Made by a program: the position numbers and the translations under genes
Shown: positions 1 through 42,670 of the stretch, piece after piece
Position numbering within the stretch: position 1 is the first letter of the stretch
Layout: the number at the start of each line of letters is the position of its first letter
From: Candidatus Zixiibacteriota bacterium
Lineage (GTDB): Bacteria; Electryoneota; B3-LCP
DNA: 42,670 bases
Direction of reading: 5' to 3'
Assembly (NCBI GenBank): GCA_003599535.1
Contig: QZKQ01000132.1
Span: 1-42,670 of the forward strand
The notes under the pieces: model-generated
Database searches by the model: none
Told to the model about the DNA's origin: nothing
The model's input: only the letters and a program-made list of their open reading frames with translations

Positions 1-383
1 GCGTCGAAATCGGTGCGAAGGGCGTAGAACTGCTGAGCCCCGGTGGTATCCCAGCGGGCCACCAGGGTGTGGTATATCCCGGTGCCGACGGTGGTGTAGA
101 CCTGGGCCTGGACTTCATAGTCGGTCAGGTTGATGGTGCCGGCCAGGGCGGTGCCCACCCCGCCCCCGGACAGTTCATTGCTGACCTTGCCCACCCAGCC
201 GTCCCCCGAGGGATTGCCGGTGACACTCTGCACCCCGATGGTGTTGCCGGGGGTCCAGGGGTCGAACCAGTTCAGGCTGGTGGTCCCGCCGGTGAAGTAT
301 TCCGCGTACAGTGTATCCAACTGCGCCCCGGCGCTGCCGGCGCACAGGAGGATCACAAACAGGTAGAGGGTGACGCGCTTCAT
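1..383 (-). CDS. Partial secreted protein, N-terminus with signal peptide (MKRVTLYLFVILLCAGSAGAQ...), runs off left edge
   Basis: Reading frame on minus strand from ATG at 383 open to the window edge; hydrophobic signal peptide; following sequence resembles a LamG/concanavalin-like beta-rich domain (weak). Confidence 0.6.
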   Translation of the reverse strand, partial: MKRVTLYLFVILLCAGSAGAQLDTLYAEYFTGGTTSLNWFDPWTPGNTIGVQSVTGNPSGDGWVGKVSNELSGGGVGTALAGTINLTDYEVQAQVYTTVGTGIYHTLVARWDTTGAQQFYALRTDFD

Positions 384-664
384 GATCGAACCTTTCTGCT
401 GGGAGGAGGGGGATAGCCAGGGCACCGCTGCACCGTCCCGGATCCGGTATGGCTGGGTAACACCTATAGTATAATAAGTTGTTAAGGTACAGTCAACAGG
501 AATGCTGCAAGATTCGCATGGAGATCGCGGGGAAGGTGGCGGGAGAGGCGGGGCAGTCGTTCTCAGTGACTGCCCCCAAATGCCGCGCCCCCGAATTTGA
601 TTCGGGGGCGGGGAAAAGCGGAGCAAGCCGGTTCCCGGATCAGCCGGGGGGCGGGCGTACCCGG

Positions 665-1729
665 TCAGAACCGCTTGGTGTAACCGTGGCAGTAGGGGGT
701 GTGGCCGTTGTTCAGGTAGTAGTCCTGGTGGTACTCTTCCGCTTCCCAGAACTTGCCGGCCGGGGCGATTTCGGTGGCCACCTTGTAGCCTTTTTCCTTC
801 AGGATTCCCACCAGCTTGCGGGCGATCCGCTCCTGTTCTGCATCCACGGTGAACACAGCCGAGCGGTACTGCTCGCCCACGTCCGGCCCCTGGCGGTTGA
901 CCTGGGTGGGGTCGTGAATCTCGAAGAACTGCCGGGCCAGGGTCTCGTAGTCGGTGACGCTGGAATCGTACACCACTTCCATGGTTTCGGCGTGGCCGGT
1001 CTTGCCGGAACAGACTTGCTTATAGGTGGGATTTTCCTGGTGCCCGCCCATGTATCCCACCGCGGTGGAAAGCACCCCGGGGATCTGCTGCAGGTAGTAT
1101 TCCACTCCCCAGAAACAGCCGCCGGCGAAGTACGCCTTCTGCGCTTCGGCCGGGCCGGAGGCGGGCTTCACACTCTCTTCGGCGGCGGGGATGAATTTCA
1201 TGGAGATGGAGTTGACGCAATGGCGCACGTCCCTGGCGGTGAAGCCCTCCCCGGTGAAGACGTGCCCCAGGTGCGCGCCGCAGTTGGCGCAGATGATCTC
1301 CGTGCGCTGGCCGTCGGCGTCGGGGACGCGCCGCACCGCCCCGGGGATCTCATCGTCGAAACTGGGCCAGCCGCAGTGGGATTCGAACTTGTCCTGGGAA
1401 CGGTACAGGGGGGCATCGCAGCGCTTGCAGAGGTAGGTGCCCGCCTCCTGGTGTTCGGTGTACTCGCCGGTGAACGGCCGTTCCGTCCCCTTGTGGATGA
1501 TGACCCGCTCCTCTTCCGGCGTCAACGGATTATATTTCATAGCTTTCTCCTGCGATAACATGGTGGAAATCCGGCCCGGATCGGCAGTCGCCCCCGCGGC
1601 CGGGTCATCCCCGCCCGTGGCCGGGGACGGCGCCTGAAGGAAATACCCGGCGGCCAGCGCCAGCAGCGCCAAAGTCAGCAAACCCAGGGCCAGCCTCCGG
1701 CCGGCGCTCCGCCCTCTATTCACGTTCAT
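665..1729 (-). CDS. msrBA: Bifunctional peptide methionine sulfoxide reductase MsrB-MsrA fusion with N-terminal membrane anchor
   Basis: MsrB: CKRC...CANCG zinc-ligand pairs and RHCVNSISMKF; MsrA: GGCFWGVEYY and GHAETMEVVYD; hydrophobic N-terminal segment LALGLLTLALLALAAGYFL. Confidence 0.93.
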   Translation of the reverse strand: MNVNRGRSAGRRLALGLLTLALLALAAGYFLQAPSPATGGDDPAAGATADPGRISTMLSQEKAMKYNPLTPEEERVIIHKGTERPFTGEYTEHQEAGTYLCKRCDAPLYRSQDKFESHCGWPSFDDEIPGAVRRVPDADGQRTEIICANCGAHLGHVFTGEGFTARDVRHCVNSISMKFIPAAEESVKPASGPAEAQKAYFAGGCFWGVEYYLQQIPGVLSTAVGYMGGHQENPTYKQVCSGKTGHAETMEVVYDSSVTDYETLARQFFEIHDPTQVNRQGPDVGEQYRSAVFTVDAEQERIARKLVGILKEKGYKVATEIAPAGKFWEAEEYHQDYYLNNGHTPYCHGYTKRF

Positions 1730-1988
1730 ACTATGGCCTCGAAAAAACTTGTCCTTATTATTATTCTACGGCCGCCGGGTTAAGTTCCAGGCGGCGAACC
1801 GGGTGAATTTTTGGGAGATCAGAACTTAGGCGTCTGCTCCCGGAAATCCCGGGCAGACGGGCCGGGCCGCAGGTGTATTATCCCGCAACAGTAGCGTTGC
1901 AATACGCAACATTAGCAGAAAAAAACGCCCAAATCCTGCTTGACTCTCTGGCAGCGGCAGTTTATATTTAAATTGTGAATATTGTAGC

Positions 1989-2756
1989 ATGACGATGACG
2001 AAGATAGCGGTGCCGCGTTTCGCGGATGACATAGCCCCCCTGTTCGACGCGGCCCAGCGCGTGGCGGTGTACCGGGCGGATCGCGACCAACCGGTGCTGG
2101 TGGAGGTCATCCCGTTCTCCTCCCCACCCGGCCTGGACCGGGTACGGGCGTTGCGGGAGCAGGGGATCTCCATCCTGATCTGCAACGGGATCGGCAGCCA
2201 GGCCAAGAGCATGTTGCAGACCTGCGGCATCACCGTAATCAACAACGTGACCGGACCGGTCCAGGAGGCGCTGCGGGCCTACTACAGCGGCGAACTCTGC
2301 GGTTCCACCGGCGACCCCATCTTCCAGGTTCCCCCGGTCACCGCGGCCCTGTCCGAACGGATCTACCACGCGCGCAACCTGCTGGCACGCTTCGGCTGGA
2401 AGGTGTCGCCGGGCGAGGGTTGCGCTCCCTTTCCGGTGGACCTGGTGGCGGAAAACCGCTGCCCGGTATGCAAGGGACCCGTTCGCGCCGCGGTCTGCTG
2501 CGGCATGCACTCCCACCGCGTGGACGAGGAAATCCGCGAATTTCACCAGGCCGCCGCCGACCATTTCGACCTCCTGATCTATGCCCTGGCCGCCCCGGTG
2601 GAGGTGGAGAAAACCTGTTTCGAGTACGGCATCCAGATCCTGGATCTGAATGCAGACAACGCGGAAGACTGGTGGGCATACCGCCACCTCCTCCCCCTGC
2701 TGGAAGGCAAAATTCACGGACGAAGGTCCTGTGATACATCCCCGCGGATCGTCTGA
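1989..2756 (+). CDS. Dinitrogenase iron-molybdenum cofactor biosynthesis (NifX/NifB-C)-like protein with Cys-rich C-terminal extension
   Basis: N-terminal MTKIAVPRFADDIAPLFDAAQRVAVY...GISILICNGIGSQAKSMLQTCGITVI...GPVQEALRAYYSGEL is typical of the NifX/NifB-C fold; extension with CPVCKGP...CCGMHSH. Confidence 0.75.
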   Translation: MTMTKIAVPRFADDIAPLFDAAQRVAVYRADRDQPVLVEVIPFSSPPGLDRVRALREQGISILICNGIGSQAKSMLQTCGITVINNVTGPVQEALRAYYSGELCGSTGDPIFQVPPVTAALSERIYHARNLLARFGWKVSPGEGCAPFPVDLVAENRCPVCKGPVRAAVCCGMHSHRVDEEIREFHQAAADHFDLLIYALAAPVEVEKTCFEYGIQILDLNADNAEDWWAYRHLLPLLEGKIHGRRSCDTSPRIV

Positions 2757-2803
2757 GGCACAGCGGTGCGCGGGTCCCCTTACGCTAACTCGAGGAAACG
2801 GCC

Positions 2804-3712
2804 ATGACGGTATTCCACATTCTGGCGTACGCCTCCCTGCTGGTGCTGGGGGCCGGGGTAATCGCCCGGATCCTGCGGCTGGCTTCCATGCCGCTGCACC
2901 TGCGCTGGGAGCTCTACCCGGTCCCCCATGAGAGGGGCCGCGCCGGGTACGGCGGATCCCGCCTGGAGGAGGTCAACTGGTGGACTAAATCCCACCGCGC
3001 CGACCATGTGACTGAGCTCCGCACCATGCTGATGGAGATTCTGCTGCTGAAGGGGGTGTGGGAGCACAACCGTCCTCTGTGGCTGAGCACTTTCACGCTG
3101 CACTTCGGCCTGTACCTGCTGATTGGCGAGGCGGCGCTGCTGGTGCTGGGCGGCCTCCTCATTTTGACCGGGGGGGCCCTGCCGCAAGCCCTGGGCGCCG
3201 TCATCCTCGCCCTGGCCTGGGCCGGGTACCTGATGGGCCTCGCCGGTTCCGTTCTCATGCTGGGGCGGCGGCTGTTCGATCCCAAGCTGCGGGCGTTCAA
3301 TTCGTCCGGCCACCTCTTCAACCTGCTGCTGCTGGGCGCCATCCACGCCACCGGGCTGCTGTGGATCGCCGGAGATCCCCTCTACATTTCCCGGCTGACG
3401 GGCTTCCTGGCGGGCCTGGCGGCGCCGGCCGGTCCCTTTAACCTGCCCATGCTGGGCTACTGGCATGTGGGCCTGGTCCTGTTCTTCTTCGTGTACTTCC
3501 CTTTCACCCACATGACCCACGCCTTTGTCAAGTACTTCACCTACCACAATGTCCGCTGGGAAGACGAGCCCAACCTGCCCGGCAGCCGTCTGCAGGAAAA
3601 GATCGTCCGGCTGGAAAGCCAGGCTCCGACCTGGGCGGCGCCGCACATCGGCGCCGACGGCAAGAAGACCTGGGTGGACATCGTCACCAAAACGGGGGAG
3701 GAGAAATCATGA
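2804..3712 (+). CDS. TmcC/DsrM-like membrane subunit (respiratory nitrate reductase gamma-like, b-type cytochrome)
   Basis: Multiple TM segments, FTLHFGLYLL, WHVGLVLFFFVYFPFTHMTHAFVKYFTYH; overlaps a CCG-domain Fe-S protein gene. Confidence 0.8.
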   Translation: MTVFHILAYASLLVLGAGVIARILRLASMPLHLRWELYPVPHERGRAGYGGSRLEEVNWWTKSHRADHVTELRTMLMEILLLKGVWEHNRPLWLSTFTLHFGLYLLIGEAALLVLGGLLILTGGALPQALGAVILALAWAGYLMGLAGSVLMLGRRLFDPKLRAFNSSGHLFNLLLLGAIHATGLLWIAGDPLYISRLTGFLAGLAAPAGPFNLPMLGYWHVGLVLFFFVYFPFTHMTHAFVKYFTYHNVRWEDEPNLPGSRLQEKIVRLESQAPTWAAPHIGADGKKTWVDIVTKTGEEKS

Positions 3713-5325
3713 GCCCGACCACACGCAAGGAGCCGCGCCGCATCAAGGACATGAGCCTCCCTTCCGAGCAGGTGGCCCACGTGGAACCGCAGGACCTGGT
3801 GCCGCTGCCTCCGCCCTATGACAAGCTCGAGGAGCAGCCGCGCTTCAAGCCTCTGTCCGATGATTCCCGCGCCAAGCTCGAGGCCAGCCTGGATGACACC
3901 CTCTGCATCGGCTGCCCCAAGCCGGCTTCAAAAGAGGAAGAGGAGCGCCTGATCCAGGCCTTCATCTCCGGGCTGCACAAGCTCTTCACCAAGGAAAACA
4001 ACTGGACCTTCCTGCAGCCCCTGACCCTGTCCATGGAGCACTGCGCCCGCTGCCAGACCTGCGTGGACGACTGCCCCGTGTACGAGGAAAGCGGCAAGAA
4101 CGAGGTCTACCGGCCCACCTACCGCTCGGAAATCCTGCGGCGGCTCTACTTCAAGTACGTCAAGCCGGGACTGCCGGGCTTCCAGACCTTCCAGAACGGG
4201 GGCATCGAGCTGAACTGGACGCTGATCTCCCGGCTGCTGGAGTTGTCCTACCGCTGCACCCTCTGCCGCCGCTGCGCCCAGAGCTGCCCCATCGGGGTGG
4301 ACAACGGCCTGATCACCCACGAGATCCGCAAGCTGTTCAGCTCGGAGATGGGGCTGACGGCCAAGGACCTGCATGAGAAGGGCACGGTGCAGCAACTGGC
4401 CGTGGGCTCCAGCACGGGCATGATCCCGGTGGTGGTCAAGGACAACATCGAGTTCATTGACGAGGACATGACCGACCGCACCGGCATCAAGGTGGAGACC
4501 AAGTGGGACGTGGAAGGCGCCGAGGTGCTGCTGCTCCATAATGCCGGCGAGATCCTGGCCTGGCCCGACAACCCCGGCTGCTTCGCCCTGCTGCTGGATG
4601 CCGCCGGCATCAGTTGGACCATGTCCAGCGACCTGGTGGGGTACGACGGCGTCAACTACGGCCTGTTCTACGACGACGTGCAGTTGGCCCGCATCGCCTA
4701 CCGCCATTTCGAGATCGCCAAGAAGCTGAAAGTCAAGAAGATAGTGATGGGCGAGTGCGGGCATGAGAGCAAGGCCCTGGGCGTCATCGCCGACCGGGTG
4801 TTCCAGGGCATCCCCCGGGAGACGGCCATGACCCTGATGGCGGACATCGTCTTCTCCGGGCGGATCAAGTTCGACCCCTCGCGCAACGATTTCCCCGTCA
4901 CCCTGCACGACCCCTGCAACCTGGCCCGGGCCATGGGGGTGATCGAACCGCAGCGCAAGGTACTGCGCTACCTGGCCCCGCGCTTCCGGGAAATGCATCC
5001 CCACGGGGTACGGAATTACTGCTGCGGCGGCGGCAGCGGCTTCGCCATCATGTCCCAGTTCAATTTCCAGGACTGGCGCCTGCAGATCAACGGCCGCCGC
5101 AAGTTCCGCCAGATCCTGGAGGCCTTCCAGGACACCGACCTGACGTCCAACGACCCCAAGTACGTCTGCGCCCCCTGCTCCAACTGCAAGGGGCAGATCC
5201 GCGACCTGTTCGACTACTACGGCGCCAAGGAGAAGTCGGGCCTGCACTACGGCGGACTGGTGGAACTGGTCGTCAACGCCATGGTGGACCTGAAGGAGCC
5301 CTTCATCAACTGGGAAATCATGTAG
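3709..5325 (+). CDS. TmcB/DsrK/HdrD-like Fe-S protein with 4Fe-4S and CCG domain
   Basis: CARCQTCVDDCP and CTLCRRCAQSCP ferredoxin motifs; HDPCNLAR and YCCGGGSGF CCG motif; 4-nt overlap with upstream gene. Confidence 0.85.
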   Translation: MSPTTRKEPRRIKDMSLPSEQVAHVEPQDLVPLPPPYDKLEEQPRFKPLSDDSRAKLEASLDDTLCIGCPKPASKEEEERLIQAFISGLHKLFTKENNWTFLQPLTLSMEHCARCQTCVDDCPVYEESGKNEVYRPTYRSEILRRLYFKYVKPGLPGFQTFQNGGIELNWTLISRLLELSYRCTLCRRCAQSCPIGVDNGLITHEIRKLFSSEMGLTAKDLHEKGTVQQLAVGSSTGMIPVVVKDNIEFIDEDMTDRTGIKVETKWDVEGAEVLLLHNAGEILAWPDNPGCFALLLDAAGISWTMSSDLVGYDGVNYGLFYDDVQLARIAYRHFEIAKKLKVKKIVMGECGHESKALGVIADRVFQGIPRETAMTLMADIVFSGRIKFDPSRNDFPVTLHDPCNLARAMGVIEPQRKVLRYLAPRFREMHPHGVRNYCCGGGSGFAIMSQFNFQDWRLQINGRRKFRQILEAFQDTDLTSNDPKYVCAPCSNCKGQIRDLFDYYGAKEKSGLHYGGLVELVVNAMVDLKEPFINWEIM

Positions 5326-5346
5326 CCTCCCCCCCGAAATGCAGAA

Positions 5347-5385
5347 GGGGACGGTTCACTGGAACCGTCCCCTTATTATTTTCTC
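5347..5385 (+). terminator. Rho-independent terminator after the TmcCB-like pair
   Basis: 11-bp perfect stem GGGGACGGTTC-ACTG-GAACCGTCCCC followed by TTATTATTTTC. Confidence 0.85.
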
Positions 5386-5468
5386 CTGGCGCCGTCCTGG
5401 GACCCCTCCGAATAACTCTCCCAGGGGAAATAAATTCGGAGGCCATCCGAAGCGTTTTCCCGGGTGAA

Positions 5469-5999
5469 TCACAGCACCGTGGCGATGACCTCGTTCAGCG
5501 CGTCTTCCACGTACACCACCCCGACGATCCGGTCGTCCTTCATCACCGGCACGAAGGTCAGGTCGTGCTCGATCATAAGGTAGATGGCCAGCAGAATGGG
5601 GTCGTTGTATTCCACCATGATCTGCACCGGGGTCATGAGTTCGCTGATGGGGCGTTCGATGTGGTTCTTGATCTCCTGCAGGCCCTTCTCCGCGGAAAAC
5701 CCCAGGCGGCTCAGGTTGGGATCGGACTTGGTGGTGGGGTACGACGAGGCCAGCTCTTTGGTGCGCCCCGGTTTGCCTGGATTCAACCCCCGCAGGATGT
5801 CCTGGCGCTGCACGATCCCCAGGAACAGCCCCTGGGCGTCAAACACCAGGATGATCCAGGGGGAGCATTTCTGGGCGCTGCGCTGGGCCGCCGCTCCGCC
5901 CAATTCCGCCAGCGCCTGGCGGAGAGTGAACCAGTGAGGAATGTAAGGGAAGGACTCCAGCGGCAGCATCAATTCACCCGCGCACTTCATTCTCATCAT
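5469..5999 (-). CDS. CBS-domain pair protein
   Basis: MMRMKCAGELMLPLESFPYIPHWFTLRQALAEL...LVFDAQGLFLGIVQRQDILRGL...ISELMTPVQIMVEYNDPILLAIYLMIEHDLTFVPVMKDDRIVGVVYVEDALNEV; start chosen to reduce overlap with upstream gene. Confidence 0.8.
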   Translation of the reverse strand: MMRMKCAGELMLPLESFPYIPHWFTLRQALAELGGAAAQRSAQKCSPWIILVFDAQGLFLGIVQRQDILRGLNPGKPGRTKELASSYPTTKSDPNLSRLGFSAEKGLQEIKNHIERPISELMTPVQIMVEYNDPILLAIYLMIEHDLTFVPVMKDDRIVGVVYVEDALNEVIATVL

Positions 6000-8541
6000 G
6001 TGACTCTCCTTGAAGCTCAAGGTTCAACTTGGCGGCGAATTCCCGGAGATACCACTGGGCCCGGGCGTCGCTGGACAGGGCCATGTCGAGCTGCTTGGTC
6101 AGGATGGTGATCCGGCCCAGCAGCCGCAACCGTCCCAGGATAACCTCCTCGGGCTGGTAGGCGATGGAGGAATCCAGGAAGTCGCCCTGGCTGGAGTTTT
6201 CGAAGCCCATCAGGCGCTGCAGTTCGCTGATCAGCCAGATGCGGCGGATGCGCCGTTCCAGCGGGGCCCCTCCCAGCTTGAACTGCATGCGGATGTAGTT
6301 CTTGGCCGGCTCCGGGGTGGCCATGGACTCGATGGTGGAGAAATGATAGCCCATGCGCAGGTTCAGGAGCATGTAGTCCTGGCTCAGGAAGGCGTAGCTG
6401 TTTTCGGAGAATTCGGGGTGATGGCCTTCCTGGATGTTGGTGCCCACCACCGACATGAAGCCCTTCAGGTCGGCGGGCACCTGGGACTGGGGCCATCCTT
6501 CTTCCAGGATGCCGCCCCACAAGGCCTGCATGGGCCGGGAATGGATCTCATGCTCCGGAATCCAGCGCCGGCCCTTCTGATCCGGTGGGCTCTGGTCCAG
6601 GTGGATGACGTTGACCACCAGGGGGATGCTGGTCTTCAGCCGGATGCCGATGCGATCCTTGTGCGAGGTGCGCTTCAAGGCGACGAAGATCTCTTCCATC
6701 GCTTTCTGGTGGAGGAAGCGCAGGATGTCGTGCACCGTCTGGCAGTTTTCCACCGTAAACCGCGGTTCGCTGGGGTGGATGACATTCAGGTGGACGAGGG
6801 GAAAGATCATGCTGTTGGCGGTCCGTTCGGCGCGGGGCGGCGCGGCCGCCTCCGCCGGGCCGGGGGCGGGATCCGCCCACTCGGGATGCAGGCCGGCGTA
6901 GATCACGCCCCGGCCGGCGTCCACGGTGACTTCGGATCCTTCCGGCAGTTCGCCGGCCCGGGTCATTCCCACGACGGTGGGCACCCCCAGCTCCCGGGCC
7001 AGGGTGGCCAGGTGGCTGGTATTGCCGCCCACGCTGGTGACCAGGGCGTTGATCTTGCCCATCACCGCCACCAGGTAGGGCGAGGGGTTGGGGGTGACCA
7101 GGACCGCGCCCCGAGGGACCCGGTCCAGGTCCTCCATGGAATTCAGGTGGAAGACGGCCCCCTGGCCCAGGCCGCTGCAGATGGGAACGCCTCCTTCCTG
7201 CAGGATCAGCGAATCGAACTGGGCGGGGATGGCGAACACCGGCCGGCTTGCCGGGATGTTCAGCGGCCGGGTTTGCAGCAGGAACAGCTTCCCTGAACGG
7301 TCCAGGGCCCATTCGATGTCCTGCGGGCAGCCGAAATGCTCCTCCACCCGCAGGGCGCAGTCCCGCAGAGCGGCCAAGTGCTCCTCGCTGAGTGAAGGGC
7401 GTTCCTGGTCCGCCTCCGGCACGGGGACCTGCTTTACTCCCAGAGTGTCGTCCAGAACCAACTGCACCGGCTTGGGGTGGAGACGGGAAGAGACCACCCC
7501 GTCGGCGCCGCGGGAGAGATGGAAGATGTCCGGCGTCAGGGTGCCGTCCACCAGGTAGCTGCCCAGGCCGTACACCGCGTTGACCACGACATATCCCTCG
7601 TCCGGGCGCAGGGGATCCACGGTGTACATTACCCCGCTGGCGGCGGCGTCCACCATCTCCATGCAGACCACCGCCATGCCCAGGTCCAGGTCGGCCAGGG
7701 AATGGCTCAGCAGGTAGTAAATGGCCGAAGGGGTGAACTTGCTGGCCAGGATCTGTTTGTAGCGATCCAGGAGCTCGTCGCGGTGGACGTTCAGGAAGCT
7801 CAGGTATTGGCCGGCGAAGGAGAAGGAGGTGTCTTCACCGATGGCGCTGGAGCGCAGGGCGCAGCCGGACCGCCCGGCAGTTGCGGCCAGAGCGTCGTAG
7901 GCCGCGTAGATGGCCCCGGCCAGATCCTCCGGGACCGGCTTGCGGGTCACCGCTTCCTGGATGTCGGCGCTGACGACTTCCAGATCCTGATAGCTCTGGA
8001 TGCGGATGTCCTTCAGGAGCTTGCCGAGGCGCTCGTTCAACTGGTTGGCGTCCAGGAAGTGCTGGTAGGCCCAGGCGCTGATGGCGAACCCCTCGGGCAC
8101 GGGGCAGGCCAGCTTCGATTTCAGTTCGCCCAGGTTGGCGTTCTTGGTGCCGACGGAGAAGGACCGTTCCCGGCCCAGGCGGTCCAGGGGGATGACGAAA
8201 TCGTCGCGGGAAATCGGCCGGCCCACCGGCAGTTGCCGCTCTACTTCGGCGGAGATGGCGGCCAGGCGGTCGGACAGCGGGGCGTACTTCTCCCCGCCCA
8301 GCCGCACCATGCAGGCCACGGCCTGGCTGACCTCCCCCCGGATCTTCACGAACTCATCCCAAAACGGCATGCCTTCCAGGCCGCCGTCCAGGTGCCGTTC
8401 TTCCAGGCGGCTGATGCGCTTCAGGGCGGAGTTGTGCAGGTCAAGCAGGTCCCGAAACAGTTGAAACTGTTGCTGAACCTCCTGCAGCCGCCCCTGCCGT
8501 TGCTCGGGCGAGGGGCCGAAGACTTTCTCCCACCACCCCAT
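5974..8541 (-). CDS. PEP/pyruvate-binding (PEP synthase-like) protein with phosphohistidine swivel domain and non-canonical C-terminal domain
   Basis: Pyruvate/ATP-binding: KNANLGELKSKLACPVPEGFAISAWAY, ALRSSAIGEDTSFSFAGQYLSFLNV, CPQDIEWALDRSGKLFLLQTRPL; swivel: GGNTSHLATLARELGVPTVVG; C-terminal ~270 aa does not look like the PEP-utilizing barrel. Confidence 0.8.
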   Translation of the reverse strand: MGWWEKVFGPSPEQRQGRLQEVQQQFQLFRDLLDLHNSALKRISRLEERHLDGGLEGMPFWDEFVKIRGEVSQAVACMVRLGGEKYAPLSDRLAAISAEVERQLPVGRPISRDDFVIPLDRLGRERSFSVGTKNANLGELKSKLACPVPEGFAISAWAYQHFLDANQLNERLGKLLKDIRIQSYQDLEVVSADIQEAVTRKPVPEDLAGAIYAAYDALAATAGRSGCALRSSAIGEDTSFSFAGQYLSFLNVHRDELLDRYKQILASKFTPSAIYYLLSHSLADLDLGMAVVCMEMVDAAASGVMYTVDPLRPDEGYVVVNAVYGLGSYLVDGTLTPDIFHLSRGADGVVSSRLHPKPVQLVLDDTLGVKQVPVPEADQERPSLSEEHLAALRDCALRVEEHFGCPQDIEWALDRSGKLFLLQTRPLNIPASRPVFAIPAQFDSLILQEGGVPICSGLGQGAVFHLNSMEDLDRVPRGAVLVTPNPSPYLVAVMGKINALVTSVGGNTSHLATLARELGVPTVVGMTRAGELPEGSEVTVDAGRGVIYAGLHPEWADPAPGPAEAAAPPRAERTANSMIFPLVHLNVIHPSEPRFTVENCQTVHDILRFLHQKAMEEIFVALKRTSHKDRIGIRLKTSIPLVVNVIHLDQSPPDQKGRRWIPEHEIHSRPMQALWGGILEEGWPQSQVPADLKGFMSVVGTNIQEGHHPEFSENSYAFLSQDYMLLNLRMGYHFSTIESMATPEPAKNYIRMQFKLGGAPLERRIRRIWLISELQRLMGFENSSQGDFLDSSIAYQPEEVILGRLRLLGRITILTKQLDMALSSDARAQWYLREFAAKLNLELQGESHDENEVRG

Positions 8542-8608
8542 AGCATTTCCTTGTGGCCGGGGCCGGAGAGTCCCTCCGCCCCCGGCCCCGGAAGGATCAG
8601 GCTGCCGG

Positions 8609-9622
8609 CTAAGCCGCCTTGGCCTTGGCCGCTTTTTCCGCCCTGAAGCCGCGCGCCATCAGGGCCATGATGATCACGCACATGCTCAGCGCCGCTCCCA
8701 TGACCATGTATCCGGCCAGGCCGCCATAGCCGAACTGCTTCAGAGCCACCGAACCGCCGGCCAGGATGATCATGATGGCGAACAGCAGACGGATGCCGTA
8801 GCCGTGGATGTACTTAATGGCCGCCACCCCGATCTGGGCGCCCACCGCCGCCCCGCACAGCATGATCAGCGCGGCGATGATTTCCACCCTCCCCTTCATG
8901 GCGTAGGTGAAGCACCCGTACCCGCCGGTGAAGACCACGCTGAACAGGTCGGTGCCCACGGCGATGGCGGTGGGGCAGCCGATCAGGTAGATCAGCGCGG
9001 GCATGCGAATGAATCCGCCCCCCACCCCCAGAAATCCGGAGAGCCAGCCGGTGACGAAGAACACGCCCATGATGGTCCACAGTGAAGCCCGCACCCCGGA
9101 GACGGGGAAGTAGATCATGGGCGGGATGTTCCATTTCTTCTTCGCGACAGTCTCCGTACCGGCCGCCTGGGCCATGGCCCGCTGGGCCGCGCGCTTGTCC
9201 TTCGTCAGGTAATCGAACAGCATGTACACGCCCAGACTGAAGAGCAGGATCATGTAGGCGTAGCGCACCACCGGCCCGGCCATGCCCCGTTCCGTCAACC
9301 ACATGACGTTGCGCGCCCCCACTTCCACGCCGATCACCGATCCCACGATCGAGAGCAGCCCCATCTTCACGTCCACGTTGCCCATCTTGCCGTGCTTCTT
9401 GGTGGCCACGATGGATTTGCCGAAGATGTGCGCCAGGTCGGTGCCGATGGCGTAAGCCATGTTGAAGCCGAAGATGTTCAGCGCCGGGGTCACCACCCAC
9501 GCCCCGCCAACTCCGAAGAATCCGCCCAGGATCCCCACGGAGAATCCGATAGCCAGCAGGATCAGAACATTGAAGTGAATCCCGGCGATCGGCAGATAAA
9601 TGTCGAACAGACCCTTTTCCAT
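8609..9622 (-). CDS. TauE/SafE family anion (sulfite) exporter-like membrane protein
   Basis: Repeated GFSVGILGGFFGVGGAWVVTPAL and GWLSGFLGVGGGFIRMPALIYLIGCPT motifs diagnostic of TauE/SafE. Confidence 0.9.
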   Translation of the reverse strand: MEKGLFDIYLPIAGIHFNVLILLAIGFSVGILGGFFGVGGAWVVTPALNIFGFNMAYAIGTDLAHIFGKSIVATKKHGKMGNVDVKMGLLSIVGSVIGVEVGARNVMWLTERGMAGPVVRYAYMILLFSLGVYMLFDYLTKDKRAAQRAMAQAAGTETVAKKKWNIPPMIYFPVSGVRASLWTIMGVFFVTGWLSGFLGVGGGFIRMPALIYLIGCPTAIAVGTDLFSVVFTGGYGCFTYAMKGRVEIIAALIMLCGAAVGAQIGVAAIKYIHGYGIRLLFAIMIILAGGSVALKQFGYGGLAGYMVMGAALSMCVIIMALMARGFRAEKAAKAKAA

Positions 9623-9641
9623 TGTCTTGCCTCCGGCTGGA

Positions 9642-9947
9642 TCACTCCTTGTGTTCGATCTTTCCCACTTCCATGCCCATCATCTTCAGGATGACGTCGG
9701 TGACCAGGGCGATGGCCATGCCCAGGGCGGCCATCAGCACCGTACAGATGACGGCATAGAGCAGCATGTTTTCATTGTAGGTTTTGGCGAAGAACAGGCT
9801 GATCCCGGACAGCCCTTCCAGGTTCACCGTGTTCTCCAGCGCTTCCGGGATGTCCAGCCCTTCGCCGCCGGCCCGGGCCTTCAGGGCCAGCAGCGGGACC
9901 GCCACCGTTGCGGCCAGAACGCAGCGGGCCCACAGACGCTTCAGCAT
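9642..9947 (-). CDS. Small membrane protein encoded directly upstream of the TauE/SafE gene
   Basis: 101 aa, signal/TM at N-terminus and central TM (NMLLYAVICTVLMAALGMAIALVTDVIL); 19-nt gap to TauE/SafE gene. Confidence 0.65.
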   Translation of the reverse strand: MLKRLWARCVLAATVAVPLLALKARAGGEGLDIPEALENTVNLEGLSGISLFFAKTYNENMLLYAVICTVLMAALGMAIALVTDVILKMMGMEVGKIEHKE

Positions 9948-10064
9948 CCTACCTCCACGATTGGATCGAGGGTGTTGTTTTATTTCTTGGTATAGTCAGG
10001 ACTTATATATTTGCCAGGATCATGTCGCCGCTCCGGAGGGCCATCTCCCGGAATTGCCGCGCCG

Positions 10065-10499
10065 TTACCACGCCTTGTTGTCCACGATCTTGCGGATTTT
10101 CTCCTCGTTGCGCTTTTCCACCAGGAGCACCCGGTTGGCCTGGGCCTTGCGGATCTTGTCCAGCAGCAGATCCAGGCGGGCGGGCTTTTCCAGGACGTCC
10201 ATGGCGCCCAGCTTCATCGCCTCCACCCCCTGCTGCAGGGTGGCGCGGCCGGTCAGCAGGATAACCTGCAGGTCCGGGTTCAGGTCCAGGAGCCGCTTCA
10301 GGGTTTCGATGCCGTCCATTTCCGGCATGGCCAGGTCGAGGATAACGGCATCGTAAGCGTTCTGGCCGGCCAGATCCAGGGCCTTCAGGCCGTTGTCGGC
10401 GACGTCTACGGCGAGCCCGCGGTGCGCGATGCGCTCGGACAGGGCGCTGACGAAATCGGCCTCGTCGTCCACCAGCAGGATTTTATCCGTGCCGCTCAT
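10065..10499 (-). CDS. Single-domain response regulator (receiver)
   Basis: MSGTDKILLVDDEADF...VILDLAMPEMDG...LLTGRAT...LEKPARL; start at 10499 chosen over longer upstream frame. Confidence 0.85.
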   Translation of the reverse strand: MSGTDKILLVDDEADFVSALSERIAHRGLAVDVADNGLKALDLAGQNAYDAVILDLAMPEMDGIETLKRLLDLNPDLQVILLTGRATLQQGVEAMKLGAMDVLEKPARLDLLLDKIRKAQANRVLLVEKRNEEKIRKIVDNKAW

Positions 10500-11176
10500 G
10501 GCACCTCCTCGCTTATCTTTGGTATCGTCAGGACGATGGCGTACTTTCCTGCCCGGGCGGCCGTCCGAACGCGGCCTTCCAAATTCCACAGCGGCGGCCC
10601 CAGCCAGGCCCCCACCGCCGCCGGTAATTCCGCTTCCGGCAGGGCCGGCGCACCGGTGATGGTGATCTCCACTCCGGCGCCGCCTCCGGTCAACTGGACG
10701 GTGACGATCCCCTGGGCCGCCGTGCCCGCCAGCGCCGCGCTGACGGCCAGGAACACCGCCTGCTCCAGGATGAACGGCCGGGTGGTCAGGGTGACCGGCG
10801 CCCCGGCTGGTTCGAAAACCAGGCGCACCCGGCGCTGCGCGGCGAAGCGCTCCATCAGGGCCAGCAGGTTTTCCAGGAGATCGTTCATCTCCTGATTGCA
10901 GCAAGGCTCGTCGGCGCTGTGGGCGAAGCCGTTCAACCGCCGGACCAGCTCGGTGCCGCGCTGAACCTGCCGGGCGATCCGCTCGGTGACGTTCAGGATC
11001 TTGTCGCACCCGGCCGGGACGTCGGCCTCGGGGTCGGCGCACCAGTCTTCCAGCAGTCCCGCGGTCTGCTCGATGATGGAGAAAACATTGTTCAGTTCGT
11101 GGGTGGCGCCGGCGGTAACGGCGCCGAAGAACGCCAGATCGCTGTCGCGCCAGCGGGGGTCCGGAGACCAGGGCAT
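10496..11176 (-). CDS. Degenerate histidine kinase (DHp retained, ATPase domain degenerate)
   Basis: GAVTAGATHELNNVFSIIEQTAGLLEDW = H-box; no recognisable N-box Asn or DxGxG G1 box in C-terminal half. Confidence 0.7.
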   Translation of the reverse strand: MPWSPDPRWRDSDLAFFGAVTAGATHELNNVFSIIEQTAGLLEDWCADPEADVPAGCDKILNVTERIARQVQRGTELVRRLNGFAHSADEPCCNQEMNDLLENLLALMERFAAQRRVRLVFEPAGAPVTLTTRPFILEQAVFLAVSAALAGTAAQGIVTVQLTGGGAGVEITITGAPALPEAELPAAVGAWLGPPLWNLEGRVRTAARAGKYAIVLTIPKISEEVP

Positions 11177-11180
11177 GGGC

Positions 11181-11558
11181 TTATCCTTTCACGGCGGTCC
11201 GGATTTTATCCACCAGGACCTGAATGTTCACCGGTTTATACAGAACTTCGCGAATGTCCGGCGCCGCGCCGCCGGGTAGGCGGGCCAGCTCCTCTTCCAC
11301 CCCCCCCTGGCCGGTCATCAGCAGGGTCTTCACGCCGGGGTGGGCCTGCTGAATCCGGCGCTGCAGTTCCAGGCCGCTGATGCCCGGCAGCTTCAGATCC
11401 AGGACCACGGCGTCGTAGTGGCGCTGCTCCAGCCGCTGCAACGCCTCGGGCCCGCTGGTGCACCAGTCCGCCTGGAGGCCCCGCATCGCCAGCCGCTCCA
11501 CCAGGGTAGTGACCAGCTCTTCCTCATCGTCTATGACCAGTACCCGGATGTCGTCCAT
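11181..11558 (-). CDS. Single-domain response regulator (receiver)
   Basis: MDDIRVLVIDDEEEL...VVLDLKLPGISG...LMTGQGG...LYKPVNIQ. Confidence 0.85.
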   Translation of the reverse strand: MDDIRVLVIDDEEELVTTLVERLAMRGLQADWCTSGPEALQRLEQRHYDAVVLDLKLPGISGLELQRRIQQAHPGVKTLLMTGQGGVEEELARLPGGAAPDIREVLYKPVNIQVLVDKIRTAVKG

Positions 11559-11573
11559 GGCGGCACCTCGCGT

Positions 11574-13277
11574 CTAAATCCGCGCCTTGGGCAGAATGAC
11601 CGTAAAACACGTGCCTTCACCCTGGCGGCTCTCGACGGTGATGGAACCGCCCAGCTTGTCCACGATTTCTCGGGTGATGGACAATCCCAGGCCGGTTCCG
11701 AATTCTCCCTTGGTGGAAAAGAAGGGTTCGAAAATGTGCTTCAGGTCTTCCGGCGCAATGCCGGCGCCGCTGTCGCAGATGGTCACAGCGACGGAATAGT
11801 CATCCGGCTCTTGCAGGGCGAACTGAATCCAGCCGCCGTTCTGGGTGGCGGAAAGGGCGTTGTTAACGATGTTCAGGAACACCTGCTGCAACTGGCCGCG
11901 GTCGCTCTCGATGGTGGGGAAGTTGGGCGGCGCGTCGAATTTGATGGTGATGTTACGGTGCTCCGGCTCGCGTCCCAGGAACCCCACCACCTCCTTCAGC
12001 AGCATTTCCAGGTCGAGGGTCTCGATGTGGGCTTCCATGCGCCGGGCGAACCCCAGCAGGCGATGGGTCACGGCGCTGCAGCGTTCCACCGAGTGCAGCA
12101 TGGAGTTGACGAGGGCCAGGACCTTCTCCCGCTGGGTAAACTGGTCGGAGGAGTCCACGATGTCCTTCAGCAGCCCGGCCTTCTCATTGATGATGGAGAT
12201 GGGATTGTTGATCTCGTGAGCCACGCCGGCGGCCAGCCGCCCGATGGAGGCCATCTTGTTGGTATATTCCAGGTTGTGCAGGATACGGGCGCGGCGCGTA
12301 TCCGCCAGGCGGATGCGGTTGACCATGTAAGTGGAACTGCCCAGCACCACCAGCAGGATCAGTACGCTGCTCCCGGCCAGGAAGCGCAGGGGGTTGTTGC
12401 GCACCGTGCTCCAGATCTGCATCAGGTCCTGGGGGTGATGCACCAGGATCAGGACGAAAGGAGACCGCTCGATGGGCGCGTAACTCAGGAAGCCGGCCCG
12501 ATCCCCGCTGGCGAACTCCACCAGGGTGCGCATGCCCTGGGGGTGGTCCGGCAGGGGCAGGGCGGCCTTCTGCAAGAGAGCGCCGTGGTAGCGCGAATTG
12601 GTCTGCAGGATGCCCGAGCGGTTGATGAGGAACACGTCGCTGGAGGGCCCCAGGTCCAGGGAACGGATCTGCCGGTTCAGCAGCTCCATGTCAATGGTGG
12701 CGCGCAACACATAGAAATCGCCGTCGGGCAGAACGTGCTTGGCGGCGATGACGAAATGGGGGAAGTTGCGGTACCCCATGAACACGTCGCTGACATAGAC
12801 TTCGCGCAGGGCGACTTCGTGGAACCAGGGCTGGTTGTTGTAGTTGTTGCCTTCCAGGTTGTAGGGCCCCACATAGAACACCTGGTTGCCCTGGGAATCA
12901 ACCAGGCCCAGGTCCACGAATCCGCCGAAAATGCGGTTCAGGGTGGTGAAGGTGGAGGCCAGGCCGTCCTTGCTCCACAGGTCGTCGCGCGGCTTTTCGT
13001 GCACCACCAGGGTCAGGGCGTGCTTGTGCACGTCAATGACAGACTCCAGGCTCCGGCTGGTGTTGGCCAGCAACTGGGACACGGGGTAGCGCATCTCTTC
13101 CTGCAGGGCCTTCTGGTACTGCTGATTGCTAATGATGGTCATGATGATCAGGGGCGTCAGCGAGACCACCGCCATCAGCAGGACCGAGTAGCGCCACAGC
13201 CGGTGGTACCGGTGCCGGTCCTCCGGGCTGGGCTTCTCCTCCGCCGGGTGGGAATTTCGAAATTGTTCGCTTGCCAT
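11574..13277 (-). CDS. Membrane sensor histidine kinase with extracytoplasmic Cache-like sensor
   Basis: N-terminal TM, dCache-like region (YVGPYNLEGNNYNNQPWFHEV), second TM, GRLAAGVAHEINNPISIINEKAGLL H-box, NNALSATQNGG N-box, DSGAGIAPEDLKHIFEPFFSTK, GTGLGLSITREIVDKLGG. Confidence 0.92.
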   Translation of the reverse strand: MASEQFRNSHPAEEKPSPEDRHRYHRLWRYSVLLMAVVSLTPLIIMTIISNQQYQKALQEEMRYPVSQLLANTSRSLESVIDVHKHALTLVVHEKPRDDLWSKDGLASTFTTLNRIFGGFVDLGLVDSQGNQVFYVGPYNLEGNNYNNQPWFHEVALREVYVSDVFMGYRNFPHFVIAAKHVLPDGDFYVLRATIDMELLNRQIRSLDLGPSSDVFLINRSGILQTNSRYHGALLQKAALPLPDHPQGMRTLVEFASGDRAGFLSYAPIERSPFVLILVHHPQDLMQIWSTVRNNPLRFLAGSSVLILLVVLGSSTYMVNRIRLADTRRARILHNLEYTNKMASIGRLAAGVAHEINNPISIINEKAGLLKDIVDSSDQFTQREKVLALVNSMLHSVERCSAVTHRLLGFARRMEAHIETLDLEMLLKEVVGFLGREPEHRNITIKFDAPPNFPTIESDRGQLQQVFLNIVNNALSATQNGGWIQFALQEPDDYSVAVTICDSGAGIAPEDLKHIFEPFFSTKGEFGTGLGLSITREIVDKLGGSITVESRQGEGTCFTVILPKARI

Positions 13278-13298
13278 GATCGTGCACCGGTTACAGCA

Positions 13299-14531
13299 TC
13301 AGGATTTCGGCCGTGCCTGGGCGGCCTTCTTCTCGCTCACCTTGCGGTACGCTTCCCGCATGATGCGGGCCAGAGAGTCCACGTTCACCGGTTTCTGCAG
13401 GTAGGCGAAGGCGCCCAGTTCCCGGGCCAGGGCCTCTTCGCGCTGGGAACCGTGCCCGGTCAGGATGATCACCTCCACATCGGGATGCTCCTTCTTCACC
13501 CGGCGCAGGACTTCGATGCCGTCAATGCCCGGCATCTTCAGATCCAGGACCATGACCTCCGGCTCGTCGCTGGCCACCCGCATCAGGGCCTCTTCGCCGT
13601 CGTAGGCGATGGCCGGTTCCATGCGGCGGGTCTGCAACCGCTCGGACAGGGTCTGCACAAACTCCCGTTCGTCGTCCACCAGCAACACCTTGGTGGGCAC
13701 GGCCAGGTCCACGTCGCGGATGATGCCGGGCTGGGTGAAGCGGTTGCCCACCCGGGTTTCCACAGAGTGAACCCCGGGGACCGACTGGGCCAGGGCCTTC
13801 AGTTCCTGCTGCAAGGCCTCGACCCGCAGCACCGAGCGGTTGATCTCGATGCGGACCCGGCCGCCGGAGCAGGTGACGTCCAGCCCTTCTCCCTTCTCCA
13901 CCAGGGCCAGGCTGACGTGGGCGGCCAGGAGCGCGTCTTCCAGCGCCTGGAGCGAAGCGGGAGTGCAGCCCACCGCTTCCTTGGCCGCGTTCTCAGCGAT
14001 GATCTGCACCGCCTGGTCCACGGTGGTGCTGTGCATGGGGATGACGATGTCGTAGAGGCTCTCATCCCAAGGGCTGTCGCCGTGCAGCCGCCGGGTCCAC
14101 TCGGCGCAGGCCTCGTCGTCCTTGCGGAGGCGCTTGCGGGCCTCCTTGGCGGACAGGCCTTCCCTTCCGGCCTGCTCCAGGCGGTAGTCGGCGTTGGCGA
14201 TCAGGCAGACCCGCAGGACGTGGGCGATGGTCCGGTCCAGCAGCAGCCCCGCGGAGCCGCAGTACAGGAGATCGTTACTGCGGGCCATCTCCAGCAGGGA
14301 GATCTTCAGGCAGGCCAGGAGCCGATCCCGCTCCCGGGGGGGCATTCCGAACAAGGAGGAGGACCCGCCTTCCAGGGCGCGCAGGAACTTCTCGCGGGGC
14401 ACGTCCCAGCGGTCGGCGGCTTCGCGCAGCAGCCGTTCCTCCACCCGCTCATAGTTCAAAGTATCGCACACCGCCCCGGCGACTTCGGGGCCGTGGCAGA
14501 ACAGTCCGTAATGGAGAGCTATGACAGCCAT
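13299..14531 (-). CDS. Cytidylate-kinase-like (Cytidylate_kin2 type) + BON-like region + C-terminal receiver domain fusion
   Basis: N-term MAVIALHYGLFCHGPEVAGAVCDTLNYERVEERLLREAADRWDVPREK...; middle VTCSGGRVRIEINRSVLRVEALQQELKALAQSVPGVHSVETRVG BON-like; C-term VLLVDDERE...VLDLKMPGIDG...LTGHGS...LQKPVN receiver. Confidence 0.7.
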   Translation of the reverse strand: MAVIALHYGLFCHGPEVAGAVCDTLNYERVEERLLREAADRWDVPREKFLRALEGGSSSLFGMPPRERDRLLACLKISLLEMARSNDLLYCGSAGLLLDRTIAHVLRVCLIANADYRLEQAGREGLSAKEARKRLRKDDEACAEWTRRLHGDSPWDESLYDIVIPMHSTTVDQAVQIIAENAAKEAVGCTPASLQALEDALLAAHVSLALVEKGEGLDVTCSGGRVRIEINRSVLRVEALQQELKALAQSVPGVHSVETRVGNRFTQPGIIRDVDLAVPTKVLLVDDEREFVQTLSERLQTRRMEPAIAYDGEEALMRVASDEPEVMVLDLKMPGIDGIEVLRRVKKEHPDVEVIILTGHGSQREEALARELGAFAYLQKPVNVDSLARIMREAYRKVSEKKAAQARPKS

Positions 14532-14595
14532 ATCTGCACCTATGATGACATGCTTGTACGTATCCGGACCGCAACCGCCGGCCCGGGGGGACTCT

Positions 14596-16824
14596 CTACC
14601 CGGCGTTCCGGGCTTTCTTCCGGGGGGCGGCCGCTTCGGGAGTGACGGCGCGGGCCATGCATTCCAGCAGGGGGCAGGCGGTCTCCCGGGAATGCTCGTG
14701 GGTTTTGCGGTAGAGCGCGGCGACCGCCATGGCCACGTTCCCGTAGACGTGATCATCCCCGATCTTTTCCAGCAGGTAAGTGCGCCGCATGGTCTGCAGG
14801 ACCTTCTCGTTCACCCCGCTTAAAGAGACGTCGTGGCCGGCGTCCCGCAGGCGCGTGACGATCTTGGAGAGCGTCTCTTCGCCGGAGGCGTCCAGTTCGT
14901 TGATGGCGTTGCAGACGATGTGCACGTGCCGCAGTTCAGGCATGGCGTTCTGCAGTTCCAGGATCTTCTCCTCCAGGTAGGCCACGTTGGCGAAGATCAG
15001 GGAATTGTTGAAGCGCACCACGGCCAGGTGGCGGCACTTCTGCAGGCCGCGGCGGTCCGCATCGCGGAAGGTGCCGTCCTCGAATTTGGACAGCAGCGAC
15101 AGGTCCGGCTTGATGTTGCGCAGCAGGAAATGGACCAGGGACAGGCCCACGCCGATCATGATGCCCTTGTCCAGGTGGGGAGCGAAGGCCAGGGTCAGGA
15201 CGAAGGTGATCACCGCGATGATGCCATCGTAACGCTGGGTCTTCCAGGCGTGGATGAACCCGTGCACGTTGATCAGGCCGATTACCGCCATCATGATGAT
15301 GGCCGCCAGGGCCGCCTGGGGGATATAGTACAGCAGCGGCGTGAAGAACAGCAGCACCAGCAGGACCACGGCGCTGGCGAAGGCGCTGGAGAACCCGGTC
15401 ACGGCCCCGGTCTGGTAGTTGACCGCGGAACGGGAGAAGGAGCCGGATACCGGGTAGGCGAGGGTGAAGGAGCCGACGATGTTGGACAATCCCTGGCCGA
15501 TCAGTTCCCGGTTGGGATCAATCTGCTGCCCGGTGCGCGCCGCGATGGCCTTGGCGATGGAGATCGCCTCCAGGAAGCCCAGCAGCGAGATGATCATCAT
15601 CATGGGCAGCAGGTCGAGGATGACATTCAGGTGCAGCCCCGGCGGCTGAATGCTGGGCAACCCGCTGGGGACGAACCCCACGACCGCTCCGCCGCCGGTC
15701 AGGGTGAGCGTATCCTGGGGCACGGGGCGGCTGCCGACCTTCAGTCGCCAGCGGCCGGCCAGCTTCGGCGTCCCCGGCGCCAGGGCCTGGGGCTCGCAGA
15801 GGAGGGTATCCCCGGAGGCTTCACGGTAGGGCACGAACACCAGGCGGCGCAATTGTGCGCGTTCTTCGCCGGCCTGCTCCTTCAACCGGACAATTTCCAG
15901 GTCGCTGATGGTGATGTTGTACTTGGCGGTAACATCGTTGGGATCTTTCAGATCGTGGCACCCCTGGCACTTGGCCTGAGCCTTCAAGTGCTTGCCCAGT
16001 TCGATGCGGCGGGCCATGGCGCTGTCAATCTCGGTCAGGGCGTGGTTGTAGGCGATGATCTTTTCCTGGGTGGGGACGCACAGAGAGCTGAGCGGCGCCT
16101 TCATCTTGCGCTCCAGGCCCGCCCCCCAGGAGATCATGGTGGTGACCACCACGGCGATCAGGACGTTGGGGATCCGGGGATTCAGGTAGCGCAACCCGAA
16201 CATGATGGCGAAGGCCAGGAGGGCCAGTCCCAGGGTCGGCAGATGGGCCGAATGGGGTATCGCCGCCAGCACGTTGTACACGGTCTGGTAATGGTGCTCT
16301 CCCTTTTCCGCGGTGACCCCCAGCAGGTTGGCGAGCTGCGAGGTGGCGATGATGATGGCGGCGGCGTTGGTGAACCCGTTGACCACCGGGTGGGAGATGA
16401 AGTTGACCACCATGCCCAGGCGGAACAGACCCAGCAGCATCTGGAAAATGCCGACCAGCAGGGCCAGGAGAACGGCATAGGCGATGAAGGCTTCGCTGCC
16501 GGCGGTGGCCAGGGGCGCCAGGGCCGTGGCGGTCATCAGCGATACCACCGCCACGGGCCCGGTGGCCAACTGCCGGCTGGACCCGAACAGGGCGGCCACC
16601 AGGGGCGGCAGGAACGCGGCGTAGAGGCCGTAGTAGGCCGGCAGATCCGCCAACTGGGCGTAGGCCATGGACTGGGGGATCAGCACCATGGCCACAGTGA
16701 GGCCGGCGATCACGTCGGCGCGCAGGTGGGCCGGCGAATAGCCCTTCAGCCAGGCCAGGAAGGGGAGAAAGCGGTACACCACGCTTCCCGGGCCGGCAGG
16801 ATTTTTAGTCCCTTTTTCGCGCAT
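14596..16824 (-). CDS. SulP family anion transporter with C-terminal STAS domain and a CxxCH-containing insertion
   Basis: ADVIAGLTVAMVLIPQSMAYAQLADLPAYYGLYAAFLPPLVAALFGSSRQLATGPVAVVSLM; GFVPSGLPSIQPP; LLGFLEAISIAKAIAARTG; STAS ...VCNAINELDASGEETL; CQGCH at 15955-15969. Confidence 0.93.
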   Translation of the reverse strand: MREKGTKNPAGPGSVVYRFLPFLAWLKGYSPAHLRADVIAGLTVAMVLIPQSMAYAQLADLPAYYGLYAAFLPPLVAALFGSSRQLATGPVAVVSLMTATALAPLATAGSEAFIAYAVLLALLVGIFQMLLGLFRLGMVVNFISHPVVNGFTNAAAIIIATSQLANLLGVTAEKGEHHYQTVYNVLAAIPHSAHLPTLGLALLAFAIMFGLRYLNPRIPNVLIAVVVTTMISWGAGLERKMKAPLSSLCVPTQEKIIAYNHALTEIDSAMARRIELGKHLKAQAKCQGCHDLKDPNDVTAKYNITISDLEIVRLKEQAGEERAQLRRLVFVPYREASGDTLLCEPQALAPGTPKLAGRWRLKVGSRPVPQDTLTLTGGGAVVGFVPSGLPSIQPPGLHLNVILDLLPMMMIISLLGFLEAISIAKAIAARTGQQIDPNRELIGQGLSNIVGSFTLAYPVSGSFSRSAVNYQTGAVTGFSSAFASAVVLLVLLFFTPLLYYIPQAALAAIIMMAVIGLINVHGFIHAWKTQRYDGIIAVITFVLTLAFAPHLDKGIMIGVGLSLVHFLLRNIKPDLSLLSKFEDGTFRDADRRGLQKCRHLAVVRFNNSLIFANVAYLEEKILELQNAMPELRHVHIVCNAINELDASGEETLSKIVTRLRDAGHDVSLSGVNEKVLQTMRRTYLLEKIGDDHVYGNVAMAVAALYRKTHEHSRETACPLLECMARAVTPEAAAPRKKARNAG

Positions 16825-16848
16825 CAGGCAGTCACCCGTTCAGTACGT

Positions 16849-17337
16849 CTACTTCTCTTCGTCATCCAGGCGCCGCAGCTCCCGCAGGATGCCCAGGGCG
16901 CTGGAACCGGTAGCCAACTGCAGGATCCGGTCGGTCTTTTCCCGGTCGGCTTCGAACTTGTTCCTGAGCCGCGCCTGGTAGGCGTCTTTCAGGATATCCA
17001 GCAGTTGCTCCAGTTCGTAGGGCTTGGGCAGGTAGCCGAAGGCCCCCAGCTTGGTGCACTCCACGGCGGATTCCAGCGACCCGTGGCCGGTCAGGATGAT
17101 GACTTCGATGAACTTGTGCTCCTTCTTCAGGATTTCCAGCACCTGGCGCCCGTTCATGCCCGGCATCTTCAGGTCGAGCAGGGCCAGGTCGAACTTGCGG
17201 CTGCGGGCCAGCGCGACCGCTTCCTGGCCGTTGGTGGCCTTGGTCACCTCCAGGCCGCGAATTTCCAGCCTCTTGGCGATGGATTCCAGGTACTTGATCT
17301 CATCGTCCACGATGAGCAGTTTGATGGCTTCGGACAT
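16849..17337 (-). CDS. Response regulator (receiver domain with short C-terminal tail)
   Basis: MSEAIKLLIVDDEIKYLESIAKRLEIRGLEV...LALLDLKMPGMNG...LTGHGSLESAVE...LPKPYEL. Confidence 0.88.
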   Translation of the reverse strand: MSEAIKLLIVDDEIKYLESIAKRLEIRGLEVTKATNGQEAVALARSRKFDLALLDLKMPGMNGRQVLEILKKEHKFIEVIILTGHGSLESAVECTKLGAFGYLPKPYELEQLLDILKDAYQARLRNKFEADREKTDRILQLATGSSALGILRELRRLDDEEK

Positions 17338-17368
17338 GGTCGCCCTCCTTGATAGGTCTTACCCCGGC

Positions 17369-19441
17369 TTAGAAGCCGATCCAGCGCCAATAACCGAAGA
17401 ACAGCCAGCCCCACAGCACCGCCCAGGACAGCAGCAGCACGATGAAGCCGTGCTTCATGAAGTCGCCCAGGGTGACCAACTGTTTGCCGGTGACGGGATC
17501 CTTGGCCATGGCGTAGGCGATGGCGTTGTTGGGCGTGCCGATCAGCAGCATGTGGGCGAAGGACGAGGCGAAGGCCGAAGCGAAGCCCACCATCCAGGGG
17601 TGGGTGCCGGTCAGGGTGGCCATGGGCACGGTGATGGGCCCGATGGCCGAGACGGTCGCCCCGTCGCTCATGAACTGGGTGCAGGTCCCGGTGAACAGGC
17701 TGCAGGTGACGGCCAGACCGACGCCGCTGCGCAGAAATTCGGGCATCATGTTGAGGAACACATCGGCCATGTAGAGCGCCGCGCCGGTGGCGGCCAGCCC
17801 TTTGCCCAGGGCGCAGGCGCTGGCGTACAGCGCCACCACCTCCCACTGAATTTTGCTCACGTCCGCCCAGGTGACGATGCGGAAAACGTTCAGCAGGACA
17901 ATGGCCAGGATCACCGGGCCGCCCATGCCCAGGCTGTCGCTGGCGGTGATCCACAGGGTCACCAGCAGGATCATGATGGCGGCGGTGATGTACTCCATCC
18001 GGTTCATGGGACCGATCTTCTCCGCCGCCTGGTGCACGATGGCGGAGACATTCAGGGTCTTGACCTGCAGCTTGCGGCGGAAGGTCAGGTAGAAGTAGGC
18101 GGCGATGACCAGGCCCATCACCGGGACGAAGGGCAGGCCGTAGGTGACCCACTGGCTGAAGGAAGGGGCCACCCCGTAGTCGCCCAGGATGCCTACCATG
18201 ACGGCGTTGCGCCCGCCCGCCGCGGGCGACCCCGGCCCGCCGCAGTTGGCCGCGAAGCAGAGCGAGAGTACCAGCATGACGGCCAGGGACCGGTCCTCCT
18301 CCACCCCGGCGTTCCGAATGGAGGAGGCGTACACAATCATGAACAACGGCATGATGAAGGCCACCAGCGCATGCTCGGACAGGAAGGCGCAGGCGATGCC
18401 GATCATGGGCAGAAACAGGAACAGGAGCTTGGGCAGGGAGGTGGAAGGCCCCAGGAGCAGCAGCCCGATGCGCCGGTTCAGGCCGGTCTTGCCGATGGCC
18501 AGCGCCACCACCAGCACCCCGAAGACGAAGATGACGGCATCCTTGGCGTAGGCCTGGGCGATGTCGTCGGGGCGCAGGACGCCCAGGAAATACATGAACA
18601 CCCCCACCAGCAGCGCGGTGATGCCGATGGGCAACGCTCCGGAGGCCCAGAACAGCGCCCCCACGGCCAGAATCCCCAGCATCACCTTGGCCCGGAAAGC
18701 AGCCTCCTCCGGCTTCAGGCCGCGCATCTCCACTTTCTGGCCGTACTCGTCCTTGACGGTGCGTTCCAGCTTGTAGGAGCGGCTGTAATACTGGGTGATG
18801 GTCTCCCCGGGCTTCATCTTGTTGTAGCTGGCGTACCCCATGATGGGGTCGGTGGGGTCGTCCACCATTTTCCCCGTGGCCGAATGCTCCACCAGGGGGC
18901 GCTTGCCCTGGGAGAGGATGTTCATCATCCGGTTGGGGGTGGGCATGAAGGAGATGAGGGTGAAGATCAGTATGCCCAAGGCCACCACCCCGGGGCGGTA
19001 GTTGTGGACGCCCACCAGCCACTTCAGCAGCGAACCCTTCTCAATGTGGGGGATCTCGTGCTTTTCCATGGCCCGCACCTTATGCTTGCGGGCGGCGTCA
19101 ATGGTGGTCACCAGCCGGTCGAAATCGTAGGGCTTTTCCAGGTAGGTGTAGGCGTCCAGCTTGCCCGTCTCCACCGCCGAATCCATGCTGCCGTACCCAG
19201 TCAGCATGATGACCTGCAGCTCCGGCTTGAACTGCTTGAGTTCGCGCAGCACCTGTTCACCGGTCATGCCCGGCATCTGGCGGTCCAGGATGACCACGTC
19301 AATGTCCGGTTCGCGGCGGATGGTTTTGATGGCGTCGTGACCGTTGTTCAGGGCGATGTTCTCGTAACCCCTCAACAGGAGCCGTTCCGCGAGGGACTGT
19401 CGGAATTTGTCCTCGTCGTCAATCAGCAGTACCTTGGCCAT
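17369..19441 (-). CDS. Receiver domain fused to SLC13/DASS-type anion transporter
   Basis: N-term MAKVLLIDDEDKFRQSLAERLLLRGYEN...VVILDRQMPGMTG...LTGYGSMDSAVE...YLEKPYDF; C-terminal ~545 aa polytopic DASS transporter with NCGGPGSPAAGGRNAVMVGIL and LLIGTPNNAIAYAMAKD; one uninterrupted ORF. Confidence 0.9.
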   Translation of the reverse strand: MAKVLLIDDEDKFRQSLAERLLLRGYENIALNNGHDAIKTIRREPDIDVVILDRQMPGMTGEQVLRELKQFKPELQVIMLTGYGSMDSAVETGKLDAYTYLEKPYDFDRLVTTIDAARKHKVRAMEKHEIPHIEKGSLLKWLVGVHNYRPGVVALGILIFTLISFMPTPNRMMNILSQGKRPLVEHSATGKMVDDPTDPIMGYASYNKMKPGETITQYYSRSYKLERTVKDEYGQKVEMRGLKPEEAAFRAKVMLGILAVGALFWASGALPIGITALLVGVFMYFLGVLRPDDIAQAYAKDAVIFVFGVLVVALAIGKTGLNRRIGLLLLGPSTSLPKLLFLFLPMIGIACAFLSEHALVAFIMPLFMIVYASSIRNAGVEEDRSLAVMLVLSLCFAANCGGPGSPAAGGRNAVMVGILGDYGVAPSFSQWVTYGLPFVPVMGLVIAAYFYLTFRRKLQVKTLNVSAIVHQAAEKIGPMNRMEYITAAIMILLVTLWITASDSLGMGGPVILAIVLLNVFRIVTWADVSKIQWEVVALYASACALGKGLAATGAALYMADVFLNMMPEFLRSGVGLAVTCSLFTGTCTQFMSDGATVSAIGPITVPMATLTGTHPWMVGFASAFASSFAHMLLIGTPNNAIAYAMAKDPVTGKQLVTLGDFMKHGFIVLLLSWAVLWGWLFFGYWRWIGF

Positions 19442-19475
19442 GGCGATCCCCGTTTAGATCCCCGTTTTGGTTGTA

Positions 19476-20030
19476 TTAACCTGATTCGGCGCAGCTTTTA
19501 ATGCGATTGGCAACTTCCCGGTACAGATCGGACAAGCGCAGAATCCCCACTACCTCGTTGCGGCGCGTGACCAGCAGGGAGAGGGTCTGCCAGACGATGA
19601 TTTTGTGCAAGGCTTCGCCCAGGGTGGCGTTCTCGTCCACGCTTTCGGTCACCGGGCGCATGACTTCCCGAACGCGGGTGGTCCGGGCCCGGCGGCAGAC
19701 GTCCTCCAGGCTATCCTTCCACAGGTTCATGTTCTCCATCATGGACTGGATGAATTCGGTGCTGAGCCCCACCTGGGACAGCACTCCCAGGTCGCCCACG
19801 GAGCTGTACTTGGGTTCCAGGGCCTTCAGGAACGCCAGGTGCCCCAGCTTGCCCACGATCCGGTTCTGGGCGTCCACCACCAGCACGGCGCGGTGCGGTT
19901 CCAGGCCGGGCGGCAGTTTGCTCTGGGACTTCTCCAGGGCGAGGACGGCATCGAGCAGAGTGTCCTCCTGGTGGACGACGGCATATTCGTCCAGAGGCAG
20001 CATCAGCTCTTTGACCCCTCTCTGTTTCAT
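19476..20030 (-). CDS. CBS-domain pair protein, paralogue of 5469-5999
   Basis: MKQRGVKELMLPLDEYAVVHQEDTLLDAVLALEKS...AVLVVDAQNRIVGKLGHLAFLKAL...VREVMRPVTESVDENATLGEALHKIIVWQTLSLLVTRRNEVVGILRLSDLYREV. Confidence 0.82.
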   Translation of the reverse strand: MKQRGVKELMLPLDEYAVVHQEDTLLDAVLALEKSQSKLPPGLEPHRAVLVVDAQNRIVGKLGHLAFLKALEPKYSSVGDLGVLSQVGLSTEFIQSMMENMNLWKDSLEDVCRRARTTRVREVMRPVTESVDENATLGEALHKIIVWQTLSLLVTRRNEVVGILRLSDLYREVANRIKSCAESG

Positions 20031-20126
20031 GGGATCCTCACGAAAGAGACGGTATATGGGATCGGATCGGCAGCCCGATCCGGACTGCAAGATTTCGCAT
20101 AGCACGGCCGCCGGCGGCCGCCGGGG

Positions 20127-21809
20127 TCAACTGACCGGGAGTCTCACGGTGAAGACGCTGCCCTTGCCCGGAATGCTTTCCACCAGGATGTCGCCTCCCA
20201 GGCTCTTGACGATGCCGTAGCTGACGGACAGCCCCAGCCCGGTCCCCTTGCCCACCTCCTTAGTGGTATAGAAGGGGAGGAAGATCCGGCCCATCATCTC
20301 CTGGGTAATGCCCTTGCCGGTGTCGGCGATGGCCACCGACAGCCAGCCGCTGGCGCAGGAGGTGGCGATGGTGATGGCGCCGGGCGGCTCGATGGCGTCC
20401 GCGGCGTTGTTCAGGATATTCAGTAACACCTGGGTGAGCTGATTGGCGTCGGTGACGATGCTGGGCAGTTCGCAGCTGTAATTCTTCACGATCTGAATAT
20501 TGGAGACCGCCATCTCCCGGATCAGCAGACCATCCACCACGTCGTCCAGCAGCTGGTTGACGTCGTGCGGCTTCAGGTGAATGGCGTCTTTGCGCACGAA
20601 GCTCAGCAGCTTGCGGGTGATATCCCGGCAGCGGTACACCGCCTCCCGGATGTTGTCCAGGTGCGGGATCAGGTCGTCGAAGGTGGTGTGCATCTTGAAC
20701 TCGGGGTTCATCAGGTCCCGGATCAAGCCCACCTCTTCAGAGATGATCGCCAGAGGGTTGTTGATTTCATGAGCGATACCCGCCGACAGCTCCCCCACCG
20801 AGGCCAGCTTGGCGGCATGCTCAAACTGCGCCTTGGCGGTCTCCCGCTCGATCTGCATCTGCACCAGCTTTTTGGAGCGGAAGACGATGATGGACAGCAC
20901 CACCAGGATGGGCGCCAGGGAGAAAGCCATGACGCCGAAGAGGTTGCCCAGCAGGGGGACGCCGTTTTCCCCCTCGATGTCCCGGACGACGACTCCCCAG
21001 CCGGCGGTGCGCATCCAGGCGTAGGCGTAATCCACCTTTTGGTGCCCCCGCCGCACCCTCTGGTCGCCGATGCGGGGGGAAACCGGCGGCACCAGCGGCG
21101 AAGCCTGCATGGGCGTGCCGATTTCCGGGGTGGCCAGTTGCAGCGTGCCGCTGCGGTTGACGATGGAGAAGGCGGTGTTGCGGGATTCCCCCAGGGAATG
21201 GAGGTAATCGGTGATGGACTTGGGATCCAGGGTGGCCCGCAGGACGAAGTACTGCCCGCCGATGATCCGCCGCACCGCCAGGGTGAAATGGGGCTGCTGC
21301 CGCAGGCCCAGGTACACGTCGGTGATGATGAAGTTTTCCTCGCCGCTCCTCAGGCTGATGAACCAGGCCTCGTGGCTGTAATTACGGTTCTCCAGGTAGG
21401 GAAGCGGCCCGGCGTAGGCGCGCTGAATGCCGGTGGAATCGAAGAACCCTACGTCCACGAAGGAGGGGCTATTCTTCTGCAGGCGGTTCAGCAGCGCTTC
21501 CATCAATCCGGAGGTCGGCGGCAGGGGCAGCTTGGGGTCGTCAATCAGGTTGGCCAGGTTGACCACCCGCTCGCTTAAGAAGAGATCCATCATGTTGGCC
21601 TGGTGCTCGGCCACGGATCTCAGGTGCAGCCGCCGGCCTTCCCGGGACACCGCGCGGTACTGCAGGGTGAAATAGACCGTGAGCAGAATCAGCGGCGCCA
21701 GATAGGTCAGGGCCAGGCGCAGGAAATTCTTCCCCAGCAGTTCGCGGTAATAGCGTTCGCTCGGCGTGTCCGCGCCGGGCGGCGGAACCGATGATTCCTT
21801 CTCGGGCAT
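20127..21809 (-). CDS. Membrane sensor histidine kinase with Cache-like sensor, paralogue of 11574-13277
   Basis: TM - Cache-like (AYAGPLPYLENRNYSHEAWFISL) - TM - GELSAGIAHEINNPLAIISEEVGLI - NNAADAIEPPG - DTGKGITQEMMGRIFLPFYTTK - GTGLGLSVSYGIVKSLGG. Confidence 0.92.
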   Translation of the reverse strand: MPEKESSVPPPGADTPSERYYRELLGKNFLRLALTYLAPLILLTVYFTLQYRAVSREGRRLHLRSVAEHQANMMDLFLSERVVNLANLIDDPKLPLPPTSGLMEALLNRLQKNSPSFVDVGFFDSTGIQRAYAGPLPYLENRNYSHEAWFISLRSGEENFIITDVYLGLRQQPHFTLAVRRIIGGQYFVLRATLDPKSITDYLHSLGESRNTAFSIVNRSGTLQLATPEIGTPMQASPLVPPVSPRIGDQRVRRGHQKVDYAYAWMRTAGWGVVVRDIEGENGVPLLGNLFGVMAFSLAPILVVLSIIVFRSKKLVQMQIERETAKAQFEHAAKLASVGELSAGIAHEINNPLAIISEEVGLIRDLMNPEFKMHTTFDDLIPHLDNIREAVYRCRDITRKLLSFVRKDAIHLKPHDVNQLLDDVVDGLLIREMAVSNIQIVKNYSCELPSIVTDANQLTQVLLNILNNAADAIEPPGAITIATSCASGWLSVAIADTGKGITQEMMGRIFLPFYTTKEVGKGTGLGLSVSYGIVKSLGGDILVESIPGKGSVFTVRLPVS

Positions 21810-21846
21810 AGCCTCGCCGTGTTGACCTTGCCGGACCGGAAAAGCG

Positions 21847-23373
21847 TCAGGGAGACGACAGCACCGGCAATCCCATCAGGGGCCAGAGGAATAAGACGAA
21901 CAGGCTCCACACCGCCAGCAGGATGAGGCTGGCGGGCACGCCGATCTTCAGGAATTCGGCGGGAGTGAACTGGCGGCTCTCATAGGCGATGGCGTTGGGC
22001 GCGGCACCCACCAGCAGCAGGAAGGGCATGCCGGCCGTCACCAGGGTGGTGAAGAAGACGATCTCCGGCGTCACCCCCAGGTAGGGGGCCATGAGCAGCC
22101 CGACCGGCAGCACGAAGGCGATGACGGCCACGTTCACCACCAAGTTGGTCAGCACCAGGATCAACCCGCCCAGGCAGAGGATGAAGACGAACCAGGGGGC
22201 GTGCTGGAACAGGGGCAGGCTCCGGACCGCCAGCCACTGGGCCGCTCCCGTCTGCCACAGGCACAGGCCCAGGCTCATGGTGCCCCCGAAGAGCAGGAGG
22301 ATGTTCCAGGGGATATCCTCCAGGTCTTGCAGGCTCAGCACCTTGAACACGAACAGCAACAGTGTGGTGGTCAGCAGCAGGCCGGTGCGGTCGAGCGGTT
22401 GCAGCCAGGGCACGGCCGAGCGCAGAATCAGGAGGGCCACGACTCCCAGGGCCAGGATCAGGACCAGTTTCTCGGACCGCTTCACGGGGCCCAGGCGGGA
22501 GGCGAGATCCCGGGCCCGGGTCTTCAGGCTGGGGATCACCTTCCGCTCCGGCTTAAAGAAGACCAGGACCAGCAGCCACAGCAGCACCAGCATGCACCAG
22601 CCCACGGGCAGCAGATACCAGGAAAATTCGGCGAAGCTGATTTCCCGCCCCGCGATGCCGTGGAAAAAGCCCGCCGCGATGATCCCGCGGGCCGCGCTCA
22701 GGTAGGTGACGATGCTGCTCCCCCCGGCGGCGAAGGCCATGCCGATGAACAACCCCTTGCCGAAGCGGGTGCTCTGGCCGTCCTCCTGGTACAGGGAATG
22801 GATGGCCATGAGCAGGGGGAAGATGGTCGCCGCGACGGCGGTGTGGGCCATGAACAGGGTCAGGACAGCGATCATGGCGAAGCTGCCCAGGTAGATCATG
22901 CTGGTGCGGTCCCCCGCCAGGGCCAGGATATTGTACGCCACCCGCTGGGTCAGGCCGGTCTTGCTGAAGCTCTTGCCCAGGATCAGGGTGGCGAAAATAA
23001 ACCAGATGGCCGGGTCGAAGAAACTGCCCAGGGCCGTCTGCGGGGAACGAATGGCGAACAAGACCTGGATCAGCCCCACCGCCACGCCGGTCACTCCGAT
23101 GGGCACCACCTCGAATACCCACCAGACCCCCGCCAGGAGGAAGAGCGCCAGAGTGGCCTTGCCTTCACGCGTCAGGGCGAAGTGCCGGCCCTCGGGGTCC
23201 ACCGCGTCCGCCCAGGGGGGGGCAAGGTAGACCGCCAGGAACAGCGCCAGGCCCAGCAGCAGGAGCGCCGCCCGGCGGAGCTCACCCGGGCTGAAGCGCC
23301 GGGAGCGCAGTCTCCGGGGGCGTTCCAGGATGGGGGTGGGCTGTTCGCCGCTGGCGGGCAGAGCAGAGGGCAT
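21847..23373 (-). CDS. SLC13/DASS family anion transporter (no receiver domain)
   Basis: ALFLLAGVWWVFEVVPIGVTGVAVGLIQVLF; FDPAIWFIFATLILGKSFSKTGLTQRVAYNIL; LLVGAAPNAIAYESRQFTPAEFLKIG; start MPSALP chosen over longer upstream frame. Confidence 0.88.
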   Translation of the reverse strand: MPSALPASGEQPTPILERPRRLRSRRFSPGELRRAALLLLGLALFLAVYLAPPWADAVDPEGRHFALTREGKATLALFLLAGVWWVFEVVPIGVTGVAVGLIQVLFAIRSPQTALGSFFDPAIWFIFATLILGKSFSKTGLTQRVAYNILALAGDRTSMIYLGSFAMIAVLTLFMAHTAVAATIFPLLMAIHSLYQEDGQSTRFGKGLFIGMAFAAGGSSIVTYLSAARGIIAAGFFHGIAGREISFAEFSWYLLPVGWCMLVLLWLLVLVFFKPERKVIPSLKTRARDLASRLGPVKRSEKLVLILALGVVALLILRSAVPWLQPLDRTGLLLTTTLLLFVFKVLSLQDLEDIPWNILLLFGGTMSLGLCLWQTGAAQWLAVRSLPLFQHAPWFVFILCLGGLILVLTNLVVNVAVIAFVLPVGLLMAPYLGVTPEIVFFTTLVTAGMPFLLLVGAAPNAIAYESRQFTPAEFLKIGVPASLILLAVWSLFVLFLWPLMGLPVLSSP

Positions 23374-23773
23374 GGTTGTATCGTCTGTAACAAGCTTTGT
23401 GAAATATTTAGCATAGCGAAGGCCAATTCGCGGCCGCTTCACTTCAAATGCAGGAGAATTCAGGAACAGTTCGAGTGCGGCTGGGAGAACGATAGAGGGG
23501 GAAGGGAAGGTCGTGTTCGGGCGCAGGAGAGAGAACCCCCTATCCCGCAAGCGGGCGCACCATGGCAGGTCCGCATGGCCACGAACTTCGGATCCGTCTT
23601 CGTTGCGTGCATGTCCTCCACGTAGGCTCTGGGGCCGCGATTGCCAATATTTTAACAATCACCCGACAAGGGCCTGGTCATCATGCCGTAAACGCTGAGC
23701 AAACGCCGTAATCGTTGGTTGGTGTGGACGCTGTTGGGGAAACAGGGAATTCTATCCGTTACAGGAATGTTCT

Positions 23774-23785
23774 TGTTGCGCAACA
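23774..23785. promoter_or_regulatory. Perfect 12-bp palindrome TGTTGCGCAACA in hemA/DASS divergent intergenic region; candidate operator
   Basis: Direct reading of sequence; function inferred only. Confidence 0.35.
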
Positions 23786-24121
23786 CTAAGGTATGAAAAT
23801 TCGCCGTAGAATGCAAGAATTTATTCGTGCATTTCCCATGTGATATATTACGCGAACTCGCCGGGATTCCGGCGGCATGGTTTCATCGGAACCGGCGTTC
23901 TGCACTACTGATGTTGCATCGGTCGTTGCAGCGGGGAAGGGCGCCGGACTACTCCGCCGGGGGCGGCCATGCGGATCCCGCGGATCAAAACCGGCGTTCC
24001 CGGGGAAAACCGTTGCTTCCGGGCGGTAAAATGCGTATATTACCTCTGGCCGCGGTTCCCGGCCGCGCCGGCGCCGGCGCCTTCGGGGACCATGGCGTGG
24101 ATCTACCGTATCTCCGGCCCC

Positions 24122-25327
24122 ATGCACCTATCCGTTCTCGGGTTCAACCACCGCAGCGCGCCCCTGGAAACGCGCGAACCGTTCCAGTTGGGCCGCGCCG
24201 ACCTGGAAGCCGCCACCCGCCTGTACCGGGACCTGTCCCAGTGCGCCGAAGCCGCCGTGGTGGCCACCTGCCACCGGGTGGAATTCTACCGCGTATCGCC
24301 CCGCAAGGAAGGCCTGCTGCAGGACGCTGTCGCCTTTTACCGCCAGTGGGGAGCGCCGCAGCCGGAACGGCTGAAGGAGGTCACCTACCGCTTCCACGGC
24401 ACATCCGCGGCGCGCCACCTGTTCCGGGTGGCCTCGGGGCTGGATTCCCTGGTGCTGGGGGAAGACCAGGTGCTGCACCAGTTGAAGGAAGCCTACAGCG
24501 CCGCCTGCGCCGCCTCCGGGCCGGGCAAGGTGCTGCACAAGATCTTTCACCTCTCCTTCCAGGCCGGCAAGCGGGTGCGCAGCGAAACCGGTTTGGGAGC
24601 GGGCCCGCGAGGCCTGCCCGGCGCGGCCATGGACCTGCTGCGCCGCCGCTACGAGGGACAGGCGCCGAAGTCCGCCCTGGTCTGCGGGGTCAACGAAATC
24701 ACCGAGATCATTCTGGACGACCTGGCCCGCTGGGGCGTGCCCGCGGTACTGGTCAACCGCACCCTGTCGCGGGCGGAAAAGCTGGCCGGAGCGTTCGGGG
24801 TCCCGGCGCTGCCCCTGGACCGCCTGGGCGAAGCCCTGGGCCGGGCGGAAGTGGTGTTCTCGGCCACCGCGGCGCCGGGGTACGTCATTACGGAAGACCA
24901 CCTGGCCGGGGTCCCGGAGGGGGCCGGCCCCCGCTGCTTGGTGGACCTGGCCGTGCCCCGGGATATTGACCCGGACCTGGGCCGGCGGCCGGGGCTCGTC
25001 CTGTACGATCTTCAGGATCTGAAGAAGTACCTGGAACACACCGAGAACCAGCGCGCCCAGGAGATCCCCGCGGCGGAAACCATCGTCGAGGAGCTGGTGC
25101 GGCAGTATTCCACCTGGTGCGCCCAGGAACGCATGCAGGGGAAGATCCTGGACCTGCACCGGGATCTGAACCTGGCCCGCCGCCAGGAATTGGAACATTT
25201 CAAAGACGGCTTTCGGCCCAGCGAGCACCGCGCCCTGGAAGCCTTCTCCCACGCGCTGGTGCGCAATTTCATGCGGCTGGCCCCCCGGTTGCTGGAAGAC
25301 CCGCCGGAAGAAGCCGCGGGGGGCTGA
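24122..25327 (+). CDS. hemA: Glutamyl-tRNA reductase-like protein (divergent)
   Basis: MHLSVLGFNHRSAPLETRE; ATCHRVEFYRV; SGLDSLVLGEDQVLHQLKEAY; AGKRVRSETGLG; CLVDLAVPRDIDPDLG; YDLQDLKKYLE. Confidence 0.85.
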   Translation: MHLSVLGFNHRSAPLETREPFQLGRADLEAATRLYRDLSQCAEAAVVATCHRVEFYRVSPRKEGLLQDAVAFYRQWGAPQPERLKEVTYRFHGTSAARHLFRVASGLDSLVLGEDQVLHQLKEAYSAACAASGPGKVLHKIFHLSFQAGKRVRSETGLGAGPRGLPGAAMDLLRRRYEGQAPKSALVCGVNEITEIILDDLARWGVPAVLVNRTLSRAEKLAGAFGVPALPLDRLGEALGRAEVVFSATAAPGYVITEDHLAGVPEGAGPRCLVDLAVPRDIDPDLGRRPGLVLYDLQDLKKYLEHTENQRAQEIPAAETIVEELVRQYSTWCAQERMQGKILDLHRDLNLARRQELEHFKDGFRPSEHRALEAFSHALVRNFMRLAPRLLEDPPEEAAGG

Positions 25328-25354
25328 GGAAAGCCCCGCAGGGATACAGATGCC

Positions 25355-25388
25355 ACGGTCGGGCTACCAGCCCGACCGTTTTCATTTC
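25355..25388 (+). terminator. Rho-independent terminator after hemA-like gene
   Basis: 11-bp perfect stem ACGGTCGGGCT-ACC-AGCCCGACCGT followed by TTTCATTTC. Confidence 0.82.
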
Positions 25389-25410
25389 AGCCCGGGGTGG
25401 AGGCCCCGGA

Positions 25411-26199
25411 TCAGCCGCGCAAGGCGGAAGGCTTGACCTTGATGGTCTTGTCGCCGAACAGGGCGAACAGCAGCCAGCGGAAGCCGAAGCGCAGCAGCTC
25501 CTCGTCGTCGGCCATGATCCGTTCCTCCTGGCCGGGTTCCAGATCGAAGCGCTGCAGGAACGTGCTTTCCCGGATGAAGCGGCGGAAGGTGTCCAGGTCG
25601 TAGCAGGCCATGTGGAACAGTTCCATGCGGCCAGCGTCGAGCTGCTTCTGGGCCCGGAAATAGCTGTGCAGGGTCAGGTCCTTGAACAGGCGGCCGAATT
25701 CGTCATAGGGCGTCACCCCCTGGTCTTCCCGCCACCGGGCGACGGTCCATTCGTCCTGCTCTTCGAAGCCGCGGCAGACCTCCTCGTGCAGCAGGAAGAA
25801 GAACTCCTCGTTGCCTCCTTCCCCTTCCCGGGGCGAGGCCAGCCCCAAAGGATAGTAGCGGCAGGCCCAGGGGCGGTCCTCGTACACCGAACAGCCCTTC
25901 TCCGTCACGAAGTGGCAGGTTTTGGCCTCGTTGTCCTGCATCTTCAGCAAGATGACCGGGTACTGCTGGTGCTCTTCAATGGGGACCAGGGTGTATTTCT
26001 GCAGGAATTCGTCGGAAGTCAATCCCAGGCGGTTCTTCAGCCGCAGGATGTCGTAGGGGGTCAGGAAAATGTTGACGTCGGCGCAGCAGGCGTTGAAACA
26101 GGGGACCCCGGGCCGGCAGGCGAAGCGGAAGGTATCGTTTTCCGCCAGCCGGGGGTATTCTGCCAGAATGGTCTGCTTGAACCGCTCCAGGGCATCCAT
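25411..26199 (-). CDS. YkgJ-like cysteine-cluster (zinc/iron-chelating) protein
   Basis: CRPGVPCFNACCADVNIFLTPYDILRLKNRLGL...CHFVTEKGCSVYEDRPWACRYYPLG. Confidence 0.85.
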   Translation of the reverse strand: MDALERFKQTILAEYPRLAENDTFRFACRPGVPCFNACCADVNIFLTPYDILRLKNRLGLTSDEFLQKYTLVPIEEHQQYPVILLKMQDNEAKTCHFVTEKGCSVYEDRPWACRYYPLGLASPREGEGGNEEFFFLLHEEVCRGFEEQDEWTVARWREDQGVTPYDEFGRLFKDLTLHSYFRAQKQLDAGRMELFHMACYDLDTFRRFIRESTFLQRFDLEPGQEERIMADDEELLRFGFRWLLFALFGDKTIKVKPSALRG

Positions 26200-26478
26200 C
26201 TATGTCTCCTCGTCTTCGATGATAAAGTTGCGTACTGCGGTCCGGGACCACACCGGCAGGGGCCCGGTGTCGCCGGTGGTTGGGTCCAGCCGGTACCGGT
26301 ATGAGGCGTTGACATTGTAGTTCTGCTTCATCCAATCCCAGCCGCGCTGGTAGTAGGGGCAATCGTCATTGAAACAGGCGTACTGGAAGAGGCCGTTCCA
26401 ACTGGAGCCGTCCGGGTTTTTCCACTTCAACATGGTGACGCCGCAGTGCGGGCAGGTCGGTTTGCTTTGATTGGTCAT
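26200..26478 (-). CDS. Small zinc-ribbon protein (ogr/Delta-like zinc finger type)
   Basis: MTNQSKPTCPHCGVTMLKWKNPDGSSWNGLFQYACFNDDCPYYQRGWDWM; CPHC...CFNDDC ligands; stop abuts start of YkgJ-like gene. Confidence 0.75.
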   Translation of the reverse strand: MTNQSKPTCPHCGVTMLKWKNPDGSSWNGLFQYACFNDDCPYYQRGWDWMKQNYNVNASYRYRLDPTTGDTGPLPVWSRTAVRNFIIEDEET

Positions 26479-26688
26479 CGTATCCTCGAAGGTATGAATC
26501 AATATTCCAGGTAATATTGCGGAGGTATCGGTTGCCTCCGGGTCAAAAAGCGACCAAAGCGCTTGATTATACAGGTAATACGAAAGACGGCACGGAAGGT
26601 CAAAACGGCCCGATCACCCTGCGATACCTCAAGTTACGGCAGGGGACAGCGAAAGTCAAGGCAAACTTCGTTGTTTTCTTCACAAAGC

Positions 26689-26720
26689 GACCTCCGGGCG
26701 GGTGGCCCCGCCCGGAGGTC
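26689..26720 (-). terminator. Strong hairpin downstream of aprA, probable 3' end/processing structure
   Basis: 14-bp perfect inverted repeat GACCTCCGGGCGGG-TGGC-CCCGCCCGGAGGTC; no good U-tract on the minus strand. Confidence 0.6.
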
Positions 26721-26741
26721 TGGTGCTGCGTCGGGAAACGC

Positions 26742-28634
26742 TTACAGGGCCTGGTTGATGTACATGACCGGGCGCTTGATCATTTCCCAATTGTTGCTCT
26801 TGGGATCCCACTTGCAGTTGGCGAAGGCCAGCCAGTCTTCCTTCATCTTGGGAGTGTCGGAGCGGAAGTAGTAGCCGGGCCAACGGGTCTCTTCGCGGAA
26901 GAGGATGGTGCGGACGTGGGCTTCGGCCTGCCACATGCGCTGGATGTTCTCCCAGCAGCGCATCAGTTCGTGCAGGTCTTCGGCCGCCAGCTTCAGGCTG
27001 TCCTCCTTCAGCATGGAGAGCAGGACCAGGCCCTTCTCCAGCATGGCCTTAGAGGTCTTGAACTGGGCAGTCACGCCGCCGGCGTACTCGTCCATGATCT
27101 TCTGCAGGCGGAACATGAACATCTTGGGCCGGATGTATTCCGGATGGATGTTCGGATCGCTGCTGTACTTGCTGTTCTGGGCATAGATGTCCAGCGGCTT
27201 CAGGAGCATGGCCTTCAGCTCTTCGACCTTGGCGGCATCCACTTTGGGAGCTTCGGGATGGTCCACGATGTAGCGGATGGCTTCCTTGGCGGCGATGCGG
27301 CCTTCAGCGTGCGAGCCGGAGCTGAACTTGTGGCTCGAGGCGCCCGAGGCGTCGCCGGCGCAGAAGATCCCCGGAGTCGTGGCCATGTGCCCGTAACCCC
27401 AGAAGTACACCGGCTTGGTTTCCGAAGTCTGCAGGTCTTCCGGACCGCTGACCCACGCGCCGGAGGCGCCGGAGTGCGAACCGATGAAGTACGGCTCGGC
27501 GGCGGCGATTTCCGACTTGGCTTCTTCGGGAGCCACATTGGAGGCGGCCCACAGGATGGCCTGGGAGATGGTCATATCCAGGAAGTCTTCCCAGGCTTCC
27601 GATTCCAGCTCCTTCATCTTGGCCTTGTAGCCCTTGGGGTCGTCCTTGTACTGGTTGGCGATGTTGGCGATGGCCTCTTCGGTACGCATGAAGATGGGGC
27701 CCTTGCCTTCCATCACGTCCAGCATGCCCAGCCAGTTACGCAGGTTGGCGGGCACCGGCTTGACCTTGCCGTAGGGAACCCAGTTCTCCAGCTCGGGCTT
27801 GCGGGTTTCCATGTAGTTCTCATCCATGCCGTTGGTGGCACGGGACTTGAACAGCAGGAACCAGGCGCCCACGGGGCCGTAGGCGTCCTTGAAGCGGACG
27901 GGGATGAAGCGCACTTCCTGGCAGGTCATCTCGGCGCCGGCCTTCAGGGTGAAGTAGGCAGACGAGCCGGAGTTCCAGGGGGGATACCAGGCGCGGCCCA
28001 GGCCTTCGCCCGAGGAGCGCGGCTTGAACACGTGCACCGCGCCGCCCATGGCCACCAGCACGGCCTTGGCCTTGAACACGTAGAACACGTTCTCGCGGAC
28101 CGAGAAGCCCACCGCGCCGACGCACTTGTCGCCGTCCATCAGCGGATCGGTGATAAACACGCGCTCGTAGATGTTTTCCGGACCCAGGGCGTTCTTGGCG
28201 GCTTCGGCCACCACGACCTTGTAGGATTCGCCGTTGATCATGAGCTGCCAGCGGCCTTCGTGCACGTAGGCGCCCTTCTCATCCTTCCAAATCGGCAGGC
28301 CCCACTTCTCGAACAGGTGCACCGACGAGTCCACGTGGCGGGCGATGTTGGCCACCAGGTCTTCGCGGGTGATGCCCATCAGGTCGTTGCGGACGTAGTC
28401 CACGTAGTCCTTCAGGGTATTCTGGCCGTCCTTCAGGCCGACGTACTGGTTGATGGCGGACAGACCCATGGCCACGGCGCCGGAGCGATCCATGGCGGCC
28501 TTGTCCACCAAGGTAACTTTCAGGCCGTTCTGCTTGGCCCAGTAAGCCGCTTCGACCGCCGCACCACAGGCAGCCATGCCGCCACCCAGGATCAACAGGT
28601 CGGTCGAAACTTCGCGGGTTTCGAAATTAGCCAC
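26742..28634 (-). CDS. aprA: Adenylylsulfate (APS) reductase alpha subunit
   Basis: GTG start; FETREVSTDLLILGGGMAACGAAVEAAYWAK; SGAVAMGLSAINQYVG; FCAGDASGASSHKFSSGSHAEGRIAAKEA; RETRWPGYYFRSDTPKMKEDWLAFANCKWDP. Confidence 0.98.
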   Translation of the reverse strand: MANFETREVSTDLLILGGGMAACGAAVEAAYWAKQNGLKVTLVDKAAMDRSGAVAMGLSAINQYVGLKDGQNTLKDYVDYVRNDLMGITREDLVANIARHVDSSVHLFEKWGLPIWKDEKGAYVHEGRWQLMINGESYKVVVAEAAKNALGPENIYERVFITDPLMDGDKCVGAVGFSVRENVFYVFKAKAVLVAMGGAVHVFKPRSSGEGLGRAWYPPWNSGSSAYFTLKAGAEMTCQEVRFIPVRFKDAYGPVGAWFLLFKSRATNGMDENYMETRKPELENWVPYGKVKPVPANLRNWLGMLDVMEGKGPIFMRTEEAIANIANQYKDDPKGYKAKMKELESEAWEDFLDMTISQAILWAASNVAPEEAKSEIAAAEPYFIGSHSGASGAWVSGPEDLQTSETKPVYFWGYGHMATTPGIFCAGDASGASSHKFSSGSHAEGRIAAKEAIRYIVDHPEAPKVDAAKVEELKAMLLKPLDIYAQNSKYSSDPNIHPEYIRPKMFMFRLQKIMDEYAGGVTAQFKTSKAMLEKGLVLLSMLKEDSLKLAAEDLHELMRCWENIQRMWQAEAHVRTILFREETRWPGYYFRSDTPKMKEDWLAFANCKWDPKSNNWEMIKRPVMYINQAL

Positions 28635-28661
28635 TTGTACCTCCTTGTATGGCTTCGTTAA

Positions 28662-29105
28662 TTACTTTTTCAGGCTGGGAATGGTGGGCATGCCGGCGGA
28701 AGCCGGTTCGGTGAACAGCATCTGGTTCTTCAGGTTGGCGTCGCCGGGGCCGAACCCGCCGTCCGGGACGGCCTTGCCTTCTTCCGTGGTGCGGATGGGG
28801 AACTTGAACCGCTTCAAGGTCCCGTTGCGGAACTTCACCGTCCACATGATGGAGTCGGTGCCGCGCATGGGAGTCACAGCCGCTCCCAGAGGCACGAAGT
28901 CGGCGTAACCGCGCACTTCGACGGCCTGGGTGGGGCAGATCTTCACGCAGTTGTAGCACTCCCAGCACATCTCCGGTTCACGGTTGTACGCCTTCATCTG
29001 GACTTTGTCCAGGACCATCAGGTCGTTGGGGCAAATATGCTGGCATGCGGTCTTGTCCAGCGCCTTGCACCCATCGCACTTTTCGGTAATCACGAAACTG
29101 GGCAT
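28662..29105 (-). CDS. aprB: APS reductase beta subunit
   Basis: MPSFVITEKCDGCKALDKTACQHICPNDLMVLD...CWECYNCVKICPTQAVEVRGYADFVPLGA. Confidence 0.98.
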   Translation of the reverse strand: MPSFVITEKCDGCKALDKTACQHICPNDLMVLDKVQMKAYNREPEMCWECYNCVKICPTQAVEVRGYADFVPLGAAVTPMRGTDSIMWTVKFRNGTLKRFKFPIRTTEEGKAVPDGGFGPGDANLKNQMLFTEPASAGMPTIPSLKK

Positions 29106-29197
29106 TGGGTCCTCCTAAAATGGGTTTTGGGTGTTGATTATGGTAGTCGTTTTTCCGCTTTCACAGGGGAAAGAACGCGACACCCGGTGCGGCGGGC

Positions 29198-30427
29198 TTA
29201 CTTCTTGCCCGCGTCGCCGGTGGCGTGGCCGTGCAGTTTGATTTCCACCTTGGTCTCCAGCCCGGCGTAGTACTCCCGCAGGATGGCCAGTACTTCCGGA
29301 CGGCTGAATTCGGCCGGGATGTCCCCGCCTTCGGACAAGCCCTTGCGCAGCGCCGTGCCCGACAGCAGCAGACGGTCTTCCTTGCCGTGGGGGCAGGTCT
29401 TCATCGAAGCCATGCCGCCGCACTTGTAGCAGAAGAAGGTCCAGTCAATCTTCAGCGGCTGGCATTCCAGGGCGCCCGGCCACAGTTCGTCGAAGATCTT
29501 CTGGGCGTCGAAGGGGCCGTAGTAGTCTCCCACCCCGGCGTGGTCGCGGCCGATGATCATGTAATTGCAGCCGTAGTTCTGCCGGAACAGGGCGTGCAGC
29601 AGGCCCTCCCGGGGGCCGGCGTAGCGCATGTCCAGGGGATAGCCGCCCTGGATGGCGGTGTTCTTGACGAAGTACTTTTCCACCAGCACGTCAATGCACT
29701 TCACCCGCACGTCGGCGGGAATGTCGCCCGGCTTCAGCTTGCCCACCAGCTGATGGATGTAGAGCCCGTCCATCACCTCGATGGCGATCTTGCCCAGGAA
29801 CTCGTGGCTGCGGTGCATGGGGTTGCGAAGCTGCAGGGCGGCGATGTTCTTCCAGCCCTTCTCTTCGAACATTCTCCGGGCTTCGGCCGGACGCTGGTAG
29901 ACGCCGGCGAATTCCTTGGGGAAGGTGGACTCGGACAGGACGTTGACCGGCCCGGCCAAGTTGACCGCCTTCTGCTCCATGACCATCTTGACCCCGGGGT
30001 GATTGGGATCGGTGGTGCGGAACACGTGCTTGCACTCGAATTCTTTGTCAATGGTGTACTTCTCGGTCACCTTCATGGTGCCCATGATCTCGCCGTCTTC
30101 GGCGTTGACCAGGGCCACGTGGGATCCGACCGGAATGCCGTCGGCGACGGCCTGGTCGGCCGACAGGGTGATGGGGATGGGCCAGAACAGGCCGCTGGTC
30201 ATCTTCATGTTGGCGCACACGCCCTTCCAGTCGTCGTGGCCCATGAAGCCGGTCAGGGGGGTGAAGCCGCCGATGCCCAGCATGATCAGGTCGCCCACTT
30301 CGCGCGAGGTCATCATCACCTGCGGCAAAGTCTTGGCCCGGGCCAACTCCGCCTCGCGCTCCTTGCCCTCCAGCAGCAGGATCTTCAACTGGTCTGCGCC
30401 GTGGGGTTTAATTAATTTTGTCGCCAT
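29198..30427 (-). CDS. sat: Dissimilatory ATP sulfurylase (sulfate adenylyltransferase)
   Basis: [47 protein letters not shown]. Confidence 0.98.
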
Positions 30428-30485
30428 GTTTGCTTACCTCACTTGATTGGGTGGTGATTGGCTGGCGTTCTTATTCGATTTGTGC

Positions 30486-32723
30486 CTAAAATCCTTTGTA
30501 GGGGTTGGGTCCCACGCTGTCAATGGCTTCCATGAATTGGTCGAAGACCTGCGGGATCTTCTCCCATTCGTTCAGGGCCAGCGTGGTGATCTGCACCCGT
30601 TCCTTTTCCAGTACCAACTGCTTCAGCTTCTCCTGGACGTTCTCCATGCGGCGGTTGGCCAACTCGCTGCCCTTGATGAAGTGGCACTGGTAGTCATCGC
30701 CGTGCTTGCAGCCGATCAGCAGCACTCCGTCAATGCCCGCCGACAGGGCGTCAGCGATCCACACCACGTTCATGGATCCCAAGCAGCGCACCGGGATGAT
30801 GCGCACGAAGGGGTTGAGCTTCATGTGGTGGCGGGCGGCGATGTCCAGCGAGGGCAGGGCGTCGTTCTCGCACATGAAGGCCAGCACTCTCGGCTTCTCT
30901 TCGTCCTCTTCGGGCACCTCGATGGACTTCAGCATGGAGCCGATCATGTGCACCGAGTAGTTCTTGAAGCTGACGATGCGCTCGGGGCAGGCCCCCATGC
31001 AGATGCCGCAGCGGCGGCAGCGGTAGGGGTGCGGCTGCGGAGTGCCCTTGACGTCCTCGTCCAGGGTGCCGAAGGGGCACTCTTCTGTACAACGCTTACA
31101 CTGGGTGCAGCGTTGCAGGAAGAAGTCGGGGTAGCTGATGTCCCCGGCGCGGGGATGCAGGGCCGCCCCTTTGGTCATCAGGTGCAGCGCCTGGACCGCC
31201 TTGACGGCTGCGCCCCAGGCGTCGTTCTCGGCGGAGGCCAGATCCATGGGGGCGCGCACAGCGCCGGCGGCGAAAATGGCGGTACGCTGGGTCTCATAGG
31301 GGAAGCAGATGTAGTGCGAATCGGGGAAGCCGTACTTCAGGGTGGGCAGGTCGGTGCCCTTGCGGTAGTTCAGGTTCAGGATGTGGGCGCCTGCTTCGGC
31401 GGAAGCTCCCGACTTCTGCTCGCTGGTCTCCTTGGATTCCGCCGCGGGCGCACCTTCGGACCCGGCCTCGCCGTTCTCCACCAGGGTGGTGGGCACCATG
31501 CCGGTGGCCAGCACCAGCATATCCGCTTCCACGGTGACGTTTTCCCCGAACAGGGTGTCGCTCAGTTCGATTTCCACCCGGTCGCCGGGCAGCCCGTCCA
31601 CCCGCACTACCTCGCCTTTGGTCAGGAAGACTCCTTCATCTCCCTGCACATGCTGGTAGAAGGCTTCGTACTGGCCCGGGGAACGCAGGTCCTTGTACAG
31701 GATGAAGACCTTGGCCTCGGGATAGCGGCGGCGGACATAGAGCGCCTGCTTCAGGGAGACGCGGCAGCAGACGGCGCTGCAGTAGGGGAGGTGATCCGCA
31801 TCGCGGGACCCGGCGCACTGGATGAAGGCCACGCTCTTGGGGGCCTGGCCGTCGGAGGGCCGCACGATCTCGCGGCCGGCGGCCATCTCTTCCATCTGCA
31901 GGTTGGTCACCACGTTGCGCAGGCGTCCGTACCCCAGCTTGCCCAGCTTCATGGGATCGTAGGGTTTCCAACCGCTGGCCTGGATGATGCTCCCGGCGCG
32001 CAGGGTCTGGCCTTCCCCGGCGCCCTGCAGCTCCACCTGGAATTTACCCGGTTCGCCGTCAATCTTTTTGACGGTGGTGGCGAGGTGCACGGTGATCTTG
32101 GGTTCGCTCTGGACGGCGCGGATCAGCTCCTGGACTCCGGATTCGACCGGTTCCTGATAGGGCGCCGCCTTGGGGAAGACCTGGGAATAGCGGGTGGCCC
32201 AGCCTCCCAACTGCGTTTCCTTTTCGATGATGACCGTCTCGTGACCTGTCGCGACTGTTGCCAACGCTGCGCGCATGCCAGTCACGCCTCCACCGATCAC
32301 GAGGACGGTCTCATCGATGGCCTCCACCAGTGCCTCGGGCGGCTCGCTGTTGCGCACTTTGGCCGCCCCCATGCGCAGATAATCCTCCGCGGCGGCCTGG
32401 GTATCCTCATGCTGGGGTTCCATGACCCAGGCGACGTGCTCGCGCAGGTTGACGCGGTCGGTCAGGACGGCGTCACCAAAGTAAAACTCTTCCGGCTTGG
32501 TGCGCCAGGAACAGCCCGCGACGATGACACGGTTCAGGTTCTCGGCGGCGACGTCCTGGCGGATCATCTCCAGTCCCGGCGCGGCGCACAGCTTTTCGTG
32601 CACCTTGCAGACCGGGATCTTCAGTTCGCCCTGCGCCAGTTTCTGCAAGGCGGCCACGTCCACCGCCTCGCCGATGCCGCATCCGGAACAGATATAGGCT
32701 CCAACTTTGGTTTCTATGGCCAT
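30486..32723 (-). CDS. qmoB: Quinone-interacting membrane-bound oxidoreductase subunit QmoB (HdrA/MvhD-like)
   Basis: VGAYICSGCGIGEAVDV; VIGGGVTGMRAALA; CAGSRDADHLPYCSAVCC; CTQCKRCTEECPFG, CRRCGICMGACPERI; C-terminal MvhD-like IPVRCLGSMNVVWIADALSAGIDGVLLIGCKHGDDYQCHFIKG. Confidence 0.96.
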   Translation of the reverse strand: MAIETKVGAYICSGCGIGEAVDVAALQKLAQGELKIPVCKVHEKLCAAPGLEMIRQDVAAENLNRVIVAGCSWRTKPEEFYFGDAVLTDRVNLREHVAWVMEPQHEDTQAAAEDYLRMGAAKVRNSEPPEALVEAIDETVLVIGGGVTGMRAALATVATGHETVIIEKETQLGGWATRYSQVFPKAAPYQEPVESGVQELIRAVQSEPKITVHLATTVKKIDGEPGKFQVELQGAGEGQTLRAGSIIQASGWKPYDPMKLGKLGYGRLRNVVTNLQMEEMAAGREIVRPSDGQAPKSVAFIQCAGSRDADHLPYCSAVCCRVSLKQALYVRRRYPEAKVFILYKDLRSPGQYEAFYQHVQGDEGVFLTKGEVVRVDGLPGDRVEIELSDTLFGENVTVEADMLVLATGMVPTTLVENGEAGSEGAPAAESKETSEQKSGASAEAGAHILNLNYRKGTDLPTLKYGFPDSHYICFPYETQRTAIFAAGAVRAPMDLASAENDAWGAAVKAVQALHLMTKGAALHPRAGDISYPDFFLQRCTQCKRCTEECPFGTLDEDVKGTPQPHPYRCRRCGICMGACPERIVSFKNYSVHMIGSMLKSIEVPEEDEEKPRVLAFMCENDALPSLDIAARHHMKLNPFVRIIPVRCLGSMNVVWIADALSAGIDGVLLIGCKHGDDYQCHFIKGSELANRRMENVQEKLKQLVLEKERVQITTLALNEWEKIPQVFDQFMEAIDSVGPNPYKGF

Positions 32724-32727
32724 GACG

Positions 32728-33990
32728 TTATCTCCTCTGGGCTAACAGGGCTTGGATGACGGAACCGGTGGCCTGCTGCACACTGGCGGCGACGTCCGCG
32801 GGGCGCGAGGCCACGCCGGCTCCGGTTACACCGGAAGCGGAAGATCCCACGAATCCCCACTCGTCCAGGGGGGTATCCAGGGGGGGACGCTCCTGGGCGG
32901 TATTGGGCACCATGCCGGTGGCCAGGACCGCCATTTCCACCTCCATCTCGGTCACTTTGCCGGTCAGGGTGTTCTCTGCGGCCACGATCAGGTTATGGTT
33001 GGCGGCTTCGCGGATCTCGCCGACCTTACCGCGATGGAAGAAGATCTTGGCGTCCTTCTCCGCCCCGGCGTAGAAGTCTTCCAGCCGGCCCGGGGTGCGC
33101 ACGTCAATGTAGAACAGGTGGATTTCCGCCTCGGGGTACTGTTCCCGCACGTACTGCGCCTGCTTGATGGAGGCGGCGCAGCAGACTCCCGAGCAGTAGG
33201 GGAGGTGGTTGGCGTCGCGGGAACCGGCGCACTGCACGAAGGCGATCTTGCCGATGGCGCCCTGGTCGGAGGGGCGGCGGATCTTGCCCTCCGTGGGGCC
33301 GCCGGCCGACGCCAGCCGCTCCAGCATGACGTTGGTGACGACATTGGGGAACTTGCCGAAGCCCAGGGTGTCCAGCTTATTCGCATCGTAGGGCTGCCAG
33401 CCGGTGGCCCAGATGATCCCCTTGGCCTGGACCGTGACCGTGACCGGCTGCATGGCCAGGTCCACGGCCTCGTACTTGCAGGCGTCGCGACAGGCCTGCA
33501 GGCGCGGATCGCCGGCCAAGGCGGGATCCACCACGTAGAGCGGCGGGAAGGCCATGTCCCGGTAATACACCGCCTTGCGGGTGCTCAGGCCGAAGTTGTA
33601 CTCGTCGGGCACGTCCACGGGGCAGGCCTGGGCGCAGTCGCCGCACGCGGTGCAGTTTTCGTTGACGTAGCGCGGGTGGATGGTCAGGCGCGCCTCGCAG
33701 TTGCCGGGCCCGCCGGACGCCTGATCCACGGTGGTCAGGGTCAGGATTCTGACCTTGTCGTTGCCGCGCAGCCGGCGGTAGTTGATTTCCAGGCCGCACC
33801 AGGGGGGGCACATCTTGGGGAAGTATTGGTTGAACTGCGCCACCCGGCCGCCCAGGAACGGCTCCTTTTCCACCAGCACGACCTCCAGCCCCATCTCGGA
33901 CGCCTCGATGGCAGCGGTCATGCCGGCTATGCCTCCACCGACCACCAGCAGGTCGGCGGTGATCCTGGCGCCATTATCGGGAACGTTCAT
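32728..33990 (-). CDS. qmoA: Quinone-interacting membrane-bound oxidoreductase subunit QmoA (HdrA-like)
   Basis: VVGGGIAGMTAAIEASEMGLEVVLVEKEPFLGGRVAQFNQYFPKMCPPWCGLEINYRRL; CTACGDCAQACPV; CAGSRDANHLPYCSGVCC. Confidence 0.96.
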   Translation of the reverse strand: MNVPDNGARITADLLVVGGGIAGMTAAIEASEMGLEVVLVEKEPFLGGRVAQFNQYFPKMCPPWCGLEINYRRLRGNDKVRILTLTTVDQASGGPGNCEARLTIHPRYVNENCTACGDCAQACPVDVPDEYNFGLSTRKAVYYRDMAFPPLYVVDPALAGDPRLQACRDACKYEAVDLAMQPVTVTVQAKGIIWATGWQPYDANKLDTLGFGKFPNVVTNVMLERLASAGGPTEGKIRRPSDQGAIGKIAFVQCAGSRDANHLPYCSGVCCAASIKQAQYVREQYPEAEIHLFYIDVRTPGRLEDFYAGAEKDAKIFFHRGKVGEIREAANHNLIVAAENTLTGKVTEMEVEMAVLATGMVPNTAQERPPLDTPLDEWGFVGSSASGVTGAGVASRPADVAASVQQATGSVIQALLAQRR

Positions 33991-34048
33991 AATCGCTTCG
34001 ACTCCCTATCTATTCGGTATCACGACGTATCTGGCCGGCAGCCCCGAC

Positions 34049-35248
34049 TCAGGCGGCCGCGGGTTTGGACTGCGGCGCCACCGGGGCGGCGGAGGCGGCC
34101 TGGGAGACCAGCTCCCGGCCGCTGCTGCGGGCATACACCAGCGCCAGGGTGCGGTAGAACATGTGCGCGAACTTGGAATAGGGCGCATACCACAGCAGGA
34201 AGAAGACCAGCACCAGGTGCAGGTAGTAATCCAGGTAGGCCACCACCGGGATTTCGGCCAGGCGCAGGGCCCAGGCCAGCATACCGGTCAGCCCCACCAG
34301 GGTGATGGCGATCAGGAAGAGCCAGTCCTGGTAGCCGGAAACGCTGTCGCCGGAAAGCCGGCGGGAGATCAGCATCCCGCCCCCGATCAGCATGGCGAGG
34401 CCGGAGGCCACCCCCAGGATCTTGATGGGGTTGGGCAGGTCAATGGGGCTGTGCAGGAAGAACGGGCTGCCCAGCGTTTCCAGGATAATGGTGAAGAACA
34501 GCGCCAGCCCGGCGGTGATCATGGCCCCGATGAATCCGTAGAAAATCAGCAAATGGCCCAACTGCCGGGGCTTGGATTCGCCGCACTGGCCAAACTTGCT
34601 GTGGGGCAGGATCTCCATCGCCACGCCGGTCATCGCGGCGAGGAAGCCGGGACTTCGCATCCCCGCCGGAGTGTGCGCCTTCATGGCGTTCCAGAAGCGC
34701 ATCAGGCCCACCGCGGCGAAGGCGAAGATCAGCAGGTTGCCGCCGATGAACAGCATTTCCAGCAGCCCGTGGGGGAAGGCGTGGGCGTAGTCCACTTCGC
34801 CGCTGCCGGCGAAGAGGTAGCCGAACTCGCCCTGCGATCCCACCGCCAGCACACCCAGCAGGATCAACGCCGGGATCAGCAACAACAGCGGCAGGGCGGC
34901 GGGGGAAGCCAGCGCCTGGCCCATGAACGAGGGGAAGGCGTAATGCCGAAAGGCCATGCTGCGCACCGCCGCCAGCACGTCGCCGGGCTTGGCCTGGCGG
35001 GGGCAGCGGGTCGAGCAGTCGTTGCACTGATGGCACAGCCAGATATCGGGGTCGCTGAGCAGGGCTTCCTTTAAACCCCACTGGGCCATCGCCATCTCTT
35101 TGCGGGGGAAGGGCCGATCCGGCGGGGCCAGCTTGCAGCTCACCGAACAGGTGGCGCACTGCATGCAGGTCTTCAGGTCCGCGCCACCGGCCTTTTTCAC
35201 CTGGCGGATGAAGTCCAGGTCGGGATCCAAGTGCATCGCACGAGCCAT
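34049..35248 (-). CDS. qmoC: Quinone-interacting membrane-bound oxidoreductase subunit QmoC (HdrC/HdrE-like)
   Basis: CMQCATCSVSCKLAP and CHQCNDCSTRCPRQAKPGD, followed by multi-TM b-type cytochrome region. Confidence 0.94.
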   Translation of the reverse strand: MARAMHLDPDLDFIRQVKKAGGADLKTCMQCATCSVSCKLAPPDRPFPRKEMAMAQWGLKEALLSDPDIWLCHQCNDCSTRCPRQAKPGDVLAAVRSMAFRHYAFPSFMGQALASPAALPLLLLIPALILLGVLAVGSQGEFGYLFAGSGEVDYAHAFPHGLLEMLFIGGNLLIFAFAAVGLMRFWNAMKAHTPAGMRSPGFLAAMTGVAMEILPHSKFGQCGESKPRQLGHLLIFYGFIGAMITAGLALFFTIILETLGSPFFLHSPIDLPNPIKILGVASGLAMLIGGGMLISRRLSGDSVSGYQDWLFLIAITLVGLTGMLAWALRLAEIPVVAYLDYYLHLVLVFFLLWYAPYSKFAHMFYRTLALVYARSSGRELVSQAASAAPVAPQSKPAAA

Positions 35249-35359
35249 GGGTCTATCGCGTCCTTTATCAGGAGGTGAATTATTTCACGTGTCGAGATTT
35301 AGAAGTCTCACCGGCGCCGGGCTGGAGCGCCGTTGCTCTGTGTCTGCAACCGCGGCCGG

Positions 35360-37039
35360 TCAACTCGGCGGCATCTCTTCCCAGAAGGCCAGGCCGCCCC
35401 CCATGTAGGTCGCCTCGAGGCCGTGTTCCTTCAGGATGCGCACCGATTCGGCCGCCCGGGGGCCGCGGGCGCAGACCAGGGCGATCCGTTCCCCCGCCGG
35501 AATTTCTTCGATCCGCGCGCGCAGTTGCGTGTAGGGGATGGTCAGCAGCCGGCGGCAGGGAGCAGGGAACGGCTTGGTTTCCCGCTCAGCCGGTTCCCGC
35601 ACGTCAATCACCAGGGACCCGTCGGCGTACTTGAGCAGGTCCTGGGGCGGGAAGGCGTTGACGTTCTCTTCCAACTGGGCCAGGGCGGCGTAGGCCAGGT
35701 AGTGCAGGGGGTCCAGCGGCGCGGCGTAGGGCGGCGCGTAGCCGGGCTCGAAGTCCCGCATCTGGTGCAGGGTCAGGCCGTCGCGAATCATGGTCGAAGC
35801 GGTGTTGATCAGGGTCACGGCCCGCTCCGAACCCAGGGCCTGGGCTCCCAGCAACCGGCCGGAATGGGCATCATAGACCAGGACGGCCCACAGGTCCTGC
35901 GCTTCCGGATAAAAGTGGGCCCGGTCGTGGAACGAGCCCCAGACCAGTTCCCCCTTGAACCCCTCGCGCACGGCGCGGCTGGCGGTCAAGCCCACGGCCG
36001 CCACGGTCGTGTCGAACAGCTTCAGGCAGACCGTGCCCAGCACCGGCCCCAGGGAATCGTCCATGCCGGCGATGACGTCGGCGGCCACCCGGCCCATGCG
36101 CGTGGCCAGGGAGCTTAAAGGCTGGTGGTGGGCCTTGCCGGTCAGGGCGTGGGCCACCTGGGCGCAGTCGCCCACGGCGAAGACGTGGGGCAGGCTGGTG
36201 TGCATGCGCGAATCCACCACGATCCCGCCGGTGGGGCCGATCTGGGCGCCCGCTTCCGCGGCCAGATCCACGCTGGGGCGCACCCCCATGGTCAGCAGCA
36301 CCCGGTCGAACCCGTCGAAGGTGCGGCCCGCGGCGGTGACCTGCAGTTTGCCGTCCTGCGCGGCGAGGCCTTCCAGGCGGTGTTCCAGGTGCAGCTCCAC
36401 GCCGCGGCGGCGCAGGAGGCCCGCCACGACCCGGCCCAAGGCCTGGCCCAAAATATCCTTCAGCACCTGGTTGCGCTCTTCGAACAGCACCACCTCGAGG
36501 CCCCACAGCGCTCGGAACGCCTCGACCATCTCGCAGCCGATAAAGCCTCCCCCGACCACGGCCACGCGGGAGATTTGCCCCCGTTCAGCGGCCTGGCGCA
36601 GGGCGATGGCCTCTTCCGGGCGGGTGAAGGGGGTGACGCCGGGCAGGTCTACGCCAGGGACGCTGGGCAATATGGGCCGGCCGCCGGTGGCGATGATCAA
36701 TTCGTCGTAGTGGAAGGCCAGCATCTCGCCGGAACGCATGTCGCGGGCTTCCACCGTCTGCGCCTGGGGATCCAACCGCAGGGCCCGCACCGCCGGCCGC
36801 ACGGTGATGCCCTTGGCGGCGGCGAAGTATTCCGGAGTCTTCTCCACCTTGTAGGGGGTGGTCAACAACGCCTGGAAGTCCTCGATGTCGCCCGACAGGT
36901 AGTAGGGCAACCCGCAGCCGGCCCAGGAGACGTAGTCGGTGGCTTCCAGGACGGTGACGTTGGCTTTCGGCATCAGCCGCCGCGCGCGGCAGGCGGCCTT
37001 CAGTCCGGCGGCGGAGGCGCCGATGACGAGAAGATCCAT
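35360..37039 (-). CDS. CoA-disulfide reductase-like FAD/NAD(P) oxidoreductase fused to C-terminal rhodanese domain
   Basis: MDLLVIGASAAGLKAACRARRL; WAGCGLPYYLSGDI active-site Cys; VVGGGFIGCEMVEAF; HVFAVGDCAQV; C-terminal SLVIDVREPAERETKPFP...IALVCARGPRAAESVRIL rhodanese. Confidence 0.9.
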   Translation of the reverse strand: MDLLVIGASAAGLKAACRARRLMPKANVTVLEATDYVSWAGCGLPYYLSGDIEDFQALLTTPYKVEKTPEYFAAAKGITVRPAVRALRLDPQAQTVEARDMRSGEMLAFHYDELIIATGGRPILPSVPGVDLPGVTPFTRPEEAIALRQAAERGQISRVAVVGGGFIGCEMVEAFRALWGLEVVLFEERNQVLKDILGQALGRVVAGLLRRRGVELHLEHRLEGLAAQDGKLQVTAAGRTFDGFDRVLLTMGVRPSVDLAAEAGAQIGPTGGIVVDSRMHTSLPHVFAVGDCAQVAHALTGKAHHQPLSSLATRMGRVAADVIAGMDDSLGPVLGTVCLKLFDTTVAAVGLTASRAVREGFKGELVWGSFHDRAHFYPEAQDLWAVLVYDAHSGRLLGAQALGSERAVTLINTASTMIRDGLTLHQMRDFEPGYAPPYAAPLDPLHYLAYAALAQLEENVNAFPPQDLLKYADGSLVIDVREPAERETKPFPAPCRRLLTIPYTQLRARIEEIPAGERIALVCARGPRAAESVRILKEHGLEATYMGGGLAFWEEMPPS

Positions 37040-37041
37040 GA

Positions 37042-37076
37042 GTTGGTCGTTGGTCGTTAGTCGTTGGGCGTCAGGG
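37042..37076. repeat. Imperfect heptanucleotide tandem repeat GTTGGTC
   Basis: GTTGGTC GTTGGTC GTTAGTC GTTGGGC GTCAGGG read directly. Confidence 0.75.
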
Positions 37077-37228
37077 ACAGGGAGGAAACACCGGCCCGAC
37101 GAATCCAGCGGTTCGCCTGTGGGGTCGAATCTCGTTACGGTAAATGCCCCACCTCAGCACCCGCGACAATCTCTGAAGAATTTGGCCCTGCCTGTTTCGA
37201 GGCGCTCTTTGCGTCTTTGCAGTGATTT

Positions 37229-38383
37229 TTACACCAGGCTGCGGCGTACGCCCAGGGCGATCTTGTACAGCAGGGAGACCAGCAGCGCGCCCAGGGCGTA
37301 GATGCCCAGGGTGATGCCGATTTCCGGCAGCGTGGGGAAGTATTCGTTCACCAGACCCATGGTGGACGGCACGAAGCCGGTCACCACCATGCCCATGCCC
37401 TTGTCAATCCAGATGGCCACAAAGACCATGGCGCAGGCCAGGCCCAGCAGCCCTTCTTTGGCCCGGGTCTTGGGGTTGATCAACAGAATCAGGGTCAGCA
37501 CCGCCAGGATCTCGGAGGTCCACATCCAGGGGACCAGCGCCGACTTGCCTTCCAGCCCGAAGAAGAGGTACTCGAAGTGCAGCAGGTGTTCGGGGATGTT
37601 GCTGTAGGCGGCGGTGAAGATCTCCATCAGCACGAAGAAGACATTGACGCTCATGGCGTAGGCGACGATCACCGCCAGCTTCTGGATGGCTTCCTTGCCC
37701 ACGTCGTAGTTGGCCACCCGGCGCAGGATCAGGGCCAGCAGGATCAGCAGGGAGGGGCCGGAGGCGAACGCCGAGGCCAGGAAGCGCGGAGCCAGGATGG
37801 CGGTCATCCAGAAGGGGCGCGCCGCCAAGCCGGCGTAGAGGAACGCCGTGACCGTATGGATGCTGACGGCCCAGGGGATGGAGAGGTAGATCAGCGGTTT
37901 GACCCAGCCCGCCGGAGGCAGCCCCTTGCGCTCGGCCGACAGGGTGGCCCGGCTGATGACCACGTTCAGCACCAGGTAGCCCGACAGGGCGATGGTGTCC
38001 CAGAACATCATGGAATGCAGCGTGGGGTGCAGGAACATGTTCATGATGCGGAAGGGCTGGCCCATGTCCGCGAAGATGAAGAGCATGCACATCAACACCG
38101 CGGAGATGGCCAGGAACTCGCCCAGAATGGCCATCTTGCCGAAGGCCTTGTAGTGGTGCAGGTAGTAGGGCAGCACCACCATGACGGCCGACGCAGCCAC
38201 GCCGACCAGGAAGGTGAACTGGGCGATGTAGAATCCCCAGGTGACGTCGCGGGAGAGGCCCGTGACGGTCAGCCCATTGGCGAACTGGTAGAAATAGAAC
38301 AGCACGCCCATCAGGCCGACGGCCCCCAGGGCGGCCAGCCAGGTCCAGTATTTACGGTCACCGTAGAGCGCCTTTTCCAGCAT
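37229..38383 (-). CDS. dsrP: DsrP, NrfD-like integral membrane subunit of DsrMKJOP
   Basis: ~10 TM NrfD/PsrC-type protein directly downstream of dsrO; MLEKALYGDRKYWTWLAALGAVGLMGVLFYFYQFANGLTVTGLSRDVTWGFYIAQFTFLVG. Confidence 0.95.
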   Translation of the reverse strand: MLEKALYGDRKYWTWLAALGAVGLMGVLFYFYQFANGLTVTGLSRDVTWGFYIAQFTFLVGVAASAVMVVLPYYLHHYKAFGKMAILGEFLAISAVLMCMLFIFADMGQPFRIMNMFLHPTLHSMMFWDTIALSGYLVLNVVISRATLSAERKGLPPAGWVKPLIYLSIPWAVSIHTVTAFLYAGLAARPFWMTAILAPRFLASAFASGPSLLILLALILRRVANYDVGKEAIQKLAVIVAYAMSVNVFFVLMEIFTAAYSNIPEHLLHFEYLFFGLEGKSALVPWMWTSEILAVLTLILLINPKTRAKEGLLGLACAMVFVAIWIDKGMGMVVTGFVPSTMGLVNEYFPTLPEIGITLGIYALGALLVSLLYKIALGVRRSLV

Positions 38384-38390
38384 GAGGTCC

Positions 38391-39146
38391 TCACACGATG
38401 TAGTACACCTGGGGTTGGGTGCCCAGGTTGGGTTTACGACGCAGGGTATAGCGCGACTTCAGCAGCTCCCGCACCGGGGAATCGGGGTCGCCCAGATCGC
38501 CGAAGACCAGGGCCCCGGCGGGGCAGGCTTCCACGCAGGCGGGCAACTGGTTGCGGGTCAGGCGCTCCTCGCACAGGGTGCACTTCTCCACCACCCCCTT
38601 GGTGCGGGTGGGGAAATCCTTGTGCGGTTCGGCCAGGTGTTTGCGCGGGTCCTGCCAATTGAAGCTGCGCGATCCGTAGGGGCAGCCCACGATGCAGTAG
38701 CGGCAGCCGATGCAGCGGTGCCAGTCCATCATGACAATGCCGTCGTCCCGCTTCCAGGTGGCCTGGGTGGGGCAGACGCGCACGCAGGGCGGGTTTTCGC
38801 AGTGGTTGCAGGTCACCAGGACCGGACCGTGGCGCAACTGCTCGTCCAGATAGGGGTGTTCCTGATCATGGAAGGTGTGGTGGAAAGACTCCTTCCACAC
38901 CCATTTGATCTCCTCGTCCGGCCGGTCCATTTTCGGCACGTTGTGGGCCTGGTGGCAGGCGGCGATGCAGACCTCGCAGTCGCCCGCTTCCTGGCACTTG
39001 CGCAGGTCCATCACCATGGCCCAGCGGCGCTGCGCCAGGGGCGAATGGGCGGGGATTTCCGCCGCGGCGAACAGGTCCAGGGCGGGGCGCGCGGCCAGAC
39101 CCAGGGCGCCCAGGCCGGTCAGTTTAACGAAGAGCCGTCGATCCAT
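38391..39146 (-). CDS. dsrO: DsrO, periplasmic ferredoxin-like subunit with Tat-type signal
   Basis: MDRRLFVKLTGLGALGLAARP signal; CEVCIAACHQAHN, CNHCENPPCVRVCPTQA, CIGCRYCIVGCPYGSR, CTLCEERL. Confidence 0.95.
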   Translation of the reverse strand: MDRRLFVKLTGLGALGLAARPALDLFAAAEIPAHSPLAQRRWAMVMDLRKCQEAGDCEVCIAACHQAHNVPKMDRPDEEIKWVWKESFHHTFHDQEHPYLDEQLRHGPVLVTCNHCENPPCVRVCPTQATWKRDDGIVMMDWHRCIGCRYCIVGCPYGSRSFNWQDPRKHLAEPHKDFPTRTKGVVEKCTLCEERLTRNQLPACVEACPAGALVFGDLGDPDSPVRELLKSRYTLRRKPNLGTQPQVYYIV

Positions 39147-39540
39147 CCTTGGTCTCCCGGGCCCCGATGTGGCAGTCCCAGCAGTAGGGACTGACCGCCA
39201 GGGCGTTATGACAGCGGTCGCAGAACACTTCCTGCTTGTTGTGGCAATCCATGCAGGTGCGGTCCAGGCTGCGGTCGAAATGGCGGCCGTCCACGGTCAC
39301 GAAACCGCGCTCGCCGTCGCGCACTACCGTCTCGCGCCACTCGTTCAGCAGGTCCATGTGGTTGGCTTTCATGTACTCGGCCTCGCGCACGCACCGATCC
39401 TTGCCGGGCACGTCGCGGGTGGAGATTTCCGGGTCTTCCAGCGGCGCGGTGCCGCGCAGCAGGTTGGTCCACAGCGGCAGCGTGACCAGGATCAGGAAGA
39501 TCACCAGGCCGAAGACGATCTTGCGGAAATCAGGCGGCAT
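39124..39540 (-). CDS. dsrJ: DsrJ, triheme cytochrome c subunit
   Basis: Three CxxCH motifs: CMDCH, CDRCH, CWDCH; N-terminal TM anchor. Confidence 0.95.
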   Translation of the reverse strand: MPPDFRKIVFGLVIFLILVTLPLWTNLLRGTAPLEDPEISTRDVPGKDRCVREAEYMKANHMDLLNEWRETVVRDGERGFVTVDGRHFDRSLDRTCMDCHNKQEVFCDRCHNALAVSPYCWDCHIGARETKDGSTALR

Positions 39541-41155
39541 CCTGCACCTCCTTGGCCGGTTTGACCAACGGTTGTCCGCGCAGGTCGGTGTCGCGTTCCT
39601 TTTCGCCCTTCATGACCAGGGCGTTGCCGACCAGCTCGTGCACCCCGCCCACTTCCATGCCGGGAACCCAGTATTCCAACAGGGGCGGCAGGGTGGCTTT
39701 GTCAATGGCGCACATGCAGATCAGAATGTTGGCTCCCTTGCTGTCGCGCACGTGCTTGACCGCGTTGGCCCGGGGGAGGCCGCCGCGCAGGCGGTTCTCC
39801 ATGTTTTCGTCGGTGCCCAGCCCCGAACCGCTACCGCAGCAGAAGGTCTGCTCGCGGATGGTGTCTTCCGGCATTTCGTAATAATGGTTCATCACCCGGC
39901 GCATGATGTAGCGCGGCTCTTCGAAGAGCCCCATGCAGCGGGCCGGGTTGCAGGAATCGTGGAAGGTGGCCTTCCAATGGTCGTTGCGGCTGGGGTCCAG
40001 CTTCAGCTTGCCGTGGCGGATCAGGTCGGCGGTGAATTCGCTGATGTGCACCATTTTGGTCGAGGCGGCGTTGTTGAACACGGTGCCGGTCAGGGGCGAC
40101 TTAGGCATCTGGAGGAAGTCCGCCGGGCCGTTCATGGTGTCCATGTACTGGTGCAGCACCCGCCACATGTGGCCGCATTCCCCGCCCAGGATCCACTTCA
40201 CCCCCAGGCGCCTGGCTTCGGCGTAAATCTTGGCGTTCAGCCGCTTGATCATCTCGTGGGAATGGAACAGCCCGAAGTTGCCGCCTTCGGAGGCGAAGGA
40301 GCTGAAGGTGTAGTCCAGCCCGATCTCGTGGAACAGGGCCAGGTAGCCCAGCAGGGTGAAGTAGTGGGGGCTGGCGAAGTAGTCGGCCGAGGGGGTGACG
40401 AAGAGGATCTCGTGCCCCTTCTCGTTGATGGGCACCTTGATGGGGACGCCGGTCAGGTCGGACAGCTCGTCGGCGGCGAAATCCAGGCTGTCCTTGAAGC
40501 CGTGCGGCTGGATGCCCAGGTGATTGCCGGTGCGGAAGCAGTTGGCCAGCGGGGTATTGACCCATTCGATGGACAGGCCCAGCAGGTTCAGCAGCTCCCG
40601 ACCCATCATGGTGATTTCGGCGGTGTCAATGCCGTAGGGGCAGTAGACCGAGCAGCGGCGGCATTCGGTGCACTGGTAGAAGTAGTAGAACCACTCCTTC
40701 AGCACCTTTTCGTCCAGGTCGCGGGCGCCGACCATCTTGCCCATGATCTTGCCCGCCTTGGTGAATTCCCGGCGGTAGACCGAACGCAGCAGCTCGGCGC
40801 GCAGCACGGGCATGTTCTTGGGGTCGCCGGAGCCGATGTAGAAGTGGCACTTGTCGGCGCAGGCCCCGCAGCGCACGCAGATGTCCATGAACACTTTGAA
40901 GGTGCGGAAGCGCTGCAAGCGTTCGCGCATGCCTTCGAAGATGATCTGCTTCCAGTTGGGGGGCAGTTGCCAGTCGGCGTCGGAGGGCTGCCATTTCTTG
41001 GGTAAGGGCAGGTCCAGGTACTTCAGTGTATCCGGCACGGCGCCGTAACACCAGGTCCCCTTGCGAAATTCGACATCCGGGTCCATCCACCCCTTGGCGG
41101 GGGGCTGGTAATTTATCCGGGCGAGCTCTTCGGGTTTCAGCTTGCCTTGGGACAT
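39530..41155 (-). CDS. dsrK: DsrK, HdrD-like Fe-S subunit
   Basis: CVRCGACADKCHFYIGSGDPKNMPVLRAELLRSVYR; CTECRRCSVYCPYGIDTAEI; HDSCNPAR; CCGSGSGLGTDENMENRL. Confidence 0.97.
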   Translation of the reverse strand: MSQGKLKPEELARINYQPPAKGWMDPDVEFRKGTWCYGAVPDTLKYLDLPLPKKWQPSDADWQLPPNWKQIIFEGMRERLQRFRTFKVFMDICVRCGACADKCHFYIGSGDPKNMPVLRAELLRSVYRREFTKAGKIMGKMVGARDLDEKVLKEWFYYFYQCTECRRCSVYCPYGIDTAEITMMGRELLNLLGLSIEWVNTPLANCFRTGNHLGIQPHGFKDSLDFAADELSDLTGVPIKVPINEKGHEILFVTPSADYFASPHYFTLLGYLALFHEIGLDYTFSSFASEGGNFGLFHSHEMIKRLNAKIYAEARRLGVKWILGGECGHMWRVLHQYMDTMNGPADFLQMPKSPLTGTVFNNAASTKMVHISEFTADLIRHGKLKLDPSRNDHWKATFHDSCNPARCMGLFEEPRYIMRRVMNHYYEMPEDTIREQTFCCGSGSGLGTDENMENRLRGGLPRANAVKHVRDSKGANILICMCAIDKATLPPLLEYWVPGMEVGGVHELVGNALVMKGEKERDTDLRGQPLVKPAKEVQDAA

Positions 41156-42147
41156 GACTTCTCCTTATCCAGGGGCAAACCGGCCGCTTTCATGACCTCG
41201 TGGAATTCCTCTTCATATTCCTCGTAGGTATGCACTTTGACCGGATAATTCCAGGGATTCACATGCCGCCGCATGCGATTGTCGTTGGGCAGGTTGCGGG
41301 TGGGGCTCAGGAACACCCCGCCCAGGTGCATCAACTTACTGAAGGGGAGATAGACGATCAGGCTGCTGACCAAGAAGAGGTGGACGAAGAACATCGCCCC
41401 GACCCCTTCCGGCACCACGGGCTGCAGGCTGAGCAGGCCTACCGCCAATTGCTTCACGCCCAGCAGGTCCACCTTGAAGAAGTAGCGCATCAGCACGCCG
41501 GTGACGGCGATGGCGGCGATCAGCAGCAGGGGGAAGTAGTCCGCAGCGTGGGAGATGTAGCGCACCCGGGCGTCCAGCAGGCGGCGTCCCAGCAGGAAGG
41601 CCACCGCACCCAGCAGCAGGGCATCGGTGACGTACAGGACCGGCAGGCCGACCTGGAAGAAACCGTCCAGGCCCTGGATGGCCGTCACCCAAGCCGGGGT
41701 CGGTTCCACGAAGTACTTGAAGTGCCGCAGGAAAACCACCAGGAAGGCGTAGTGGAAGGCCAGGGCGGCGGCCCAGAGCCACTTGCTGGATCCATAGGCC
41801 AGTTTCGGCCCTTCCCTCAGTTCCACCCGGGTGTTGCGGAACAGGGAGCGGAAGCAGAGGATCTCCAGGGCCATGCGCCCGATCGTGCCCCAGGCGCTGT
41901 GAGGGTTGTCCAGGCGGCTGCTCTTGATCCAGTCCAGCGACTTCTGCTGCCCGCCGGCGGTGGGGATGCGGAAGGGCACGGGGACCCTGGCCCACCCCAG
42001 GATGCGGGCGGTGAAGCCGGCCAGGAAGATGGCCAGGGCGGCGTAGGGGATGACTACGCCCCAGAAGGCGTGGCCTCCCGCGGCGGCGCCGAGGGCAGGT
42101 ATGGCGATCAGCAGTGCGACGACGAACAGGGAAAATCCGAAGGTCAT
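41137..42147 (-). CDS. dsrM: DsrM, b-type cytochrome membrane subunit
   Basis: Multi-TM NarI-like protein directly upstream of and overlapping dsrK; HYAFLVVFLRHFKYFVEPTPAWV; true start MTFGFSLF at 42147 (ATGA overlap with upstream gene). Confidence 0.94.
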   Translation of the reverse strand: MTFGFSLFVVALLIAIPALGAAAGGHAFWGVVIPYAALAIFLAGFTARILGWARVPVPFRIPTAGGQQKSLDWIKSSRLDNPHSAWGTIGRMALEILCFRSLFRNTRVELREGPKLAYGSSKWLWAAALAFHYAFLVVFLRHFKYFVEPTPAWVTAIQGLDGFFQVGLPVLYVTDALLLGAVAFLLGRRLLDARVRYISHAADYFPLLLIAAIAVTGVLMRYFFKVDLLGVKQLAVGLLSLQPVVPEGVGAMFFVHLFLVSSLIVYLPFSKLMHLGGVFLSPTRNLPNDNRMRRHVNPWNYPVKVHTYEEYEEEFHEVMKAAGLPLDKEKSCPKAS

Positions 42148-42670
42148 GTCTCCTCCCCGGTTGCGGGAGCTTCCGTCGGGTCGGCGGCGCCCATGCGCCG
42201 GGCCAGGTAGGTGCTGCGGCGCCATTCCCCGATCCTGATCTGGTACATCGTTTCCCGCGCCTCCATGTAACGGTCGAAGGCCGCCAGCAGCAGGCGGTCG
42301 AGGCGCATCTCCAGGTCCTGCAATTCGCTGCGTAAATTCTGCTGGTGAAGATCCGGCTCCAGGGTTTCCCGCAGAGCCTGTTTCAACAGGGGGATGAAAT
42401 TCAGCGCGACGGAGGGGTCGAACCCCTGCACGGCGCGGATCTTGATCCAATCGTCCGATAAGGCCGCGGAGTCGCTGGCGGGGTCGCCGCCGGCCAGGGC
42501 GTCCAGGAGAGCCTCCATCTGGCCGTCCAGGGCCGCGCCTACGGGATTCTGGAACCGGCTCCTGCGGTTGCCGAAGAAGGCCCGGGCGTCCGGGGGATAG
42601 CTTTCCAGGATGAGGCTCTGCCAGCAGTTGCGCAGGGCGGGCCGGCGCTGGGTCAACAGTTCACCAAGGT
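42144..42670 (-). CDS. RsbRD N-terminal domain-like protein (partial at right edge) upstream of dsrM
   Basis: LGELLTQRRPALRNCWQSLILESYPPDARAFFGNRRSRFQNPVGAAL; frame remains open to the window edge. Confidence 0.7.
   Translation of the reverse strand, partial: LGELLTQRRPALRNCWQSLILESYPPDARAFFGNRRSRFQNPVGAALDGQMEALLDALAGGDPASDSAALSDDWIKIRAVQGFDPSVALNFIPLLKQALRETLEPDLHQQNLRSELQDLEMRLDRLLLAAFDRYMEARETMYQIRIGEWRRSTYLARRMGAADPTEAPATGEET

Follow-up and report, generated by a model that had tools for sequence, protein, structure and literature searches.

The stretch of DNA analysed here (the window) comprises 42,670 nucleotides of contig QZKQ01000132.1 from a Candidatus Zixiibacteriota bacterium. 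On the minus strand, which carries all of the window features described below, the open reading frame at 14596–16824 encodes P0001, a full-length SulP protein (742 aa). Pfam and NCBIfam matches, together with alignment to SLC26 structures, identify this protein as a SulP-family anion transporter with the 14-TM SLC26 fold and a C-terminal STAS domain. The Sulfate_transp match (PF00916, 7e-107) is split into two stretches around an insert, and the STAS match (PF01740, 6e-13) covers residues 600–698. TIGR00815 (sulP) was the best NCBIfam model, with 466 bits against a cut-off of 380, while the score for the BicA model fell far under the BicA cut-off. In TM8, E419 (15568–15570) aligns with Glu-320 of SLC26A11, which has a proton-coupling role in that protein (PMC13408680).

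The SulP gene belongs to a run of genes with gaps of ≈4–46 bp that includes two DASS transporters, a CBS protein, kinases and receivers, all assigned by domain matches. Upstream in the run (16849–23658, gaps of 21–37 bp) are a receiver, a receiver–DASS fusion, the CBS protein, a dCache histidine kinase and the second DASS transporter. The fusion (17369–19441, 690 aa) joins a receiver domain to a DASS (Na_sulph_symp) transporter; it is 72% identical in G005, the source of the nearest SulP relative, and may be controlled directly by phosphorylation. On the other side of the SulP gene, after a gap of ≈46 bp, a cytidylate-kinase-like domain (PF13189) is fused to a response-regulator receiver (13299–14552, start approximate), and the run continues through 10496–13277 with a dCache histidine kinase (11574–13277), a receiver (11181–11558) and a 226-aa protein (10496–11176). 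Still further upstream, on the same strand, there is a compact sulfate-reduction island (26742–42450) consisting of aprA, aprB, sat, two HdrA-like (qmoA/qmoB-type) genes, qmoC, a CoA-disulfide-reductase-like gene, and dsrP, dsrO, dsrJ, dsrK and dsrM. Two ORFs of 374 and 262 aa (24128–26199), located between aprA and the DASS transporter, had no NCBIfam match, and the 374-aa ORF had no Pfam match either. Because the neighbourhood contains sat, aprBA, qmo and dsrMKJOP, sulfate is the presumed substrate of the window SulP, and gene content and sequence together suggest that the protein is most likely a sulfate:proton importer serving dissimilatory sulfate reduction.

The homology of P0001 to solved SLC26/SulP structures ends at about residue 237 and restarts at residue 378, a distance spanned by only four residues in prestin. 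These breaks define an insert of ≈139 aa (residues 239–377, 15694–16110). A preliminary description of the window had reported an insertion of ≈140 residues with a CQGCH motif at 15695–16110 and had placed it in the TM7–TM8 connection; the structure alignments bear out both points. The same description had taken this loop to be extracytoplasmic, which agrees with the 7+7 inverted-repeat fold, in which the TM7–TM8 connection is outside the cell, and with the structure of human SLC26A11, in which the extended TM7–8 loop is N-glycosylated (PMC13408680). From the fold and this glycosylation, we infer that the insert and its CQGCH motif face the periplasm in P0001 as well.

The insert is not peculiar to the window. 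Full-length relatives that carry it in the host’s phylum are 57–73% identical to the window SulP, and a search with an insert profile yielded matches in 16 of 39 genomes from the same phylum, in two of three genomes of another phylum, in 57 of 395 genomes sampled from a Desulfobacterota-like phylum (that of a Syntrophaceae MAG; the ≈4 weakest matches are partial and may be false), and in two further families elsewhere. A scan of genome contigs with the window insert sequence itself returned one relative, and a search of viral contigs returned none. The window insert matches the family profile, in which the common columns are N, R, W, GGG and GLP, with the Trp, GGG and GLP near the end of the insert. 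The breadth of this distribution indicates that the insert is an old, widespread domain shared by a whole subfamily of SulP proteins. One divergent insert-bearing group (L112–L115) lacks CxxCH, and genome G382 encodes both this and the usual type.

No Pfam family, and no known cytochrome c family among them, matched the window insert; for the insert of a 12-member clade described below, NapC/NirT gave a sub-threshold match (E = 0.028). AlphaFold2 was run on the insert alone with two sequences, and one of five models was confident (mean pLDDT of 77); a full-length model of P0001, also from two sequences, had a pLDDT of 37 and was set aside. In the insert model, a loop connects a helix of ≈36 residues to an antiparallel one of ≈32 residues, and there are a few strands besides; the insert is thus predicted to be a long hairpin of two helices resting on a small β part. 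Helix 1 of the hairpin corresponds to residues ≈253–285 (15970–16068) and helix 2 to residues ≈295–326 (15847–15942), with the CQGCH region in a poorly defined loop at the tip. Foldseek with this model returned nothing at E < 0.05, the top likeness being to AcrA-type docking hairpins (E = 0.06, non-significant), and a comparison of the insert profile with the PDB returned generic coiled coils only.

The CQGCH motif (residues 286–290, 15955–15969) is a candidate site for covalent attachment of haem c. Among the long ORFs of the window, only P0001 and the tri-haem DsrJ contain CxxCH, and a CxxCH occurred in 443 of 200,000 shuffles of P0001 (≈0.2%). Of the 84 insert-bearing proteins compared, 14 have the motif, always at the hairpin tip: the window SulP, its nearest relative in G005 (CQACH at the same tip, 73% identity overall) and the 12-member clade, all 12 members of which have PC[SGL]RCH and, after it, a longer loop. 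The occurrence of CxxCH at this position in 13 other proteins from two clades excludes an error of sequencing or assembly as the source of the window motif. The other 70 proteins lack both cysteines at the tip, and the whole insert of these Cys-less relatives contains 0.33 Cys on average. The preliminary description had named a lack of CxxCH conservation in insert-bearing orthologues as evidence against its reading; across the family the motif is indeed not conserved, but inside both clades it is (2/2 and 12/12). A family-wide haem protein is rejected on the same count. Since the insert persists in so many relatives that have no such cysteines, the domain requires no haem for its basic role; as judged from these sequences, the insert is not a haem module by descent, and CxxCH is not a family trait.

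A phylogenetic tree was calculated from 544 core columns, excluding the insert, in a single, midpoint-rooted FastTree run; two insert-bearing loci from other phyla, L154 and L160, the latter without CxxCH, were left out. In this core-only tree, the window SulP pairs with its G005 relative (support 1.0), nested deep within the Cys-less proteins, and the 12-member clade branches separately, far from the pair (0.991). Fitch parsimony requires two gains of CxxCH, while an ancestral motif would cost seven losses, and a single ancestral gain was rejected accordingly. The window’s own CxxCH clade consists of two sequences, and many of the compared genomes are metagenome-assembled.

Sequence identity was then compared between the hairpin and the rest of the insert in 1552 protein pairs of similar core divergence, which share members and are not independent. 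Over these pairs, identity averaged 26% in the hairpin, normally a fast-evolving part, and 38% in the remainder of the insert. The window pair, in which the corresponding values are 75% and 40%, has a strongly conserved hairpin and the largest hairpin-minus-rest contrast of all pairs, a top place that is a rank and not a probability. A chance CxxCH in the window was rejected, given the two clades, the shared site and the raised hairpin conservation. The window pair also shares H279 (15988–15990), present in both proteins and in none of the 70 CxxCH-less relatives, while helix 2 of the 12-member clade has a His in 12/12 and a Met in 11/12 members, the Met being found in none of the same 70 relatives. 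H279 in the window pair, as a putative distal ligand, and the helix-2 His or Met in the 12-member clade are candidate second axial ligands of a haem; these candidates are not the same in the two clades.

These observations bear on the possibility that the insert is a docking hairpin, a scaffold for transport or signalling proteins, and that CxxCH is a minor, lineage-specific change that binds no cofactor. An insert without the cysteines is indeed the family rule, the closest structural likeness, non-significant as it was, is to docking hairpins, and in several phyla the SulP gene accompanies a set of two-component genes: outside the host’s phylum, Cys-less SulP genes are again found beside a cytidylate-kinase-like receiver, a dCache kinase and receivers. 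However, a minor change would hardly be expected to arise twice at the same tip, to be invariant in all 12 members of one clade and to be accompanied by raised hairpin conservation in the window pair, and we consider the cofactor-free scaffold improbable.

The host appears equipped to attach haem. The preliminary description had invoked Ccm for this step; cytochrome c assembly genes are indeed present, but they are of the CcsA/ResB type (system II). The host encodes a CcsA-like PF01578 protein with a WWD motif (WAEQAWGQFWSWDPKE) and ResB, in addition to the tri-haem DsrJ, and every tested genome of the 12-member clade has ResB as well. As is established, a CxxCH in a periplasmic protein is an acceptable substrate for cytochrome c synthases. 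It is probable, from the sequence evidence, that a c-type haem is covalently attached at the CxxCH of the hairpin tip. Alternatively, CxxCH could bind a metal ion or form a redox-active disulfide, making the tip a switch based on thiols or metal. A CxxC pair is capable of disulfide formation, a further Cys (C343) is conserved in the window pair, and the 12-member clade is found among genes for nickel-enzyme maturation. On the other hand, all 14 proteins of the two clades have an invariant His immediately following CxxC, a residue that is required for haem c but not for a disulfide. Together with the acceptance of such motifs by the synthases, this makes a thiol or metal switch unlikely.

In nine of the 12 loci of the 12-member clade, the SulP gene is inside a [NiFe]-hydrogenase operon (including L166, L167, L170, L171, L172, L173, L174 and L127); seven of these operons are complete on both sides and two are one-sided at contig ends. 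The gene order is small subunit, large subunit, cytochrome b, SulP, HypF, HypC, HypD, HypE, protease, HypA and HypB, and the small subunit bears a twin-arginine (TAT-type) signal. This context is absent from the basal two members and one more. In several of these loci, a gene shortly before that of the small subunit codes for an unassigned exported protein of ≈340 aa, which is β-rich and may be an outer-membrane barrel, and carbonic anhydrase genes (PF00194, PF20393) are found close to two of the operons (L167:16835–17578 and L173:11350–12619). In the same class as the 12-member clade, Cys-less SulP genes (L177, L178) sit in the window-type two-component run. With a hydrogenase operon in the 12-member clade and the two-component run in the window, CxxCH goes with two quite different contexts. 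The [NiFe] group 1c cluster of Dissulfurimicrobium hydrothermale has the same order of small subunit, large subunit and cytochrome b, then HypC-D-E-protease-A-B, but no SulP was reported there (PMC8780430). The recurrence of the motif at one site and the hydrogenase context both argue that CxxCH is functional.

The hydrogenase operon and the nearby carbonic anhydrase genes could also mean that the haem protein functions mostly as an electron carrier anchored in the membrane, and that its transporter part moves another anion, such as bicarbonate or sulfite, or has lost transport. Against this, the gene in the window shares its sulfate-reduction island with sat, apr, qmo, dsr and two DASS transporters. 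Moreover, the sulP model is preferred over BicA, and the transporter core and STAS domain are well conserved between the window SulP and G005. We therefore regard such a carrier as quite improbable, and prefer a haem-bearing sulfate importer.

Several known systems resemble parts of this arrangement. Marietou et al. (2018) described group Ci SulP proteins of sulfate-reducing microorganisms, ≈710 aa long and with an extra insertion relative to Rv1739c (PMC5840216). By description, these are like the window SulP, but their insertion is ≈90 aa with an extra TM helix and no mention of haem or cytochrome, whereas the window insert is ≈139 aa, soluble, in the TM7–8 loop and contains CxxCH. Human lysosomal SLC26A11 shares with the window SulP the SLC26 fold, sulfate as substrate, an extended extracytoplasmic TM7–8 loop and a TM8 Glu at the proton-coupling position; its loop, however, is a short glycosylated β-hairpin for which no haem was reported (PMC13408680). 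PuuD, an integral membrane cytochrome c urate oxidase, likewise joins a polytopic membrane protein to a c-type haem domain, but it is an enzyme rather than a transporter, and its cytochrome c domain can be recognised as such (PMC4562309). Neither a haem-bearing SulP nor a hydrogenase operon containing a SulP was found in the openly accessible literature, although this does not prove that none has been described.

We give about an even chance to the overall explanation, a periplasmic c-type haem on a proton-coupled sulfate importer that serves as a docking site for electron carriers or as a redox-gating site. In the window lineage, the hairpin tip would have gained CxxCH, and the cytochrome c assembly system of the host would attach one haem to it. 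This haem would project from the tip into the periplasm and, we infer, exchange electrons with periplasmic carriers, plausibly fed in the 12-member clade by the hydrogenase of the same operon. The redox state of the haem, or the docking of a carrier, would then tune sulfate uptake to electron supply. Redox gating of SulP transport as such, the coupling of anion import to periplasmic redox state that the preliminary description had proposed, is possible but doubtful; the interpretation given there is supported in part. Equally tentative is the most far-reaching form of the proposal, namely that a covalent periplasmic haem, which receives electrons from the respiratory chain (through a hydrogenase of the same operon in one lineage), gates a secondary anion importer, and that this arrangement was invented twice at the tip of the same loop domain.

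Which transporters carry sulfate in sulfate reducers is unsettled (PMC5840216), as is the way in which sulfate uptake, which costs an ion gradient, is matched to electron supply. A haem on the importer, if confirmed, would represent a new type of control that can be tested on a single protein, and the recurrent gain of CxxCH, together with the hydrogenase operon, provides a natural experiment with the Cys-less relatives as controls. Some SulP importers may thus be wired to electron carriers, which, if true, would constitute a direct electrical link between the supply of electron donor and the uptake of electron acceptor.
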